DNA of 64,000 nucleotides, from the NCBI RefSeq assembly GCF_012027635.1, contig NZ_SNUS01000001.1, positions 744,001-808,000 on the forward strand, written 5' to 3'. The position numbers were made by a program, and so were the translations under genes. This DNA is from Thermococcus sp. 21S9. Its GTDB lineage: Archaea > Methanobacteriota_B > Thermococci > Thermococcales > Thermococcaceae. The notes beneath the pieces were generated by a model. That model had not been told where the DNA came from and did no database searches. It was given only the letters and a program-made list of their open reading frames with translations. Below are positions 1 through 64,000 of the stretch, one piece after another; position 1 is the first letter of the stretch, and every line of letters starts with the position of its first letter.

Positions 1-1
1 G

Positions 2-295
2 GTCTTCGCGTTTCCCTCGCGGAGGGAGGGCTTCGGCATGGTCGTCCTCGAGGCGATGGCCTCTGGTCTCCCTGTGGTAACCGTTGAGCACCCTATGAAC
101 GCCTCGATGCACCTTGTTGAGGACGGCAAAACGGGCTTCGTCGTTCCTCTGGAGGAGGAATCCTTCTCCCGGGCGCTGATGCTCGCTCATGAGAACTCTT
201 CAAGGCTGGGGAGAATCGCGAAGGGGAATGCCGAACACTATGACTGGGACGAGATTGTTAGGGAGCTTCTCACGGTCTACGGGGTGGTTGAATGA
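2..295 (+). CDS. Glycosyltransferase family 4, C-terminal fragment (5' end outside window)
   Basis: The frame is open from base 2, so only the last 97 or so residues are visible. They carry the classic GT-B/GT4 nucleotide-sugar site: FPSRREGFGMVVLEAMASG, in which the E-x7-E pair binds the donor diphosphate and ribose, followed by LPVV and a DGKTGFVV loop. The donor and acceptor sugars cannot be told. The stop codon overlaps the start of the next GT4 gene (ATGA), so the two are translationally coupled in a cell-surface or exopolysaccharide operon. Confident on family, not on substrate. Confidence 0.9.
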   Translation, partial: VFAFPSRREGFGMVVLEAMASGLPVVTVEHPMNASMHLVEDGKTGFVVPLEEESFSRALMLAHENSSRLGRIAKGNAEHYDWDEIVRELLTVYGVVE

Positions 296-1266
296 AGGTC
301 TGCCTGATAGTCCGGCGCTTGAGCACCAAAGCTGGAGGAATCGCCGTCTACACAAGGAACTTAATCAGGACCCTCGAGCGGGAGGGGCACGAGGTCGAGC
401 TGTCGCCCGGCGAGAGGTTTTCGTACTTCCTCTGGCAGTTCTTCAGGGTTCCCCTCTGGCTCGTCCGTTCGAAATGCGATGCCTACCATGCCGTCGGCGT
501 TATAGAGGGTATAACGCTCCCGTTCTTCAAGCCGAAGGCGGAAAAGCGGGTCACGATACACGATTTAATCCCCCTGAAGCACCCGAGGAAGGGATTCAAA
601 GGCCTCTTCGAGCGCCTCTTCATTCGCCTCGGTCTTATCTCGGCGAGGAAATGCGACGTGGTTTACGCAGTCTCCCACCTGACGAAGGTCGATTTGGTCC
701 GCTTCGCGGGTATTTCAGAGGATAAGATAAAGGTCGTTCACCAGCCGATAGACGAGCGCTTTCTCATTGAACCACCCCATGCCGGGAAGTTCAGGGAGAA
801 GGGGAAGTTCATGGTGGGATACATCTCGAGGATGGACTACCACAAGAGGCACGCCCTTCTAGTTGAACTGTTCAAGCAGTGGGACAATCCGAACGCCAGA
901 CTTCTCTTGGCCGGAACCGGGGAAGAGTTCGAGCGCGTTAAAAAGCTGGCCGAAGGCGATGAGCGGATAAAACTCCTCGGTTTCATACCCGATGAGGAGC
1001 TGGTTGAGTTCTATGACTCGCTCGATGTCTACGTTCATGCGTCAAAATACGAGGGCTGGGGCCTGCCGATTGTTGAGGCCCTCGCCAGGGAAAAGCCCGT
1101 TATCGTTTTTGAGGATGCAGAGATACCGGGGGAAGTTAAGGGGCGGTGCGTGGTAGTGTCACATGCTAATTTCGCGAATATTCTTGATAAAATGTGTCTT
1201 GATAAAAAATTCCTTAAGAAACTCTCCATTTCAAAGTTAGAAGCTTTGAAAACTCTTCTTCAGTGA
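292..1266 (+). CDS. Glycosyltransferase family 4
   Basis: A 324-residue GT-B fold transferase. The N-terminus has the acceptor-side Rossmann start (MKVCLIVRRLSTKAGGIAVY, with a GG-x-A-x-Y-T loop). The C-terminal half has VGYISRMDYHKRH, LLLAGTGEE and the donor motif ASKYEGWGLPIVEALA with its E-x7-E pair. It lies 4 nt over the preceding GT4 gene. The last 35-40 codons (from about 1150) are sharply more A+T-rich than the body, and the tail is short for the family. The 3' end overlaps the opposing GT2 gene by 53 bp. The C-terminus therefore looks remodelled at the edge of a transferred block. Sugar specificity unknown. Confidence 0.92.
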   Translation: MKVCLIVRRLSTKAGGIAVYTRNLIRTLEREGHEVELSPGERFSYFLWQFFRVPLWLVRSKCDAYHAVGVIEGITLPFFKPKAEKRVTIHDLIPLKHPRKGFKGLFERLFIRLGLISARKCDVVYAVSHLTKVDLVRFAGISEDKIKVVHQPIDERFLIEPPHAGKFREKGKFMVGYISRMDYHKRHALLVELFKQWDNPNARLLLAGTGEEFERVKKLAEGDERIKLLGFIPDEELVEFYDSLDVYVHASKYEGWGLPIVEALAREKPVIVFEDAEIPGEVKGRCVVVSHANFANILDKMCLDKKFLKKLSISKLEALKTLLQ

Positions 1267-2272
1267 TGCGTTTTTGTATTCGCTTTTTTTCTCGGAACAT
1301 CTCTGGAAGGATGCGGAATAGCATTGTGTATCCCTTCACTACTGCTTTAACTTTTCCTCTTAGAACTACGTTGTATACTGCATAGAGCACGTTACCGAGG
1401 ATATATAGGGGGGCATACCTCCTGGGAAGATTCAGAAATGCGCAAATAAGATGCCCCTTGAGAGAATGGGAAACGGCAAGGTCGCTTACTTCAAGTCCCC
1501 CCGTGCTTTTTCCTCCATAGTGGTAAGCTATTGCAGAGGGTTCGTAGATTAATGGGAATCCCGCCCATCTTATTCTTGATGCAAGGTCTGTGTCTTCGTA
1601 GTATAGGAAGAATAACCTATCATTGAACAGCCCTGCTTCAAGTAATGCCTTAGAAGAGTACAAGGCGCAGGCCGCACATAATGTTGGGACTTCTTCTTTT
1701 GTTGAAAATTCTGTTTTGGGTCTGAATTTTCCCCTATCAAAGCTGTATCCGTTCTTTGAATATTCTCCCCCTGCACTGTCAATCAACTCGGGATTCCTTG
1801 CCCAGAGGATTTTGGGGGCAACTGCACCTGCGTGTGTGCGTTCTGATGTTTGGACCAACTTCGTAATTGTTTCAGGTGTTATGAGTGCGTCATCATTGAG
1901 GAGAAGTATGTAGTCTGCATTCAGAACACTTAGAGCAAACTTTATTCCGACATTGTTTCCTCCGCCAAATCCATAATTTTCTCTGTTTTTTATCAGGATA
2001 AGTCTTCTGTTGGGGTCTAATTTTTCGTATCTATGCTTGTTGAACTTACCTTTTTTGGCGTCCTCCTCTGAGAGCTTAAAGACGCTAATTGGGGGTTTCC
2101 TTTCTTGGGCGTATTTCTCAATCCTATTGACTGAATTATCAGTGGATGCGTTGTCTACTACTATGACGTCATAGCTACGGAAATGGGAGGTATAAACTGA
2201 CTCAACGGCTTCAATAGTGGTCTTCCAGCTGTTCCAATTGAGGATTATCACAGAGACCCTGTGTCTTCCCAT
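1214..2272 (-). CDS. Glycosyltransferase family 2 (rhamnosyltransferase-like)
   Basis: A 352-residue GT-A enzyme: VSVIILNWNSWKTTIEAVES start, VVDNASTDNS, a glycine-rich GFGGGNNVGIKFA loop, the metal-binding acidic motif LLLNDDA, and FFLYYEDTDLASRIRWAG with the ED base region. This arrangement is typical of WbbL/RfbF-like rhamnosyl- and related transferases (family knowledge). A short basic or amphipathic C-terminal region follows. It reads away from the FdtA operon, and the 150-bp gap upstream carries divergent A+T-rich promoters. Its 3' end overlaps the GT4 gene by 53 bp. The acceptor is unknown; rhamnose would fit the nearby rfb genes but is an inference. Confidence 0.9.
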   Translation of the reverse strand: MGRHRVSVIILNWNSWKTTIEAVESVYTSHFRSYDVIVVDNASTDNSVNRIEKYAQERKPPISVFKLSEEDAKKGKFNKHRYEKLDPNRRLILIKNRENYGFGGGNNVGIKFALSVLNADYILLLNDDALITPETITKLVQTSERTHAGAVAPKILWARNPELIDSAGGEYSKNGYSFDRGKFRPKTEFSTKEEVPTLCAACALYSSKALLEAGLFNDRLFFLYYEDTDLASRIRWAGFPLIYEPSAIAYHYGGKSTGGLEVSDLAVSHSLKGHLICAFLNLPRRYAPLYILGNVLYAVYNVVLRGKVKAVVKGYTMLFRILPEMFREKKRIQKRITEEEFSKLLTLKWRVS

Positions 2273-2430
2273 TGTTTTATCTGCCGTATACTCAAGTTAA
2301 AAATGTTTGTATTCCGTTATATTTAACATTGCATTTGCATAGGCTAAGTTAGAATTTAAACCGTAGTTTTTATAAGAGACTTTTGTATTAGAATCCCAAT
2401 GTTAATAAGAAGGATTTTAGGGTGAATCCC
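2273..2430. promoter_or_regulatory. Divergent intergenic promoter region
   Basis: An A+T-rich spacer between the minus-strand GT2 gene and the plus-strand sugar-nucleotide genes. A TATA-like TTTTTATAAG lies at about 2368-2377, roughly 55-60 nt before the ATG at 2431. For the minus strand, A+T-rich tracts just upstream of 2272 could serve as TATA. No repeat or RNA gene was seen. Confidence 0.5.
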
Positions 2431-2916
2431 ATGTCTCGGTTGGATTTATGTAGGATTATAGAGTTTCCCATTGTGCATGATTATAGGGGGAATTTAACAT
2501 TCATTGAACAAATGAGGCATGTCCCCTTTGAGATAAAAAGAATTTATTACCTCTATGATGTTCCTACCGGCGCTATAAGAGGGGGACATGCTCATATCGC
2601 ACTTGAGCAGGTAATAATCTCTATGAGTGGGAGCTTTCGCGTCATTATCCATGATGGATACTCCCAAAAGGACTTCTTTTTGAACCGTCCCCACTATGGT
2701 TTGTATATTCCCCCTGGGATGTGGAGGGAGCTTGTTGATTTTTCTTCGAATGCTGTTGCTTTGGTTCTCGCGTCTGAGTTTTATAATGAATCTGATTATA
2801 TCCGGGATTTTGAAGAGTTTCAAAAGAAGGTAAGGGAGGGATTTTGGAATGAGTCAGATAGAAGAGTTGAAGAAAAAATATCAAGATTATACGGAAAAAA
2901 TAAAGCAGATTCATAG
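2431..2916 (+). CDS. dTDP-4-dehydro-6-deoxyglucose 3,4-ketoisomerase family (FdtA/QdtA-like)
   Basis: A small cupin protein of 161 residues. The family converts dTDP-4-keto-6-deoxyglucose to the 3-keto isomer, the step before 3-amination to Fuc3N or Qui3N. Visible signatures are the FdtA/WxcM pattern DYRGNLTFIEQ, IKRIYYLYDVP, RGGHAH with its catalytic histidines, and IPPGMWRELVDFS. The substrate comes from RfbA and RfbB encoded at 8.3-10.4 kb. I chose ATG 2431 because GGTGA lies 5 nt upstream; a GTG at 2422 overlaps that site. The 3' end overlaps the acetyltransferase by 68 nt. FdtA (fuco) versus QdtA (quino) cannot be decided by eye. Confidence 0.88.
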   Translation: MSRLDLCRIIEFPIVHDYRGNLTFIEQMRHVPFEIKRIYYLYDVPTGAIRGGHAHIALEQVIISMSGSFRVIIHDGYSQKDFFLNRPHYGLYIPPGMWRELVDFSSNAVALVLASEFYNESDYIRDFEEFQKKVREGFWNESDRRVEEKISRLYGKNKADS

Positions 2917-3508
2917 GACTCTTGAATCCCGTGGAGTGTTTATACACCCTAATGCTTTGGTTGAAACTGAAAATATTGGAAGTGGAACTCGAGTTTGGGC
3001 ATTTGTTCATATTCTCCCTGGCGCAAGAATCGGGAAAAATTGTAATATATGCGATAATGTTTTCATCGAGAATGATGTCGTAGTTGGGGATAATGTTACC
3101 ATAAAAAATGGCGTTCAGTTATGGGATGGAGTTAGAATTGATAATAATGTTTTCATTGGCCCAAATGCAACGTTTACTAATGACCCCCGCCCAAGGAGTA
3201 AACAGTATCCACCAGAATTTACTAAAACGTACATTAAAGAGGGGGCTAGTATCGGGGCTAACGCCACTATAATATGTGGGGTAACTATCGGTAAGTGGGC
3301 TATGGTGGGGGCGGGTTCCGTTGTTACAAAAGATGTCCCAGATTATGCACTGGTTTATGGAGTGCCAGCTAGGATTAAAGGATGGGTTTGTGAATGTGGG
3401 AAGGACCTTAACTTCGATGAGAACGGCATAGCAAAGTGTAGTTGTGGTAAAGAATACAAAAAGATTAAAGACACTGATGGTAACGAGATTGTGGTGAGAC
3501 TCAGATGA
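2849..3508 (+). CDS. Hexapeptide-repeat sugar N-acetyltransferase (WbpD/QdtC/FdtC-like)
   Basis: A 219-residue left-handed beta-helix acyltransferase, probably acetylating a 3-amino-3,6-dideoxyhexose on dTDP. The hexapeptide repeats run from residue 30 to 165 ([20 protein letters not shown] and onward), with the [14 protein letters not shown] loop characteristic of WbpD-like enzymes, and [19 protein letters not shown] closing the helix. After it come two CxC pairs ([18 protein letters not shown]) that look like a small zinc ribbon, as in archaeal and bacterial WbpD relatives. About 30 residues of charged helix precede the repeats. It is in one operon with the ketoisomerase and aminotransferase, overlapping the latter by 4 nt. 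Confidence 0.9.
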
Positions 3509-4602
3509 TACCCTTTGTGGACCTCAAGAGGGAATACCAAGAGATTGGTGACGAGATACTACGTGCTATTCAAAGGGTCATTGAAAGTGGATGGTTTATC
3601 TTGGGGAATGAACTCAACCAATTTGAAAAAGAATTTGCGGATTATCTTGGGGTTAAATATGCTATCGGTGTTAACTCTGGGTCTGATGCACTTTATCTTG
3701 CTGTTAAGGCTCTGGGTATACACTCAGGTGATGAAGTAATTACAGTTTCTCATACTTTCATTTCCACCGTTGATGCCATAGTTCGAAACGGTGCACGGGT
3801 AGTTTTTGTTGATATCGACCCTGAGACGTACACGATTGATGTTGACCAACTTGAAAAATCCATAACTCCTAAGACAAAAGCTATAATTCCAGTTCATCTG
3901 TATGGTCATCCTGCCGATATGGAACCTATAATGGAACTCGCTGAAGAGTATGGGTTGTATGTTATTGAGGATGCAAGTCAGGCTCATGGGGCTGAATATA
4001 AGGGTAAAAAAGTTGGTACCTTTGGGCACTTGGCTTGCTTTAGTTTTTACCCAACAAAAAATCTTGGGGCATATGGTGATGCAGGTGCTATAGTGACGAA
4101 TGATGCAGAACTTGCTGATAAGTTAAGGATGATGAGAAATTATGGTTCCCCTAAAAAGTATTACCACGATTTCGTTGGTGTTAATAGTAGACTTGATGAA
4201 ATCCAAGCCGCAGTTCTTCGGATAAAACTGAAGTACCTTGACCAATGGAACGAAAAAAGGAGAAAAATTGCAAAGTTATATAGTGAACTTTTAGACAATT
4301 CTGATGTTATCACCCCTTCCGAAAAAGAATGGGCAAAGCATGTTTACCATCTCTACGTCATCCGACATAAGAACAGGGATAAACTTCAGCAATACCTCTC
4401 GGAAAAAGGAATAAAAACTCAAATACACTACCCCGTTCCGGTTCACCTCCAAAAAGCGTACTTGGAGTTGGGGTATAGGGTCAGGCTTCCCATTACAGAG
4501 CGTATCAGTTCAGAAGTCCTCTCTTTGCCGATGTATCCCTGGCTAAGTAATGGAGAAGTTGAGTCCATTGCCAATACCGTCCTTGAGTTCATTGGTCGGT
4601 GA
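3505..4602 (+). CDS. DegT/DnrJ/EryC1/StrS sugar aminotransferase (FdtB/QdtB-like)
   Basis: A 365-residue PLP enzyme that would transaminate the 3-keto sugar made by the FdtA-like isomerase. Seen: VDLKREY start, [47 protein letters not shown] and [16 protein letters not shown], where K185 is the PLP lysine. Length is normal for the family. It starts at ATGA overlapping the acetyltransferase stop and is followed after 6 nt by a glycosyltransferase. Amino donor, probably glutamate, is family knowledge. Confidence 0.93.
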
Positions 4603-4608
4603 GGAACA

Positions 4609-5520
4609 ATGACTGGAGCTACAGGCAATCTAAAACTTTCTTGTATCATGCTTGCAAGAAATTTGATTTCACAGGGGTACCCATTTGTTGAAGCTATTCT
4701 TTCGGTAATAGAGTATTGTGATGAATTCATTGTTTGCGAGGGATATAGCACGGATGGCACGTACCAAATTTTAAAGAGATTGGAAGAGCATTATAATGAC
4801 AAGCTTATAATAAAACGCACAAGGTGGACGACCAAAAGTAGTATGGGAGAACTATTTGCGAGGCTTCTTAATGAAGCTATCCAGGAAAGTTCGGGGGATT
4901 ATATCTTAAAACTTGACCCCGATCATGTTTTTGATAAATCGACCATTGAAACTTTACTGTTCCTGGCTAAAGCAAAACCCCAGGTCGATATATTTTTCAT
5001 TCCCTACTTGTACTTTGTTGGTGATTGGATAGTAAAACCAGAATTGTGGGCACCTACATTTGCGAGAAACACAGGAGATGTTTTCCTTGGAGGTGATAGT
5101 TCTGGCTTTAAATTTACATTTAAGGGGATAGCAAAATTGGTTCTTAGGAATTTAAGACACCCCTACGGTGTTTTGAATTCAATACATTACGCCTATGTCC
5201 CCGTTCCGGTGTATCATTACTATGCTATATTCCCTGGTAACTATATAACTCGTATTGAGGAGCATAAAAAATTCTACCGGAACTACGATTGGAGCCCATA
5301 TGACAAGGTCCTTTCAAAGCTTAAGTTCGTTAAAGATTGGAGTGCTTTTTGGGAGATTGTCGCAAAAGAAATTGTTGATACCACCTGGTCTTGGTATGGT
5401 AATCGCAAGATTGAAAAATATATAGGACAGCCACCTCTACCAGAGCTGATTAGACCTCTCTGGGGTAAATGGACGTATGTTGTTAGAGAAGAACTTTTTG
5501 AATCCACTCATGAGAATTGA
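4609..5520 (+). CDS. Glycosyltransferase, GT2-like
   Basis: A 303-residue GT-A type protein: LSCIMLARN start, a CDEFIVCEGYSTDGT region equivalent to the GT2 D-x-S-x-D-x-T segment, and a DxD metal site in LKLDPDHVFDKSTIE. The second half is aromatic (HYAYVPVPVYHYYAIFPG) and hydrophilic, with no convincing membrane helix. GGTGAGG precedes the ATG. It follows the aminotransferase by 6 nt, so it may transfer the acetamido-dideoxyhexose made upstream; that is inference from position. Confidence 0.8.
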   Translation: MTGATGNLKLSCIMLARNLISQGYPFVEAILSVIEYCDEFIVCEGYSTDGTYQILKRLEEHYNDKLIIKRTRWTTKSSMGELFARLLNEAIQESSGDYILKLDPDHVFDKSTIETLLFLAKAKPQVDIFFIPYLYFVGDWIVKPELWAPTFARNTGDVFLGGDSSGFKFTFKGIAKLVLRNLRHPYGVLNSIHYAYVPVPVYHYYAIFPGNYITRIEEHKKFYRNYDWSPYDKVLSKLKFVKDWSAFWEIVAKEIVDTTWSWYGNRKIEKYIGQPPLPELIRPLWGKWTYVVREELFESTHEN

Positions 5521-5537
5521 CAACTTAAAAGGGGGAC

Positions 5538-6914
5538 GTGACTTTGAAGAAACGCCCCAATATTTTCATAATAGTTTTGGATACCCTCCGGAAGGATTAC
5601 TCGGAAAATATTGAACGGACACTTGAGAAAATGGGTTTTGTGAATTACACTCATGCTATAGCTCCATCCCCTTGGACGATTCCAAGTCATGCCTCTATGC
5701 TGACAGGTTTATATCCCTCATTTCATAGGGCTCATGAAACTCGCACCAAGAAGATACCACATGTTAAGTTGGTACAGGGTGATTCCCTTTTAACATTCAA
5801 ACTGAGAAGAGCTGGGTATACTACAGCCCTTTTAACGGCTAATTTTTTTGTACATCCTGAATTTGGGTTTAAAGGATTTGACTATGTGTATTATTCTCCT
5901 CCAATGACGGTCCCATCGATTCTCTCCCAATCTGAACGAAAAGTTATATCCGATTTGTTTAGTGTGTACCAGGATATTCATTCAGTGGCAATGTATCTGT
6001 TTTCACGTAGGAAGTACAAATTGCTCCTTAAAAGCGCCCTTCAATATTCCCTAAATCGTAGCTATCCCTATATTATGGCATTGATAAAACATTGGCCCAT
6101 TGAAAAAGGAATAACCTCTATAACGAAGAACTTGGATAGTTATCTGGACAGGTTGGGGCATTCAAAATACTATAACAACTTCGTCTTTATAAACACAATT
6201 GAGATGCACGAACCGTATCTCGTGAACGACAATTTAAGTGTTCTATCAGAGCACCTAAAAACCGGTAACCTCGACCAAGGATTTGCAACTAAATGGCGGA
6301 TTCGATATGATACTCAAGCCAAATATTTAGTTCACAAGTTATCATCTTTATTGCACGTTCTCGAGAGTCATGACATTTTTGACAACTCACTTATAGTGGT
6401 GACCAGTGACCACGGACAACTATTGGGGGAACATGGTAGGATTGGCCATGGTAATTTTCTGTATGATGAGTTGCTAAGGGTTCCTCTACTCATAAAATAT
6501 CCTTCCTTTATGGATGTCCACACCTCCAACTGTATCGATGATGAATGGAAGTGGATAAGTTTAAATTCTTTAAAATCTCTCACAGTGAATATTGCTATGA
6601 ACAAGAAGGGAGTATCTGATGAGGTCCTCTTTTCTGATGTAGTATTCTCTGAGTCCTATGGAATAGCTGGGAAAGTAATCCCCAATAACACCACTGAACT
6701 CAAAAATATCATGCACCTTGAGAAGTACAGGATTGCGGTATACTATCGGACTTTTAAAGGAATATTCAATGTGACTAATTGGAAATTTGAAGACATAATC
6801 TCGTATGACCCCTCAATCTCTATAACTCCCAATATTGTGAGCGAAATGAAAAAAGCTGTTGTTCAATTTTTAAAACGTCAATTGTTAGTGAAACGTTTAC
6901 GGAAGCTAGGGTAG
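5538..6914 (+). CDS. Alkaline-phosphatase-superfamily (sulfatase-like) protein with Thr nucleophile
   Basis: 458 residues. Metal-binding motifs of the sulfatase/AlkP fold are clear: NIFIIVLDTLRKDY (D15), SPWTIPSHASMLTGLYP, and TSDHGQLLGEHGRIGHG. In true sulfatases the nucleophile is a Cys or Ser matured to formylglycine in C-x-P-x-R. Here the aligned residue is T47 and the Arg is His52, so formylglycine chemistry is not possible. A phosphodiesterase or a phospho-group transferase acting on a glycan or lipid is more likely. No signal peptide or membrane segment is visible. The start is uncertain: GTG 5538 or TTG 5544, both behind a GGGGG run. The 3' end overlaps rfbD by 9 bp. Confidence 0.85.
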   Translation: MTLKKRPNIFIIVLDTLRKDYSENIERTLEKMGFVNYTHAIAPSPWTIPSHASMLTGLYPSFHRAHETRTKKIPHVKLVQGDSLLTFKLRRAGYTTALLTANFFVHPEFGFKGFDYVYYSPPMTVPSILSQSERKVISDLFSVYQDIHSVAMYLFSRRKYKLLLKSALQYSLNRSYPYIMALIKHWPIEKGITSITKNLDSYLDRLGHSKYYNNFVFINTIEMHEPYLVNDNLSVLSEHLKTGNLDQGFATKWRIRYDTQAKYLVHKLSSLLHVLESHDIFDNSLIVVTSDHGQLLGEHGRIGHGNFLYDELLRVPLLIKYPSFMDVHTSNCIDDEWKWISLNSLKSLTVNIAMNKKGVSDEVLFSDVVFSESYGIAGKVIPNNTTELKNIMHLEKYRIAVYYRTFKGIFNVTNWKFEDIISYDPSISITPNIVSEMKKAVVQFLKRQLLVKRLRKLG

Positions 6915-7766
6915 GCCTATCGTTTTTAGATATCTGATTAATCCCTGCCTCCAGTCCGGCATCCTTAGGCCGAGCTCATGGAGTCTTCTGTTTTCCAGTG
7001 CTGAGAACCTTGGTCTCTTCGCGAGTCTATTCAGCTCGCTCGACTTTATCGGCTCTATCTCAACATCCCAGCCGAGAATATCAAATATTGTTTTGGTGAA
7101 CTCATACCATGAGCAATATCCCTCGTTCACCATGTGATAGATTCCATACGGAGGTTCACGCCCCAAAAGTTTCGCAAGGGTCTCTGCAACATCTCGGGTA
7201 TGGGTGGGGCTCATAACCTGGTCTACTACTACCCTAAGATTCTCCCCGTGCTTTGCCTTTTCGATGACCCAGTTTACGAAGTTCCCGCCTTTTCCTCTTG
7301 CCCCCGCTTTACCATAGAGGCTTGCCACCCTTATGATGTAGTGTCTGTGTGAGTAGTTCCGTGTGAAAACTTCGCCTGCAAGCTTACTCGTTCCGTAGAC
7401 ATTTATGGGGTTTGGGGCATCTTTTTCGATGTAGGGGCTTCCTTTTTTCCCGTCGAAGACATAGTCTGTGCTAATGTAAACATTTACTGCGTTTATCTCA
7501 TCCGCAATCCTTGCAACGTTCAGCGCGCCTATCGCGTTGACGGCGAAAGCTTTCTCTGGGTAGACCTCGGCATCGTCCACTCGAACATAGGCGGCGGTGT
7601 TTACAATTATGTCAGGTTTAACCTCCTTTAAAATTCGCAGGCTCTCAGCAACGGCAACATCAAGGTCTTTATGGGTTAAAGGAATAACATCAAAGCCTTT
7701 CTTCTTGAAAACTTCTGCAAGGTCACTTCCAAGCTGGCCGTTTGCCCCTATGATTGCAACCCTCAT
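6906..7766 (-). CDS. rfbD: dTDP-4-dehydrorhamnose reductase
   Basis: 286 residues, last enzyme of dTDP-L-rhamnose synthesis (NADPH-dependent reduction). Seen: GxxGxxG cofactor loop GANGQLGSDLAE, VNTAAYVRVDDAE, STDYVFDG, the YGTSKLAGE catalytic Y-x3-K and RVASLYG. GAGGTGAT lies 3 nt before ATG. It ends a minus-strand run rfbA-rfbB-rfbC-rfbD with gaps or overlaps of about 10 nt, as expected for one operon. Confidence 0.96.
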   Translation of the reverse strand: MRVAIIGANGQLGSDLAEVFKKKGFDVIPLTHKDLDVAVAESLRILKEVKPDIIVNTAAYVRVDDAEVYPEKAFAVNAIGALNVARIADEINAVNVYISTDYVFDGKKGSPYIEKDAPNPINVYGTSKLAGEVFTRNYSHRHYIIRVASLYGKAGARGKGGNFVNWVIEKAKHGENLRVVVDQVMSPTHTRDVAETLAKLLGREPPYGIYHMVNEGYCSWYEFTKTIFDILGWDVEIEPIKSSELNRLAKRPRFSALENRRLHELGLRMPDWRQGLIRYLKTIGLP

Positions 7767-7775
7767 AGCATCACC

Positions 7776-8333
7776 TCAGAACACCCAGCCCTTCTTGATG
7801 GCCTCTTTCAGCGTCGGCCATTTTTTGTCCTTCTCTGAGACTATTGGTTCATCTACTGGCCAGTCTATGCCAAGTTCGGGGTCGTTCCAGATAATACCTC
7901 CCTCGTGGTCGGGAGCGTAAACGTTGTCCACCTTGTAAACAACATCTGCAACATCGCTTAGCACGACAAAACCGTGGGCGAAGCCCCGGGGAATATAGAG
8001 TTGCCATTTGTTGAACTCTGATAAGATAACTCCCACCCACTTTCCAAACGTTGGTGAGTTCTTTCGTAAGTCAACGACCACATCGTAGATTACTCCCCTA
8101 ACGACCCGCACTATTTTCGCTTGAGCGTAGGGTTCGCGCTGGAAGTGGAGACCTCTTAACACGCCGTAACGAGAGTGGGACTGGTTATCTTGAACGAACT
8201 CTTCATGAATACCTGCCCGCTCAAAGTCCGGCTTTTTGTATGTCTCCATGAAAAAGCCCCTTTCATCACCAAAGACTTTCGGTTTGATTAGTATAACGTC
8301 TTGGATTTCAAGCCTCTCGAACTCGAAGGGCAT
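7776..8333 (-). CDS. rfbC: dTDP-4-dehydrorhamnose 3,5-epimerase
   Basis: 185-residue cupin epimerase. Signatures: DERGFFMETYK, VQDNQSHSRYGVLRGLHFQ (catalytic His), VVRGVIYDVVVDLR and IPRGFAHGFVVLSD. I start at ATG 8333, which has GGTGGTGA just upstream and directly follows the rfbB stop; a GTG at 8342 would lie inside rfbB. The enzyme takes dTDP-4-keto-6-deoxyglucose, so it competes with the FdtA-like isomerase encoded at 2.4 kb for the same intermediate. Confidence 0.96.
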   Translation of the reverse strand: MPFEFERLEIQDVILIKPKVFGDERGFFMETYKKPDFERAGIHEEFVQDNQSHSRYGVLRGLHFQREPYAQAKIVRVVRGVIYDVVVDLRKNSPTFGKWVGVILSEFNKWQLYIPRGFAHGFVVLSDVADVVYKVDNVYAPDHEGGIIWNDPELGIDWPVDEPIVSEKDKKWPTLKEAIKKGWVF

Positions 8334-8335
8334 CC

Positions 8336-9337
8336 TCACCACCCCAGCTTCCAGGGCGTCGGGTGGAGGACCCTCTCATTGACCAGCGGTCTCCACCATT
8401 CCTCGTTTTTCAAGTACCACTCAACCGTCAGATGTATGCCCTCCTCGAAGCTCACTTTTGGACGCCACTTTAAGTCCCTCGTTATTTTCCATGAATCAAG
8501 GGAGTACCTCAAATCGTGTCCGGGCCTGTCTTCAACGAACTCTATGAGTGATTCATCCTTGCCGAGAAGCCTGAGAATTGTCTTGACGACTTCAAGGTTC
8601 GTTTTCTCCTCTCCGGCAGAAACGTTGTAGATTTCCCTTGGTTCGCCCTTCAGTAGAACTCTCTCGACGGCTCTCACATGGTCCTCCACGTAAATCCAGT
8701 CCCTCACATTCTGGCCAGTTCCATAGATTGGAACTTTGAGCCCCATGCTCGCCCTTATTATCGTCTTTGGTATGAGCTTCTCTGGAAACTGGTATGGGCC
8801 GTAGTTGTTGGTACAGCGGGTTATTGATGCGTTCAGATTGTAAGTTCTCGCCCACCCAAGGACTAAGGAATCGGCCGCCGCCTTCGTCGCTGAGTATGGG
8901 GATGAGGGCTTCAGCGCGTCCTCTTCTCTAAATGAACCCTTCAGTATGTCTCCGTAGACCTCATCTGTGCTTATATGGACGAGTCTCACCTCTGGGTTCT
9001 CCTTTCGTATTGCCTCAAGGATTGTATAAACCCCAATCACATTGCTTCTGAGGAAGTGGTCGGGACTTGAGATGCTCCTGTCCACGTGGCTTTCAGCGGC
9101 AAAGTTTACGACAGCGTCAACCTGCTTTACGAGCCCTTTCATGAGTTCGAAGTCCGCTATATCACCCTTCACAAAGGTGTAGCGAGGGTCGTCTTCAAGG
9201 TCTCTTAGGTTGGCTGGGTTCGAACCATAGCCGAGTTTGTCAAGGTTGATTATCTCCCAGTCAGAATGCTCTTTAAGGACGTAGCGGATGAAGTTGCTTC
9301 CTATGAAGCCCATTCCGCCGGTTACAAGGAGTTTCAT
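8336..9337 (-). CDS. rfbB: dTDP-glucose 4,6-dehydratase
   Basis: 333-residue extended SDR enzyme making dTDP-4-keto-6-deoxyglucose, the branch point for L-rhamnose and for the amino-dideoxy sugar genes at 2.4-4.6 kb. Seen: GGMGFIGSNFIRYVL cofactor loop, FAAESHVDRSI, STDEVYGDI, YSATKAAADSL with catalytic Tyr and Lys, and NNYGPYQFPEKLIP. GGTGGA lies before ATG 9337. Length is typical. Confidence 0.97.
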   Translation of the reverse strand: MKLLVTGGMGFIGSNFIRYVLKEHSDWEIINLDKLGYGSNPANLRDLEDDPRYTFVKGDIADFELMKGLVKQVDAVVNFAAESHVDRSISSPDHFLRSNVIGVYTILEAIRKENPEVRLVHISTDEVYGDILKGSFREEDALKPSSPYSATKAAADSLVLGWARTYNLNASITRCTNNYGPYQFPEKLIPKTIIRASMGLKVPIYGTGQNVRDWIYVEDHVRAVERVLLKGEPREIYNVSAGEEKTNLEVVKTILRLLGKDESLIEFVEDRPGHDLRYSLDSWKITRDLKWRPKVSFEEGIHLTVEWYLKNEEWWRPLVNERVLHPTPWKLGW

Positions 9338-9346
9338 CCTTCCACC

Positions 9347-10405
9347 TCACAGTATTATCCTTGAATTGTCACCAACGACGAGTTTCTTTCCAAGGGGGTG
9401 TGTGTTGCCCTTTAGAATCTTAACACCCCTGCCGATGACGCTTTCGACGATTCTGCCTGCGTTCCGGATTTCACTGTCCGGGAGGACTATTGAGTCTTCT
9501 ATCTCTGTGTTCTCGATGATGACGTTGTCACCGATGCTGGTGTACGGCCCTATGTATGAGTTCCTGATTCTGACGTTTCTACCGATTATTACGGGACCCT
9601 TTATGACCGTGTTCTCGTCTATCTCGCTTCCCTCCCCGATGACGACCCTTCCATGAATCCTTGCCTTGGTTTGGACTCTCACGTCTGGTTTCAAGTCGTC
9701 GAGTATGAGCCGGTTGGCGTCAAGCAAATCCTCTGGCTTCCCCGTGTCCTTCCACCAACCCGTGACCTTGGTCCATCCTACCCTGTAGCCGTGGTCGATG
9801 AGCCACTGGATGGCGTCGGTAATCTCAAGCTCGTTTCTCCATGAGGGCTTTATGTTCCTCACCGCCTCGTGGATTACGGGCTTGAAGAAGTATATCCCGA
9901 CCAGTGCGAGGTTGCTCGGCGGGTTCTTTGGCTTCTCAACGAGCCTCTTAATAGTTTTTCCATCCTCACTCAGCTCGGCGACGCCAAACTGCCTTGGGTC
10001 TGGGACCTCAGTTAGGAGTATGCTCGCGTCGTAGTTTCCCTTCTCGAAGTGTTCCCTATGTCTGACTATGCCCTCCCTCAAGATGTTGTCGCCAAGATAC
10101 ATGACAAAGTCATCGTCGCCCAGAAAGTCCCTTGCAACGAGGATTGCGTGGGCCAGACCCTTCGGGTCACCCTGATAGATGAACTCTATCTCCGCGTCCC
10201 AATCCCTGCTCATGACGGTCTCTTTTACCTGCTCGGCATTTGGACCGACTATTATTCCAATTTCGTGTATGCCCGCCTCGATAACATCCTCTATTGCGTA
10301 GAATAAGACGGGTTTGTTTGCAACTGGGATTAGTTGCTTTTGCTGGGAGTAGGTTAAGGGTCTAAGTCGGGTTCCATGGCCTCCGGATAGGATTAGCGCC
10401 TTCAT
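9347..10405 (-). CDS. rfbA: Glucose-1-phosphate thymidylyltransferase (archaeal long form)
   Basis: 352 residues. The N-terminal nucleotidyltransferase domain has LSGGHGTRLRPLTYSQQK (G-x-G-T-R-L), the YLGDNIL metal-site Asp region, and VEKP. From about residue 250 a left-handed beta-helix follows (INGKG-like hexapeptides such as VIIGRNVRIRNSYIG), the longer architecture common in archaea and actinobacteria. It catalyses dTTP + glucose-1-P to dTDP-glucose. First gene of the rfb group; AGGAGG-like site before ATG; 22 nt downstream of the flippase gene. Confidence 0.94.
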   Translation of the reverse strand: MKALILSGGHGTRLRPLTYSQQKQLIPVANKPVLFYAIEDVIEAGIHEIGIIVGPNAEQVKETVMSRDWDAEIEFIYQGDPKGLAHAILVARDFLGDDDFVMYLGDNILREGIVRHREHFEKGNYDASILLTEVPDPRQFGVAELSEDGKTIKRLVEKPKNPPSNLALVGIYFFKPVIHEAVRNIKPSWRNELEITDAIQWLIDHGYRVGWTKVTGWWKDTGKPEDLLDANRLILDDLKPDVRVQTKARIHGRVVIGEGSEIDENTVIKGPVIIGRNVRIRNSYIGPYTSIGDNVIIENTEIEDSIVLPDSEIRNAGRIVESVIGRGVKILKGNTHPLGKKLVVGDNSRIIL

Positions 10406-10427
10406 ATTTATCCCTCCTATCGTGTCA

Positions 10428-11963
10428 TTACTTCCTCTCTAACTTCTCCATTAAAGTTATTACTCTTTCGAGGTTAAGATTAAATCTCTCGGACGCTATT
10501 CTAATTATCTCTATATCCCTCTGCTCGAAAGTCCCGGTAATAAGACATAGAGCATAGAATCCAATTGTAAATACTCCTGTCAAGCCCAAGGCTATGAATA
10601 TGTTGCTAGTTGATGTTGTTAAAGCCACTGCAGTTATGACCGTGCCCAGAATGAGTGTTTTTGTGTAACTGGCGCTAAATGGGGAGATTCCATACCTTCT
10701 CAGCACACTCAGTTTGTAAACGTTCGCAACAACGTATGCAGAGGCAGTTGCTATGGAGGCACCCATCATGCCATACAAAGGAATTAATGTCGTGTTTAAA
10801 ACAACGTTAATTATAGCTCCAAGTAGATTCCCTGTCATCTCCTTTGAGGGTTTTCCGATGGATATTAACGTTAACCCATTCGGGCCAACTATGGAATGCA
10901 CTAAGAACCCTGCAGATAGCACCATCAACGGTTTCCAGGCCTCAACGTACTTAACTCCAAACAGTGCTGTTATTACGGCCTTTGGATATGTGAATAAGAG
11001 AAGGAAGAGGGGGAAAGTTAGGAGCAATATCCATTTTGTTATGGCACTATAAAATTCACTGATTTCTTGTACCCTGCCTTCAGTATAGAACCGGGTAACG
11101 ATGGGATTGTATATTACAGTCATTGCCGAGAGAAACACCGGGATGAACCTGGCCAGGGGGGCGGCGGCGTTGTATATTCCAACTATATCACTACTGAGAT
11201 AATGCCCCAACATCAAGGTGTCCGTCCAGGTCATTACAAGGTTTATTATCCCCGACATCATTAATGGAATCGAAAACAGCACGATTGCCCTTGCCATTCT
11301 CCCTGAGAAATATGGCTTTCCAGGGAGTATTCCTGCAACTTTTAGGTCGCGTATCACAAGTGTTAATGTTATGCCCTGAGATATAACGTAGGCACCAACG
11401 ATATAGTGAATGGGCATGTTGAGAATGACTCCGGTTAGTGCAATAAGTAACGTGTACAGGAGGGGTGCGATGATTTTTCCATAAATAGTGTACTCCCTGA
11501 CCCTCTTGAACCCCTGACTTATTGAAATCAGCACGCTTAGTGTTGCCGAGATTGGAAGCGAAATGGCGAGGATTTCAAGCAGTTCCTTTAATAATCCATC
11601 TCCCCCAATGTACTTGGGTAATGCCCCCCTAAGAACCTCAAGCACAACCATTCCAAGTGTTGATGTTATGAGAATCAGCGTTAAGGCTGTTCCGATTAAT
11701 TCCTTGACTTTCTCTGGTTTTTTTGACAAGAAATATGAAACCTGCCTCTGCATTCCCATCGGAAAGCCCATCATGACGACAATCAGAGTTATGGTGAACA
11801 CCGTGAAGGCAAGGTTATAGACTCCGTACTGTTCGGGCCCGTAAACCCTCCCCACTATAGCCCTGGTCAGAAAACCAAATATCGCCGAGGCTATGAGCCC
11901 GATGAGGGCTATTGCTCCCCCCCTTGCGGCCCTCCCCAGTTCCCCTGCTACCTCGTCTGGCAT
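10428..11963 (-). CDS. Wzx-type polysaccharide flippase (MATE/MVF family)
   Basis: About 511 residues with 12-14 hydrophobic segments. The N-terminus (RAARGGAIALIGLIASAIFG, then RVYGPEQYGVYNLAFTVF) is the standard start of the O-antigen transporter family. It would flip lipid-linked oligosaccharide across the membrane. An upstream ATG at 11996 would overlap the preceding gene by 29 nt; I prefer ATG 11963, 4 nt after that gene's stop. Its place between rfbA and a sulfatase-like gene fits export of the glycan built by this locus. Confidence 0.9.
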   Translation of the reverse strand: MPDEVAGELGRAARGGAIALIGLIASAIFGFLTRAIVGRVYGPEQYGVYNLAFTVFTITLIVVMMGFPMGMQRQVSYFLSKKPEKVKELIGTALTLILITSTLGMVVLEVLRGALPKYIGGDGLLKELLEILAISLPISATLSVLISISQGFKRVREYTIYGKIIAPLLYTLLIALTGVILNMPIHYIVGAYVISQGITLTLVIRDLKVAGILPGKPYFSGRMARAIVLFSIPLMMSGIINLVMTWTDTLMLGHYLSSDIVGIYNAAAPLARFIPVFLSAMTVIYNPIVTRFYTEGRVQEISEFYSAITKWILLLTFPLFLLLFTYPKAVITALFGVKYVEAWKPLMVLSAGFLVHSIVGPNGLTLISIGKPSKEMTGNLLGAIINVVLNTTLIPLYGMMGASIATASAYVVANVYKLSVLRRYGISPFSASYTKTLILGTVITAVALTTSTSNIFIALGLTGVFTIGFYALCLITGTFEQRDIEIIRIASERFNLNLERVITLMEKLERK

Positions 11964-11967
11964 ATCC

Positions 11968-13323
11968 TCAGCGCCCCAGTTTGTTTCTAACCTCATCCCT
12001 CGCGAGTATTGAGAGAAGTTTTTTGCGCATGCTCTCAGTGATATCTGTGTCTTTTAAAGGATTGCTTTCCTGGGGGTCTTTATTCGTGATAAACACCCAC
12101 TCGACACTGTCATCTGGAGCATAAAGAAATTTTAATCCTTTTACTATGAAGGCCTTTTTCTCATATCCATATCCTGTGGCTTCGCTTATTATAAATTGTC
12201 TGGGTTTTTCATCAAGAGGATGTCCATCGAGTTTGTATGGTACCTCTGTCTTCCATAATTTAAGTATTGTTGGGAACAAGTCGATTAGGGGCCTGTTGTT
12301 TAGCTTTAAGCTACCCTTTACTGCCCCATCCACTGCTAGGGGTACCTCAATGATTTCATTGAACACATTATGGCCGTGACCGACACCATACACGCCCCTG
12401 GGGTCGTAGAAGTTCTTGGCTTCAAGTTCCGCATGCTCCCAGAACTCTTCGCCATGGTCTGCAGTAAACACTATTATTGTATTGTCGAGGAGACCCCTTC
12501 TCTCAAGCTCCCTGTAGATTTTCTCGAAGAGATAGTCGACGTATCTAATTGTGTTGTCATACAGTAGAATTTTATTTTCTTTGAACCTCTCAAATGCTTT
12601 TCCACGCTGTTCATGCGGTTTTTGGAATGCCCAGATTTCAATATTTTTCAGGTTTTCAACCTTTCCAAAGTAGTTCCTGAACCTTCTGGGAGGGTTTAAT
12701 GGTTGATGAGTATCCCCAAGATGAATGTATGCAAAAAAGTTCTTGTTTCCTATTTTATCGAGCCATTTGAAAAAATCGGATACAATGACCTCCCCTATGG
12801 TCTCTCCGGGATACAGCCGAACCGGCGCCCGTCCTTTCATTGGGAATGTGGCCACAGCTATCGATGTCGCGAAGTAAACTTCATAGTCGTTCAACCCGGC
12901 TATCTCAGTCAGGGTGATGAATCGCTTCCGTATCCCTTTGATAGCACGAGGGTTGTCGAAGTTTCTCACCTTTGAGTGGATGTATGCTCCGTGATTGTGA
13001 GGGTACATCCCAGTCATTATCGATGCCACTGAGGGATGTGTCCATGGGGCACCTGCAATGGCTTTTCCGGAGTTCCTTAATGAAGATAAAAACGGTGTTG
13101 TGTCTCTTTTGTATCCTTTTAGACTTGTGTTTTTAAATCGAAGACAGTCTGCAGTTACTAGGATAACGTTAAGGGGGTCATTTATCTCCACGTTGATGTT
13201 TTGAATCTTTCTAAGTCTCTGCTCGAACTCACGTCGGTGTTGGTGTTCCTTCTTTAGCCGATACAGAGGATATAGCATCCGCTTTAGTGGTTTAATCCTG
13301 GAGACCATCTCGGTTATGGGCAT
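11968..13323 (-). CDS. Sulfatase-like alkaline-phosphatase-superfamily protein with Thr nucleophile
   Basis: 451 residues. Motifs: NVILVTADCLRFKN (metal Asp, with Asp-Cys instead of Asp-x-x-R), GAPWTHPSVASIMTGMYP and FTADHGEEFWEHAEL. T95 stands where a sulfatase has Cys or Ser, and the CxPSR Arg is absent, as in the paralogue at 5538. It is therefore probably a phosphatase, phosphodiesterase or phosphotransferase and not a sulfatase, whatever automatic annotation says. No signal peptide or membrane helix is evident; a basic segment with MLYPLYRLKK occupies residues 16-25. It lies 4 nt below the TauE/SafE gene and next to the flippase, all on the minus strand. Confidence 0.87.
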   Translation of the reverse strand: MPITEMVSRIKPLKRMLYPLYRLKKEHQHRREFEQRLRKIQNINVEINDPLNVILVTADCLRFKNTSLKGYKRDTTPFLSSLRNSGKAIAGAPWTHPSVASIMTGMYPHNHGAYIHSKVRNFDNPRAIKGIRKRFITLTEIAGLNDYEVYFATSIAVATFPMKGRAPVRLYPGETIGEVIVSDFFKWLDKIGNKNFFAYIHLGDTHQPLNPPRRFRNYFGKVENLKNIEIWAFQKPHEQRGKAFERFKENKILLYDNTIRYVDYLFEKIYRELERRGLLDNTIIVFTADHGEEFWEHAELEAKNFYDPRGVYGVGHGHNVFNEIIEVPLAVDGAVKGSLKLNNRPLIDLFPTILKLWKTEVPYKLDGHPLDEKPRQFIISEATGYGYEKKAFIVKGLKFLYAPDDSVEWVFITNKDPQESNPLKDTDITESMRKKLLSILARDEVRNKLGR

Positions 13324-13327
13324 GATA

Positions 13328-14068
13328 TCACCCTGAATGTGTCAGTATAACAAGCCCTATTATAAGGATTATGACGTTAATGACCCTCTTAAGCCTCTCC
13401 TTATCAACTTTAGCGTTCACGTGAGTGCCGAGGTAAACGCCGGGAATGGTTCCCGCTATGAGCGTCCCGGCTAGGGCGTAATCGACGCTCCCCATCTCGG
13501 CGTAGCTCAGGAAGCTCATCGCCGAAAGGACCAGCCCGTAGAGTATCGTCGTTCCTACAACTTCGCGCGGGTTAATCCGGGCAACGTTCATGAGCGTGAA
13601 GCTGATTATAACGCCCGCTCCAACCGAGGTGAACTGAACCGTCAGTCCAACAATGAAGCCGAGCAGGTAGACGTAGGCCCACCTCGGCCTTAGGGAAAGC
13701 CTAATCTCCCCTTTGAGCAGGCTCAGAACGGCCGTAACGACCAGAATGATGCCGAGAATGAGGGTTAAATACCGGTTCAGGACGTCCTTGGGGATGTGCC
13801 TCACGGCGTAACCGCCAATCAAAACCGCTGGAACGCTTCCAGCCAAAAGGCGGAGCGCTATGTCCTTCCTCACGTGGCCCTTCTTTCCGTGGAAGAGAAC
13901 GCCGAAGACCCTCGTAACAGTTGCGTAGAGCAAATCGGTTCCTACTGCCGTTAAAGGCTCGACACCAAGGAAAATCAGGGAGGGAGTCATGAGCGAGCCC
14001 CCGCCCACGCCGGTCAGCCCTATGAGAAACCCCACAACGAATCCGAGGCCGACGAAGGCGGGGTTCAT
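13328..14068 (-). CDS. TauE/SafE family sulfite/sulfonate-type permease
   Basis: 246-residue membrane protein with about eight helices. The family hallmark is two similar halves, each opening with a glycine-rich loop: FLIGLTGVGGGSLMTPSLIF near the N-terminus and FIVGLTVQFTSVGAGVIISF in the second half. Family members move sulfite, sulfonates, sulfoacetate or related anions. Position is informative: 9 nt downstream of cysC and in one run with sat, so sulfate or sulfite movement is a reasonable inference. Direction of transport is unknown. Confidence 0.9.
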   Translation of the reverse strand: MNPAFVGLGFVVGFLIGLTGVGGGSLMTPSLIFLGVEPLTAVGTDLLYATVTRVFGVLFHGKKGHVRKDIALRLLAGSVPAVLIGGYAVRHIPKDVLNRYLTLILGIILVVTAVLSLLKGEIRLSLRPRWAYVYLLGFIVGLTVQFTSVGAGVIISFTLMNVARINPREVVGTTILYGLVLSAMSFLSYAEMGSVDYALAGTLIAGTIPGVYLGTHVNAKVDKERLKRVINVIILIIGLVILTHSG

Positions 14069-14077
14069 GGAATCACC

Positions 14078-14614
14078 TCACGGAAGGTAGCCCAGCTCCC
14101 TGGCCTTCTCTATTACCACTTCCACCTCTTCCTCCGGCGTCATCTTGGAGCTGTCCACCTTCACCTCGGGATTTTCCGGCTCCTCGTAGACGCCGTCGTA
14201 GCCGGTGAGGCCCTTTATCTCGCCCCTCAAGGCTTTGGCGTAGAGACCCTTCGGGTCACGCTGAATCCTGACCTCAAGGGGAGCGTAGACGTAGACCTCG
14301 ATAAAATTGCCAATCTCCTTCCTCGCGTACTCCCTGACGGCTCTGTACGGCGAGATGAGCGAGACAATTGCAATGACCCCGTTCCTGCTGAGTAGCTTCG
14401 CCATGTGGATTACAACCCTGTTGTGCATCTCCCTCGCTTCCTTCGAGAACCCCAGCTCAGGATAGAGCGTTTTCCTTATGGTATCTCCGTCGAGTATCTC
14501 AACGCGGTAGCCCATCTCCCTGAGCTTCCTCGCGAGCTTCACCGCTAAAGTCGTCTTCCCGGCACCGCTCGGCCCGGTGAGCCAGATTGTAAAGCCCTTC
14601 TCGAGGTTCTTCAT
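14078..14614 (-). CDS. cysC: Adenylyl-sulfate (APS) kinase
   Basis: 178 residues. Makes PAPS from APS and ATP. Walker A GPSGAGKTTLAVKLA, LDGDTIRKTLYPELGFS (DGD-x-x-R APS site), IVSLISPYRAVREYAR and KGLYAKALRGEIKGLTGYD are the CysC signatures. The gene has its own 48-nt spacer from the upstream phosphodiesterase-like gene and is followed by the TauE/SafE permease. Sat is encoded at 17063-18202 in the same direction, so the cell can make PAPS. No PAPS reductase is visible, which argues for sulfation and not sulfate reduction. Confidence 0.95.
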   Translation of the reverse strand: MKNLEKGFTIWLTGPSGAGKTTLAVKLARKLREMGYRVEILDGDTIRKTLYPELGFSKEAREMHNRVVIHMAKLLSRNGVIAIVSLISPYRAVREYARKEIGNFIEVYVYAPLEVRIQRDPKGLYAKALRGEIKGLTGYDGVYEEPENPEVKVDSSKMTPEEEVEVVIEKARELGYLP

Positions 14615-14662
14615 TTTTACCCCCAGTGTTAAGCCTCGTTGAGACTTAAAAAATTAAGGGAC

Positions 14663-16093
14663 TCACGGGAGAATGCTCTCTCCCCTGAGCTTCTCGGCTT
14701 CCTCCCTCAGGCCGAAGAGTGTAAGCACCGTTGGGGCCACGTCGTAGATTGTCAGCTGGGTCTGCTTTGCCTCGTCGAAGCCCGGAAGGTAGAGCGAGAA
14801 CACGCCGATTTCCGAGTGATTCGCGTCGTCAGGTCCGGTGTCGTTCTCGGGCAGGTAGTTACTCGGGTGTCCAACTGTTCCGGCGGCGCGCCAGTTGAGG
14901 TTGTCGAAGTAGACCATTATGTCCGGATTGTTGCCCCTCGCGACCGGGTAGATGTCCTCGGGGAAGTAGACGCGGTTGTCCCACTTCTCGCCGTTAGGCC
15001 CTCTAATGGAGCGTATAAGCTCGGCCACTTCTTCTCTAACCTCGTCGAACCTGCTCTTTGGAACCTTGCCGAAAAGTTCTCTGCCCTTCACGTTGAGGAA
15101 AACGCGCGAGTAGTAGCCTCCCCAGCCCCACGCTACCGTTTCCTTCCAGTCAACCTTAATTTGCTCGAAGCGTTTGATTTTCCCGTCGTGGAGGACCTTC
15201 GGGTTTCTGACCTTGAGGAGGCCCTCTTCAGCCAGCCACTGGTTGACCGCGAAGTTGCCGTGCATCGCCTTTATGCCGTGGTCGGAAACTATCATTACAG
15301 CGGTTTCGTCGAGGTCTATGAGCTCGAGCGTCTTCCCGATTTCCTTATCGAGGAGCTTCCAGTAGTCGGGGATGACGTTCTCGTACTCGTTGCCCTTTCC
15401 GGGGTAGAGGTGGTGGTTGGGGTCGAAGTAGCGCCAGAAGGCGTGGTGAACCCTGTCCAGGCCAATCTCGACGAAGTGGAAGTAGTCCCACTCCTTCTCC
15501 TGAAGGAGGTAGCGGATTACCTCGAACCTCTTTTCGGTCATCTCCCAGAGGCCTTCCTTGACTTCGTCTTTGGCCTCCTTCCTGAAGGGGACGTCGAAGA
15601 TGTACTCGCCGACGAGGCGCTCAATCTCGCCCTTGAGCTCCTTCGGGTAGGTGTAGTCCACGCTCGCATCGGGGGTTATGAAACAGCTGACGAGGTGGCC
15701 GTTTATCGGCTTCGGTGGGTAAGTTGGCGGGACTCCGACGATTATCGACTTCTTTCCCCTCGCCCCGAGGTGGTCCCAGAGGGTTGGCTCTTTCACCTTC
15801 TTGCTGTGGGCAATCCAGTACTCGGTGTAGCTGTGGCCCTTTCTGTGCCTGAAGCCGTAGAGGCCGAGTTCGCCCGGCGTTTTGCCCGTTACCATGACCA
15901 TCCACATAGGAATCGTTATCGCCGGAATGCCCGTCTTCATCGGCCCGTGAATCGAGCGCTCTATGAGCTTCCTCAGGTTCGGCAGTTCGTCGTAGAACTT
16001 CCCGAAGAGTAGCTCAGGCGGAGCCGAGTCGAGACCGATGACGAAGAGCTTCTTGGTCCTTTCCATACCCTCCTTAACCTTCTCCTCGAACAT
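14663..16093 (-). CDS. Alkaline phosphatase family protein (nucleotide phosphodiesterase-like)
   Basis: 476 residues. KKLFVIGLDSAPPELL carries the first metal Asp (D22); GIPAITIPMWMVMVTGKTPG places a Thr nucleophile at T60, as in NPP/phosphodiesterase branches; HFVEIGLDRVHHAFW gives the D-x-x-x-H pair; VSDHGIKAMHG and NHSEIGVFSLYLPG complete the metal site. Family members hydrolyse phosphodiesters or nucleotide pyrophosphates. One nucleotide separates it from the DHH phosphoesterase gene, and both lie between sat and cysC, so a role in APS/PAPS/PAP turnover or in modifying the sulfated product is plausible but inferred. Confidence 0.88.
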   Translation of the reverse strand: MFEEKVKEGMERTKKLFVIGLDSAPPELLFGKFYDELPNLRKLIERSIHGPMKTGIPAITIPMWMVMVTGKTPGELGLYGFRHRKGHSYTEYWIAHSKKVKEPTLWDHLGARGKKSIIVGVPPTYPPKPINGHLVSCFITPDASVDYTYPKELKGEIERLVGEYIFDVPFRKEAKDEVKEGLWEMTEKRFEVIRYLLQEKEWDYFHFVEIGLDRVHHAFWRYFDPNHHLYPGKGNEYENVIPDYWKLLDKEIGKTLELIDLDETAVMIVSDHGIKAMHGNFAVNQWLAEEGLLKVRNPKVLHDGKIKRFEQIKVDWKETVAWGWGGYYSRVFLNVKGRELFGKVPKSRFDEVREEVAELIRSIRGPNGEKWDNRVYFPEDIYPVARGNNPDIMVYFDNLNWRAAGTVGHPSNYLPENDTGPDDANHSEIGVFSLYLPGFDEAKQTQLTIYDVAPTVLTLFGLREEAEKLRGESILP

Positions 16094-16094
16094 C

Positions 16095-17033
16095 TCACCA
16101 CCCCAGTTGCTCCTCTATCAGCTTCAAAACCTCATCAACCTTTCCCCTCTCGCAGACGCAACCGAGAACTTCCCGCTTTCCTCCCGCGTTCGCGCCTGTT
16201 TTCTTAACCCTCTCTATCAGGGCCTTCATGTCAATCTTTTCGACCGTTTCGGGCGAGATGCGGAAGTAGAGCTGGGCCTTTCCGTGGAAGTTCCGGTTGA
16301 TAACAACCGCTCCACTATAGTTCATCTCCCACACGAGTTTTCTGGCGACTTTGGAGATTATGTTGTAGGAGCTCTCAAAGCGGACGAAGGCGAAGCCGTT
16401 TCTCTCCTCAACGCCGGAAATGGCTTCCTCGATTGACTCCCTTATCGCCTCCGCCTTTCTAACCCACGGCTCGTAGTCGAGGAGTTCTTTGAGCGGATTG
16501 CTCAGGAGAACCTTCACGGCTTCCTCAACGCCCTCCCTGTCCATGGCTATGTAGTTTGAATCCATGAGCTCAACGAGTCTGAGTGATTCTTCCTTTGAGA
16601 GTCCTTCCCCCTCCAAAAGCCTCTTGACCCACTCAAGCCCGAACGCCCTCTCGCCGATGTCGCCGATTGCCCCGAGGGCGGTCCACGCGTTGAAGAGGTT
16701 GAATCTCTCGGAAACCACGAGGGAGCACGAAGGATAATAGCTCCCTTCGAGCGACGGGTTCACCTGCTCCACGAGCGGGTTTTCGATTCTCGGCTGGCTG
16801 TGGTGGTCGATGAAGAGCGTGGGGACTTTAACCCTCTCGACCTCGCCCGGAACGTTGAAGTCCAGAACGTAGAGCCTCTCGGCCCTCTCGATTGCCCCCC
16901 AGATTCTCTCGTCGAAGCGGAACTCGCCTATCTCAGAGGTCATGTTGGTAAAGTCATCGAGGTTAAGCGCCTTCACGAGAAGTGCCGTCGAGGTTATCCC
17001 GTCCGTGTCCCAGTGGTGGACGATTAGGTTCAC
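16095..17033 (-). CDS. DHH/DHHA1 family phosphoesterase
   Basis: 312 residues. N-terminal LIVHHWDTDGITSTALL and LFIDHHSQP are the DHH-family metal ligands; the C-terminal GANAGGKREVLGCVC is DHHA1-like. The family includes NrnA-type oligoribonucleases that also remove the 3'-phosphate of PAP. Because the gene sits between sat and a phosphodiesterase-like gene and next to cysC, recycling of the PAP left by sulfotransferases is an attractive inference. GTG start with GGGGTGA 5 nt upstream. Alternative: a general DHH exonuclease unrelated to sulfate. Confidence 0.85.
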   Translation of the reverse strand: MNLIVHHWDTDGITSTALLVKALNLDDFTNMTSEIGEFRFDERIWGAIERAERLYVLDFNVPGEVERVKVPTLFIDHHSQPRIENPLVEQVNPSLEGSYYPSCSLVVSERFNLFNAWTALGAIGDIGERAFGLEWVKRLLEGEGLSKEESLRLVELMDSNYIAMDREGVEEAVKVLLSNPLKELLDYEPWVRKAEAIRESIEEAISGVEERNGFAFVRFESSYNIISKVARKLVWEMNYSGAVVINRNFHGKAQLYFRISPETVEKIDMKALIERVKKTGANAGGKREVLGCVCERGKVDEVLKLIEEQLGW

Positions 17034-17062
17034 CTAACTCACCCCGCAAAAATAATGGAAAG

Positions 17063-18202
17063 TCATTCCACAAAGGGGTTCTCGAAGCTCCTGACGACCT
17101 CGTAAACTTCCGGGCGCATCATGTACTCCGGCGGTTGCTCGCCGGCCATTATCATCTTCCTGAGCTTGGTTCCGCTTATGTGGACGTGGAATTCCTCGCC
17201 GTGCGGGCATATCTTCGCGTTGACCATTCCGCCACACTTCCTGCAGTAGAAGGCCTCCCTGATGAACATCGGGGTTATTCCGAGGTCGGGGAACTCATCA
17301 AAGAGGTCCCAAGCCTCGTAGGGGCCGTAGTAGTCGCCAACGCCCGCGTGGTCGCGACCGACGATGAAGTGCGTAGCGCCCATGTTCTTCCTCATTATGG
17401 CGTGGTGTATGGCTTCCCTTGGGCCTGCATACCTCATCTCGTAGCGAACCGTCGCGAGGGTCGCGCTGTCCTTCGGGTAGTAGTGCTTGAACAGGGCCTC
17501 GTAGGCCTTTATTATGACCTCGTCCTTGTAATCACCTTTCTTCTTCCTCCCGAGGACGGGGTTGATGAACAGGCCGTCCACGAAGGTTAACGCCGCTTTC
17601 TGCACGTACTCGTGGCCGAGGTGCGGGACGTTCCTCGTCTGGAAGGCCACTATCGTTTTCCAGCCGAGCTCCTTGAAGAGAACCCTTGTTTCAACTGGCC
17701 TCAGGGTGTACTTCGCAAACGGATTTGGTAGCTCGTTGAGGAGCTCAATCTCACCGCCGACCAGGTAATCGCCCATGTTCATGACCCTTGCCACGCCGGG
17801 ATGAGCCGGGTCGTCGGTCTTGAAGACCTTCACGGAGAACTCCTTCTTGTCGTAGGTGTAGATTTCCTCGACGTGCATCCTCGCTACCGGGAGGTCCTCG
17901 TAGTAGAGAAGGATTGCATCCCCCTCGTCGAAGTTTGGCTTTTCAACGTCGAGGACAATCGGAATCGTCCAGGGCAAATCGTTGCTCAGGCGCATGTTGT
18001 CGAGGACGCTCCCGAAGTCGTCGCTCGTGAGGAAGCCTTTGAGCGGAGAGTAAACGCCGTGGGCGATGTTCTCGATGTCTATAGCGCGACCGTGTTCAAT
18101 CTGAACGCGGGGGTATTCACTCTGCTCGCTCAAAATCCTCTCGCGGGTTCTCTCGGCGACGATACGCCTGACGAGCTTTCCGCCGTGGGGCTTTGAAACC
18201 AT
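17063..18202 (-). CDS. sat: Sulfate adenylyltransferase (ATP sulfurylase)
   Basis: 379 residues, single-domain archaeal type. Catalytic signatures: FQTRNVPHLGHEYVQKAAL (QxRN...HxGH), VGRDHAGVGDYYGPY and a C-terminal zinc site CRKCGGMVNAKICPHGEE. It activates sulfate to APS. GAGGTGG precedes ATG. It is the first gene of the long minus-strand directon reaching rfbD at 6906. In organisms that do not respire sulfate this enzyme with CysC feeds PAPS-dependent sulfation or assimilation. Confidence 0.96.
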   Translation of the reverse strand: MVSKPHGGKLVRRIVAERTRERILSEQSEYPRVQIEHGRAIDIENIAHGVYSPLKGFLTSDDFGSVLDNMRLSNDLPWTIPIVLDVEKPNFDEGDAILLYYEDLPVARMHVEEIYTYDKKEFSVKVFKTDDPAHPGVARVMNMGDYLVGGEIELLNELPNPFAKYTLRPVETRVLFKELGWKTIVAFQTRNVPHLGHEYVQKAALTFVDGLFINPVLGRKKKGDYKDEVIIKAYEALFKHYYPKDSATLATVRYEMRYAGPREAIHHAIMRKNMGATHFIVGRDHAGVGDYYGPYEAWDLFDEFPDLGITPMFIREAFYCRKCGGMVNAKICPHGEEFHVHISGTKLRKMIMAGEQPPEYMMRPEVYEVVRSFENPFVE

Positions 18203-18239
18203 TCTACCACCTCATCTGCGGGTTGAAAAATGGTGAGAA

Positions 18240-18455
18240 TCAGTCAAGGTAGCCGAGGGCCCTAAGGCGCTCCTTGACCTTCTCTTCCTCCTCCTCGCTG
18301 AAGACTTCCTCCTCTTCCTCCTCGAGGCTTGCCAGGACCTCCCTGAGGACGTAGGTAACGTACTCGTCAACGCTGTCGAATCCAGCTTCCTCGACGCGCT
18401 CCTTTATCCTGTCGTAGAGGCTCTTCGGAATCTTGACCTCGACGAACTCCTCCAT
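18240..18455 (-). CDS. Small ribbon-helix-helix (CopG-like) protein
   Basis: 71 residues from ATG 18455, chosen because GGTGA lies exactly 5 nt upstream; longer frames to 18506 have no site. EFVEVKIPKSLYDRIKERV followed by DSVDEYVTYVLREVLASL is the beta-strand, helix, turn, helix pattern of RHH DNA-binding dimers. A run of Glu (EEEEEEVFSEEEEEK) and a short helix end the protein. A minus-strand TATA (TTTAAAA) lies near 18485-18494. Target unknown; candidates are the adjacent sat operon and the dac promoter 100 bp away. Confidence 0.75.
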   Translation of the reverse strand: MEEFVEVKIPKSLYDRIKERVEEAGFDSVDEYVTYVLREVLASLEEEEEEVFSEEEEEKVKERLRALGYLD

Positions 18456-18510
18456 TTCCATCACCGTTACCACTACGGGCGTTAATTTTAAAGGTTTGTC
18501 CCGCACACTG

Positions 18511-18575
18511 AAACCTTTTTATATTCCTGCTGTTGATTATAAATTCAGCTGTCTTTATAATTCGAGGTGAGTGGA
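18511..18575 (+). promoter_or_regulatory. dac promoter with palindromic operator
   Basis: TATA-like CTTTTTATATT at about 18514-18524. From 18536 to 18561 there is a perfect inverted repeat ATTATAAA-N10-TTTATAAT over the predicted transcription start. GGTGA at 18566-18570 precedes the dac ATG at 18576. The same element (7+7 bp arms, same N10) lies before the chitooligosaccharide importer at 21657-21682. Position over the start site suggests repression. Confidence 0.65.
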
Positions 18576-19379
18576 ATGTTCGAGGACGTTAACGACTTTG
18601 AGACGGCGTTCAAGAGGCTTCTCGACGAGGTCCTCGAGTTCGACCTGAGCAACCCCTTCGATGAGGTGGATAAAATCCTCTGCATTGAGCCTCATCCCGA
18701 CGACTGCGTAATCGGCCTGGGAGGAACGATAAGGAAGCTGACTGAGGCTGGTAAGGAAGTGGTCTACCTCTGCCTCACGGACGGCTCGATGGGAACGACC
18801 GACGAGAACGTCAGCGCCCACGAGCTGGCGTTAATCAGGAAGCGCGAGGAGGAAGAGAGCGCTAAGATGCTCGGCGTGAACAGGATAATCTGGCTTGACT
18901 ACAAGGACACGGAGCTCCCCTACACCGTCGAGGCGAGGAACCAGATAATCAAGGTTCTCAGGCGGGAGAAACCAGAGGCCGTTCTGGCTCCGGACCCCTG
19001 GTTGCCCTACGAGGCCCATCCGGACCACGTGGTCGCTGGAAGGCTCGCCCTCGAGGCTGTATCTTTCTCTCCGTTGCCCAACATAGTTCCGAGCGACGTC
19101 CAGCTCGGCATAAAACCACATCAGGTCGAGGTCTTCGGCTTCTACTACACCTCCAAGCCCAACTACTTCGTCGACATCACGGACGTCATGGAGTTGAAGC
19201 TGAAAGCAGTTAGGGCTCATAAGAGCCAGTTCACCGACGATGTGTGGGAGCAGTGGGAACCGTTTTTGAGAACGATAGCACTTTATTACGGGAAAAAAGC
19301 GGGAACGAAGTACGCGGAAGGTCTGCGCTTCATGCCCGGCCTGTTCCTGCACATAACTCCCTTCGCAGAGCTCATTTGA
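18576..19379 (+). CDS. dac: Diacetylchitobiose deacetylase (PIG-L/LmbE family)
   Basis: 267 residues from ATG 18576 (GGTGA 5 nt upstream). The zinc motif [13 protein letters not shown] gives H40 and D43, and [10 protein letters not shown] gives the third ligand, probably H151, matching the spacing known for archaeal Dac. The enzyme removes the acetyl group from the non-reducing GlcNAc of diacetylchitobiose, giving GlcN-GlcNAc for GlmA. It opens a chitin cluster with the importer, glmD and glmA downstream. Its 3' end overlaps the opposing PIN-domain gene by 8 bp. In Thermococcus kodakarensis dac neighbours chiA; here no chitinase is next to it. Confidence 0.93.
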
Positions 19380-19821
19380 GCTCCTTCTTCACTATCCTTT
19401 CGAGCTCGCCGAGGAACTTCTCAAGGGGCATCGTGTCGAGGCCGAACTGCCTCATCGGCTCGTAGCGCTTCGGGTTGTCCGTTACGAGGAGGCTGTTCGT
19501 CACTATCGCCGTCGAGGCCGTCAGCACGTCCTCAAGGTCGAGCATGACGCCCCTCTGGAGGAGCTGGCCCTCAATCTGGGCCCCCTTTGCTATTATCCTG
19601 TCGTCGAGGGGGACTATGTTGTAGATATCCTTGAGGATTTCGAGTTCCCTCTCGACGTTCCTCTTGAGGTAGGCCTTGGCCGAGAGGTAGCGGTAGACGG
19701 TGATGATTGACAGGGAGACGTTGAACTTGGCGAGGGTTATCTCAAGCTGTCTCTTCCTCCTGGCGGTATGCATCTTGAGGAGCGTTATGCTGTCGAAGGT
19801 TATGTCCGGTGGCAGTGGCAT
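19372..19821 (-). CDS. PIN-domain (VapC-like) protein
   Basis: 149 residues. FDSITLLKM near the N-terminus, [16 protein letters not shown], then [28 protein letters not shown] follow the PIN nuclease order. The usual acidic residue in the TVYE-like segment is Arg here, so one metal ligand may be missing and nuclease activity is uncertain. It directly follows the small VapB-like gene, 2 nt apart, in one operon with the GH1 glycosidase. T. kodakarensis has two uncharacterised genes in the same place between its GH1 gene and dac (from memory), so this pair may be a resident part of the chitin cluster. Confidence 0.75.
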
Positions 19822-19823
19822 GG

Positions 19824-20033
19824 CTAACTCCCCTTCTTCTTTTCGAGTATGCTAATCAGAGTCTCGGCCTCTTCCTCGTCAACGACAACGTTGTCGACCT
19901 TCTTGTCGAGCTCGACCAGGTGCCAGGTTTCTATGAGCTTCTGGAGGACTTCGTCGTAGGACCTCGCTTCCAGCTTGTCCTTGAGCATCTTAATCTTCTT
20001 CCAGGTGGTCTCGTCAACGGCTATCGTCTTCAT
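19824..20033 (-). CDS. VapB-like antitoxin (DUF217-type)
   Basis: 69 residues: [20 protein letters not shown] then [14 protein letters not shown], the short archaeal antitoxin N-terminus with a predicted strand-helix-helix DNA-binding fold, followed by an acidic tail [16 protein letters not shown]. The start overlaps the GH1 stop codon by 4 nt and the PIN gene follows after 2 nt. Partner function is inferred from the pairing. Confidence 0.78.
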
Positions 20034-21484
20034 TCCACTCCCTCCCTCACGACCTTACGGTAGGTTTCAACGCTGTTCCTCCTCGGTATGCGCTCCTTGG
20101 TTATCATATCGACCTCGTAAAGGCCGAAGCGAATCTTGAAGCCCATCGCCCACTCGTAGTTGTCCGTTAGAGCCCAGTGGAAGTAGCCCCTGACGTCTAT
20201 ACCGTTTTCAAGCAGTCTCTTCACTTCCTCAACGTGCTCGATTATGTACCTCGGGCGGAGTACGTCCTTGGAATCGGCCACGCCGTTCTCGGTTATGTAA
20301 ACCGGCCTTCCGTATTCCGCCCCCTCGGCGGTGGAGTCGTATAAACCTTTCGGATAGACCTCCCAGCCGAAGTCGCTCGTCGGGTTGTTGTCAGGGGAAA
20401 CGCTGTTCGGGTTCCCGGAGTAGCCGTAGCCCTCGACGCCGATGAAGGTAACCATCGGAAGCTCCTCGAAGCGTGGCTCGGTCCACTTCACAACTTCCCT
20501 CGTGTAGTAGTTGTTGCCGACCCAGTCGTTCCTCTCGAGGTGGGGAATCTTCACAGGATTCCAGTCGAGCTCCAAATCGACCCTTCCCCTGTTGAGGGCC
20601 TCTAAGAAGAGCCTGTTGTGGAAGTAGTCGTAGTTCTCGGCAGCTTTAACGTCCCTCGCGTCGTGGGGGTTGAGCGGATAGGCGGGGATTATGTTGAGGA
20701 TTATTCCCACCGGGGCCTTTGTGTGCTCCTTTATGGCGTCGTAGGCCCTCGCGTGGGCCACCATCTGGTTGATGATAACTTTTTTGGCCGCCTTCGGGTT
20801 AAGGATTCCCGGGGGCCAGCCGACGTAGGGAGCCAGATAACCGAGCTCGACCGTAACCATCGGCTCGTCGAAGGTGGCCCAGAAATCAACCAGCTCGCCG
20901 AACTTCCAGGCGGAGTAGGCTGAAAACTTGACGAACTCGATTATGTTCCCCTCGTCAACCCAGCCCCTCGCCCTGCTCCCCTCGAAGTCGCTTCTCGTCC
21001 AGAGCGGGTCGTGGACCCATACCGGCAACGTCTGATGGTTCAGCGTGACGAAGGTCGTGAAGCCGAGCTTCTTCAGGTTTTTAAGGACGGCCAGGTAGTG
21101 GAAAACCTCCCTCCTGTTCGCCAGGCCATCGAGTTCCTCAAGCGCCTCCTTCGGAACCTTCACGCGCTTTATCAGTCCGTAGGAGTCCCTCTCAACCTTC
21201 ACCTCGACGCCCCAGGTCGGGCAGGGAAAGATTCTGCTCCACTCGATGGTGAGCTGGTAGGCGTTCAGCCCGAGGTCTTTCGCAAGGCGGTGGTCTATCT
21301 CGTAGAGCTCGTAGTTGTTTATGCCCTCCTCGGGCAAATCCCCGCTCACGAGGTCGTTCTTGATGTTGAAGGGGTCGCGAACCCAGTGCCACCAGTCGCT
21401 CCTCGAGTCAATGTTTCGCCTGAGAGAGTCCCCCATCTCGAACTGAAAGGCGGACTGCACAACTCCCCAGATGAAATTGGACAT
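20030..21484 (-). CDS. GH1 beta-glycosidase
   Basis: 484 residues, cytoplasmic (no signal). Acid/base Glu in WATFDEPMV (E207) and nucleophile in YITENGVAD (E399); both in the positions known for archaeal GH1 enzymes. FIWGVVQSAFQFE opens the barrel. Its location between dac and the chitooligosaccharide importer suggests a role on GlcN/GlcNAc- or other beta-linked oligosaccharides; the substrate cannot be read from sequence. It heads a minus-strand operon with the VapBC-like pair and is divergent from the importer genes across a 211-bp spacer. Confidence 0.92.
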   Translation of the reverse strand: MSNFIWGVVQSAFQFEMGDSLRRNIDSRSDWWHWVRDPFNIKNDLVSGDLPEEGINNYELYEIDHRLAKDLGLNAYQLTIEWSRIFPCPTWGVEVKVERDSYGLIKRVKVPKEALEELDGLANRREVFHYLAVLKNLKKLGFTTFVTLNHQTLPVWVHDPLWTRSDFEGSRARGWVDEGNIIEFVKFSAYSAWKFGELVDFWATFDEPMVTVELGYLAPYVGWPPGILNPKAAKKVIINQMVAHARAYDAIKEHTKAPVGIILNIIPAYPLNPHDARDVKAAENYDYFHNRLFLEALNRGRVDLELDWNPVKIPHLERNDWVGNNYYTREVVKWTEPRFEELPMVTFIGVEGYGYSGNPNSVSPDNNPTSDFGWEVYPKGLYDSTAEGAEYGRPVYITENGVADSKDVLRPRYIIEHVEEVKRLLENGIDVRGYFHWALTDNYEWAMGFKIRFGLYEVDMITKERIPRRNSVETYRKVVREGVE

Positions 21485-21695
21485 GCCTGTTCACCGCTCC
21501 CCTGCTTTATAACTTTGTATTAATTTGTGGTTTTCATGGTTTTTATAGTTTTTGAGTGGCCCTTGGCGACCATCGGCCCGTTCTTGTAATTTGAGCACAA
21601 TTTATACATCCGGGAACAACTACGTCCACCAAAAAGCTTATATAGAATCCTCGAATGTTATAAAATTGACATCCTTTATAATGAGGTGACGAAAT
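21485..21695. promoter_or_regulatory. Divergent promoter region of GH1 and importer operons, with palindromic operator
   Basis: On the plus strand GCTTATATAG at about 21636-21645 is a TATA box for the importer operon. Downstream at 21657-21682, TTATAAA-N10-TTTATAA (arms 7+7 bp) covers the expected start site, in the same position relative to the ATG as before dac. GAGGTGAC follows at 21683-21690. On the minus strand TTATAAAG lies close to the GH1 start, a possible half-site, but no full palindrome was found there. Confidence 0.65.
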
Positions 21696-23543
21696 ATGAA
21701 ACGGTACTTGGCCTTGGCCGTTATGGCCCTGATGCTCGGAAGCGTTTTTGGTTTTGCTTCCGTTAGCGCCACTTCGGAGTACCCGAGGAACGAGACGCTT
21801 TACACCGCTAACAGCGCCCCTCCAACCAACGCGAATCCCTTCCAGGGCGGTAACATCATCGGTCTCGACGGTCTTATCTTTGAGCCCCTTGCAATGCTGA
21901 ACTTCATGACCGGTGAGCTTAAGCCCTGGCTCGCCGAGAGCTGGAAGTGGGTCAAACCAAACGTTTTCGAGGTTAAACTCAGGCCCGGGCTCAAGTGGCA
22001 GGACGGCCAGCCCCTCACGGCCGAAGACGTTAAGTTCTCCTACGAGTACTACCAGGAGATTGGTTTGAGAAACTGGACCAAGCTTGGCCTCAAGGAGATA
22101 AAGGTCGTTGACGACAGAACCGTTGACTTCATCTTCAACGGCACCCCCAACTACCAGCTCTGGCAACTCCAGCTCTTCTATGGATGGGGACAGGGGGCCT
22201 TAATAATCCCGGAGCACATATTCAAAAACATCGACCCCAAGCAGATACCGAAAATGACCTTCCTCGGTGACGAGCAGAAGTACCTCGTTGGTTCTGGCCC
22301 CTACAAGCTCAAGGAGGTCGTTCAGCAACAGAAGGCAATCCTTGTCAGAAACGACAACTGGTGGGGCAACAAGGTCTTTGGCGAGCCCGCCCCGAAGTAC
22401 ATAATCCAGCTCTACGTTAAGGACAACTCCCAGGCCGCGAACATGTTCATCAAGGGCGACCTTGACGTCGGAACCTACTACATAGACATCGTCCAGGCCA
22501 AGAAGCAGAACCCGAACCTCGTCAGCTGGCTTGAGGAGCCACCCTACTTCCCGCCGGTGGCCCCTGTTCTGCTCTACTTCAACACCAAGAAGCCCCCGAT
22601 GGACAACCCGCAGTTCAGGCGCGCCATAGCGATGGCAATAAACCCCGAGCAGATAACCAAGAACGGTCCGATAAGCGGAAAGCCTGCCGAGATTCCCTTT
22701 GGAACCGGTCTCCTCCAGAAGTGGGCCGGTAAGATAGGACTTGACGACCTCGTCAAGGAGTACGGCTGGCAGTACGGCAACATTGCAGAGGCCAACAAGA
22801 TACTCGACGAGCTCGGCATGAAGAAGAACGCCGACGGCTGGAGAACCTACAATGGCAAGGTCATAGAGCTCCACCTCGTCACCTGTGCCGGCTGTTCTGA
22901 CTGGATTTCAACCGCCGAGATAATCCAGAACCAGCTTAGAGCGCTTGGAATCAAGGTCGTCATAGACAAGTACGACTGGGGAGCGATGATGGAGAAGTAC
23001 AAGAAGGGTGACTTCGACCTTGGCCTCCACTGGGCCGGAACCTTCCAGCCAACGGCCTACGCGGTCTACAACGCCCTCATGAGCAAGGACGGTAGCGCGA
23101 ACTTCGGTGGCTACTACAACCCGCAGGCCCAGCAGATTCTCGACGAGTTCGCCAAGACCACCGACCCGAACAAGGAAGCCCAGTACATAAAACAGCTCAG
23201 TGAGATATGGCTCAAGGACGTCCCGGCAGTTCCGGTTTACATGGCAACGCTCTTCTACGAGGCCAACACCAAGTACTGGACCAACTGGCCCAACGAGAAG
23301 AACCCCTACGGCGTGCCGATTTTCTGGGCCAAGTACGGAACCTGGGGAACGGCCTTAGCGTTGCTTGGGGTTAAGCCGGCCAGTGCTACCCAGACGACAT
23401 CAAGCCAGCCCTCCACCAGCACCAGCCAGCCAACCACGAACACTCCATCGACTTCGAGCACTTCAAGCGGTGGCGGAATCTGCGGTCCGGCCTTCATAGT
23501 CGGACTCGCCGTTTTGCCGTTGCTGTTGAGGCGCAGAAGGTGA
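21696..23543 (+). CDS. ABC transporter substrate-binding protein (oligopeptide/chitooligosaccharide type) with CGP-CTERM tail
   Basis: 615 residues, SBP_bac_5 family. A signal peptide (MKRYLALAVMALMLGSVFGF, about 26 residues) leads to the binding domain, with FEPLAMLNF, GLKWQDGQPLTAEDVKFSYE and FNTKKPPMDNPQFRRAIAMA typical of the family. A Ser/Thr/Pro/Gln linker (TQTTSSQPSTSTSQPTTNT) separates it from GGGICGPAFIVGLAVLPLL and RRRR: the Thermococcales CGP-CTERM signal, in which the Cys is thought to be lipid-modified and the helix anchors the protein. It would capture chitooligosaccharides outside the membrane and hand them to the two permeases encoded next. Confidence 0.93.
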   Translation: MKRYLALAVMALMLGSVFGFASVSATSEYPRNETLYTANSAPPTNANPFQGGNIIGLDGLIFEPLAMLNFMTGELKPWLAESWKWVKPNVFEVKLRPGLKWQDGQPLTAEDVKFSYEYYQEIGLRNWTKLGLKEIKVVDDRTVDFIFNGTPNYQLWQLQLFYGWGQGALIIPEHIFKNIDPKQIPKMTFLGDEQKYLVGSGPYKLKEVVQQQKAILVRNDNWWGNKVFGEPAPKYIIQLYVKDNSQAANMFIKGDLDVGTYYIDIVQAKKQNPNLVSWLEEPPYFPPVAPVLLYFNTKKPPMDNPQFRRAIAMAINPEQITKNGPISGKPAEIPFGTGLLQKWAGKIGLDDLVKEYGWQYGNIAEANKILDELGMKKNADGWRTYNGKVIELHLVTCAGCSDWISTAEIIQNQLRALGIKVVIDKYDWGAMMEKYKKGDFDLGLHWAGTFQPTAYAVYNALMSKDGSANFGGYYNPQAQQILDEFAKTTDPNKEAQYIKQLSEIWLKDVPAVPVYMATLFYEANTKYWTNWPNEKNPYGVPIFWAKYGTWGTALALLGVKPASATQTTSSQPSTSTSQPTTNTPSTSSTSSGGGICGPAFIVGLAVLPLLLRRRR

Positions 23544-23594
23544 TACCTTTTTCCTTTCCCTTTCAATCCCAATTGAACGCTTGGAGGGTAGGCA

Positions 23595-24575
23595 ATGGGG
23601 TTCAAGAAGTACCTCGCGCGCAAGACCTTCGTGTATGGAATTACTTTCATATTTGCCGTGACCCTCAACTGGTTGCTCCCGAGGCTTATGCCCGGGAACC
23701 CGATTGAGGCCATGATGTCCAAGAGCGGGGCCGTCAACGACGCCCTTGTTAAGTTCTACGAGGAGCTCTACGGCTTAAACCAGCCCCTCTGGAAGCAGTT
23801 CGTCAACTTCTGGGTCAGCCTCTTCCACGGAGATTTGGGCTACAGCATACTCTACAACGCCCCCGTTTCGAGTATAATCAAACACGCCCTGCCCTACGAC
23901 ATAGCGATTCTCCTTCCCGCGATAGTCCTCAGCTGGCTCGTTGGCAACTGGCTCGGTGCACTCGCGGGTAAGAACAAGAAGTATGATAAGTACACGATGC
24001 CCCTCTTCTACTTCCTCGCGAGCATGCCCTACTTCTGGTTCGCGATGATTCTCGTCTACGTTGTCGGCGTTAAGCTCGGCTGGCTCCCCTATTCTGGTGC
24101 CTACGCCCCGGATTTGGTGCCGAGCCTCTCCTGGACGTTCATCAAGAGCTTCCTCTCCCACTGGATTCTTCCCTTCCTGAGCCTGTTCATCGTTATGATT
24201 GGTAGCTGGGCAATTGGAATGCGCAACATGATAATCTACGAGCTTGAGGCAGATTACGTCCGCTACCTTGAGGCCCTCGGCGCGAGCGAGAAGCTCATGA
24301 CAAAGCACGCCTACAGGAACGCCATACTGCCCCAGGTGACCGGTCTGGCCCTTCAGCTCGGAATGATGGTGGCTGGAGCGATTGCGACGGAGATAGTCTT
24401 CAACTACCCTGGAATCGGCGTGCTCATAATGAACGCGGCACTCAACCAGGACTACTTCCTCCTCCAGGGGGCGTTTCTCATCGTCGTAATCTCGGTTCTC
24501 GCGGCAAACTTCCTGATTGACATAGTCTACGCATTCATAGACCCGCGCGTCAGGGCGAGCTACACGGAGGGTTGA
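23595..24575 (+). CDS. ABC transporter permease (DppB-like)
   Basis: 326 residues with six predicted helices. FVYGITFIFAVTLNWLLPRL and GNPIEAMMSK are the DppB/OppB start; the coupling segment EADYVRYLEALGASEKLMTKH (EAA-like loop) contacts the ATPases; NYPGIGVLIMNA and FIDPRVR near the end are standard. First permease of the importer operon, 51 nt after the binding protein gene. Confidence 0.94.
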   Translation: MGFKKYLARKTFVYGITFIFAVTLNWLLPRLMPGNPIEAMMSKSGAVNDALVKFYEELYGLNQPLWKQFVNFWVSLFHGDLGYSILYNAPVSSIIKHALPYDIAILLPAIVLSWLVGNWLGALAGKNKKYDKYTMPLFYFLASMPYFWFAMILVYVVGVKLGWLPYSGAYAPDLVPSLSWTFIKSFLSHWILPFLSLFIVMIGSWAIGMRNMIIYELEADYVRYLEALGASEKLMTKHAYRNAILPQVTGLALQLGMMVAGAIATEIVFNYPGIGVLIMNAALNQDYFLLQGAFLIVVISVLAANFLIDIVYAFIDPRVRASYTEG

Positions 24576-24577
24576 AG

Positions 24578-25510
24578 ATGGCGAGACGTGGCAGGCTTGA
24601 GATGGTTAGAATCGCCTTTAAAAACAGGAAGTTCCAGTTTGGCTTTGGCCTTCTGACATTTTTCGTGATATTCGCCCTAATCGGCCCGCTCTTCACACCC
24701 TTCGCGTGGGACGGCCTCTACTACGAGAACGTCGGTGGAATCAAGATAGCCTCCTACGGCGAGAAAAACCTGCCTCCAATGAGCCACGAGGTCATAACCA
24801 CGTACTCCGGTAAGCAGGTTGAAGTCCTCCACATCCTTGGAACGAACATAAACGGTCAGGACCTCTACGCGAGGCTCGTCTACGGTCTGAGAACGAGCCT
24901 TTGGATAGCTTTCCTCGCGGCGCTCATCGGAACTACGCTGGGAATAACGATAGGCCTCGTAGCCGGCTACAAGGGAGGCTGGGTCGACGAGCTTCTCATG
25001 ATGTTCACCAACATAATGCTCGTCATCCCCTCGATAGTGCTCCTCATCCTGGTCGCCGCTTACCTCTCGGCGAGAACCCCTGGCATTCAGGCGGTCATCA
25101 TAGGACTCACCGGCTGGCCCTGGGTCGCGAGGGCCGTGAGGAGCCAGACTTTATCGCTCAAGAACAGGGAGTTTGTGCACTTGGCCAAGCTCGCGGGGCT
25201 GAGCGACTTCAGGATTATCTTCACCGAGGTAATGCCCAACATGATTTCCTACATCTTCATGGCCGGAATCCTGCAGTTCAGCGGTGCAATCCTCGCGAGC
25301 GCGACCCTCGACTTCATCGGCCTTGGACCAACCACAATGGTTTCGCTCGGAAACATCCTCCAGAGGGCCATAGCCTACAACGCCCTCCAGTTCGGTTACT
25401 GGTGGTGGTTCATTCCGCCGGGACTCATCATAACCCTCATCATCACGGCGTTGTTCTTCGTGAACATCGGCCTTGAGGAAGTGTTCAACCCGCGCCTCAG
25501 GAGGGAGTGA
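24578..25510 (+). CDS. ABC transporter permease (DppC-like)
   Basis: 310 residues from ATG 24578, 2 nt after the preceding stop and 7 nt after GGAGG; a TTG at 24572 is less likely. LTFFVIFALIGPLFTPFAWD is the N-terminal helix, followed by GTNINGQDLYARLVYGLRTS, the DppC signature, and the EAA loop REFVHLAKLAGLSDFRIIF. Ends FVNIGLEEVFNPRLR. An external segment of about 70 residues between helices 1 and 2 is usual for this family. Confidence 0.94.
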   Translation: MARRGRLEMVRIAFKNRKFQFGFGLLTFFVIFALIGPLFTPFAWDGLYYENVGGIKIASYGEKNLPPMSHEVITTYSGKQVEVLHILGTNINGQDLYARLVYGLRTSLWIAFLAALIGTTLGITIGLVAGYKGGWVDELLMMFTNIMLVIPSIVLLILVAAYLSARTPGIQAVIIGLTGWPWVARAVRSQTLSLKNREFVHLAKLAGLSDFRIIFTEVMPNMISYIFMAGILQFSGAILASATLDFIGLGPTTMVSLGNILQRAIAYNALQFGYWWWFIPPGLIITLIITALFFVNIGLEEVFNPRLRRE

Positions 25511-25511
25511 A

Positions 25512-26483
25512 ATGGCAATGCTCACCGTTGAAGACCTTAGAATCTACTACGCAACGCCCCTCGGCCACGTTAAGGCCGTTGATGGGGTTTCCTTTGAGGT
25601 TAGGGAAGGGGAAGTCTTTGGAATAGCCGGCGAGAGCGGTTGCGGAAAGTCAACGCTCGTTCACTCCCTAATCCTCAGGAAGCCCCCTATGGTTCATATG
25701 GGAGGTAAGGCCATCTTCAAGGGCAAAGACCTCATGACGATGAGCCCAAAGGAGTCCAGAAAAATCCGCTATACGGAGCTCTCGATAATCCCCCAGTACG
25801 CGATGAACGCCCTTAATCCAACGAAGAAAATCAAGGACATCGTGTGGGACTTGGCCATGGAACACGGCTACACCGATAAAAACGAGATAGAGAAGCTCCT
25901 CCGCGAGAGGCTTGAGATGGTCAAGCTCTCCCCCAAGGTCGCCGAGATGTACCCCGTCGAGCTGAGCGGTGGAATGAGACAGAGGGCGACGATGGTTGTC
26001 TCGACCCTTCTCAACCCCGACCTTCTCATCGCGGATGAGGTCACCTCTGCCCTCGACGTCACGACCCAGCGCGTCGTCATTGAGCTCCTCCACCACTTCA
26101 TGAAAGAGGGAATTGTCAAGTCCATCATCTTCGTCACGCATGATTTGGCACTACTTGACAAGATAGCCGACAGGATAATGATAATGTACGCGGGCAAGGT
26201 CGCGGAGATTGGCCCGACCGACGAAGTCATCAACGAGCCGAGCCATCCCTACACCCAGCTTCTCCTCAACTCCCTGCCGAGAATGGGGGTGCAGTACAAG
26301 AGGCAGAAGCTCAAGGGAATCCCCGGTTATCCGATAAGCCTTCTCAACCCGCCGAAGGGTTGTCGCTTCTACACGCGCTGTCCCTACGCCCTTGACAAGT
26401 GCCCGCACGAGGAGCCGAAGCCCGTGAAGGTTGGTGAGGAGCACTATGTGGCCTGCCACCTCCTCGGGGGTGAAAGCCAATGA
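25512..26483 (+). CDS. ABC transporter ATP-binding protein (DppD-like)
   Basis: 323 residues. Walker A GESGCGKSTLVHSL, Q-loop SIIPQYAMNALNP, signature VELSGGMRQRATMV, Walker B LLIADEVTSALDV, H-loop FVTHDLALL. The C-terminal oligopeptide-ABC extension ends with GCRFYTRCPYALDKCPHEEP, whose cysteines bind a 4Fe-4S cluster in homologues. Start at ATG 25512 follows the DppC stop by 1 nt. Pairs with the next protein as a heterodimer. Confidence 0.95.
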   Translation: MAMLTVEDLRIYYATPLGHVKAVDGVSFEVREGEVFGIAGESGCGKSTLVHSLILRKPPMVHMGGKAIFKGKDLMTMSPKESRKIRYTELSIIPQYAMNALNPTKKIKDIVWDLAMEHGYTDKNEIEKLLRERLEMVKLSPKVAEMYPVELSGGMRQRATMVVSTLLNPDLLIADEVTSALDVTTQRVVIELLHHFMKEGIVKSIIFVTHDLALLDKIADRIMIMYAGKVAEIGPTDEVINEPSHPYTQLLLNSLPRMGVQYKRQKLKGIPGYPISLLNPPKGCRFYTRCPYALDKCPHEEPKPVKVGEEHYVACHLLGGESQ

Positions 26484-27445
26484 GCGAACTTTTGAGGGTC
26501 GAGCATCTGACCAAAATCTTCACCTCTGGTTTCATAGGTGGCTTTGAGATTAGGGCCGTTGATGATGTCAGCTTCACTATACGGAAGGGCGAGATAGTTT
26601 CCCTCGTCGGCGAGAGCGGGAGCGGGAAGACCACCACCGGAAAGCTCATCCTCCGCCTCATCCAGCCTACCTCCGGAAGGATACTCTTTGAGGGTAAGGA
26701 CATCCTCCAGATGAGCAAGAACGAGCTCAAGAAGAACTACTACCGCCAGGTTCAGGCGGTTTTTCAGGACCCATTCGCGAGCTTCAACCCGCTCCACCCC
26801 GTGGACAGGGCCTTCGACCTGATATTCGACTCCTACCTCTCCGATGTCAGCAAGGGTGAGCGCGACGAAATGATTGACAGGGCCCTCATTCAGGTTGGCC
26901 TCAATCCGGACCAGATTCGCGGAAAGTTCCCGCATCAGCTCAGTGGCGGTCAGCTCCAGAGGATTCTCATTGCGAGGGCCTTACTGCTGAAGCCGAAGCT
27001 CCTCATAGCGGACGAGGCGGTGTCGATGCTCGACGCCTCGACGAGGATTGACGTCCTAAACCTACTCGGCGACTTCAGGGACAGGTACGGAACGTCCGTT
27101 CTCTTCGTCACCCACGACCTGGCGCTCGGCTACTACATCAGCGACACGACCATCATCATGTACCGCGGGACGATTGTGGAGATGGGGGACACCGAGAAGG
27201 TCTTCCACAACCCGCTCCACCCATACACCCAGATGCTCCTTGAGAGCGTTCCCGATTTGAACGTCAAGTGGGAGTTCAAGGGAATCGAGCCAGAAAAGGA
27301 AGAGGGAACCGTCTATTCTCTTCAGGGCTGTCGCTATGCGCCGAGATGCCCGAAGGCCAAGGAACTCTGCTTCAGAGCCCGTCCCGAGCTCCACGAGGTT
27401 GAGAAGAACCACTGGGTTGCCTGCCATCTTTACGGAGGTGAATGA
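26480..27445 (+). CDS. ABC transporter ATP-binding protein (DppF-like)
   Basis: 321 residues. Walker [17 protein letters not shown]-loop [12 protein letters not shown], signature [17 protein letters not shown], Walker [15 protein letters not shown]-loop [10 protein letters not shown]-terminal cysteine motif [15 protein letters not shown] mirrors its partner. Starts with ATGA overlapping the DppD stop. Substrate inferred from the chitin genes around it: dac, glmD, glmA. Confidence 0.95.
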
Positions 27446-27446
27446 G

Positions 27447-28427
27447 ATGCACTCGACGATTAGGGAGATTAGAAAGACCCCCGAGGGCATAATAAAGGCT
27501 CAGAAGGCCTTTGAGGATTTCATAACCTCTCACGACTTCCGGTTACCGAGAGGGATAGTTTACACTGGCTGTGGCAGTTCACACTTCCTTTCAAAGTCGC
27601 TGGCCATGGCAACCACCCGCCTCGGGGGCAGGGGAGTGGCCCTCCCCTGCTCCGAACTTCTGTATTCGCGCGAGTGGTACAGCATAGGGAACCCCGAGCT
27701 TCTGGTGGCAATCTCGCGCTCCGGGGAAACGACGGAGGCAATCAAAGCCCTGAACTCCCTCAAAACACCAAAGTTCGCCCTCACTGCCTACGAGAGCACA
27801 CTCTCAAGGGAAGCGGACTACACTCTAATAGTTCCGGCCCACGAGGAGAGCGTCGTAATGACACACTCTTTTCCGGCCTTCTACTTCGCCTACCTTCAGT
27901 TGCTCCTCCACTCCTACGGAAGGGAAACCCTCGATGCCGGGCTCGTCTCCTTCCTTGCGGGCGAGGTGCTCAAGAACGAGAACTACGTGAGGGAGATAGT
28001 GGAGGGCTTCGACTTCCGGAACGTCATCTTCCTCGGCTCTGGGATACTCTACCCGATAGCCCTCGAGGGAATGCTCAAGATGAAGGAGATGGCCCTCTTC
28101 TGGAGCGAGGCTTATCCAACGTTCGAGGTCAGGCACGGCTTCAAGTCCATCGCTGACGAGGGAACGCTCGTCGTCCTGCTGGTGAGCGAGCCCTTCGACT
28201 GGCACGAGAAGCTGACGAGGGAGTTCCAGGGCCAGGGGGCGAGGGTTCTCACCGTCGGAAAGCGCGACACCGGGGCCGACTACTTCATCCGGGTTCCCGA
28301 GCCGGACGAACTTGCCGTTCCAGTTCTCTACCTCCCGGTAATCCAGCTCCTCGCCTACTACAAGGCCGTCTCGCGCGGTTTGAATCCGGACAACCCGAGG
28401 TTCCTCAGCAAGGTCGTCACGTGGTGA
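27447..28427 (+). CDS. glmD: Glucosamine-6-phosphate deaminase, SIS-domain archaeal type (GlmD)
   Basis: 326 residues of two SIS sugar-isomerase domains: [15 protein letters not shown] and [14 protein letters not shown] in the first; [20 protein letters not shown] with [15 protein letters not shown] in the second. This architecture is that of the T. kodakarensis GlmD, an isomerase-domain enzyme unrelated to bacterial NagB, giving fructose-6-P and ammonia from GlcN-6-P. ATG 27447 is preceded by GGAGGTGA. The 3' end overlaps the next gene's start. Alternatives in the family are GlmS-like isomerases, but the glutaminase domain is missing. Confidence 0.92.
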
Positions 28428-30778
28428 TTGCGATGAAGGTCGGTCACGACGGTAAGGTCTATTACCTCGACGGGGAGCGCTTTCAGGTATACGGTGGAAC
28501 GCTCCAGTTCTTCAGGGTCCCAAGGGGGAGCTGGCGCGACAGGCTTGAGAAGATGAAGAGGCACGGCCTCAACACGGTAGACACTTACGTCGCCTGGAAC
28601 TGGCACGAGCCCGAGAAAGGGAAGTTCGACTTCACCGGCGAGACGCACCCCCAGAGGGACTTGGTGGGCTTCCTCGAGCTGGCGGAGGAAGTCGGCCTGA
28701 AGGTCATCGTAAGGCCCGGCCCCTACATCTGCGGTGAGTGGAGGAACGGTGGAATACCCGGATGGCTTATAAGGGAACACCCGGAAATACTGGCGAAAGG
28801 CCCCAACGGACCCCTGCCGAGGGACATCTACTACCCGCCGATTACATATCTCCATCCCACTTACCTTGAGGCCGTCTCGGAATGGTATGATGAAGTTCTC
28901 CCGATAATCAGGGACTACCTCTACACCAACGGCGGGCCGATAATAAGCGTCTCCATAGACGACGAGCCGTCCTACTGGGAGACCATCTTCCAGCCCTTCC
29001 TCACGGACTACAACGAGGTCATCACCCGTCCAGGCGGCCTGTGGGAGGAGTGGCTTCGCTCCAACTACTCCCTCGACGAGCTGGGCAAGCGCTATGGGGC
29101 GGGGATAGGCGACTACTCCGAGGTTCGTCCGCCGGCGAGCGAGGACGAGCCGTTGCCGAAGATACTCGACTGGCACCATTTCAAAATCTGGACCATCAAC
29201 CGCTACGTGGAAATCCTCTACTGGCATCTAAAGCGCTACATCGACGTCCCGATAAGCATCCTCGACCCCTACCTGCTCCTCTCTGCATGGAGGCACTTCT
29301 ACCGCTACGTTAAGGAGAGAAATCTCGACGTTCACCTCTGGACCGAGTTCTGGTACTCCTTCTACCGCTCCTTCGACCTGAAGGAGGATAAACTCGGCCA
29401 CATCTACTACAAGACCGGGGTCTACCGCTTCTACCAGGGGAGACTCGGAACTCCCCCGCTCAGCATAGAGACTCAGGTTTCTTTAGCTCATACAATTGAG
29501 CCGGACGAGGCCGAGCACCTCTACTCGCTGATAGCCTCTCTCGGAATCCACAACATCAACTACTACCTCTACGTCGGCGGTGAAAATCCGAGGGGATACG
29601 AGTCCCACAACGGCGTGACCTGGGACGTCTACTCGCCGATAGGCCTCGACGGGAGCGAGAGGCCCCACGTTGAGCCGATAAAGTGGCTCGGCGAGTTCCT
29701 GCTCAACAACCCGGACTTTGCGGAGGCGGAGCTGAGGCCGAGGGTGGCCTTCGGAACCTACGAACCCTACGAGGCTATAGCCACCTTCGGCCTGAGGAAG
29801 GGCCTGACCGAGAGCGTAAATATTTACGAGTACCTCCTCGGCGAGAGGGGCCTATTAACGCTTTTAGCGATGAGCAACGTCCCCTTCGACGTCCTCGACC
29901 TCGAGGAAGCTTCCCTGGAGGAGATGCTGGGCTATGGCCAGCTCTGGGTTTACAGCCTCGACTTTCTCTCAAGGGAGGTCCAGGACAAGTTAGTTGAGTT
30001 CGTTGAGAGGGGTGGAAACCTCGTAATTCTCCCGATGCTTCCATATCTCGACGAGAACCTGAAGCCCTACTCCGCCCTCGCCGAGTTCCTTGGCGTCGAG
30101 GTTGAGAGGGCCGAGGCGAGGGACAACCCAAGGCTGATTCAGTTCACGAGCGTCGAGAGCGAGGGAATAGACAGAATGCTCGTCAGGAACACCGTCAGAG
30201 AGGTTAAAGGCGGTGAGCCTTTCGTCTTCCACTACGGCAAACCGGTCGGAACGCTCGTCAGGAAGGGGAAGGGAAGCGCAATTGTGCTCGGCTTCAGGCT
30301 CCAGTACTACAACAGCTACCACGACCTCCACAGGAAGTTCGTTGACAAACTGCTTGAGATGCAGAATGTGAAGAGGAACTTCGAGGTCACGGACAGGGAC
30401 ATGATAGCGATTCCGCGCGGTAACTACCTCGTCCTGCTCAACCCCAGAGGCCACAGGGTCTTCGGAAAAGTGCGGTACAGGGGGATAGAGGTTCCCCAGC
30501 TCCTCGAAGGCATTGAGATGGGGAAGCGCGGTGCCCTCTTCCTGCCCTTTGGAGTTAGGGTCGGAGACGTTGAGGTGGTCTACGCAACGGCCACACTCCT
30601 CGGCGGGGATGGAAAAACGCTCCGCTTCAGGAACCACCTGAGCGGTTCCAGCGAGGTCGCGTTAAGGGGCGTTGAGGAGGTGAAGGCGATTGAGGGCAGA
30701 ATCGTGGACGAGAGCTTTGAGAACGGAATCCTGAGGGTCGTCGTTGAGCACGATAAAGAGTTCGAGCTCGGCCTTTAG
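28421..30778 (+). CDS. glmA: Exo-beta-D-glucosaminidase, GH35
   Basis: 785 residues from GTG 28421 (other starts: GTG 28424, ATG 28433). GH35 barrel: [53 protein letters not shown]. Acid/base Glu in [11 protein letters not shown] (E182) and nucleophile Glu in [10 protein letters not shown] (E350), 168 residues apart as in the T. kodakarensis enzyme. A trimer-forming glutamine-amidotransferase-like middle domain and a beta domain follow. It releases GlcN from the products of Dac. Last gene of the cluster; 7-nt overlap with glmD. Confidence 0.95.
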
Positions 30779-30838
30779 TCACTGCCTCCTTCACTTTTTG
30801 GCTTGAAACCTTTTTAAAGTCCCTTCCCTACTGTTTTC

Positions 30839-30898
30839 CGCGATGATGAGTGATGGGCGAACCGAAGGGTGAGGAAGGAAAGGTGATCGCTGAGCAAC
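30839..30898 (+). ncRNA. Box C/D guide sRNA candidate 1
   Basis: C box ATGATGA 30843-30849, D' CCGA 30862-30865, C' GTGAGGA 30869-30875, D CTGA 30890-30893. The guide before D' is 12 nt; the one before D is 14 nt. BRE/TATA (AAACC TTTTTAAAG, 30806-30819) sits about 26 nt before the predicted 5' end. D' and C' are degenerate, as often in Thermococcales. The RNA would direct 2'-O-methylation of rRNA or tRNA with L7Ae, Nop5 and fibrillarin. Targets not determined. Confidence 0.75.
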
Positions 30899-30926
30899 CC
30901 TTTTAAGCGCCCGTTCCAACTTTTTT

Positions 30927-30984
30927 CGGGATGATGAGTTCAGCCTTGTCCGAGCCGTGACGAGGGAGTGACGGACTGACCGTC
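30927..30984 (+). ncRNA. Box C/D guide sRNA candidate 2
   Basis: C box ATGATGA 30931-30937, D' CCGA 30950-30953, C' GTGACGA 30957-30963, D CTGA 30976-30979. Both guides are exactly 12 nt and the D'-C' gap is 3 nt, the canonical archaeal layout. A TATA (TTTTAAGC, 30901-30908) lies about 26 nt before the 5' end and a T-run follows at 30987. Targets not determined. Confidence 0.85.
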
Positions 30985-31050
30985 CCTTTTTTAAATTAAG
31001 CTAATCAAATTCGAAAACCTAATAACCTTAGGGAGCTGAAGGGAATTAGA

Positions 31051-31079
31051 AAGGTTTAAATATTGTGTGCATATGCACA
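31051..31079 (+). promoter_or_regulatory. CDF gene promoter with perfect 14-bp palindrome
   Basis: TATA-like GGTTTAAATATT at 31053-31064 is followed at once by TGTGCATATGCACA (31066-31079), a perfect palindrome ending 14 bp before the ATG at 31094. A repressor bound here would block polymerase just downstream of TATA. Metal-sensing ArsR-type or DtxR-type control of an exporter is an inference. Confidence 0.6.
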
Positions 31080-31093
31080 AAAATGGTGGTAGC

Positions 31094-31954
31094 ATGGAGG
31101 AGATTTACAAGCCCATATGGGTCAGCATAATCGGCAACGTCCTCCTCGCGGTCATAAAGCTCATCGTCGGTTTTCTCTATTCAAGTATAGCCCTCATCTC
31201 CGACGGCGTTCACTCCCTCAGCGACGTCGTTACGAGCGTCGCCGGCTACTTCGGCATAAAGGTGGCGTCAAAACCCCCCGATAAGGACCACCCCTTCGGC
31301 CACTCCCGCTTTGAGCCACTCGTGGCCTTTCTAATCGGTGAGGCCCTGCTCGTTGTTGCCTATGAAATCGGCAGGGACTCGGTCGAGAGGCTCCTCCACG
31401 GGGAGCACATAACGGTGAACTCGATAATGCTGGGAGTTACGATAGTGTCAATCCTCGCGAAGGAGCTGATGTTCCGCTACTCGGTTTACGTGGGCAGAAA
31501 GCTCAACAGTCAAATCCTTATCGCCGACGCCTACCACCACAGGAGCGACGTTTTGAGCAGTGTCGCGGTTTTAATCGGCCTCGGCCTCCAGAAGTTCGGC
31601 TTCCAGTACGGAGACGCTTTGGCCGGCCTCGTCGTCGCGGTCTTCCTCGTGAAGGTGTCCTTCGAGATAATCCTCGAGAACGTCGGTTACCTGACCGGAC
31701 GGGCCCCGTCCTTCGAAATCTGCGAGGAAATCAAGAGGCGCGCTCTGAGCGTCCCCAACGTCCTTGGAATCCACGATTTGAGGGCCCACTACGTCGGAAA
31801 CAGGCTCCACGTCGAGCTCCACATCGAGGTTCCTCCAAACCTGTCCCTGAAAGAAGCCCACGACGTCAGCGAGGAGGTGAAGAAGAGGATAGAGGAAATC
31901 CCCGAGGTCGAGAGGGTCTTCGTTCACGTGGATATAAAGGGGGTTACTGAGTAG
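31094..31954 (+). CDS. Cation diffusion facilitator (CDF) metal exporter
   Basis: 286 residues. IWVSIIGNVLLAVIKLIVG opens helix 1; ISDGVHSLSDVVTS (H-x3-D metal site in helix 2), DHPFGHSRFEPL, and ADAYHHRSDVLSSVA (second H-x3-D) are CDF hallmarks. The last 75 residues form the cytoplasmic ferredoxin-like domain (ELHIEVPPNLSLKEAHDVSE). It would export Zn2+, Fe2+, Mn2+ or similar ions. ATG 31094 has GGTGGT 3 nt upstream; starts further upstream fall inside the palindrome. Its 3' end overlaps the opposing ATPase gene by 11 bp. Confidence 0.93.
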   Translation: MEEIYKPIWVSIIGNVLLAVIKLIVGFLYSSIALISDGVHSLSDVVTSVAGYFGIKVASKPPDKDHPFGHSRFEPLVAFLIGEALLVVAYEIGRDSVERLLHGEHITVNSIMLGVTIVSILAKELMFRYSVYVGRKLNSQILIADAYHHRSDVLSSVAVLIGLGLQKFGFQYGDALAGLVVAVFLVKVSFEIILENVGYLTGRAPSFEICEEIKRRALSVPNVLGIHDLRAHYVGNRLHVELHIEVPPNLSLKEAHDVSEEVKKRIEEIPEVERVFVHVDIKGVTE

Positions 31955-33308
31955 CTTTTTCAAAATCTCTTAAATCAAAGGCCAAATATCCCTTTTCTTT
32001 GAGTCTCTCTTTTCCCTCGATGCTCTTCGCGATGATGCCGTAGTGATTTTCTCCCCTTAGGCCAAGGTTGGCTGATTTTTTCTCAAGCCGTCTGAGAACA
32101 TTCTCAGCGTCTCTCGCGTTCATATCCTTCCATTTGACTTCGAAGAAACCTGCATCACTGCTCAGGCTGTTCAATGCTACTAGGTCAATCTCTTCTCCCT
32201 TATCCCACCACCTTCCGATTTTCGTGAACCTGAATGGTAGAACTCCCTTTTGATTCAGTCTTATCAGAAACTCCTTCCCAACGCGCTCAAAGACCTCTCC
32301 CAGATATCTATTGAAATCCTCCCTAAACTCCTCGAAGCTTATCGCCCCAATCTCAATGTCGTCGCGGTAGGGGTAAACAAACCGGAGCCAGAAGCGGTAG
32401 TAGAAGTCCTTGACCCGGTAGACACCGAACCGCTTCCTTTCCCTCACAGTTACCGGGAACTCCTTGTAAACCAAATCGAGGGTTTCAAGGGTCTTCAGAT
32501 ACTTCGGAAGGTTCGTAACGGCAACCTTGGTCTCGTTCGCGATTTCAGTCAGCTTGGTCTTCCCGTCGTTTATCGCCTTGAGAATGTTGAGGTAGACGGT
32601 TGGCTCCCTCAGCTCGTCTTTCAGAAGTCTCTCCGCGTCCTCGTAGAGAACGCTGACTCTCCTATAGAAGTTGCGCTCCACGTTCTCCTCGACGCTCAGA
32701 GAATCGTCGAAGTAGTGCAGGTATGCGGGGATTCCGTCTATCGTGCCGTAGACCTTGACCATCTCCTCCCATGAGTAGCGGGGAAACGCCTCCCTCAGGT
32801 GGAAGAACCCCAGCGTCGAGAGCTTAATCTGGGCGGTTCTCCTTCCGTAGAGCGGGTTTTTGTAGCTCATCAGGCTCTCCATCGTTGAGATTGACGAGCC
32901 AAGGAGAATCAGCATTATCCTCGAATCCTTGAGAACCTCATCCCAGATGTACTGAAAGGTTGAGGGTATGGACTTGTCTTCCTCGACCCAGTACGGGAAC
33001 TCGTCTATAACAAAAACAAGCCTTCCGAAGGTTGTAACCTTCTCAAAAAACTCCTCAAGAGTTTTTGCTTCAATGAAGACGTTAAACTTCCTGTTGAAGT
33101 TTCTCACGAGCCTCTCAAGTTCGAGCTCCATCGGTTCTTTCCTTGCGAGGAAGTAGAAGGCTTTCTTATTCTTTATGAACTGTTTGACGAGCTCTGTTTT
33201 TCCTATTCTCCTCCTGCCATAGATGAGGACGAAGTGCGCTCTGTCCTGCCGGTAGAGTTCATCCAATGCATTCAGTTCATCCTCGCGGTCGATGAATTTT
33301 AATATCAT
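31944..33308 (-). CDS. Archaeal ATPase with C-terminal DUF234 nuclease-like domain
   Basis: 454 residues. N-terminal STAND-type ATPase: FIDREDELNAL, Walker A YGRRRIGKTELVKQF, Walker B LVFVIDEFPYW, sensor LILLGSSISTMESL. A winged-helix middle (LTEIANETKVAVTNLPKYLK) and a DUF234 end with EEIDLVAL and GFFEVKWKD, which looks like a PD-(D/E)xK nuclease core, follow. These proteins are numerous and mobile in Thermococcales; function is unknown. The gene is less G+C-rich than its neighbours, suggesting transfer. Confidence 0.87.
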   Translation of the reverse strand: MILKFIDREDELNALDELYRQDRAHFVLIYGRRRIGKTELVKQFIKNKKAFYFLARKEPMELELERLVRNFNRKFNVFIEAKTLEEFFEKVTTFGRLVFVIDEFPYWVEEDKSIPSTFQYIWDEVLKDSRIMLILLGSSISTMESLMSYKNPLYGRRTAQIKLSTLGFFHLREAFPRYSWEEMVKVYGTIDGIPAYLHYFDDSLSVEENVERNFYRRVSVLYEDAERLLKDELREPTVYLNILKAINDGKTKLTEIANETKVAVTNLPKYLKTLETLDLVYKEFPVTVRERKRFGVYRVKDFYYRFWLRFVYPYRDDIEIGAISFEEFREDFNRYLGEVFERVGKEFLIRLNQKGVLPFRFTKIGRWWDKGEEIDLVALNSLSSDAGFFEVKWKDMNARDAENVLRRLEKKSANLGLRGENHYGIIAKSIEGKERLKEKGYLAFDLRDFEKATQ

Positions 33309-33332
33309 GATATTTAATATCGCGTTATTAAT

Positions 33333-34487
33333 TTAAGCCTTTCGCACAATCTCCCCCAAATCCCTCAAAAACTCCTCCAGATGCTCCCTCCTCACATGGG
33401 GCATGAGAACAATTCTAATGTAACCGCGGTGCGCGCTGATTCCCCAGCCCCTCCTCTTCAGCTCCCCTTCCACCGCTTCAAGGTTCTCAGTGCCGAAGGA
33501 GACGATGTTGAGAACCGGCTCGCGGATGAGATAAACGCCCGGTATCTTCTTCAGCTCCGAGGCGAACCACCGGCTCAGCTCCATCGCCTTTCTCACGATT
33601 TCCTTGTAGCCCTCGAAGCCGAGGTGCTTAATCATCGCCCACACGGCGAGAGCGTTTGCCCCGGGCCTCGTTCCCGTTATCGTCGCCTGCCATATCCTCC
33701 CTCCGGCTAAGTAAGGGGCCAGAACGCTTATCGCATCGATGTACTTCTTCTCGCGGAAGATTATTCCCCCGGCGGGAATCGGTACCATGCCCATCTTGTG
33801 GGGGTCTATGGTTACGCTCTTCACGCCTTTAAGCCGGAAGTCGAAGTCCGGGATATCGTAGCCTAAAGCCTTGGCAAAGGGAATGACGAAACCGCCAAAC
33901 GCTGCATCGACGTGGAGCGGAAGCCCGTAGTCGAGGGCCAAATCGCTCAAAGCCGGAATGTCGTCAACCACCCCGAGGCCCGTCGTTCCAGCTATTCCCA
34001 CGATTCCAATCGTGTTGTCCGTAATCTTCTCCTCAACGTCCCTCACGTTGACCGAATAGTCCTTATTCAGCTCCGCCCAGACGAGCTTAACTCCAAGCAT
34101 CTCGCCGGCCTTGATGAAGGAGAAGTGGGCGCTTTTCGGAAGAATCAGTTCCGGCTTTTCCACATCCGCCAGGTTGCGGAAGGCCCTCACAGCCAGGATG
34201 TTCGCCTCGGTTCCGCCCGAGACTATGTGTCCGTAGCCCCTTTTGAGACCGAGGAGGTTTGAGAGCATCTCGACGGCCTCTTCCTCGACTTTACGGCTCC
34301 CCGTGTGCAGGCCGGGGTCGCCAAGGTTCCTGTCTATGAACTCCGTGATGATTCTAACAGCGAAGGGATGTGGATACGTGCACATCGAGCCGAGAATCTT
34401 TCCGGAGTCGAAGGTCAGGTCTTCGGCAGTCTTCCGCCGTAGCTCCTCAAGCACTTCATCCTCGTCCGCTCCCCTCTCTGGAAACAT
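33333..34487 (-). CDS. mfnA: L-tyrosine/L-aspartate decarboxylase family (MfnA-type, PLP)
   Basis: 384 residues, group II decarboxylase. PLP lysine in SVTIDPHKMGMVPIPAGGI, substrate loop HVDAAFGGFVIPFA, IVSGGTEANILAVRAF. In methanogens it starts methanofuran synthesis; Thermococcales have no methanofuran, and the T. kodakarensis relative supplies beta-alanine for CoA through aspartate decarboxylation (family knowledge). GGTGAGAGC before ATG. A minus-strand TATA (TTAAATT) is near 34520. Confidence 0.92.
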   Translation of the reverse strand: MFPERGADEDEVLEELRRKTAEDLTFDSGKILGSMCTYPHPFAVRIITEFIDRNLGDPGLHTGSRKVEEEAVEMLSNLLGLKRGYGHIVSGGTEANILAVRAFRNLADVEKPELILPKSAHFSFIKAGEMLGVKLVWAELNKDYSVNVRDVEEKITDNTIGIVGIAGTTGLGVVDDIPALSDLALDYGLPLHVDAAFGGFVIPFAKALGYDIPDFDFRLKGVKSVTIDPHKMGMVPIPAGGIIFREKKYIDAISVLAPYLAGGRIWQATITGTRPGANALAVWAMIKHLGFEGYKEIVRKAMELSRWFASELKKIPGVYLIREPVLNIVSFGTENLEAVEGELKRRGWGISAHRGYIRIVLMPHVRREHLEEFLRDLGEIVRKA

Positions 34488-34520
34488 GCTCTCACCTGGG
34501 GGCGGTAGGGTTCGTTGAAT

Positions 34521-35693
34521 TTAAGCTTTCCTCCTTTCGATGTACTTCTTAAAGAATATCGGCGTCGTCAGCGCCGTCAGCATCGAGACCGTTACAACGC
34601 TTGCAAAGAGGGCCTGGTCTATTATCCCACTGCTGAGCCCGAAGGTGAGTATCGCGAGCTCAAGGCTTCCCCTTCCTCCCATTCCTATGCCAACGGTGAT
34701 GGAATCATCCCAGCTGAGACCCGAGAGCTTCGCGCCGAGACCGCACCCGAGGAGCTTTCCGAGGACTGCCGAGAGGTAGAGGAGGCCTATGAGGGTCGGG
34801 TCGAGGGCTTTCACGGGCGGGTTGAAGACAAGACCGACGTAGATGAAGAACAGCGGTATGAAGAACTCGGTGAGGACGACCTGGAGGTCTTCAATCAGCT
34901 CGTTGAGCTTAATCCTCGTGACGACGAGCGGGTCTTTTCTCTCGCGAAGCCTGCTTATGGTGAGTCCCGCTAAGTAAGCTCCGATTATCTGGTTGAGGCC
35001 GACCCACTCCGCTATTATGGCCAGGGTGAACGTGAGGATGAGCGTGAAGGTGAAGAAGACGTTGAGGTTCCTGACTATGGAGTAAAACCACCTGGCCCGC
35101 TTGAAGACGAGCTCCGAGACGAGGAGTGTGAAGGCTATGAAGGCGAATATCTTGACCGTCAAGATTCCAAAGGATACGGCGTCGAGGCCTCCTTTCGTCA
35201 TGCCGGTTATTATACCGATGAGGTAAACCGCGACGATGTCGTCAACGAAGGCCGCGCCCATGAGAATCGAGGAAACTTCCCTCTTCACCCTCTCCTTGAC
35301 GAGGACACCGCTCGTGACCTCTATCGCGGTGTTTCCGAGGGTCGCGCCTATGAATATGGCCGCGGCTATTCCCTTTCCGAAGGCGTACACCGTGAGGAAG
35401 CCGAAGAGGAAGGAAAACGCAACGCCGAGGATTGCCACCAGAACGGCCTTGCCGGTGTTCTGGGCTATCGCCGAGAAGTTGCTCGTCAGGCCCATGTAAA
35501 GCATCATCATTATGAGTCCGAACTCCGCCAGAACCCTGAGCTCTTCCCCCGGCTCAACGATTCCGAGGATGAATGGTCCGAGGAGTATTCCGGTAACCAC
35601 GTGGGCTATTATGGGGTGTATCTCAATCCTCTCGAAGGCCCACTCGAGGCTCTTTGCAACGACCAGGAGAAGGGCGAGGTAGCCAAGGTACAC
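34521..35693 (-). CDS. CPA2-type cation:proton antiporter
   Basis: About 390 residues with 12-13 helices. IHPIIAHVVTGILLGPFILG and GLIMMMLYMGLTSNFSAIA are the KefB/NapA-type start; GATLGNTAIEVTSGVL and AAFVDDIVAVYLIG carry the paired acidic residues of the ion site; GMGGRGSLELAILTFGLSSG ends the core. GTG 35693 lies 1 nt after the upstream stop with GGAGGGG nearby; a longer frame to 35720 overlaps that gene. A paralogue is encoded at 44545. Exchanged ion, Na+ or K+ for H+, unknown. Confidence 0.88.
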   Translation of the reverse strand: MYLGYLALLLVVAKSLEWAFERIEIHPIIAHVVTGILLGPFILGIVEPGEELRVLAEFGLIMMMLYMGLTSNFSAIAQNTGKAVLVAILGVAFSFLFGFLTVYAFGKGIAAAIFIGATLGNTAIEVTSGVLVKERVKREVSSILMGAAFVDDIVAVYLIGIITGMTKGGLDAVSFGILTVKIFAFIAFTLLVSELVFKRARWFYSIVRNLNVFFTFTLILTFTLAIIAEWVGLNQIIGAYLAGLTISRLRERKDPLVVTRIKLNELIEDLQVVLTEFFIPLFFIYVGLVFNPPVKALDPTLIGLLYLSAVLGKLLGCGLGAKLSGLSWDDSITVGIGMGGRGSLELAILTFGLSSGIIDQALFASVVTVSMLTALTTPIFFKKYIERRKA

Positions 35694-35694
35694 T

Positions 35695-35940
35695 TCATCC
35701 CCTCCTCGCCAGGAGAACACCTATTATCCAGAGGAGCATGAGGACGAGCGCGATTACTGAGGCAACGGTTACCGCGCTTCTGCTCGTACCGAAGACTATC
35801 GGGATTGGGCCAATCATTATCACTCCTCCGCCCTCGACGTTTCCTCCGCCAAGGGCCGAAATCAGCGTCCCCAGAAACACTAACAGAAAGCCGATGAATA
35901 TCAGCACTATTCCCGCTCCGATGAGAACTTCTCCCTTCAT
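35695..35940 (-). CDS. Small two-helix membrane protein, TIGR00304/DUF131 family
   Basis: 81 residues from ATG 35940: GEVLIGAGIVLIFIGFLLVF helix, GGGNVEGGGVIMIGPIPIVFG glycine-rich loop, and a second helix SVIALVLMLLWIIGVLL. Loop and GPIPI-x-FG signature match the archaeal TIGR00304 membrane protein family of unknown function. A longer open frame to 36201 runs antisense to the HAD gene and is not credible. Co-transcribed with the antiporter 1 nt downstream. Confidence 0.82.
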   Translation of the reverse strand: MKGEVLIGAGIVLIFIGFLLVFLGTLISALGGGNVEGGGVIMIGPIPIVFGTSRSAVTVASVIALVLMLLWIIGVLLARRG

Positions 35941-36018
35941 CGGCGTGAAGTTGAGGTTCCGGTTTTTAAACTTTCCCGCCCACCGGAAGGATTTAAAGAG
36001 TTCCCTCCAACTCCTAAC

Positions 36019-36714
36019 ATGCTCGTGCTCGTTGACCTTGACGATACCCTCTGCAACACGTGGGAAGCCGGAAAGAGGACGATGCTCCACGCGATTCCCT
36101 TCCTCCTGCGCAGGGGCAAGCCCAGGGCCCTTCTCTACCTCCTGACAGCCAAGTACAGGGGCTTGGAGGACTCCGAGAGGCTCCACACCCTCGACCTTCA
36201 CGAGCTCGTTGAGGAGCTCTTTGGGAGGATATACCCGAGCATAACCCGTGACGAGCTCGCGGAGCTTTCATCCTTCGTTGAGAGGCACTTCTTCAGGTAT
36301 CTCAGGCTTTACGATGATGCCCTACCGTTCCTTCGGGGCCTTAGGGAGCTCGGGGCGAGGGTCGTTCTCGTCACTGACTCCTCCACAAACTGGCAGAGGA
36401 AGAAGCTTGATGTGCTTGGGATAGGGGCTTACTTTGACGATGTAATCATAAGCGGTGAAACCGGCCACAGCAAGTTTGAGGACTACAACTTCCGCCTCGC
36501 CCTCGAGAGGTTCCCTGACAGGGAGGTCTACGTCGTCGGCGACCGCGACGAGACGGACATGGCCGGTGCGAGGGCCCTCGGTGCCGTCGGGATACTGGTG
36601 AGGAGGGGCTACTTCAGCGGAAGGAAGGTCAGAAATGCCGACTACGTAGTTAAAAACCTTGGTGATGCCCTGGAGGTGATTAAACGTGAGCATCAAAAGA
36701 GAGCTGAAGCGTAA
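36019..36714 (+). CDS. HAD-superfamily hydrolase
   Basis: 231 residues. Motif I LVDLDDTLCNTW (nucleophile D6), motif II LVTDSSTNW, motif III lysine near HSKFEDYNF, motif IV VVGDRDETDMAGARAL. A helical cap lies at residues 15-95. Probably a small-molecule phosphatase; substrate unknown. Likely leaderless: a TATA (ATTTAAAG, about 35989) lies 30 nt before ATG. Overlaps the next gene by 29 nt. Confidence 0.88.
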   Translation: MLVLVDLDDTLCNTWEAGKRTMLHAIPFLLRRGKPRALLYLLTAKYRGLEDSERLHTLDLHELVEELFGRIYPSITRDELAELSSFVERHFFRYLRLYDDALPFLRGLRELGARVVLVTDSSTNWQRKKLDVLGIGAYFDDVIISGETGHSKFEDYNFRLALERFPDREVYVVGDRDETDMAGARALGAVGILVRRGYFSGRKVRNADYVVKNLGDALEVIKREHQKRAEA

Positions 36715-37309
36715 GGCCCTCCACCTCACCGGCCTGACGGTTCCGGCAGTTTACCTGCTCCTCGGGAAGACCTACACGCTCACCTTTGTTGGAGTTGCGT
36801 TTATCCTCTTCGTTGTCCTGGAGCCTTTCAGGGTAATCGAGGAGTGGAGGGACAGGATAAAGGAGAAGCTGAACCTCTACGTTTCTCCGGAGGTCGTGGA
36901 GAAGATAGAACTCCTTGAAAATCACATCAATGACATAACGCGCGAGCACGAGAGGAATCGGGTCGCGGCCCACATCTACTTCGCCGCCGCGTCCTTCATT
37001 GTGGTGTACTTCTTTCCAGAGGGGGTTGCAATAGGTGCGATAGCACTCGCCACCCTCGGCGACGCGCTCGCGGCAATAATCGGGAAGACCTTCGGCAGGC
37101 ACAGGTTTTCCAACGGCAAGAGCGTTGAGGGAAGCCTTGCATACTTCCTGACGGGCATGGCGATACTCACTCCTCTTGTGGGCCTAATTCCAGCTTTCGT
37201 TGGTTCATTCGCGGGAACGATAGCGGAGTTCTACAACCTCCCGCCCGACGACAACTTCTCCAACCAGCTCGCCGTTGCCGTTGCGGTTTACCTTGTCCTT
37301 TCCCTCTGA
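36686..37309 (+). CDS. Polyprenol/diacylglycerol kinase-like membrane protein (SEC59/DGK1/VTE5 family)
   Basis: 207 residues with six or so helices. KRELKRKALHLTGLTVPAVY is the family opening; ATLGDALAAIIGKTFGRHRF with GKSVEGSLAYFLTG is the CTP-dependent dolichol/DAG kinase-like signature (GD-x-A-A-x2-G, then K-x3-G-x2). GTG start behind GGAGGTGAT. May phosphorylate dolichol or another isoprenoid lipid carrier, relevant to glycan synthesis; substrate is inferred. Confidence 0.8.
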   Translation: MSIKRELKRKALHLTGLTVPAVYLLLGKTYTLTFVGVAFILFVVLEPFRVIEEWRDRIKEKLNLYVSPEVVEKIELLENHINDITREHERNRVAAHIYFAAASFIVVYFFPEGVAIGAIALATLGDALAAIIGKTFGRHRFSNGKSVEGSLAYFLTGMAILTPLVGLIPAFVGSFAGTIAEFYNLPPDDNFSNQLAVAVAVYLVLSL

Positions 37310-37321
37310 TGGAAAAGATTA

Positions 37322-37338
37322 TATCACTTGAAGTGATA
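37322..37338 (+). promoter_or_regulatory. Thermococcales glycolytic motif (TGM) operator
   Basis: TATCAC-TTGAA-GTGATA, an exact match to TATCAC-N5-GTGATA, the site of the TrmBL1/Tgr sugar-responsive regulator. It overlaps or follows the TATA (GATTATAT, about 37317-37324) and lies 17 bp before the ATG. A TGM downstream of TATA is the repressor arrangement, relieved by maltooligosaccharides (family knowledge). Confidence 0.9.
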
Positions 37339-37355
37339 TCATTTGTGGTGGGAGT

Positions 37356-39287
37356 ATGAAGTTGATATTCGGAATCCACAACCACCAGCCCCTCGGGAAC
37401 TTCGGCTGGGTGTTTGAGAGCGCCTACGAGAGGGCCTACGGGCCGTTTCTCGAGACGTTGGAAGAGTACCCAAACATGAAGGTCGCCGTCCACTACTCCG
37501 GCCCGCTCCTTGAGTGGATAGCCAGCAACAGGCCGGAGCACCTTGACCTCCTCAAAAGCCTCGTCAGGAGGGGCCAGGTTGAGATTATCGTTGCCGGCTT
37601 CTACGAGCCGGTTCTGGCGTCAATTCCGGAGGAAGACCGGGTCGAGCAGATTAACCTCCTGAAGGACTTTGCGAGAAAGCTCGGCTACGATGCTCGGGGT
37701 CTCTGGCTGACAGAGAGGGTCTGGGAGCCCGAACTCGTGAGAACCCTGAGGAGGGCGGGAATAGAGTACGTCGTCGTTGACGACTACCACTTCATGAGCG
37801 CCGGCCTGCCGAAGGAAAGCCTCTACTGGCCCTACTACACCGAAGACAACGGTGAAGCGGTCGTAGTCTTCCCGATTGACGAGAGACTCCGCTACCTGAT
37901 TCCCTTCCGCCCCGTTGAGAAAACGCTTTCCTACCTCCACTCCCTCGACGACGGCGACGAGAGCAAGGTTGCTGTCTTCCACGACGACGGCGAGAAGTTC
38001 GGCGTCTGGCCCGGAACCTACGAGTGGGTTCATGAGAAGGGCTGGCTCGGGGAGTTCTTTGACAGGATTTCAAGCGATGAGAGGATAGAGGTCCTTCTCT
38101 ACTCCGAGTACCTTGAGCGGTTCAGGCCGAGGGGCCTCGTCTACCTGCCGATAGCTTCCTACTTCGAGATGAGCGAGTGGAGCCTTCCAGCGGAGCAGGC
38201 GAGGCTTTTTGTGGAATTCGTTGAGTGGTTGAAGGAAAAACGGGTCTTTGACCGCTACCGCGTCTTCGTAAGGGGCGGAATCTGGAAGAACTTCTTCTTC
38301 AAGTATCCCGAGGGTAACTACACCCACAAGAGGATGCTGATGGTCAGTAAACTCGTGAGGGACAACCCCGAGGCGAGGCGCTTTATTCTCAAGGCCCAGT
38401 GCAACGATGCCTACTGGCACGGTGTCTTCGGCGGAATCTACCTTCCCCATCTCCGCAGGGCCGTCTGGGAGAACATCATAAGGGCGAACAGCTACGTTTC
38501 CACTGGAACGTTCGTCCGCGACCTCGACTTCGACGGAAGGGATGAGGTCTTCATCGAGGGAGAGAACTTCTACTACTCCTTCAAGCCCGGCCTTGGCGGT
38601 TCCCTCGTCGAGCTGAGCTCGAAAGAACGGGCAGTTAACTACGCCGACGTCTTGACAAGGCGCTACGAGCACTATCACTCCACAGGAAGTGCGGTTCCCG
38701 AGGAAGAGGGCGACGGTGTCGAGAGCATTCACGAGCTTTCGGGCGAGGTTCCCGAGGAGATTAGGAAAGAGGTTGCCTACGATTCCGTCAGGAGGGCGCT
38801 CCTCCAGGACAGGTTTTTAAGGCCAGAAACGACCCTCGACGACTTCAGGCTGAACCGCTACGAACCCCTCGCGGACTTCTCAGGAAAGCCCTACGGGTAT
38901 TCGCTCAACGGAAACGAGCTGAGGCTCTGGAGGAATGAAGGTGACTTCTCGGTCGTCAAGGTCTTCAGGCCGGATGAGAAGGGCTTCACCGTTGACTACG
39001 CCGTCTCGGGAAGGGGAACCTTCGCGGTCGAGCTTAACGTTGCAGTCCACAGCGTGATGGAGACGCCGGGGGAGCTGGAAGGCTCGAGGATTGAGGTGAA
39101 CGACCGCTACGCCGTTGGGAGGTTCTCCCTTGAACTCGATAGAAAAGCAAGGATATGGAAGTTCCCGGTAAAAACGCTGAGCAAGAGCGAAAGCGGGTGG
39201 GACTTCATCCAGCAGGGCGTCAGCTACACCTTTCTGTTCCCGCTCGGCGGGGAGCTGAGGTTCGGACTCCGTTTCGTGGAGCCCTAA
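37356..39287 (+). CDS. GH57 4-alpha-glucanotransferase
   Basis: 643 residues, cytoplasmic. GH57 motifs: FGIHNHQPLGNF, WLTERVWEPELVRTL with the nucleophile Glu (about residue 120-124), VFHDDGEKFGVWPG with the acid/base Asp (about 210-211), and SEWSLP. The C-terminal beta-sandwich runs from about residue 385. Length and motifs match the T. litoralis and T. kodakarensis 4-alpha-glucanotransferases, which rearrange maltodextrins; some relatives were called alpha-amylase. The TGM operator before it fits maltodextrin control. Confidence 0.93.
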   Translation: MKLIFGIHNHQPLGNFGWVFESAYERAYGPFLETLEEYPNMKVAVHYSGPLLEWIASNRPEHLDLLKSLVRRGQVEIIVAGFYEPVLASIPEEDRVEQINLLKDFARKLGYDARGLWLTERVWEPELVRTLRRAGIEYVVVDDYHFMSAGLPKESLYWPYYTEDNGEAVVVFPIDERLRYLIPFRPVEKTLSYLHSLDDGDESKVAVFHDDGEKFGVWPGTYEWVHEKGWLGEFFDRISSDERIEVLLYSEYLERFRPRGLVYLPIASYFEMSEWSLPAEQARLFVEFVEWLKEKRVFDRYRVFVRGGIWKNFFFKYPEGNYTHKRMLMVSKLVRDNPEARRFILKAQCNDAYWHGVFGGIYLPHLRRAVWENIIRANSYVSTGTFVRDLDFDGRDEVFIEGENFYYSFKPGLGGSLVELSSKERAVNYADVLTRRYEHYHSTGSAVPEEEGDGVESIHELSGEVPEEIRKEVAYDSVRRALLQDRFLRPETTLDDFRLNRYEPLADFSGKPYGYSLNGNELRLWRNEGDFSVVKVFRPDEKGFTVDYAVSGRGTFAVELNVAVHSVMETPGELEGSRIEVNDRYAVGRFSLELDRKARIWKFPVKTLSKSESGWDFIQQGVSYTFLFPLGGELRFGLRFVEP

Positions 39288-39934
39288 ACCCGTATCGAGA
39301 CTCCCTGCATCTCCTTCTTTATTGACTTGACGACGTCGAACCTCGTCATTCTTCCGTCAGACTCCACCCTGATGACGGTGGTCGCAATGTCCTCCAGCAG
39401 TCCGAGGAGGAATTTCCTGTTCTCGTCGAGGAGGGACGCCTTGATGAAGTGGACCGCGAGTCTCTTCTCGTTTCCAACGTACTGGGACACGAGACTGAGG
39501 ATTATGTGGACGTTCTTGGGCATTATCTCGGACGTCACGAAGAGCTTCTCAACGCCGAGTGCTATCGTTAGAACGGGGGCGTGCTCGTCCAGAAACTTCT
39601 CATACGCCTCTCTGAACTTCCCCACGAGTATAACCGGCTCGCTGAGGTCGCTTATCCAGGCGATTACCCTGCCTGTCTTTATCTTCCCGCCTATCTTAAT
39701 GACGTTGACGTTCTCAAACGTCTCGCCGTCGAAGCCGGCCAGCTTGGCCTTGGCCTTGAGGAGGTGGAGGGAATCGACAACATCAACAACGAGGATTGTG
39801 TATCCCTTGGAGAGGCCCCACGTTATGAGCTGGTGCATGCCAAAATACTGGTCTTTAACGTCCGTTCTCTCTATCAGAACTATTTCCCCGGGTTTAAGGG
39901 AGTTCCAGAGTCCGGTGATGATGTCGCCGAGCAT
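39284..39934 (-). CDS. DUF257 family protein (paralogue 1)
   Basis: 216 residues from ATG 39934 (GGGGTGGT upstream). GEIVLIERTDVKDQYFGMHQLITWG, ILVVDVVDSLHLL and VILVGKFREAYEKFL resemble a RecA-like or RadA-related core without an obvious Walker A. DUF257 is found almost only in Thermococcales; function unknown. TATA elements (TATAAAATA and TTTATATA on the minus strand) lie at 39963-39990. Two paralogues are at 41090 and 41700. Confidence 0.85.
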   Translation of the reverse strand: MLGDIITGLWNSLKPGEIVLIERTDVKDQYFGMHQLITWGLSKGYTILVVDVVDSLHLLKAKAKLAGFDGETFENVNVIKIGGKIKTGRVIAWISDLSEPVILVGKFREAYEKFLDEHAPVLTIALGVEKLFVTSEIMPKNVHIILSLVSQYVGNEKRLAVHFIKASLLDENRKFLLGLLEDIATTVIRVESDGRMTRFDVVKSIKKEMQGVSIRV

Positions 39935-40042
39935 GCGACCACCCCTTTGATAACTTTGGGTTATTTTATACTGCTGGAGGTATATAAACGATTCGAAATA
40001 CCACCGCAAGGGGCTAAATGAAAAAGAAAGCCCGTTTGCAAG

Positions 40043-40062
40043 CCGTTACTCCCCTCTAACGG
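40043..40062 (-). terminator. Stem-loop terminator downstream of ttuA and sRNA
   Basis: CCGTTA-N8-TAACGG, a perfect 6-bp stem; on the minus strand it is followed within 25 nt by CTTTCTTTTTC. It would end transcripts coming from the thiolase gene and the overlapping sRNA before the promoter of the DUF257 gene. Confidence 0.5.
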
Positions 40063-40086
40063 TCCACGCCCCCAACCCTTGCGTGA

Positions 40087-40143
40087 ACCTCGGGTAGGGT
40101 GGCCCTCATCACGTCTCAGTGCCCGAAAGTCTCCTCATCGGTT
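40087..40143 (-). ncRNA. Box C/D guide sRNA candidate overlapping the ttuA stop codon
   Basis: On the minus strand: C box ATGAGGA (40138-40132), 12-nt guide, D' CTGA (40119-40116), 3 nt, C' GTGATGA (40112-40106), 12-nt guide, D CCGA (40093-40090). The canonical 12/3/12 spacing supports it although C and D are degenerate. The C box contains the TGA stop of the thiolase gene (40137-40135), so the RNA must be cut from that mRNA's 3' end. No separate TATA is obvious. Confidence 0.72.
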
Positions 40144-41055
40144 CAGCCTGAAGTCTATCGGCTTCTCAAGCCTCCAGAACCTGCAGAACGAGCAGACCTC
40201 ACCGCTCGACGGCATTCCGCAAACTTTACACTCTCTCAGCTCGGCCTCCTGGAGCTCTGCCTCGAAGAGGTGCTTCTTCCGCAGGAAGCCCTTGACGAAG
40301 TTGATTTTCGTTCCGGGCCTCTTCTCCTCCATCTCGTTGAGTATCTCCTTGTACTCAATCGTCGTCGCCCCGACCGCGTGCGGGCACTCCTCCATCATGT
40401 AGTCGATGCCGTTGGCGAGGGCGTATGCAACAACCTCCCTCTCGGTGACCTCGTAGAGCGGTTTGACCTTCTTCACGAGCTTTCCGTTGAACTGACTCGG
40501 CGTCACCGGCCCCTGCTTCGCCAGGTACTGCGTGTTCCAGTGCATCATGTTCGAGAAGATGAAGCTCGCCTCGTCGTCGAGGTTGTGGCCGGTAGCGACG
40601 GCATCGAAGCCGTTGTCGTAGGCGAACTTGTTGAATATGTACCTCTTCGTCAGACCGCAGTAGGAGCACGTGGGCCGTCTCGTCCTAACCTCGCCGATTC
40701 CCTTCCTGAGGAGCTCCTTAACGCGGACGATATGAAGCGGAACTCCGAGCTCTTCGCACTGCTTTTTGGCGTAGCCCTCGCTTTTCTCGCTGTACTCGCC
40801 GATGCCGAGGTTTATGTGGAGGCACTCTATGTTGTAGCCGAGCTTCTTGAGGATGTAAGCGGTAACGGCCGAGTCCTTTCCACCGCTGACGACAACTAAA
40901 ACCCTCTCGTCAGGCTTGAGCATCTTGTAGCGCTCTATCGTCCGCTTGACCTTTCTCTCGAAGTATTCTTTGAAGTGCTCCGGACAGAGGTACATTTTTG
41001 GGTAATGGAGCTTGATGAAGGCCGGTTTCTCACAGAACTTGCATCTCATTGGCAT
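40135..41055 (-). CDS. ttuA: tRNA 2-thiolation enzyme of the TtuA/Ncs6 family (TIGR00269)
   Basis: 306 residues from ATG 41055 (GGTGG 5 nt upstream). N-terminal zinc finger MRCKFCEKPAF with LCPEHF, PP-loop VVVSGGKDSAVTA, CSYCGLTKRYIFN with catalytic/cluster cysteines and ATGHNLDDEA, and a C-terminal zinc ribbon CKVCGMPSSGEVCSFC. This is the TtuA arrangement, an Fe-S enzyme thiolating U54 of tRNA for thermostability; archaeal paralogues act on U34 (NcsA). I favour TtuA but cannot exclude NcsA. A C/D sRNA overlaps its stop codon. Confidence 0.87.
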   Translation of the reverse strand: MPMRCKFCEKPAFIKLHYPKMYLCPEHFKEYFERKVKRTIERYKMLKPDERVLVVVSGGKDSAVTAYILKKLGYNIECLHINLGIGEYSEKSEGYAKKQCEELGVPLHIVRVKELLRKGIGEVRTRRPTCSYCGLTKRYIFNKFAYDNGFDAVATGHNLDDEASFIFSNMMHWNTQYLAKQGPVTPSQFNGKLVKKVKPLYEVTEREVVAYALANGIDYMMEECPHAVGATTIEYKEILNEMEEKRPGTKINFVKGFLRKKHLFEAELQEAELRECKVCGMPSSGEVCSFCRFWRLEKPIDFRLNR

Positions 41056-41089
41056 TCTTTCCACCGGAAATAGAAGAGAGGGGTGGCTT

Positions 41090-41710
41090 TTAACGTTTCC
41101 CCAACTTCAGTACGGTGCCCTCTTCCTCTGTATTGGGGGACTTGAGAATTCTCAGTTCCTCCGGTCCAGTGAACGTTAGAACGCGAGTAAAGGCCTCCTC
41201 CAGAAGCGCCCTGTACCTGTCCTCCGCCATGTCTCTATTGACGAAGTAAAAGGTTACCCTGTTGGGGTTCCCTATGAAGGCTGAGGCCATGTTGGCCAGG
41301 GTCAGCATAAACGACCTGTTGCCGTTCTGGAGCGGGATTAGCCTTTCGGGGTTCATTATGACGGTAACGGTGTATTCGTTTTGGGCGTAGACCTCTCTTA
41401 TCTTTCTGCTGAACTTGCTGAGGAATATTCCAGGGTCCTTGTGGGGGTCAACCTCGAGGAGAACCCTGCCCCAGTTTGAGACGCCACCTGCCTTAATCCT
41501 CATGACGTCCGCGGGAACGCTCAGCCCTGATAGCCGGAGCCACCTAATCACGGGTAGGCTTGAATCAATCACGTCCACGAGGAGAACCCTGTTCCAGCCG
41601 TACCGCTCGCCTATAGCATAAAATGCCAGGGCGTACGTTGACAGCGAGGTGTGCTCGATGAGGACGCTTTCCCCGGGGGAAACCTTCGAGAGGTACTCAT
41701 CAAAGTTCAT
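41090..41710 (-). CDS. DUF257 family protein (paralogue 2)
   Basis: 206 residues. SPGESVLIEHTSLSTYALAFY, VLLVDVIDSSLPVIRWLRLSG, IRIKAGG-like segment (VMRIKAGGVSNWGRV) and VTVIMNPERLIPL align by eye with paralogue 1. Its start overlaps the end of paralogue 3 by 11 nt, so the two are one operon. Function unknown. Confidence 0.83.
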   Translation of the reverse strand: MNFDEYLSKVSPGESVLIEHTSLSTYALAFYAIGERYGWNRVLLVDVIDSSLPVIRWLRLSGLSVPADVMRIKAGGVSNWGRVLLEVDPHKDPGIFLSKFSRKIREVYAQNEYTVTVIMNPERLIPLQNGNRSFMLTLANMASAFIGNPNRVTFYFVNRDMAEDRYRALLEEAFTRVLTFTGPEELRILKSPNTEEEGTVLKLGKR

Positions 41711-42305
41711 GATTACCCACCCCCGGTGACTTCAGTACGCGCACGTCACTGCCCCTGACCCGCAGAACGTAGTCGGAGTCCTGTTCAAGCCCCTTTGCCA
41801 GGTAGTCCGAGGCTATGTCCGTGTTGAGGAATAGAAACGTTGTTTTGCCTTCAACGGGCAGATACCTCCTCGTCACGGTCTCGAAGTACATCTCAAGCTT
41901 CCGCGGGTTGTCTATGAAAGTGAAGGAAAACTTCTCCATCCCGAGCACTATCGTGTGGTTCCTCACCTCGCTGGGAACCTTTCTGGCCAGCTGGCTGTAC
42001 GTGGCCAGGTGGTACTCGAAGTCCTCCACAACCTCGACCGAACCAACGACTTTTCCCACCTTTACCATTCCCCTCTCCTTTATTACGGGAACATCGTCAA
42101 TGTTCGGGCTGATTCCCGCGAACTTCAGGTTCTGGAGGAAGATGTGGAGCGTGTCGCCGATGTCCACTATGAGGGGAGTGATTCCCTGCCCTCTCCAGCC
42201 GTCCAGGATCTTAAAGAACGTCCGCTCTGGATGGTCCGTCGAGGAGTACTCGACGAGGAGTATGCCGTCGGTGACCCTGAGAAGGGACTCAACAACGTTA
42301 GTCAT
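41700..42305 (-). CDS. DUF257 family protein (paralogue 3)
   Basis: 201 residues from ATG 42305, chosen because GGTGA lies 5 nt upstream and because the longer frame to 42338 starts at the TATA box (TATTTATG, about 42341-42348). DGILLVEYSSTDHPERTFF, LIVDIGDTLHIFLQNLKFAG and HTIVLGMEKFSFTFIDNPRK are shared with the other two DUF257 proteins. First gene of a two-gene operon. Confidence 0.82.
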   Translation of the reverse strand: MTNVVESLLRVTDGILLVEYSSTDHPERTFFKILDGWRGQGITPLIVDIGDTLHIFLQNLKFAGISPNIDDVPVIKERGMVKVGKVVGSVEVVEDFEYHLATYSQLARKVPSEVRNHTIVLGMEKFSFTFIDNPRKLEMYFETVTRRYLPVEGKTTFLFLNTDIASDYLAKGLEQDSDYVLRVRGSDVRVLKSPGVGNHEL

Positions 42306-42373
42306 GACATTCACCGTTTTAGATGTGTGCGTTATCACATAAATACCTTTTTCACAAGGAGAAAAGATGGAGG

Positions 42374-43837
42374 TTAGTCAAGGGACTCGATTCTCTCCTT
42401 CCAGTTGCCGGGCTTCCTGAAGTCCTTCTCCGTGTATAATCCTTCTTTTTTGAGTATCCCCCTCGCCGCCAGAAGTCCGGTAGCGGCCGCGTTGACGATG
42501 TCCCTGCTCAAACCGGCTCCGTCGCCGGCGGCAAAGATTCCCTCGATGCTCGTTTCGAGGTTCTCGTCGACCTCGACCTTCATGGCGTAGTACTTAATTT
42601 CGGGAGCATAGAGGAGCGTGTGGTCGCTGGCAACGCCGGGCAGGACCTTATCGAGCTTCTCGAGGCCCTCTATGATGTTCGTCACGACGCGGTGCGGTAA
42701 GGCCATCGCTATGTCGCCGGGAGTTACGTTCTTCAGCGTCGGCTCGACGTCGCTCCTCCTTATCCTAGCCCACGTGCTTCTCCTTCCCCTCCTTAAATCC
42801 CCGAGGCGCTGAATCAGGGGCTTTCCACCGCCTATCGTGGTAGCTAACTGCGCTATGCTCTTGCCGTAGGCCGTTGTGTCCTCCACCGGCTCGGTGAGCT
42901 CTATCCTGCTCAGGAAGGCGAAGTTGGTGTTGTTGCTCTTCTTCTCGTGCATCGAGTGGCCGTTTACGCCGACGTAGCCGTCGTAGCGCTCCTCGACGAC
43001 GAAGCCGTTCGGGTTGGTGCAGAATGTCCTCACGAAGTCGTCATAGGTGTCGGTGTAGATGTGGAACTTGGGGTCGTGGTTTATGCTCGTTATGGGCTCC
43101 ATCACTATCGCGGGAACCTCGACGCGGACGCCAACGTCAATCGGGCCGTGACGGGCCTTGAGCCCTATCTTCTGAGCCACCTCGTGGAACCAGTCCGCAC
43201 CACCCCTGCCCGGGGCGACGATTATGTACTTCGCCTTAATCTCGAAGACGTCCTTTCCTCGTTTTACCCTCACCCAGCCCTTTCCGAACTCCAGAGCTTT
43301 AGTCCAGAGGAGGAACTTCACACCTTTGTCCTCAAGGTGTCTCTTGATGTCGTCTATGACGTCGGGCGTCCTGTCCGAACCGATGTGCCTCTGGATTATC
43401 GGGATGAACTTGACGCCGGCCTGCGCCGCCCTCTGCTCCCAGTATCTGACCTGCTCGGGGTCGCCCTTGTAGAGGTTCCTCGGTGCCTTGTGCCTCAGGA
43501 AAATCTGGTCGACCTCCCAGACGAGTTGCCAGGCGTAGTTCTCATCGTTGGTCAGTTCACTCAGGTCGCCTCCTATGTCCGGGCGGAGGTTTATCGTGCC
43601 GTCGCTTAATCCGCCGGCTCCTCCAACACCGCTCATTATGTGGCAGGGCTTGCACTCTATGCAGTAGCCGAGCTCGAACATCGGACAGACCCTCTGCTTG
43701 ACGTCGCCACCTTCGTCGATGACGAGAACGCTCAGGTCGCTCTTCTCAGCCAGCTCGTAGGCCGAGAAAAGTCCAGCCGGGCCTGCTCCGATAATAACAA
43801 CGTCGTAGAACCTTCCGCTTCCGTTTTCGGAGACCAT
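42374..43837 (-). CDS. FAD-dependent oxidoreductase (COG2509-like)
   Basis: 487 residues. FAD loop VVIIGAGPAGLFSAYELAE, a cysteine-bearing CPMFELGYCIECKPCHIMSG segment and GVGGAGGLSDGTINLRPDIG typical of COG2509, IVAPGRGGADW, and the C-terminal FAD motif GIFAAGDGAGLSRDIVNAA. These are uncharacterised flavoproteins related to HI0933/geranylgeranyl-reductase folds. The four clustered cysteines could bind a metal or Fe-S centre (inference). Followed on the minus strand by the DUF257 operon, 69 nt away. Confidence 0.87.
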   Translation of the reverse strand: MVSENGSGRFYDVVIIGAGPAGLFSAYELAEKSDLSVLVIDEGGDVKQRVCPMFELGYCIECKPCHIMSGVGGAGGLSDGTINLRPDIGGDLSELTNDENYAWQLVWEVDQIFLRHKAPRNLYKGDPEQVRYWEQRAAQAGVKFIPIIQRHIGSDRTPDVIDDIKRHLEDKGVKFLLWTKALEFGKGWVRVKRGKDVFEIKAKYIIVAPGRGGADWFHEVAQKIGLKARHGPIDVGVRVEVPAIVMEPITSINHDPKFHIYTDTYDDFVRTFCTNPNGFVVEERYDGYVGVNGHSMHEKKSNNTNFAFLSRIELTEPVEDTTAYGKSIAQLATTIGGGKPLIQRLGDLRRGRRSTWARIRRSDVEPTLKNVTPGDIAMALPHRVVTNIIEGLEKLDKVLPGVASDHTLLYAPEIKYYAMKVEVDENLETSIEGIFAAGDGAGLSRDIVNAAATGLLAARGILKKEGLYTEKDFRKPGNWKERIESLD

Positions 43838-43995
43838 ATTTCCCTTACCGAGTTCTATGGCTTTTCCCTTAAAAATCTTTTGGCAAGTTTTTGGTTAATT
43901 TTTGGATTGTTTTGGGATGATTTTGACATGTTCAAGTCCAACAAGGAACCGAAGCGTTTAATACCCTTGGGGAGAACTAACGGGGATGTGATACT

Positions 43996-44535
43996 ATGGA
44001 GCGCCCCCTGAAGGTTAGGGCCAAGAAGGCGAGGGTCCTTCATACGAAGAAGAAGCTCCTGAAGCTCAAGCGCAAGGAGGAGCTGAGCCACAACGTTCGC
44101 TACATCGGGAAGGTTCCCGTCGAGATAGTGATGGACCGCGATTTCGTCCGGGTCAGACCGACGGATTCCCTCGCGACCCTCATCGCCCTCTTCCGGGACG
44201 ATGAAAGCTCCGCCGTCGTCGTGGACGAATACGGAAAGCTCGTCGGCTTCGTGACGATGAAGGACATACTTCACCTCTTCGCCCCGCCGAGGCATCACTC
44301 CGTCGTCGGCCTCTCGCTCCTCAAGCGCTACGCGAGGAACCGCGCCACGCTCGTCGAGGACGTGATGGTGACGAGGCCGATAACGGTCAGGGCAAGCGAC
44401 ACGCTCGGCCACGCTATAGGTGTCATGCTTGAGAGCGGAAAGCACCACCTCCCCGTCGTTGACGACGAGAACCGCGTCGTCGGATTACTTGAGGTCAAGG
44501 ACATCATACGGCTCATAAGGCTCGTCTCCCTGTGA
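43996..44535 (+). CDS. CBS-domain protein
   Basis: 179 residues. A basic N-terminal tail (residues 1-30, VRAKKARVLHTKKKLLKLKR) is followed by two CBS domains: RDFVRVRPTDSLATLIALF with VVVDEYGKLVGFVTMKDIL, and VTRPITVRASDTLGHAIGVM with LPVVDDENRVVGLLEVKDII. Such modules bind adenine nucleotides or nucleic acid. It lies 9 nt before the antiporter gene and may regulate it; inference from position. Confidence 0.88.
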   Translation: MERPLKVRAKKARVLHTKKKLLKLKRKEELSHNVRYIGKVPVEIVMDRDFVRVRPTDSLATLIALFRDDESSAVVVDEYGKLVGFVTMKDILHLFAPPRHHSVVGLSLLKRYARNRATLVEDVMVTRPITVRASDTLGHAIGVMLESGKHHLPVVDDENRVVGLLEVKDIIRLIRLVSL

Positions 44536-44544
44536 GGTGTTCGG

Positions 44545-45687
44545 ATGGACCCGTTCCTTGAACTGGCCGTGATACTGATAACTGCCAAGCTCTCCGGCTA
44601 CCTGAGCTCAAAGGTCGGCCTCCCGGCGGCGATGGGCCAGATACTCGGCGGAATAGTGATAGGTGTCAGCTTTCTCGATATCGTGGCCTACGACGAGGGC
44701 GTCCGGCTGATATCCGACATAGGTGTCGTTATGTTGCTGTTTCTGGCGGGTCTTGAAACGGACATCGAGGAGTTCAAGCGCGTTGGACTTCCCTCCTTCG
44801 TGATAGCGAGCCTTGGCGTTGCCCTGCCCTTCGTTTTCGGTTACGTTCTCGCCCTGAGGTGGGGCTACCCCAACATGGAGGCACTGTTCCTCGGCGGTGT
44901 GATGACGGCCACGAGCGTCAGCTTAACCGCCAACGTGCTTCTTGAGATGAAGCGCCTCCGCTCGAAGGTCGGCTCGACGATTTTGGCGGCCGCCGTCGTC
45001 GACGACGTCCTCGGCATAATAATCCTGACGATTCTCGTTGCCATGAGCACGAAGGGGAGCGTCTCATTCTTTGATGTCGGAATAATCCTCGCAGAGGTCT
45101 CGGCGTTCTTCCTTCTCAGCTACCTCCTCGGTAGGGGCGTTATCAAGCGGGTCCTACGCTCATCCCACAGGATAAACCTCCCCGAGACGGTGACGAGCGT
45201 CGCCCTCGTCATAATGCTTCTCTTCGCCTACCTAGCGGAGCGCTTCGAGATAGCGGCCATAACCGGGGCTTACCTGGCCGGCGTTCTCGTCGCCGGAAGC
45301 GAGGACGCGAAGAAGATAACCGACAAGATTGTGACCCTTGGCTACTCTCTCTTCATACCCGTGTTCCTCGTCGGCGTTGGGGCCGAGACCGATGTTAGTG
45401 TTCTACTCGTCGCCGGCTCCTTCACGCTCATCTACTCCTTCCTTGCGGTAATCGGAAAGGTTCTCGGCTGTGGGGCCGGCGCACTCCTGACAGGCTTTAG
45501 AAAGCTCGAGGCACTCCAGATAGGCGTTGGGATGATTCCGAGGATGGAGGTGGGCCTCATAATGGCCAACATAGGCCTTGCCGAGGGCGTTTTAACTCCC
45601 GAAAGTTTCTCAATAGCGATAGCGATGGTCCTCGTGACGACCCTTGTGACGCCTCCATTGCTTAAGGTGGTTTTCTCAAAGGGGTAG
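44545..45687 (+). CDS. CPA2-type cation:proton antiporter
   Basis: 380 residues, 12-13 helices. LSSKVGLPAAMGQILGGIVI, DIGVVMLLFLAGLETDIEEF, MTATSVSLTANVLLE, AAAVVDDVLGIIIL (acidic ion-site pair), ITGAYLAGVLVAG and GVGMIPRMEVGLIMANIGL are the NapA/KefB family features. GAGGTG lies 5 nt before ATG. Paralogue of the protein encoded at 34521. Ion specificity unknown. Confidence 0.92.
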   Translation: MDPFLELAVILITAKLSGYLSSKVGLPAAMGQILGGIVIGVSFLDIVAYDEGVRLISDIGVVMLLFLAGLETDIEEFKRVGLPSFVIASLGVALPFVFGYVLALRWGYPNMEALFLGGVMTATSVSLTANVLLEMKRLRSKVGSTILAAAVVDDVLGIIILTILVAMSTKGSVSFFDVGIILAEVSAFFLLSYLLGRGVIKRVLRSSHRINLPETVTSVALVIMLLFAYLAERFEIAAITGAYLAGVLVAGSEDAKKITDKIVTLGYSLFIPVFLVGVGAETDVSVLLVAGSFTLIYSFLAVIGKVLGCGAGALLTGFRKLEALQIGVGMIPRMEVGLIMANIGLAEGVLTPESFSIAIAMVLVTTLVTPPLLKVVFSKG

Positions 45688-45742
45688 CTCGGCCAACCGA
45701 GTGCTCATCACGACTCAGCCAGTGCCGGTTTCGTCATCGCTC
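45687..45742 (-). ncRNA. Box C/D guide sRNA candidate (minus strand)
   Basis: On the minus strand: C box ATGACGA (45737-45731), 12-nt guide, D' CTGA (45718-45715), 3 nt, C' GTGATGA (45711-45705), 12-nt guide, D CCGA (45692-45689). A TATA-like TTTAAAAAG at 45770-45760 lies about 25 nt before its 5' end; the same A+T tract can serve the plus-strand MarC gene. Exact 12/3/12 spacing outweighs the degenerate C and D boxes. Confidence 0.72.
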
Positions 45743-45789
45743 GTTCTTGGTTGGGGTAGCTTTTTAAATCGCTTTCCCCAGCTTTCGCC

Positions 45790-46404
45790 ATGAGCGAGCT
45801 ATCAACGATACTGAGTTCAGCGTTGCTGATGCTCATCATGATTGACCCGAGCGACAAGATACTCCTTGTCAGCTTCCTGCGCGAGGACTTTCACATAGAG
45901 GACATCAAAGCCCTTATCGTGAGGGCCAACCTGATAGGCTTCCTTCTCTTGGCGACTTTCGCGATAGCGGGCCAGATAATCCTCCAGGAGATTTTTCACA
46001 TCAACATAAACGCTCTGAAGGTTGCAGGTGGCTTCGTTCTCTTCAAAATCGGTCTCGAAGCTCTGGAAGGCGGTGGAATGTTCACCCTCAAGAGGGAGCG
46101 CGACATTCTCGCTTTAGCGGCAGTCCCGGTCGCGATGCCTCTTATAGCCGGTCCCGCGGCAATAACCGCTGTAATAACCCTCACGGCGGAATACGGCTAC
46201 CTCGTCTCCCTTTCAGCGACGGCCATAGCGATAGCAATCGTTGCGCTCTCGATGTTCGTGGCGCTCTACATGATGAAGTCCGTGAACAAAACTTTGCTGA
46301 GCGTCACAATCAGGATAATCGGTCTCTTCATAATGGCCATCGGAGCCCAGATGATGGTCGAGGGCGTCGTCGGGATATACCTCCTCATGACCTCGGCTGG
46401 ATAA
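45790..46404 (+). CDS. MarC/UPF0056 family membrane protein
   Basis: 204 residues with six helices. [17 protein letters not shown] is the first repeat opening; [20 protein letters not shown] and [20 protein letters not shown] are the family signature. Function unknown; not a proven drug-resistance protein despite the name. Probably leaderless or nearly so, with TATA CTTTTTAAAT at 45760-45769. Confidence 0.92.
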
Positions 46405-46468
46405 ACGTCAAAACCTGCCGGGATAACCTTTTAACTTCTCCCTCCTCTCTTCCGAAAAGGTGAGAGGA

Positions 46469-47776
46469 ATGAAGGTTGAGCGCGTTAAGGGAACGAGGGA
46501 TTTCCTGCCCGAGGAGATGGCGAAGAGGAGATGGGTCTTCGAGAGAATTCGCGAAACCTTTGAGCGCTACAACTTCCACGAGGTTCTAACTCCAACCTTT
46601 GAGTACACCGAACTCTTCAAGCTCAGGAGCGGTGAGGAGGTTGTAAAACAGCTCTACGCCTTCCTCGACAAGGGCGGGAGGGACATCTCGCTCCGCCCGG
46701 ACATGACGTCGAGCGTCGCGAGGCTCTACGTTTCAGCCTTCCAGACGGCCCCGAAGCCAATCAAGTGGTACTACATGGCTAACATGTTCCGCTATGAGGA
46801 ACCTCAGAGCGGTCGCTACCGCGAGTTCTGGCAGGCCGGCGTTGAGCTCATCGGGAGCGATAAGGTTGAGGCCGATGCCGAAGTCATAGCGCTCTTCACC
46901 GAGAGCTACCTCGCGACCGGTTTGGAGGACTTCACCGTCAACATCGGCGACAGGGTTCTGCTCGACGAGTTCGCCAGAATGCTCGGCGTCAAAGACGACA
47001 TCGGGCTCATGAGGCTCATAGACAAGAAGGACAAGCTTACCAGGGAGGAGTTCGTAAATGCTTTGAAGGACTTCGGGCTGAGCGATGAAGGGGTCGAGAA
47101 GGTTCTCTCGCTGGTTGAAATCAAGGGCGAGCCGAACGAGGTTCTCCCGAAGGCGGAGGAGCTGTTCACGAGCGAGGAAGCTAAAGCCGAGATAAAGCGC
47201 CTCTACGAGCTCGTTGATTTGCTCGACGCCTACGGTGTCTCGAAATGGATTAGGATTGACCTCGGAATAGCGAGGGGCTTCGACTACTACACGAGCGTCG
47301 TCTTTGAGGCGATAGCGCCGAACGACCTCGGAATCGGCTCGATTGGCGGTGGCGGTCGTTACGACAACCTCATCGAGGTCTTTGGCGGAAAGCCGACCCC
47401 GGCGACGGGCTTCGCCATCGGTGTCGAGAGGCTCATTCCAATACTTGAGTGGAAAGGCCTGATTCCGGAAATCAAGCTCAGGCCCGACGTTTACGTGATT
47501 CCCATTGGCAAGGAAGTCGAGCTCAGGAAGACGGCCGTCGAGGTGGTATCTTCCCTCAGGAGGGCGGGCGTTAGGGCCGACGTCGAGCTGACCGGAAGGA
47601 AGCTGAGAAAGGCCCTCGACTACGCGGGCAGGCTCAACGTGCCGTACGTGGTTCTCATCGGGAAGAGGGACCTCGAGAACGGCAACGTCACGATAAGGGA
47701 CATGGAAACGGGCGAGCAGAGGGTTGTGAAAAAAGAAGGCCTTGTCGAGGAGCTACTCGGGCTCCTCGGCCTCTGA
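46469..47776 (+). CDS. hisS: Histidyl-tRNA synthetase
   Basis: 435 residues from ATG 46469 (AGGTGAGAGG upstream). Class II motifs: RVKGTRDFLPEEM, motif 2 MFRYEEPQSGRYREFWQAGVEL, the His-specific loop GIARGFDYYTSVVFEA, motif 3 GFAIGVERLIPIL, and a C-terminal anticodon-binding domain (DVYVIPIGKEVE to the end). Full length and catalytic segments argue for HisS and not the HisZ paralogue. Confidence 0.95.
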   Translation: MKVERVKGTRDFLPEEMAKRRWVFERIRETFERYNFHEVLTPTFEYTELFKLRSGEEVVKQLYAFLDKGGRDISLRPDMTSSVARLYVSAFQTAPKPIKWYYMANMFRYEEPQSGRYREFWQAGVELIGSDKVEADAEVIALFTESYLATGLEDFTVNIGDRVLLDEFARMLGVKDDIGLMRLIDKKDKLTREEFVNALKDFGLSDEGVEKVLSLVEIKGEPNEVLPKAEELFTSEEAKAEIKRLYELVDLLDAYGVSKWIRIDLGIARGFDYYTSVVFEAIAPNDLGIGSIGGGGRYDNLIEVFGGKPTPATGFAIGVERLIPILEWKGLIPEIKLRPDVYVIPIGKEVELRKTAVEVVSSLRRAGVRADVELTGRKLRKALDYAGRLNVPYVVLIGKRDLENGNVTIRDMETGEQRVVKKEGLVEELLGLLGL

Positions 47777-47778
47777 TT

Positions 47779-48324
47779 TTAATCAACCCAGTGGTGGTCC
47801 TCGTAGACGGCAACGTCCGGGCCGTAGACCGGGTAGGCAGTCACGACCTCGAAGTAAACGTATCCATCGTACTCCTCTTCCTGGATTACCGCCTTCATCT
47901 CGTCTATTCCATAGTAGGACGCCTCGTAACCCGGCAGGTCGTAGGTGAGCACCACCCTGTTCCCGTCGAACTCGGGGTTGCCGTACTCTATCGTCTCCTC
48001 GATTAGGTAAACAACGTCATAGCCGTCCATGGTTTCGGGAAGCTTCCTGCCCGCCACGTACTGGCCGAGCGGGTAGAAGGTCGTTTTCTCCTTGTAGTCC
48101 CTCTCGTAGCCGAGGACGTGCCTGTCCCAGACGTGCTCCTGCGCCCAGCTCGGGAAGTAGACGGGGTAACCGTAGAAGTCAACGTTGAAGTAATATGTCG
48201 CCGCGTAGGTGAATTCCTGGTGGTCGGTGGAGATGCTCGTCGCCTGTGCCGGAAGGGCCATGACGGCCAGAAGAACCGTCGCGATTAAAACCGCCAGCTT
48301 CCGCAACGACACCACCGCACGCAA
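47779..48324 (-). CDS. Secreted or anchored hypothetical protein
   Basis: About 175-181 residues. A hydrophobic signal segment (LAVLIATVLLAVMALPAQA) with a good A-x-A cleavage site precedes an acidic, tyrosine-rich mature part (HQEFTYAATYYFNVDFYGYP, AVIQEEEYDGYVYFEVVTA). The start codon is not ATG: TTG 48324, a GTG at 48315 or 48312, or TTG 48306 just after GGTGGT; I favour the last. No family recognised. Convergent with hisS, 2 nt apart. Confidence 0.72.
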   Translation of the reverse strand: MRAVVSLRKLAVLIATVLLAVMALPAQATSISTDHQEFTYAATYYFNVDFYGYPVYFPSWAQEHVWDRHVLGYERDYKEKTTFYPLGQYVAGRKLPETMDGYDVVYLIEETIEYGNPEFDGNRVVLTYDLPGYEASYYGIDEMKAVIQEEEYDGYVYFEVVTAYPVYGPDVAVYEDHHWVD

Positions 48325-48360
48325 ATGCTCATCAAAGTTAAAAGGATTGCGCAGGTGCCC

Positions 48361-48474
48361 TCACTCGAGCCTGAACTCCCGGGCCTTCCTCTTCATCCTC
48401 CACTCCTCAAGCCTTCGGACGAAGGGACAGCGGGCGCGCCACCTCTGGAATGCCCTCCTCAGGAACCCGCACAT
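48361..48474 (-). CDS. Putative 37-residue basic micropeptide
   Basis: An open frame of 37 codons, ATG 48474 to TGA 48361, with GGTGGT 4 nt before the ATG and a minus-strand TATA (CTTATAAAC, about 48490-48498). The product has 13 Arg/Lys (MCGFLRRAFQRWRARCPFV, then EEWRMKRKAREF) and two cysteines. Good ribosome site and codon pattern support it; small size and lack of a known family keep confidence modest. Could be an RNA- or DNA-binding peptide. Confidence 0.5.
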   Translation of the reverse strand: MCGFLRRAFQRWRARCPFVRRLEEWRMKRKAREFRLE

Positions 48475-48525
48475 CTCGACCACCAGAGTTTATAAGAGGC
48501 AACCGTTAAAACCCTTTGTGCCGTA

Positions 48526-48581
48526 GGGATGATGAGTCTGGAGCCCCCTGATTGGTGACGACGTTTCGCGGGGCTGACCGG
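48526..48581 (+). ncRNA. Box C/D guide sRNA candidate in the leader of a coiled-coil ORF
   Basis: C box ATGATGA 48530-48536, D' CTGA 48550-48553, C' GTGACGA 48556-48562, D CTGA 48575-48578; guides of 13 and 12 nt. All boxes are good and both D boxes are perfect. A TATA (TTTATAAG, 48490-48497) is upstream. The D box ends 4 nt before the ATG of the following ORF, so sRNA and mRNA leader coincide. The guide before D' is complementary to GGGGGCTCCAGAC, which looks like a CCA-anticodon stem-loop; target unproven. Confidence 0.85.
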
Positions 48582-48582
48582 C

Positions 48583-48834
48583 ATGAAGAGGCGCCTCTGC
48601 CGTGAGTACATCGAGGAGATTGAGAGGCTCGAGCGCTCGATTCGCGAGCTTGAGGAGGAGATAATAGAGCTGAGGATGCAGTTGAAGCTCAAGGTTGATG
48701 AAGCCAACAGGCTTGCCATCGAGAACGCGAGCCTGAGGCACAAGCTTGAGATGCAGAGGAAGACCTACCAGCGTATGGTCGAACTGCTGAAGAAGATGAA
48801 GTTCCCCATAATTTTTCTCCCTGAGGACGAGTGA
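48583..48834 (+). CDS. Small coiled-coil protein
   Basis: 83 residues. From residue 8 to 72 it is a continuous charged heptad helix (EEIERLERSIRELEEEIIEL, LRHKLEMQRKTYQRMVELL), ending KMKFPIIFLPEDE. No family recognised and no ribosome site of the usual kind before ATG 48583, because the C/D sRNA fills the leader. Codon use is typical of the genome, which supports coding. Confidence 0.65.
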   Translation: MKRRLCREYIEEIERLERSIRELEEEIIELRMQLKLKVDEANRLAIENASLRHKLEMQRKTYQRMVELLKKMKFPIIFLPEDE

Positions 48835-49114
48835 TTCGGACGTGGCAGTGTACCCCCGTGTGTTGTGGCATTCTTGGAACTTTGCCATACTGGTTAGTAT
48901 CCTTTTGATTTATTCTCAATGTAATCCTCATTAGCTCGGCTTATTGCCTCCGACTTTTGAAGATTATCCAAATTACTATCAAAAATTTTGGAAGTTATAT
49001 AACCCGCAAAGTTTAAATAGAACCTTTACGTTACCTTGTTGGATATAACCGAGTTGTGCTACAATCTGTTCTTTAAAATAGGACTTTGCAATCTTTCCTG
49101 TTGGGGGTTGGGGC
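48835..49114. promoter_or_regulatory. A+T-rich spacer with promoter of the fibre-cluster regulator
   Basis: 280 bp without a gene. TATA-like elements TTATATAA (about 48996-49003) and GTTTAAATAG (49011-49020) precede the regulator; ACGTTACC at 49028-49035 resembles half-sites found before the first TasA-like gene. No RNA or repeat seen in the rest. Confidence 0.45.
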
Positions 49115-49387
49115 ATGAGGCGTTCAAGGGTTGAAATTATTGCGGACATCCTTGAGTCAGCCAATGGCACAGGTGCGACGAAAACCCAGATTGTTTACAG
49201 GGCGAACCTGAACTTTAAGCTCGCCACGAACTACATAAAGTACCTCCTGAGAAAAGGTTACCTCGTTGAGGCCATTGAGGGGAACAGACGTATATATCGC
49301 GTTACCGACAAAGGTAGGACTTTCCTACGAAGCCTTTCAACGATTTATCGTGAGCTCGGTGATTTTGATTCCTTCGATGGTTTTTGA
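49115..49387 (+). CDS. Winged-helix regulator (HTH_45/ArnR1-like)
   Basis: 90 residues. RSRVEIIADILESAN, ATKTQIVYRANLNFKLATNY (recognition helix region) and LLRKGYLVEAIEGNRRIYRV (wing) with TDKGRTFLRSLSTIY are typical of small archaeal HTH_45 regulators. GGGGG precedes ATG. It is immediately upstream of, and co-directional with, the TasA-like cluster, so it is the likely regulator of those genes; inference. Confidence 0.85.
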   Translation: MRRSRVEIIADILESANGTGATKTQIVYRANLNFKLATNYIKYLLRKGYLVEAIEGNRRIYRVTDKGRTFLRSLSTIYRELGDFDSFDGF

Positions 49388-49433
49388 TTTTTTCTCTTTC
49401 AAACCTCCGGGGCCTGCCCCCGTCGTTTCTTTC

Positions 49434-49448
49434 CGTAACAAAGTTACG
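49434..49448 (+). promoter_or_regulatory. Inverted repeat CGTAAC-AAA-GTTACG upstream of the TasA-like operon
   Basis: Perfect 6+6 bp repeat with 3-bp spacer, about 45 bp before the TATA (GATATTATAAGC, 49491-49502). A further GTTACG half-site lies at 49465-49470. Similar GTTACC occurs before the winged-helix gene. Position upstream of TATA would suit an activator. Confidence 0.55.
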
Positions 49449-49522
49449 AAGTATATCTCAGAATGTTACGTTCTAAACGCGATTTCTCGGGATATTATAA
49501 GCTCAAATGATAACATATAGTA

Positions 49523-49537
49523 CGGGCATATTGCCCG
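49523..49537 (+). promoter_or_regulatory. Hairpin abutting the TasA-like gene's ribosome site
   Basis: CGGGCA-TAT-TGCCCG, a perfect G+C-rich 6-bp stem whose last base is the first G of the GGAGGTG ribosome site (49537-49543) before ATG 49550. It may stabilise the mRNA 5' end or tune translation of this probably abundant secreted protein. Confidence 0.5.
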
Positions 49538-49549
49538 GAGGTGCATGGA

Positions 49550-50128
49550 ATGAAGAGCGGAATCTTGGCTTTGTTGGTTGTTGGTGTTGTACTGTTTGGA
49601 CTCGGGGCAGGAACCTGGGCCTACTTCAGCGACACAGAGTCCAGCACTGGGAACTACATAACGGCTGACATCCTGAATCTTAAAGTCAGTCCGGATAACA
49701 GCACCTGGTATGATGGAACCAACGTTCCCTCGAACATTGATTTTGGAAAGGTTTACCCCGGTTGGAGCGGTAGCGATGACGTTTACGTTATGAACGAAGG
49801 CGGTCTTCCGGGTGAGCTCTACCTCTACATGAACTACTCAATGGCCGATAACATACACCCCGAATCCGAGACCGACAACGGGCAGACCCTTGCGGATGTT
49901 ATCTACGTCAAGATTTACTACAACGATAACCTCGTCTGGGAGGGCTACCTCAAGGACTGGAATTATGACAACTCCGGAAACAAGCTTGACCTTGGCCCAC
50001 TCGACGGCGGAAAGACTGGAAAGATAACTGTCGAGGCTTCAATTGACTACAACAACGCCGGGAACGACATCCAGGGTGATAAGCTCACCTTCGACGTTCA
50101 CCTCTACCTCCAGCAGGTGCAGGGGTGA
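49550..50128 (+). CDS. TasA/camelysin-like fibre protein with SipW-type signal (1)
   Basis: 192 residues from ATG 49550 (GGAGGTG 6 nt upstream). MKSGILALLVVGVVLFGLGA is the hydrophobic signal, followed by GTWAYFSDTESSTGNYITAD, the SipW-dependent signature; cleavage between Ala and Tyr would leave YFSDTE as the mature N-terminus. The mature part is a beta-rich acidic domain (LNLKVSPDNSTWYDG, VYPGWSGSDDVYVMNEGGLP, LDLGPLDGGKTGKITVEASI). TasA in Bacillus and AbpA in Pyrobaculum polymerise by donor-strand exchange using this N-terminus (family knowledge). Likely the major fibre subunit because it is first and best-expressed by context. Confidence 0.88.
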   Translation: MKSGILALLVVGVVLFGLGAGTWAYFSDTESSTGNYITADILNLKVSPDNSTWYDGTNVPSNIDFGKVYPGWSGSDDVYVMNEGGLPGELYLYMNYSMADNIHPESETDNGQTLADVIYVKIYYNDNLVWEGYLKDWNYDNSGNKLDLGPLDGGKTGKITVEASIDYNNAGNDIQGDKLTFDVHLYLQQVQG

Positions 50129-50159
50129 TTCCCCCTAACTTTTTATTGGGGTGACAGGG

Positions 50160-50918
50160 ATGCGCAGTGCCTTCTTTGCCCTCTTCCTGGCGGGGCTCGT
50201 TGTAGTAGCCGTCGGTTACGGCACCTGGGCCTATTTCAGCGACGTTGAGGTCAGTGCGGGGAACTACGTAACTGCGGATACCCTCGACCTCGTGCTTACA
50301 GACCATACCAACAGTGCGAATGCCCAGTGGGGATACTTCTACATTGCCCCTGGAAGGGTTCCCGGTGTTAACGGTGGCTACGTGGAGGGAGATAGGGGAA
50401 TACACATCTACAATAACGGCACTTATCCAAACACGACGGTTGAGGTATGGTTTACGTTCAAGTGCTACGAGGACGATGATGGTAACTACACCGATGGTCT
50501 TCACCCGGGGCCAGAGTCGGATACACTCCAGACTAATGAGAGCGCCTATATGATGCTGAAGGAGATAACCGTGAACACCATGGAGTACACGAACAGCCAC
50601 ACCCTTCGCTTAATCTATGACACAAAGTTGACCGATACAGGATACGAGCATCTCGCACCCGAGCTGAAAAGCCAGTTCAGCCCGGGACAGGAGATTACCC
50701 TCGACGACCTGTCTAGGATAAAGTTCGTGGGTCTGCCTGGTCCACAGCCTCTCTACGGTACCCTCGATATACACGATAGCCAGTATCTAAACGAGCCCAA
50801 TACCCAGCTGTCCATGGACGGATTCGGGGCAAAGATGCTCAACGTTAGCCAGGACTACTGGCAGGGTGACGTCTGTATAATGACCGTCCATGTGAGGTTA
50901 GTGCAGTCGGAGCCGTGA
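50160..50918 (+). CDS. TasA/camelysin-like fibre protein with SipW-type signal (2)
   Basis: 252 residues from ATG 50160 (GGGGTGA 5 nt upstream). Signal MRSAFFALFLAGLVVVAVGY then GTWAYFSDVEVSAGNYVTAD, nearly the same junction as protein 1. The mature domain is longer, with VEVWFTFKCYEDDDGNYTDG, YMMLKEITVNTMEYTNSHTL and DLSRIKFVGLPGPQPLYG. Possibly a minor or tip/base subunit; role inferred. 31 nt after gene 1. Confidence 0.86.
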   Translation: MRSAFFALFLAGLVVVAVGYGTWAYFSDVEVSAGNYVTADTLDLVLTDHTNSANAQWGYFYIAPGRVPGVNGGYVEGDRGIHIYNNGTYPNTTVEVWFTFKCYEDDDGNYTDGLHPGPESDTLQTNESAYMMLKEITVNTMEYTNSHTLRLIYDTKLTDTGYEHLAPELKSQFSPGQEITLDDLSRIKFVGLPGPQPLYGTLDIHDSQYLNEPNTQLSMDGFGAKMLNVSQDYWQGDVCIMTVHVRLVQSEP

Positions 50919-50923
50919 GCCCC

Positions 50924-51175
50924 ATGCGGGTCCTCTACGCTATCTTTTTCTTTGTGGCGGTTACCTTCGCCCTCTACCTGTCGGCGATGTACATGGTGGG
51001 CAACACAAGTCCCCACGCATCCACGGTACTTGAGAACATGACGCAGAACGTGACAACTTCCCCCAGGGAGATGACGATGGCACTGGGAACGATTTCGTTC
51101 CTTGCGAGGGTTGGTCTCGCCGTGGTGTTCCTCAGTATGGCCGTCTACGTAATCTCGGAGCTGGTGATGAAATGA
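50924..51175 (+). CDS. Small two-helix membrane protein of the fibre cluster
   Basis: 83 residues from ATG 50924 (a GTG at 50915 overlaps the previous stop). Helix 1 VLYAIFFFVAVTFALYLSAMY, an outside loop with three N-x-S/T sequons (NTSPHAST, ENMTQNVTTS), helix 2 ISFLARVGLAVVFLSMAVYV. No family recognised. Tight spacing with its neighbours suggests a component of fibre assembly or anchoring. Confidence 0.75.
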   Translation: MRVLYAIFFFVAVTFALYLSAMYMVGNTSPHASTVLENMTQNVTTSPREMTMALGTISFLARVGLAVVFLSMAVYVISELVMK

Positions 51176-51639
51176 TGAGGTCGCTCGTGGTCTGGCTTGC
51201 AATCGTTTCAATTTTCGCCTATTCGTATTTCGGCTCACTCGCTTACTTCTCAGATTCCTCTTCAATAAGCATGTCCCTTGAAATCGAGCCGAACCCGGTT
51301 CAAATCAGCTGTGGCAACGTCACGCTCCTTCACTGTCACTGCCGTTACTACCTCCTCTCCGGCCTGGTCCTCAACGCCACCGACAACGTCACGTTCGAAG
51401 GGATATACTTCAAGAGTGATGGCTGGGTCCTGAGAGGGCTTATCGTTGATAATACTGAAATCTCCGCTGAGAACACCTTCTACATCCCCCTGAACATCAG
51501 CCTTACCCCCGGGCTCCACAACGTTTCCTTAATCCTTTACAAAACAGGCCATCACCGTGAGGGAGTTATGTATATCGTGCTCTACATCAACGGAGAGGAG
51601 TATCCCTTGTCCATAGTTCCGGGATGGTGTCACAGATGA
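51172..51639 (+). CDS. Short SipW-signal protein of the fibre cluster (TasA-related, divergent)
   Basis: 155 residues. LVVWLAIVSIFAYSYFGSLA then YFSDSSSISMSLEIEPNPVQ resembles the A-YFSD junction of the two larger proteins. The mature part is beta-rich with four cysteines near its start (ISCGNVTLLHCHCRYYLL) and one near the end (VPGWCHR), and several sequons. ATGA overlap with the preceding gene. Possibly a capping or minor subunit; similarity beyond the N-terminus is not obvious. Confidence 0.75.
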   Translation: MMRSLVVWLAIVSIFAYSYFGSLAYFSDSSSISMSLEIEPNPVQISCGNVTLLHCHCRYYLLSGLVLNATDNVTFEGIYFKSDGWVLRGLIVDNTEISAENTFYIPLNISLTPGLHNVSLILYKTGHHREGVMYIVLYINGEEYPLSIVPGWCHR

Positions 51640-52550
51640 GAAGGCTTATCTCCTTTGCGGTCATCCTCGTGCTTCTCTTGGCCTTTTCAAGGCTCAGGAC
51701 GCTGACGCCACTCGTTGTTCTGAGTGGGAGCATGGAGCCTTACTTCAATCCCGGTGACATGGTCTTAATCGAGCCGGTGAACGCCTCCGGTGTTCAAATC
51801 GGGGACGTGGTGGCCTTCCACCCGACGTGGGCTAAGGGGAAAGAGGCGGGCAATACACTGTACACCCACCGGGTCGTCGGTGTAATTCGAAACTCGACCG
51901 GTCTGTACTTCGTTACGAAGGGAGACAACAACAAAGAAGATGACCCCCAGCCGGTCCCCGCCCAGAGCGTCGTCGGGAAGGTCACCATCGTCCTTCCTTA
52001 TCTCGGTTATATGACAAGGCACAACCCCGACCGGCGGGCGCTGTTTGTGGTTTACGTATTCTTCATTCTGCTTCCGGGAGTTTACCTGCTTGTTTCGCTC
52101 GTTAGAGATTTCTTTGAGCGCCCTATTGTCTCCAGGAGAAAGGAGCGCTTTCGGCTGATTTCCTCAAGGTTCACCCGTTCAGTCTCGCTAAAGAAAGCCC
52201 TTGGAGTCTTTGCAGTTTCTTTCATCTCCCTTGCGGTTCTCATGGCACCCCAACTTAGCTCAGATGACGGCTGGGTTTCCAACAATGGAAAACTGCCGGT
52301 GCTCTTAATCTCCGGTGGGGTTCCCGGATACGTCTACCTTCATCCCGGTGACTCCTGCGCCTGCAACTACACCCACGCAGTAAACGCCGTCCTCCCGGTT
52401 CAGTGGCTTGTCCTTCTCTCCGGGATGCCCCTTTTTCCCTGGTCGCTCGTCCTTCTTCTGGCCATGCTCTTAACGCTCACACTGTATCCCCTCTGGACGT
52501 CGAAGTTCCCGAACGTGGAGGTGAAAAGGCATGGAACCCGCTTTATTTGA
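51636..52550 (+). CDS. Signal peptidase I, SipW/ER type, with C-terminal membrane extension
   Basis: 304 residues from ATG 51636 (ATGA overlap). After helix 1, VVLSGSMEPYFNPGDMVLI gives the nucleophile S32, and GNTLYTHRVVGV gives H78 as general base, the Ser/His dyad of SipW and ER-type enzymes in place of Ser/Lys; VTKGDNNKEDDPQPV is box E. A second helix (FVVYVFFILLPGVYLLVSLV) ends the usual protein. About 160 extra residues follow, with two or three more helices and an external loop holding HPGDSCACNYTH. Dedicated processing of the neighbouring SipW-type signals is the obvious role. Confidence 0.9.
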   Translation: MRRLISFAVILVLLLAFSRLRTLTPLVVLSGSMEPYFNPGDMVLIEPVNASGVQIGDVVAFHPTWAKGKEAGNTLYTHRVVGVIRNSTGLYFVTKGDNNKEDDPQPVPAQSVVGKVTIVLPYLGYMTRHNPDRRALFVVYVFFILLPGVYLLVSLVRDFFERPIVSRRKERFRLISSRFTRSVSLKKALGVFAVSFISLAVLMAPQLSSDDGWVSNNGKLPVLLISGGVPGYVYLHPGDSCACNYTHAVNAVLPVQWLVLLSGMPLFPWSLVLLLAMLLTLTLYPLWTSKFPNVEVKRHGTRFI

Positions 52551-53553
52551 GGCCCTCCTTAAAATTAGGCGGAACTGGCTGGCCGTTCTTCTCGTTTCCC
52601 TGCTACTCTCCGGGGCGCTGGCGTACGCCTACACTGTAACCCCTTCCGTCGTCCGTGAAACCTCAAAGGTCTCCAAGCCCCTCTACCGCTGGGGTGGTGT
52701 CCTCAACGCGTCCGCCGTCGTTGCAAAAGAGAACCCCATCTGGTCTTTGGGGGAGAGGGTTAGCCTTCCCATTTACCCCCTCGACGTCACCCCCGTCCTT
52801 GAGCCGACGCTGACCTGGGAGATTTACGCCAAATCAGCCAACGTCAACGTCACCGCCCATATGAAGGTTCTCTATTACGTCTCCTACAACGGCGAAAGGC
52901 TGTTTGAGAGGGTTTACAACGCCTCTTCGGCATCGGGCAGGAACAGAGTCGTTCTCTCAATCCCGGTCAACGTCTCCGATGTCGTTTCGAGGATTGAATC
53001 CGATGTGGCCTTTCTGAAGTTGCCCCGCTTTGAGAGCGGTATCGAGGTGAAGGGGGACTTCTCCTACTCTGGAACCGTCGAAGGAAGGCCCGTTTCGGGA
53101 AGCGGCTCCCTGAACGGAAACGTTAAGGTGTCCTACGGCTCGGTCTACACCTTCACCGGTGACGCCGTCAACGGCACGGGCACGTACACTGAAACCGTAA
53201 CCTTCACGAGGCCGGTCAACCGCGTAAAGCGCACACTGCTCCTCGGGGGCTCTGTCTTGGCCCTCGTCCTGGCCATTGTGGCGCTTGTGTTGAGGTTCCG
53301 CTTCAACCCCTCCCCCGATGAGGTGGAGAGGATGAAAGCCATGGCGGAGCTTAGACGGTACGGCAAGTGGATAAGCACTGGAAAGCTCCCTGAAAGCTAC
53401 GTCCACTCACCGCCCAAGGTGGAGTTCCCGAGCCTTGGCGACCTCGTTGAAACTGCCATTGACCACGGGAAGAGGGTAATCCATGACTCCGAAAGGGGAC
53501 TTTACTTCTTCGTGGACGGGGGAGTTCTCTACATCTTCTCTCCGAAATCCTAA
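52531..53553 (+). CDS. DUF5305 membrane-anchored protein
   Basis: 340 residues. Helix at 15-35 ([20 protein letters not shown]), a large external domain (residues 36-230) with many sequons and strand-rich repeats ([20 protein letters not shown]), helix [19 protein letters not shown], and an 80-residue cytoplasmic tail ([20 protein letters not shown]). This arrangement is that of DUF5305, frequently next to signal peptidase genes in archaea. Overlaps the peptidase gene by 20 nt. May anchor or chaperone the fibre subunits; inference. Confidence 0.83.
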
Positions 53554-53600
53554 CGAAAGCCTTTTTTACATCCCCTTTCAGTTACCCCCAGGTGAGAATT

Positions 53601-56342
53601 ATGAGCATGGACATGACCACGAGAATGTTTAAAGAGGAAGGCTGGATAAGGAAGCGGTGCCCCAAGTGTGGTAAATACTTCTGGACGCTCGACCCTGACA
53701 GGGAAACCTGTGGAGACCCGCCGTGTGACGAGTACCAGTTCATAGGAAAGCCCGGCATACCGAAGAAGTACACCCTCGACGAGATGCGCGAGAAGTTCCT
53801 GAGCTTCTTCGAAAAGCACGGCCACGGAAGGGTCAAGCGCTACCCGGTTCTTCCGCGCTGGAGGGACGACGTTCTTCTCGTCGGCGCTTCAATCATGGAC
53901 TTCCAGCCCTGGGTCATCAGCGGTGAGGCCGACCCGCCGGCGAACCCGCTCACGATAAGCCAGCCCTCGATTCGCTTCACTGACATTGACAACGTTGGAA
54001 TAACCGGCAGGCACTTCACGATTTTCGAGATGATGGCCCACCATGCCTTCAACTACCCGGGCAAGCCGATTTACTGGATGGACGAGACGGTTGAGCTCGC
54101 CTTCGAGTTCTTCACCAAGGAGCTGAATATGAAACCGGAAGACATAACCTTCAAGGAGAACCCCTGGGCAGGCGGAGGAAACGCCGGACCGGCGTTCGAG
54201 GTGCTCTACCGCGGTCTGGAAGTGGCAACGCTCGTCTTCATGCAGTACAAGAAAGCCCCCGAAAACGCCGACCCGAGCCAGGTCGTCGAGATAAAGGGCG
54301 ACTACTACGTCCCGATGGAGACGAGGGTCGTTGATACCGGCTACGGCCTTGAGAGGCTCGTCTGGATGAGCCACGGCACTCCAACGGCTTACGACGCCGT
54401 TCTCGGCTACGTAATCGAACCGCTCAAGAAGATGGCCGGCGTTGAAAAGATAGACGAGAGAATTCTCATGGAGAACTCCCGCCTCGCCGGAATGTTCGAC
54501 ATCGAGGACATGGGCGACTTAAGGTATCTCCGCGAGCAGGTGGCGAAGCGCGTTGGCATAACCGTCGAGGAGCTGGAGAAGGCCGTTAGGCCCTATGAGC
54601 TAATCTACGCGATAGCCGACCACACTAAGGCCTTAACTTTCATGCTCGCCGACGGCGTAATCCCGTCCAACGTCAAGGCCGGCTACCTCGCGAGGCTCCT
54701 CATAAGGAAGAGCATAAGGCACCTCCGCGAGCTCGGTCTGGAGATTCCGCTCGCTGAAATCGTCGCCATGCACATAAAGGAACTCTCGCCGACGTTCCCC
54801 GAGTTCAAGGAGATGGAGGACGTTATACTCGACATAATCAACGTTGAGGAGAAGCGCTACCACGAGACCCTCAGGCGCGGAAGCGACCTGGTGAAGCGCG
54901 AGATAGCCAAGCTCAAGAAGAAGGGCATCAACGAGCTCCCGCTCGAAAAGCTCATTCTCTTCTACGAGAGCCACGGTCTAACGCCAGAGATAGTGGCCGA
55001 GATTGCCCAGAGGGAGGGCATAAAGGTCGAGATTCCGGACAACTTCTACACGCTCGTTGCCAAGCAGGCCGAGAAGACCGAGAAGAAGACCGCCGCTGAG
55101 TACGTGGTGGACTTCGAGCTCGTTAAAGACCTGCCCGACACGAGGACGCTCTACTACGAGGACCCCTTCATGAAGGAGTTCGATGCGGAAGTCGTTAAGG
55201 TCATAGACGACTGGGTCGTGCTCAACCAGACGGCCTTCTATCCGGAGGGTGGCGGTCAGCCCTACGACACCGGAACGCTCGAGGTTAACGGCGAGGAGGT
55301 CAAGGTCACCAACGTCCAGAAGGTCGGGAAGGTAATCCTCCACCGCGTTGATAAACCGGAGCTCTTCAAGCCGGGCGTTAAGGTTCACGGAAAGCTTGAC
55401 TGGGACAGGAGAATCCAGCACATGCGCCACCACACGGGGACACACGTCCTCATGGGCGCGCTCGTCAGGGTCTTAGGAAAGCATGTCTGGCAGGCCGGTT
55501 CACAGCTCCACAAGGACTGGGCGAGGCTGGACATCTCCCACTACAAGCGCATAACCGAGGAGGAGCTCAGGGAGATAGAGCGCCTCGCCAACCGCGTCGT
55601 CATGGAGAACAGGAAGGTGACCTGGGAGTGGCTCCCGAGGACCGAGGCAGAGATGAAGTATGGGTTCAGGCTCTACCAGGGTGGAGTCGTCCCGGGAAGG
55701 GTCATCAGGGTGCTCAAGATAGAGGGTTGGGACGTCCAGGCCTGCGGTGGAACTCACCTGCCGAACACCGGGCTTATAGGTCCGATTAAGATTCTGAGAA
55801 CCGAGAGAATCCAGGACGGCGTTGAGAGGATAATCTTCGCGGCGGGAGAAGCGGCAATCGACTGGATGCAGGAAACGGAGAGACTGCTTAAGAAGACCGC
55901 TGAAATCTTCCGCGTCCCGCCGGAGAAGGTGCCTGAAACTGCTGAGCGCTTCTTCAACGAGTGGAAGGAAGCGAGGAAAGAGGTCGAGAAGCTCAGGAAA
56001 GAGCTGGCAAAGCTCCTCGTCTACGAGCTTGAGAACAAAGTCGAGAAAATCGGTGAGGTAGAGTACATCGGCGCGGTCGTTGAGGGCACGATGGAGGACC
56101 TCCGTGAAGCGGCGAACAGGCTCAGGAAGGAGAAGCGCGTCGTTGTCCTCATCAGCAGGGAGGGCCACTTCGTCGTTGCGGTCGGAGACGGTCTCGACCT
56201 CAAGGCCGGCGAGCTGGCGAAAATAATAACGAGCATCGCCGGCGGTGGCGGTGGCGGAAGGAAAGAACTCGCCCAGGGCAGGATAAAGAACCCGCTGAAG
56301 GCTGAGGAGGCGATAGGGGAGGTCAAGAAGAGGCTCGGTTAA
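53601..56342 (+). CDS. alaS: Alanyl-tRNA synthetase (archaeal type)
   Basis: 913 residues from ATG 53601 (GGTGA exactly 5 nt upstream). An archaeal N-terminal zinc-finger extension ([20 protein letters not shown]) comes before class II motifs ([40 protein letters not shown]). The editing domain has [11 protein letters not shown] and [10 protein letters not shown] zinc ligands; the C-terminal domain has the glycine-rich [15 protein letters not shown] (DHHA1). Complete. Confidence 0.97.
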
Positions 56343-56413
56343 CGTCCTTCATTGGAGACTTTCATTTTTCTTTTGAAAGCCTCGCAAACTATCGGAACCG
56401 AAACGGGTAACGA

Positions 56414-56427
56414 AAGTGGGTCCACTT
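56414..56427 (+). promoter_or_regulatory. Inverted repeat AAGTGG-GT-CCACTT
   Basis: Perfect 6+6 bp repeat 14 bp before the ATG of the next gene, in a 99-bp spacer that also holds a T-rich stretch after alaS (about 56365-56375) fit for termination. Could be an operator or an mRNA hairpin. Confidence 0.35.
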
Positions 56428-56441
56428 GAGGGGGACTTAGA

Positions 56442-57110
56442 ATGAATGGCTGGAAGAGTGCAATTCTCCTCGGCTTTGGTTATGCAGTCGTAATCAGCTG
56501 GGGTCTTGAACTAAGCGTCGACAAAATATTCATGGTTCTCTTCGGCTCAGGGATAACGTATGAAGTTACAAGCCTATGGGGGACGACCATTCTTAGATTT
56601 TTCCTCATGCTAACCTTCCTTAGATGGTTAAACATTGATTGGGCTGACCTGTGGAGGGGAGAGCTGTCGTTCAGGGACTTGGGGTTAGCCCTTCTTTGTG
56701 CATCTCTCCTGTTGCTTCCAATAGATGTTCCAGCGCTTATCATGAAGACCTATCACCCCCAGATACTCGGAGAGTATAGGTACTTTCTCAAACTCGCTGG
56801 GGATAGAACCCTGGCCCTGTTCACTCTCTTTTCTCAGTACGTTTACTACTTCATAGAAGCATTATCCGTCAACATGCTATACCTTGGCAGTGTCAAGTTT
56901 ATAGGTAGAAGGAATGCGATAGTAATTCCCGTAGTCTTTTGGGGCGCGATGCATGTTCTCCAAGCTCTAAACAGGCCTCTTTATGTGGCAATTGCAGTTG
57001 CGGTTCTCACATCAATGGAAGCTGGGATAACGTACTATTACGCATATAAAACTGGCAATATGAAAGGACCAATTGTGATATTCCTCACCATAGTCATGTT
57101 TGCGATGTGA
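56442..57110 (+). CDS. CPBP-like (CAAX protease-related) membrane protein, divergent
   Basis: 222 residues with six or seven helices. The C-terminal third has VFWGAMHVLQAL, then LTSMEAGITYYYAYKTGNMK and GPIVIF, reminiscent of the last CPBP motifs (F-x3-H, then hydrophobic-G-x-x-x-Y-x-x-TG-x-hydrophobic-x-P). The EExxxR motif is not clear: YYFIEALSVNMLYLG has only one Glu. It may lack protease activity. Codon use is more A+T-rich than neighbours, suggesting transfer. Confidence 0.6.
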   Translation: MNGWKSAILLGFGYAVVISWGLELSVDKIFMVLFGSGITYEVTSLWGTTILRFFLMLTFLRWLNIDWADLWRGELSFRDLGLALLCASLLLLPIDVPALIMKTYHPQILGEYRYFLKLAGDRTLALFTLFSQYVYYFIEALSVNMLYLGSVKFIGRRNAIVIPVVFWGAMHVLQALNRPLYVAIAVAVLTSMEAGITYYYAYKTGNMKGPIVIFLTIVMFAM

Positions 57111-57146
57111 TGTTTAATATCGCAGTAAGAGCGAGTTTAACAAATA

Positions 57147-57524
57147 ATGATTGAGGTGTCCCCAATCAAGGTCAAAACCCTAACGCGCCAGATAATCGCG
57201 CTCGCCGATGAGCTCGGCCTTAAGGCCGTTCCAGAATACCGGACGCCTGACGGCACGAGGATAGACGTGGCGATACTCGACGGCGAGAAAAAGCTTTTGG
57301 CGATAGAGCTTGAAGCATCTTTCAAGTGGTTTCCGCAGAGGGTCCTCTACGACGTTGTCAAGGCCCACAGAGCCGGCTTCCCGGAGCTCTGGATAATCAC
57401 GCCCTTCAAAGGAAGCCCCGGCTGGGTTCTCAAATACGCGGAAGAACTCGGCCTTCCGCTCAGGATAATGGGAGAAGAAAAGGTTATTCCGGAGCTCAGG
57501 ACTTTTCTGTCTTCCTGTACTTGA
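57147..57524 (+). CDS. Hypothetical protein, possible PD-(D/E)xK fold
   Basis: 125 residues, soluble. YRTPDGTRIDVAILDGEKKL then LAIELEASFKWFPQRVLYDV and ELWIITPFKG follow the order of a restriction-like nuclease core (D in RIDVAI, E in AIELE; the expected Lys is not evident). Similarity is only by eye. Its 3' end overlaps the opposing gene by 29 bp. It probably has a very short leader. Confidence 0.7.
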   Translation: MIEVSPIKVKTLTRQIIALADELGLKAVPEYRTPDGTRIDVAILDGEKKLLAIELEASFKWFPQRVLYDVVKAHRAGFPELWIITPFKGSPGWVLKYAEELGLPLRIMGEEKVIPELRTFLSSCT

Positions 57525-57960
57525 TGTAAATGACGTCCTCGGCATGCCAGAACGGGGCCTTTTCACCGGTAATCTTTATCTGCGGGCTCTCCCCTTCGTA
57601 AACCACCTTCTTGGTTAGCTCCGGCGAGAGCTGGAACTGGACGTAGACTTCACTGGGCACGCTGTCCTTCTCCACGGTAATCTTGAAGGTGTCCTTTCCC
57701 CGGTATTCCCGGTCGCCGTAGCGGATGAGGTAACTCGTCCCCTCTGGGAACTGTATCGTCAGTTCGAAGGAGCTTATCTTCGGCTTTATTTCCATTGTGA
57801 AGAGTCCGTAGCCGTCCTTTGTCACGAATGTGACGCTCTGGTTGTCTATGTAGAATACCTCCTTGTAGTCGATGGTCGCGGGCGGTAGCTGGGCTGTCTT
57901 GAATGCGTACGCGACGAGTGCAACGGTGATAATCGCCATGATAGCGAGGGCCTTGTTCAT
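57496..57960 (-). CDS. Membrane-anchored hypothetical protein
   Basis: 154 residues from ATG 57960 (GGTGA 5 nt upstream). One N-terminal helix ALAIMAIITVALVAYAF, then a beta-rich exterior domain (VFYIDNQSVTFVTKDGYGLF, FELTIQFPEGTSYLIRYGDR). No family recognised. Overlaps the opposing gene at its 3' end. Confidence 0.75.
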   Translation of the reverse strand: MNKALAIMAIITVALVAYAFKTAQLPPATIDYKEVFYIDNQSVTFVTKDGYGLFTMEIKPKISSFELTIQFPEGTSYLIRYGDREYRGKDTFKITVEKDSVPSEVYVQFQLSPELTKKVVYEGESPQIKITGEKAPFWHAEDVIYIKYRKTEKS

Positions 57961-58035
57961 CCCTGTCACCCAAGAAACTTTGTTCCAGCTGGTTATTAAC
58001 GCTTTTGTGTAGGTGATTACGCGGGGAAAACGAAA

Positions 58036-58788
58036 TTAGAGGTCGGTTGGCTCGTCTATGAAGAAGACGCTCAGCCCGAACCTCTCCCTGATAAGCTCCA
58101 TCAGTGCTTTAACCCCGAGCGTTTCCGTCTTGTAGTGTCCCGCAACTAAGACACTCTGGGGCAGGTCGAGGGCCGTCAGATAGTCGGCGTGGCCGAATTC
58201 GCCGGTGATGAGGAGGTCTATTCCCTTTCTGTAAGCTTCTTCCAGTGCAAAAGCGCCTGCCCCGCTTATCGCGCCGACGGTTTTAACTTCCCTCTTCCCG
58301 AACTCGTAGGTCTTAACGGTCGTGTCGAGCTTCTCCGCCACTATTTGGGCTACCTTCTCAATCGGCTGTGGCTCCTCGAACTCGCCGTAGAAGCCTATGC
58401 TCAGCCCCCTGTACTCGCCGAAGGGCCCCCTGGGCTCCAGACCGAGAAGTCTGAGCAGGCCGACGTTGTTTCCGACTTCAGGGTGCGCATCGAGGGGTAG
58501 ATGTGCCACGTAGAGGTTCAGGCCGTTCTCGATTAGCGCCTTCAACCGCTTGTAATGGATACCTGTTATATAGTTAAGACCTCCCCAAATCATCCCGTGA
58601 TGCACTATCAGCATGTCGGCCTTTCCATTAACGGCCCTCTCGATTGTTCTGAGCGTCGTGTCCACGGCAAACGCTACCCTCTCGACCTCTTCCTTTCCCT
58701 CCACCTGGAGGCCGTTGCTCGACTTGTCGGGGTAAGCCGAAACCTGAAGGTATTCGTCGAGGAAAGCGACCAGCTCGTCGCGGTTCAT
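58036..58788 (-). CDS. Nif3-like dinuclear metal-binding protein (YbgI/NIF3 family)
   Basis: 250 residues from ATG 58788 (GGTGA 5 nt upstream). SSNGLQVEGKEEVERVAFAV, ADMLIVHHGMIWGG (metal HH), YVAHLPLDAHPEVGNNVGLL, GAISGAGAFALEEAYRKGID, ITGEFGHADYLTA and VAGHYKTETLGVKAL give the metal ligands typical of this toroidal hexamer family. Related to GTP cyclohydrolase I type 2 annotation; true function is unsettled. TTCACC-T-GGTGAA lies just upstream. Confidence 0.93.
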   Translation of the reverse strand: MNRDELVAFLDEYLQVSAYPDKSSNGLQVEGKEEVERVAFAVDTTLRTIERAVNGKADMLIVHHGMIWGGLNYITGIHYKRLKALIENGLNLYVAHLPLDAHPEVGNNVGLLRLLGLEPRGPFGEYRGLSIGFYGEFEEPQPIEKVAQIVAEKLDTTVKTYEFGKREVKTVGAISGAGAFALEEAYRKGIDLLITGEFGHADYLTALDLPQSVLVAGHYKTETLGVKALMELIRERFGLSVFFIDEPTDL

Positions 58789-58884
58789 GGTTATCACCTA
58801 TTCACCTGGTGAATTATTCATTAACTGAATATGCCCCGCAAACCCTTTTAAAACCCCGCCCTACATCGAGCGAGAGGTGTTGCC

Positions 58885-60654
58885 ATGGACGAGTTTGAGA
58901 GGGCAGTTAGAGAGCTGGCGAGACTCGTGATGGATGGCGAGATTAAGAGCCGAGACGAGCTCAACCGCTGGAAGATTAAGGTGGCGAGAAAGTACCATCT
59001 CTCAAAGATTCCGGGCAATTCCGATATCCTGAAGACCATTCCTGAAGAGAGGCGCGAGGAGTTCCGGGACTTGTTGAAGAGAAAGCCGACGAGGACGATA
59101 AGCGGGGTGGCTGTTGTCGCTATGATGACGAAGCCGTTTCCCTGCCCTCATGGCAGGTGTATCTACTGTCCCGGCGGGCCGAGCGTTGGTTCACCCCAGA
59201 GCTACACGGGAAGGGAGCCGTCAGCTTTGAGGGCAATCCAGAGCGCTTATCACCCTTACATCATCATGATGCGTCGCCTCAAACAGCTCACCGACATAGG
59301 CCACGACGTTGACAAGGTCGAGGTCATAATCCAGGGCGGAACCTTCCCGGCGGTTGACCTGGACTACCAGGAGTGGTTCATAAAAGAGGCCTTTAAGGCT
59401 ATGAACGACTTCCCGCACTTTAAAGACGTAGAGAACCTCGAGGAGAAGCTGATTAGGCTGATAGTGAAGAAGGACGAGTCCGTTTTTGAGGAAGACCCGA
59501 AGTTCCGCGAGGCATGGCTCAAAACTCACTCAAAGCCCTACTACTACCTTGAAGACGAGCAGAGGAAGAACGAGAAAGCTAAGGTCAGGATGGTCGGCCT
59601 TACGATAGAGACCCGCCCGGATTGGGCCTTCGAGAGGCAGATTGACAGGATGCTCAAGCTCGGAACGACGCGCGTTGAGCTGGGTGTTCAGACGGTCTTT
59701 AACTTCATCCACGAGAGGACCAAGCGCGGTCACGGCGTCGAGGAGATTGTTAAGGCCACACAGCTTCTCCGTGATGCCGGCTTGAAAATCAACTACCACA
59801 TAATGCCCGGCCTTCCGGGAAGCAACTTCGAACGCGACCTCTACACCTTCAGGACGATTTTCGAGGATTCCCGCTTCAGGCCCGACATGCTAAAGGTTTA
59901 CCCGACGCTCGTAACCAAGGACGCCCCCCTCTACCGCTGGTGGAGGGAAGGTAAATACCGTCCCTACCGCACGGAAGAAGCGGTAGAGCTCCTCGTCGAG
60001 GCCTACAAGCTCTTCCCGAAGTGGGTTCGCGTTATGAGAATCCAGCGCGACATTCCGGTTCAGCTCATCGTTGACGGTGTCAAGCACTCAAACCTCGGCC
60101 AGCTCGTCTTCAACGAGCTAATCAAGAGGGGCATAAGGCCGAGGGAGATTCGCTTCAGGGAAGTCGGCCACATGATGGAGAAGTTCGGAATCCAGCCGGA
60201 GGTGGAGCATATAAAGCTCCTCCGCGAGGACTACGAGGCAGCTGGCGGAAGGGAAATTTTCCTGAGCTTTGAAGATACCAAGAACGACATACTGATAGGC
60301 TTCCTCCGCCTCAGGATTCCGAGCGAAAAAGCCCACAGGAAGGAGATAAACTGCTGTCCCTCGGCGATAGTCCGGGAGCTCCACGTTTACGGCCCGCTCG
60401 TGCCGATTGGAGGAAAGCCACGCTATGAGTGGCAACACAGGGGTTACGGAAGGGAGCTTCTGGCCGAGGCTGAAAGAATCGCCCGCGAGGAGTTCGACGT
60501 CAAGAAGATGCTCGTTATCAGCGGTGTCGGCGTCAGGAACTACTACCGGAAGTTCGGCTACCGGAAGAACGGGCCCTACGTCGCGAAGAGGCTCGATAGG
60601 GGCTATGCGGACTACAAAAAGAGTAAAGAGTTCGACGCGCACCTGAACACTTAG
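58885..60654 (+). CDS. elp3: tRNA uridine(34) carboxymethyl-synthesis enzyme Elp3
   Basis: 589 residues. Radical SAM cysteines in FPCPHGRCIYCPGGPSVG (C87, C92, C95: CX4CX2C), EVIIQGGTFPAV, VGLTIETRPDWAF and LGVQTVF; the C-terminal GNAT lysine-acetyltransferase-like domain has HRGYGRELLAEAERIA for acetyl-CoA binding. Archaeal Elp3 acts alone on wobble uridine. Full length. GAGGTG precedes ATG; TATA CTTTTAAAA at about 58845. Confidence 0.96.
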   Translation: MDEFERAVRELARLVMDGEIKSRDELNRWKIKVARKYHLSKIPGNSDILKTIPEERREEFRDLLKRKPTRTISGVAVVAMMTKPFPCPHGRCIYCPGGPSVGSPQSYTGREPSALRAIQSAYHPYIIMMRRLKQLTDIGHDVDKVEVIIQGGTFPAVDLDYQEWFIKEAFKAMNDFPHFKDVENLEEKLIRLIVKKDESVFEEDPKFREAWLKTHSKPYYYLEDEQRKNEKAKVRMVGLTIETRPDWAFERQIDRMLKLGTTRVELGVQTVFNFIHERTKRGHGVEEIVKATQLLRDAGLKINYHIMPGLPGSNFERDLYTFRTIFEDSRFRPDMLKVYPTLVTKDAPLYRWWREGKYRPYRTEEAVELLVEAYKLFPKWVRVMRIQRDIPVQLIVDGVKHSNLGQLVFNELIKRGIRPREIRFREVGHMMEKFGIQPEVEHIKLLREDYEAAGGREIFLSFEDTKNDILIGFLRLRIPSEKAHRKEINCCPSAIVRELHVYGPLVPIGGKPRYEWQHRGYGRELLAEAERIAREEFDVKKMLVISGVGVRNYYRKFGYRKNGPYVAKRLDRGYADYKKSKEFDAHLNT

Positions 60655-61394
60655 GCCTGGAGTTCCTCTTCAATCTTTCTTAGTTCTGCCTCTTTAACCG
60701 CCTTTTCGTGTTCCCTGTCTCCCTTCGCGCCCTTAAGTCTCTTTGAGAGGTTCATGAGGACGTTCTCCGGGCCGTAGCATATCAGAACGTCGCCTGGCTT
60801 TATCAGCGTGTCTCCCCTTGGGGCACCGATGTAGATTTCGCCCTTTTCGGTTTTCCTGTAAATTCCAAGGACAAGAATTCCTTCCTTGTCGAGTTCAAGC
60901 TCCCTCAACGTCCTGTTGGCCAGCCAGCTGTTCCGTTTTACCTTAATCTGGGATATTGAGTACCCGTGGGTTATGCCGAGGAGCTGGGTGTAGTCGTAAA
61001 CCCTGAGCTGGGGGAATGCCCTGTTCAGGAAGCGCCGAATCCACTTTTTCATCCACCGCTCCACCCGCCGGGAGGTGAAGATTACGTAGAGGGTCCCGAG
61101 GCTGAGCGCGAGGATTATCAGGTAGCTCGTCGCCTCCGCCCTGCTCTTTCCGACGAATGTCAGCACGAGGGTGGCCATCGCGGAGGCTATTCCGGCGCTT
61201 CCAAGGAATATGAGGGTCCTTATTATCTTCCTCCGCGCGGGGTGGGACACGACGTACTCGCTCTCGCTCGTGGTAAAACCCGTTCCCGAGAAGGCTGACT
61301 GGGCCTGAAACGAGGCTACCTCTTTGGAGAGGCCCGTCATCTCAAGGGCGGTGGCGCCTATCCTGACGATTATGAGCGAGAGCGTTATGACCAA
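60651..61394 (-). CDS. TrkA-C domain membrane protein (potassium channel-like)
   Basis: About 247 residues. TM helix region VITLSLIIVRIGATALEMTG, SFQAQSAFSGTGFTTSESEY, a second pair of helices, then the cytoplasmic RCK C-terminal domain (QIKVKRNSWLANRTLRELEL, IYIGAPRGDTLIKPGDVLIC). No ATG or GTG exists at the natural N-terminus: the frame has TTG at 61394, or CTG at 61418 six nucleotides after GGTGA. Overlaps elp3 by 4 nt. Ligand probably a nucleotide. Confidence 0.82.
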   Translation of the reverse strand: MVITLSLIIVRIGATALEMTGLSKEVASFQAQSAFSGTGFTTSESEYVVSHPARRKIIRTLIFLGSAGIASAMATLVLTFVGKSRAEATSYLIILALSLGTLYVIFTSRRVERWMKKWIRRFLNRAFPQLRVYDYTQLLGITHGYSISQIKVKRNSWLANRTLRELELDKEGILVLGIYRKTEKGEIYIGAPRGDTLIKPGDVLICYGPENVLMNLSKRLKGAKGDREHEKAVKEAELRKIEEELQA

Positions 61395-61424
61395 AATGAG
61401 GGAAACAAGGGCTATCAGCCCTGT

Positions 61425-61982
61425 TCACCCCCTTGCAGGAGTCCTTTCGCCCTCTGCCTTCGCCGCCAGCGCTATCGCGATGAAGTTGGCACCGCTCATT
61501 ATGAGGTCAACTGACACGAACAGTCCAATCGCCCAGAGGCTCGACCAGGGCCACTGGAGCACTATCAGGACGCCAAGGAATATCGTCAGGACTCCCGACA
61601 GGGTCATCAGCGCCCACTGGCTCACATCTCTGTTCTGGAAGGCAACTCCAATCCTTATCGCACCTATTGCAATCAGCGAGAACCCGAGGACGAGCGTCAG
61701 TACGGTCGTCGCGAGAACGGGGTTCTCAAGGGTCGCTATACCGCCTATGACGTAGATGACACCCATGAGTATGTGCAGGCCCCTGCTCTTCCAGTCCCTG
61801 GCCTTCGCTATTCCCTGCGCAATCTGAAGCGCTCCGGCGACGAGCATGAAGGCTCCGAAGATGGCAACGCTCGTTATCGTCACCAGTGGCAGGAGGAGCA
61901 ACCCAGCGAATCCGAGGGTCACGAAGATTATTCCAAGGCCCAACAACCAGGCCCAGTTCTTCTTGAGCTCACCGTACTCCAT
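61425..61982 (-). CDS. HdeD family (DUF308) membrane protein
   Basis: 185 residues from ATG 61982 (GGAGGTGG upstream). Six helices in three repeats: LLGLGIIFVTLGFAGLLLLP, GAFMLVAGALQIAQGI, LMGVIYVIGGIATLENPVLA, LGFSLIAIGAIRIGVAF, LSGVLTIFLGVLIVLQWPWS and LIMSGANFIAIALAA. Typical DUF308 pattern; function unknown, sometimes acid-stress linked in bacteria. Confidence 0.9.
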   Translation of the reverse strand: MEYGELKKNWAWLLGLGIIFVTLGFAGLLLLPLVTITSVAIFGAFMLVAGALQIAQGIAKARDWKSRGLHILMGVIYVIGGIATLENPVLATTVLTLVLGFSLIAIGAIRIGVAFQNRDVSQWALMTLSGVLTIFLGVLIVLQWPWSSLWAIGLFVSVDLIMSGANFIAIALAAKAEGERTPARG

Positions 61983-62096
61983 TCTACCACCTCCGTATTT
62001 TTTCACGAAAAGTAACTTTAACCGCTTAAAAAGTTTTCTGTAATTTAGTTACTAAAATATCGAGAGCTTTATAAAGGGATAACCCAACACCCGCCC

Positions 62097-62612
62097 ATGC
62101 GCTTCAAACCGAAACCCTTCACAGAGCCAGTTGGCTTCCGCTGTCTCTACTGCCTCGACTGTTGCAGGGGAAGGCACGTCTACCTGACTCTGAAGGACGT
62201 CGAGCGAATAGCCAAAGCCGGAAACGACCCCCAGGACTTCGTGACTTTCTCGGTTGAAGGGGATAAGATACGCTTCGTTCTCGCCGTCCGCGAGTGGGAT
62301 TTGGGTTGCGTCTTCCACGACCCTGAAACCGGTAAGTGCCGGATTCACGAGGTCAGGCCGATTATCTGCCGTATTTACCCATTCATGGTCTCTAAGAAAC
62401 CGCTCGGCGTCGAGGGGGAGATGCCCTTCCGGTACAAAGGAGAAACCCTGTGGCTCTACTTCGATGAGAGCTGTCCCGGAATAAACTCCGAAAACCCGGA
62501 AACGACGATAACGCCCGAGGAGATAGCGGAGCTCGGGCTTGAGTTCGAGAGGGAGTTCGAGAAGACAGATATGGACGGCTTTGCAAGGCTACTCGACGAG
62601 CTCGAAAAGTAA
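62097..62612 (+). CDS. YkgJ-type cysteine cluster protein
   Basis: 171 residues. FRCLYCLDCCRGRHVYL, a later C (GCVFHDPETGKCRIHEVRP) and ICRIYPF make the CxxxxxxCC ... C...C pattern of the Fe-S or zinc cluster family CxxCxxCC. It lies 27 bp after a TATA (CTTTATAAAG, about 62068-62077), so the mRNA is probably leaderless. Function unknown. Confidence 0.88.
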   Translation: MRFKPKPFTEPVGFRCLYCLDCCRGRHVYLTLKDVERIAKAGNDPQDFVTFSVEGDKIRFVLAVREWDLGCVFHDPETGKCRIHEVRPIICRIYPFMVSKKPLGVEGEMPFRYKGETLWLYFDESCPGINSENPETTITPEEIAELGLEFEREFEKTDMDGFARLLDELEK

Positions 62613-62639
62613 ATATACAACTTCTCCCTAACATCTCTT

Positions 62640-63206
62640 ATGAAGGGCCTCCTGCTGACTTGCATTTATCTCGTTCAGGGCGTTCTCAACATCGTCTTCT
62701 ACGGGATTCCTTCGATAATGTTCTCCGTTCTCCTTCCCCAGCGGGTGTTTCGTGAAGTTGCGTGGCTCATTCCGTTCCTGGTTCTCCTGTATTTCGCCCT
62801 CGGGGCGTTCTCCCTCTATTCAATGGGCTTCACCCCAAAGCCGGGCAGGGGGAGGCTCATTGGGGTAGTTTACTTCTCCGTTGGTCTTATTGGCTCTCTG
62901 GCCGTTTTCCCTGAGTTTACCGACGAGACTCCCCTCCTACGGGTTCTCTTCGTTGCCTGGGCACTCCTCTCGCTCCTCGGCCTGTTCCTCCTGCTCCGCA
63001 CGGAAAACCTTGAGGACGTTTCGCCCCTGCTCATCGTTTCGGCGCTCCTGATTCTGCTGTTCTCGGGCGCGGTGAGCTTCCTGACCGCCCAGTGGATTGT
63101 TGAGGATTACTACGCACACATTCATATGAACGAAAGCGTTCCCGAGAACGCGACCGTTATTGTTGCCCACCCAGAAAACGTCAGCCCTCCCAACGGAACG
63201 GGCTAA
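62640..63206 (+). CDS. Hypothetical membrane protein
   Basis: 188 residues with four or five helices: LLTCIYLVQGVLNIVFYGIP, AWLIPFLVLLYFALGAFSLY, LIGVVYFSVGLIGSLAVFP, VLFVAWALLSLLGLFLLL and LLIVSALLILLFSGAVSFLT, then a short external tail with HIHMNESVPENATVIVAH. No family recognised. Close to a TATA (AAATATAC, 62610), so probably leaderless. Confidence 0.8.
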   Translation: MKGLLLTCIYLVQGVLNIVFYGIPSIMFSVLLPQRVFREVAWLIPFLVLLYFALGAFSLYSMGFTPKPGRGRLIGVVYFSVGLIGSLAVFPEFTDETPLLRVLFVAWALLSLLGLFLLLRTENLEDVSPLLIVSALLILLFSGAVSFLTAQWIVEDYYAHIHMNESVPENATVIVAHPENVSPPNGTG

Positions 63207-63236
63207 GCTTTTAAGTTCCGTGCCAAGGGTAGTGAC

Positions 63237-63740
63237 ATGAGCCAGGAACTCCGCTACCGCCGTGCCTCCGCATGGGAGTACGACTTAATCCTTCGCGAGG
63301 CCGAGAAGTACGGCGAGTTGAAGCACCATTTCTTCGCCGTCGTCGAGGGTAAGTTCAGGGACGTTTACGCCGTCAACGAGAGGGTCTGGAGGGAGCTTGA
63401 AGGCCTGGCCGTCAAACCCTACGCCTACGGAACCTTCGTCGGCACGATTAAGGTTGACAACCTCGTTGAAAAGTTCTACCCCAACGTCGAGTTCTTCTAC
63501 TTTGTTGAGGTCGAGAAGAACTACGCGGTGCTGAGTCCAAAGGCCGGCTTCCTCTTCACCACGGGCAAGGACGTCCCGAGGAGTGGTGTGAGGAAATACG
63601 TCTGGCAGGGGACGAAGAAGCTCGTAATCTACGACGAGAACGGGATTATCCTCGGCATTGGCAGGATAAACCCCGAAAGCAGGAGGAAGTTTATCCTGAA
63701 CGTCACCGACATCGGGGAGTTCCTGAGACGGAAGCGCTGA
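63237..63740 (+). CDS. Hypothetical protein
   Basis: 167 residues, soluble, rich in aromatic and basic residues: [80 protein letters not shown]. It resembles the PUA-like C-terminal domains of archaeal RNA-binding proteins (DUF1947-like and NIP7-like patterns) but I cannot assign it. Adjacent to a KaiC-like gene with its own promoter. Confidence 0.75.
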
Positions 63741-63790
63741 ATTTTCTAACCGCACGTAACCTTTTTAAGACCTTTTGCGTAGAGCCTAAT

Positions 63791-63810
63791 GGTAACTAAA
63801 GGTTACTAAA
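63791..63810 (+). repeat. Direct repeat GGTAACTAAA / GGTTACTAAA in a promoter
   Basis: Two 10-bp copies, one mismatch, head to tail at 63791-63800 and 63801-63810, between the TATA (CTTTTTAAG, about 63760-63768) and the GGGGGTGA ribosome site. A similar GTTACTAAA occurs at 62048-62056 upstream of the YkgJ-type gene. Possible operator. Confidence 0.5.
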
Positions 63811-63823
63811 GGGGGTGACGCTC

Positions 63824-64000
63824 ATGATTAAGAAGGTCAAGACCGGCATTCCCGGCATGGACGAAATCCTTCACGGTGGAATCCCCGAGAGGAACGTCGT
63901 CCTGCTCAGCGGTGGGCCGGGAACGGGGAAGACGATATTCAGCCAGCAGTTCATATGGAACGGACTCCAGATGGGTGAGCCTGGCATTTACGTTGCCCTC
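63824..64000 (+). CDS. KaiC/RadA-like RecA-superfamily ATPase (3' end outside window)
   Basis: First 59 codons of a gene cut by the window end. [20 protein letters not shown] and Walker [18 protein letters not shown] define the archaeal KaiC-like/RadA-domain (GvpD/KaiC) family. GGGGGTGA lies 5 nt before ATG 63824. Function and full length cannot be told. Confidence 0.88.

Follow-up and report, generated by a model that had tools for sequence, protein, structure and literature searches.

What is made by the seven closely packed genes that stand directly before AlaRS in this Thermococcus genome, and are they, as a sequence-only reading suggested, a self-contained cluster for a TasA-like fibre with its own peptidase and regulator? 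The genes occupy positions 49115-53553 on the + strand of the window (the whole 64,000-nucleotide stretch of DNA that was analysed, G000:C1:744001-808000, from a Thermococcales genome of 1.92 Mb). Since TasA-like subunits, an enzyme suited to cut them, a candidate starter and a membrane partner are encoded together, we propose that the probable product of the cluster is a surface fibre not yet described for this archaeon.

All seven reading frames claimed for the set are present, co-directional and close-packed, in the order winged-helix regulator (wHTH), Fib1, Fib2, TM2, Fib3, signal peptidase and DUF5305 protein. The successive intergenic gaps are 162, 31, 5, -4, -16 and -20 bp, and the genes from Fib1 to DUF5305 look like a single transcript. 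Upstream lies a coiled-coil ORF (48583-48834), itself downstream of HisRS (46460-47776), while AlaRS (53592-56342) follows the cluster. The gene at 47779-48324 was considered as a further member and ruled out, as it is not beside the cluster in the relatives and is sited elsewhere in other genomes. Synteny across Thermococcales had been proposed as a check on the cluster, and all seven genes are indeed found in the same order, directly before AlaRS, in nine other genomes, one of them from another genus, which bears out the description of the set as self-contained.

Two TasA-like subunits and their interface residues

Fib1 (49550-50128, +) is the probable major subunit. Its best start is at 49550, given the ribosome-binding site GGAGGTG at 49537-49543 (+), which is conserved in every aligned relative. 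The predicted cleavage site follows GTWA (residue 24), and the same GTWA-YFSD junction is carried by Fib2 (50160-50918, +), so that the near-identical A-YFSD junctions noticed earlier are confirmed in both proteins. The model of the SipW-dependent signal, TIGR04088, gives 35.5 bits for Fib1 and 29.3 bits for Fib2 against a cut-off of 19. These are the only two proteins above the cut-off in the whole 1.92 Mb genome, the two weaker matches being Fib3 and an orphan. Since the SipW-type signals sit beside a SipW-like peptidase and no other protein passes the cut-off, their co-location is not due to chance.

Both proteins had been read as camelysin/TasA-like. Fib1 passes the cut-off of the camelysin family PF12389 (27.4 against 22.5 bits), whereas Fib2 stays below it (17.9 bits) and is tied to Fib1 through profile comparison (hhalign 99.7%, E 8e-26), which marks it, by sequence, as a longer paralogue of Fib1. 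Residues C102 and C239 of Fib2 are invariant, and the search with its profile found no meaningful solved relative. The TasA equivalog NF046066, with its cut-off of 450 bits, is not reached by either subunit (14.7 bits for Fib2, Fib1 not listed). When a Fib1 profile of nine sequences was compared with the PDB, it matched the TasA fibre 8aur (E 1.4e-4) and the TasA monomer 5of1, and more weakly AbpX (E about 0.01). For Fib1, AlphaFold2 run on the alignment of these nine sequences gave an all-beta core that is mostly confident; the pLDDT of the model is 72, and its N-terminal residues 1-37, which cover the donor region, stay below 50. Foldseek against the PDB again placed 8aur first (E 1e-4, prob 1.00, with a modest TM-score of 0.51) and 7ueg, the Pyrobaculum bundling pili, second. 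A predicted structure without a TasA-type beta sandwich had been named beforehand as evidence against the fibre; the model instead has the all-beta core with 8aur as its best match, and the kinship with TasA and bundling pili is upheld by profile and fold alike.

Conservation within Fib1 points to the contacts between subunits. F26, P70 and Q189 are invariant and their counterparts in TasA are F29, P62 and Q232; the proline and the glutamine are matched directly in the profile alignment, the phenylalanine through its position following the GTWA that both proteins share. In TasA fibres successive subunits contribute F29, Q232 and P62 to an inter-protomer proline box, which is the most conserved part of the TasA family (PMC10151520). 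The invariant residues of Fib1 are thus the interface set of TasA, and therefore the residues that have been kept are those needed between subunits.

Could Fib1 and Fib2 nevertheless act as monomers? They may be surface proteins of the camelysin type, attached to the S-layer or secreted, possibly metal-binding or proteolytic, which do not polymerise and are only matured by the peptidase. The Pfam name of PF12389 is in fact camelysin metallo-endopeptidase, and since a single camelysin-like orphan, with no adjacent peptidase, occurs in most Thermococcales, the fold is no sure sign of a fibre operon. However, no conserved metalloprotease motif is seen in the Fib1 alignment, the invariant residues coincide with the inter-protomer interface of TasA, and a pair of subunits encoded with a dedicated peptidase and a third protein resembling TapA fits fibre operons. 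We therefore regard monomeric surface proteins as unlikely, although they are the strongest competitor of a polymerising fibre.

The signal peptidase, DUF5305 and the small membrane and secreted proteins

The peptidase (51624-52550, +) is a SipW-like enzyme of the archaeal/ER type. It scores 105.1 bits with TIGR02228 (sigpep_I_arch; cut-off 51.85) and contains the motifs SGSM with the serine, YTHRV with the histidine, and KGDNN; the Ser and His motifs are found in all 15 aligned peptidases, in agreement with the dedicated Ser/His peptidase that had been claimed. Four helices are predicted, of which the two at the C-terminal end are extra and are joined by a short outer segment. With the Bacillus SipW equivalog NF046067 it reaches 79.9 bits against a cut-off of 190, which places it outside that equivalog. 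The genome holds three other signal peptidases, one of them in a second DUF5305 cluster (L044).

The partner membrane protein (52531-53553, +) is securely assigned to DUF5305, as had been stated, with 112.2 bits for PF17231 against a cut-off of 29. Its AlphaFold2 model (pLDDT 85) consists of a helix, an outer beta domain, a second helix and a cytoplasmic domain. Profile and fold searches gave no solved relative; since the fold matches, all to beta domains, are weak (best E 2e-3), we read no function from them. In the literature library searched, no paper on DUF5305 was found, and a search of genome contigs with the protein returned a single locus, 94% identical, in a Thermococcus MAG.

The neighbours of DUF5305 elsewhere follow a common pattern. 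A second DUF5305 lineage is widespread in Thermococcales, in contrast to the patchy window type. In our own genome this lineage sits in L044 with an HTH protein, two DUF1102 proteins, a SipW-like peptidase and a third beta protein, and SipW-like genes are also present at the other sampled loci of the lineage. Genome G051 has a minimal cassette of TasA-like, SipW-like and DUF5305 genes, and in another order of the class a peptidase and DUF5305 are accompanied by a small secreted protein. On three haloarchaeal plasmids signal peptidase I and DUF5305 lie within about 2 kb, beside small secreted proteins, one of which resembles TafE (107 of 155 bits); the haloarchaeal matches cover the cytoplasmic tail of DUF5305 (query residues 264-340). 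Peptidase, DUF5305 and small secreted protein are a recurrent archaeal module, found beyond Thermococcus.

The stop of Fib3 (51172-51639, +) overlaps the peptidase start. Its signal region aligns with that of Fib1, and seven of its nine orthologues match TIGR04088, the window member itself scoring 12.8 bits, below the cut-off of 19. The earlier description of a third SipW-signal protein with paired cysteines holds for the signal region; as to the cysteines, the window member has four, with an internal cysteine region, but only one of the four is invariant across the relatives. In Bacillus tapA overlaps sipW, and TapA, which itself contains cysteines, initiates TasA filaments by donating its N-terminus (PMC10151520). 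By analogy of position, signal and cysteines Fib3 is a candidate TapA-like starter. The TapA model TIGR04087 weakly matches two of the nine Fib3 orthologues (E 0.04) and not the window member, no significant sequence match to TapA was seen outside the signal region, and no meaningful solved relative was found with the Fib3 profile.

TM2 (50924-51175, +) is a protein of 83 aa in which hydropathy gives one membrane helix at each end, just as expected for the small two-helix protein of the sequence-only reading. Wherever a relative has the full cluster, an ORF of the same plan occupies this position; the dN/dS of TM2 is 0.14-0.15, and we found no counterpart of it in known systems. The contention that four extra proteins of the cluster are not explained by known systems thus holds for TM2, but not for the peptidase and DUF5305, which belong to a recurrent module, nor for Fib3, which resembles TapA in position, signal and cysteines.

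With DUF5305 as an anchor, the same proteins might build a short adhesive structure or a surface coat instead of a long bundling fibre, and in it Fib2 and Fib3 bind ligands and DUF5305 signals contact inward. The haloarchaeal match is confined to the cytoplasmic tail of DUF5305, as would be expected if this domain had a conserved partner inside the cell, both Fib2 and Fib3 contain cysteines, and of all genes in the cluster Fib3 is under the weakest constraint. The presence of two full TasA-like subunits, however, favours polymerisation, and no intracellular partner of DUF5305 was identified, so that we find an adhesive coat improbable, somewhat more so than monomeric camelysins.

Regulation and history of the locus

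The first gene (49115-49387, +) encodes a 90 aa protein of the HTH_45 / Sso10a family, with 80.4 bits for PF14947 (cut-off 25.5) and 87 bits for NF053610 (cut-off 60), in line with the winged-helix regulator that had been claimed. It leads the cluster in all nine relatives, at 57-96% identity. A candidate operator (49431-49451, no strand assigned), the inverted repeat TTCCGTAAC-AAA-GTTACGAAG, stands 100 bp before Fib1, and its core, CCGTAACNNNGTTNCG, has a single exact occurrence in the 1.92 Mb genome. The repeat is kept at the same position in the near relatives, and several other relatives have repeated GTTAC/GTAAC half-sites there. Between it and the ribosome-binding site of Fib1 we read a candidate TATA box of the fibre transcript, atattataa (49492-49500, +). 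Since the candidate operator is upstream of the TATA box, it suits an activator, and we infer that wHTH binds the inverted repeat and controls the fibre promoter. A sigma-70 promoter scan gave chance-level results, and this model is not applicable to archaea. A hairpin after Fib1, considered as a means of damping downstream expression, was rejected, being no better than chance and not clearly kept in the relatives.

The close form of Fib1 is found in 10 of 94 Thermococcales genomes. Three others, G028, G050 and G084, retain remnants of the cluster at this position, and in G084 a transposase-like ORF has been inserted there. When the window is compared pairwise with its two nearest relatives, dN/dS is 0.01-0.24 where computable, lowest for wHTH and highest for Fib3; between these two relatives themselves the value for Fib3 is 0.56, at low dS. 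Although the patchy presence and the remnants might suggest a decaying relic that makes nothing now in this genome, the seven open frames and these dN/dS values leave that reading with hardly any weight.

The tree of peptidase and DUF5305 was compared with that of AlaRS, and in the AU test each rejects the other. Simple vertical descent of the locus is ruled out because of this conflict. The window type stands together with G022 and G078 on a very divergent branch. Both exchange at the locus and long-kept, old diverged alleles with repeated loss fit the data.

A proposed fibre operon and its known counterparts

We consider it likely, with fair confidence, that the cluster is an operon under regulation whose product is a thin protein fibre outside the cell, of the TasA or archaeal bundling-pilus type, made in the following steps. 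The winged-helix protein would control the promoter before Fib1 through the inverted-repeat operator. Fib1, as the major subunit, and Fib2, as the second one, would be exported via Sec as membrane-held precursors, and the dedicated Ser/His peptidase would cut them after GTWA, freeing an N-terminal strand that starts with YFSD; we propose these two steps because they follow established SipW/TasA biology. The freed strand would then enter the neighbouring subunit and close the F/P/Q interface as in TasA, a step suggested by the homology and by the interface residues. Gene order and topology lead us to suppose that Fib3, made beside the peptidase, may start or cap the fibre like TapA, and that TM2 and DUF5305 may join the peptidase and its extra helices in a membrane base for cutting and first assembly, with DUF5305 as anchor or assembly partner.

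A more general and clearly more tentative idea is that peptidase, DUF5305 and TM2 together make up a platform in the membrane devoted to cutting, starting and anchoring donor-strand fibres. Such a platform could possibly play, in archaea with their one membrane, the part of the chaperone-usher base, and it might, equally tentatively, serve camelysin-like, DUF1102 and small near-TafE secreted subunits across Thermococci and Halobacteria. Little is understood of how TasA-like fibres begin and stay attached to the cell surface. The cluster would link DUF5305, a domain of unknown function, to fibre biogenesis across distant archaea. It also offers a concrete set of parts in Thermococcus, for which genetic tools exist, and its candidate operator and regulator can be tested.

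How does the proposed operon compare with known systems? It shares with tapA-sipW-tasA of Bacillus subtilis, the operon of the TasA biofilm fibre, a TasA-fold subunit with the GTWA cleavage region and the F/P/Q interface residues, as well as a SipW-type peptidase whose gene is overlapped by a starter-like gene. In contrast to that operon, the window has two TasA-like subunits and, in addition, TM2, DUF5305 and the winged-helix regulator; its peptidase is longer than SipW and of the ER/archaeal type, and its third protein is not homologous to TapA by sequence. Two camelysin-like proteins per dedicated peptidase are also the arrangement of sipW-calY1-bc_1280-calY2 in Bacillus cereus (PMC10151520), although this operon is bacterial, has another third protein, and DUF5305 is not mentioned there. 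The Pyrobaculum bundling pili, likewise from an archaeal hyperthermophile, give the second-best fold match and, through AbpX, the weak profile match, but the window sequence is too distant for membership. Tat-fimbriae (Taf) of haloarchaea, which work cited in PMC12687288 presents as thin surface filaments, are connected through the TafE-like protein in one haloarchaeal cluster of signal peptidase I and DUF5305. Their signals, however, are twin-arginine and those of the window SipW-type; the TafA, TafC and TafE models match none of the window proteins, and TafE is absent from our genome. The same plan as in the window, with a regulator, two small secreted proteins, peptidase, third beta protein and DUF5305, is seen in the L044 cluster of the same Thermococcus, where the subunits are DUF1102 rather than camelysin proteins and the DUF5305 belongs to the widespread lineage instead of the patchy one.

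Surroundings of the cluster in the window

Upstream of the cluster, the minus strand carries a gene for a secreted protein (window 47779-48324), relatives of which are present in 22 of the 61 Thermococcus genomes. No homologue of this gene was found adjoining the cluster in relatives, and the gene looks like an independent insertion. Further away, at window 2001-14000 (~12 kb), G+C is mostly 40-47% vs ~55% elsewhere, which suggests that this stretch is a foreign island.

Related genes elsewhere and a degraded cluster

The same genome has a second cluster at ~0.90 Mb (locus L044, 2608-7369), composed of genes for an HTH protein, two DUF1102 proteins, a SipW-like peptidase (352 aa), an unassigned beta protein and a second DUF5305, the last of a lineage present in most Thermococcales. 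An orphan camelysin/TasA-like protein with a YFTD junction is encoded at ~0.882 Mb (locus L045, 6202-6795, minus strand), adjoining a DUF1616 membrane protein and without a peptidase. Most Thermococcales carry such an orphan, with DUF1616 lying within 1.5 kb at 8 of the 20 loci checked.

In the genome containing locus L094 the cluster has lost wHTH, Fib1 and Fib2, TM2 is fused with the coiled-coil ORF, and a transposase-like ORF (L094 5674-6548) separates Fib3 from the peptidase gene.

The cytoplasmic tail of DUF5305

Haloarchaeal matches to the DUF5305 protein of the window cover its cytoplasmic tail (residues 264-340, window 53319-53550) at 37-45% identity. That the tail is the part matched in haloarchaea hints that it has a conserved intracellular partner.
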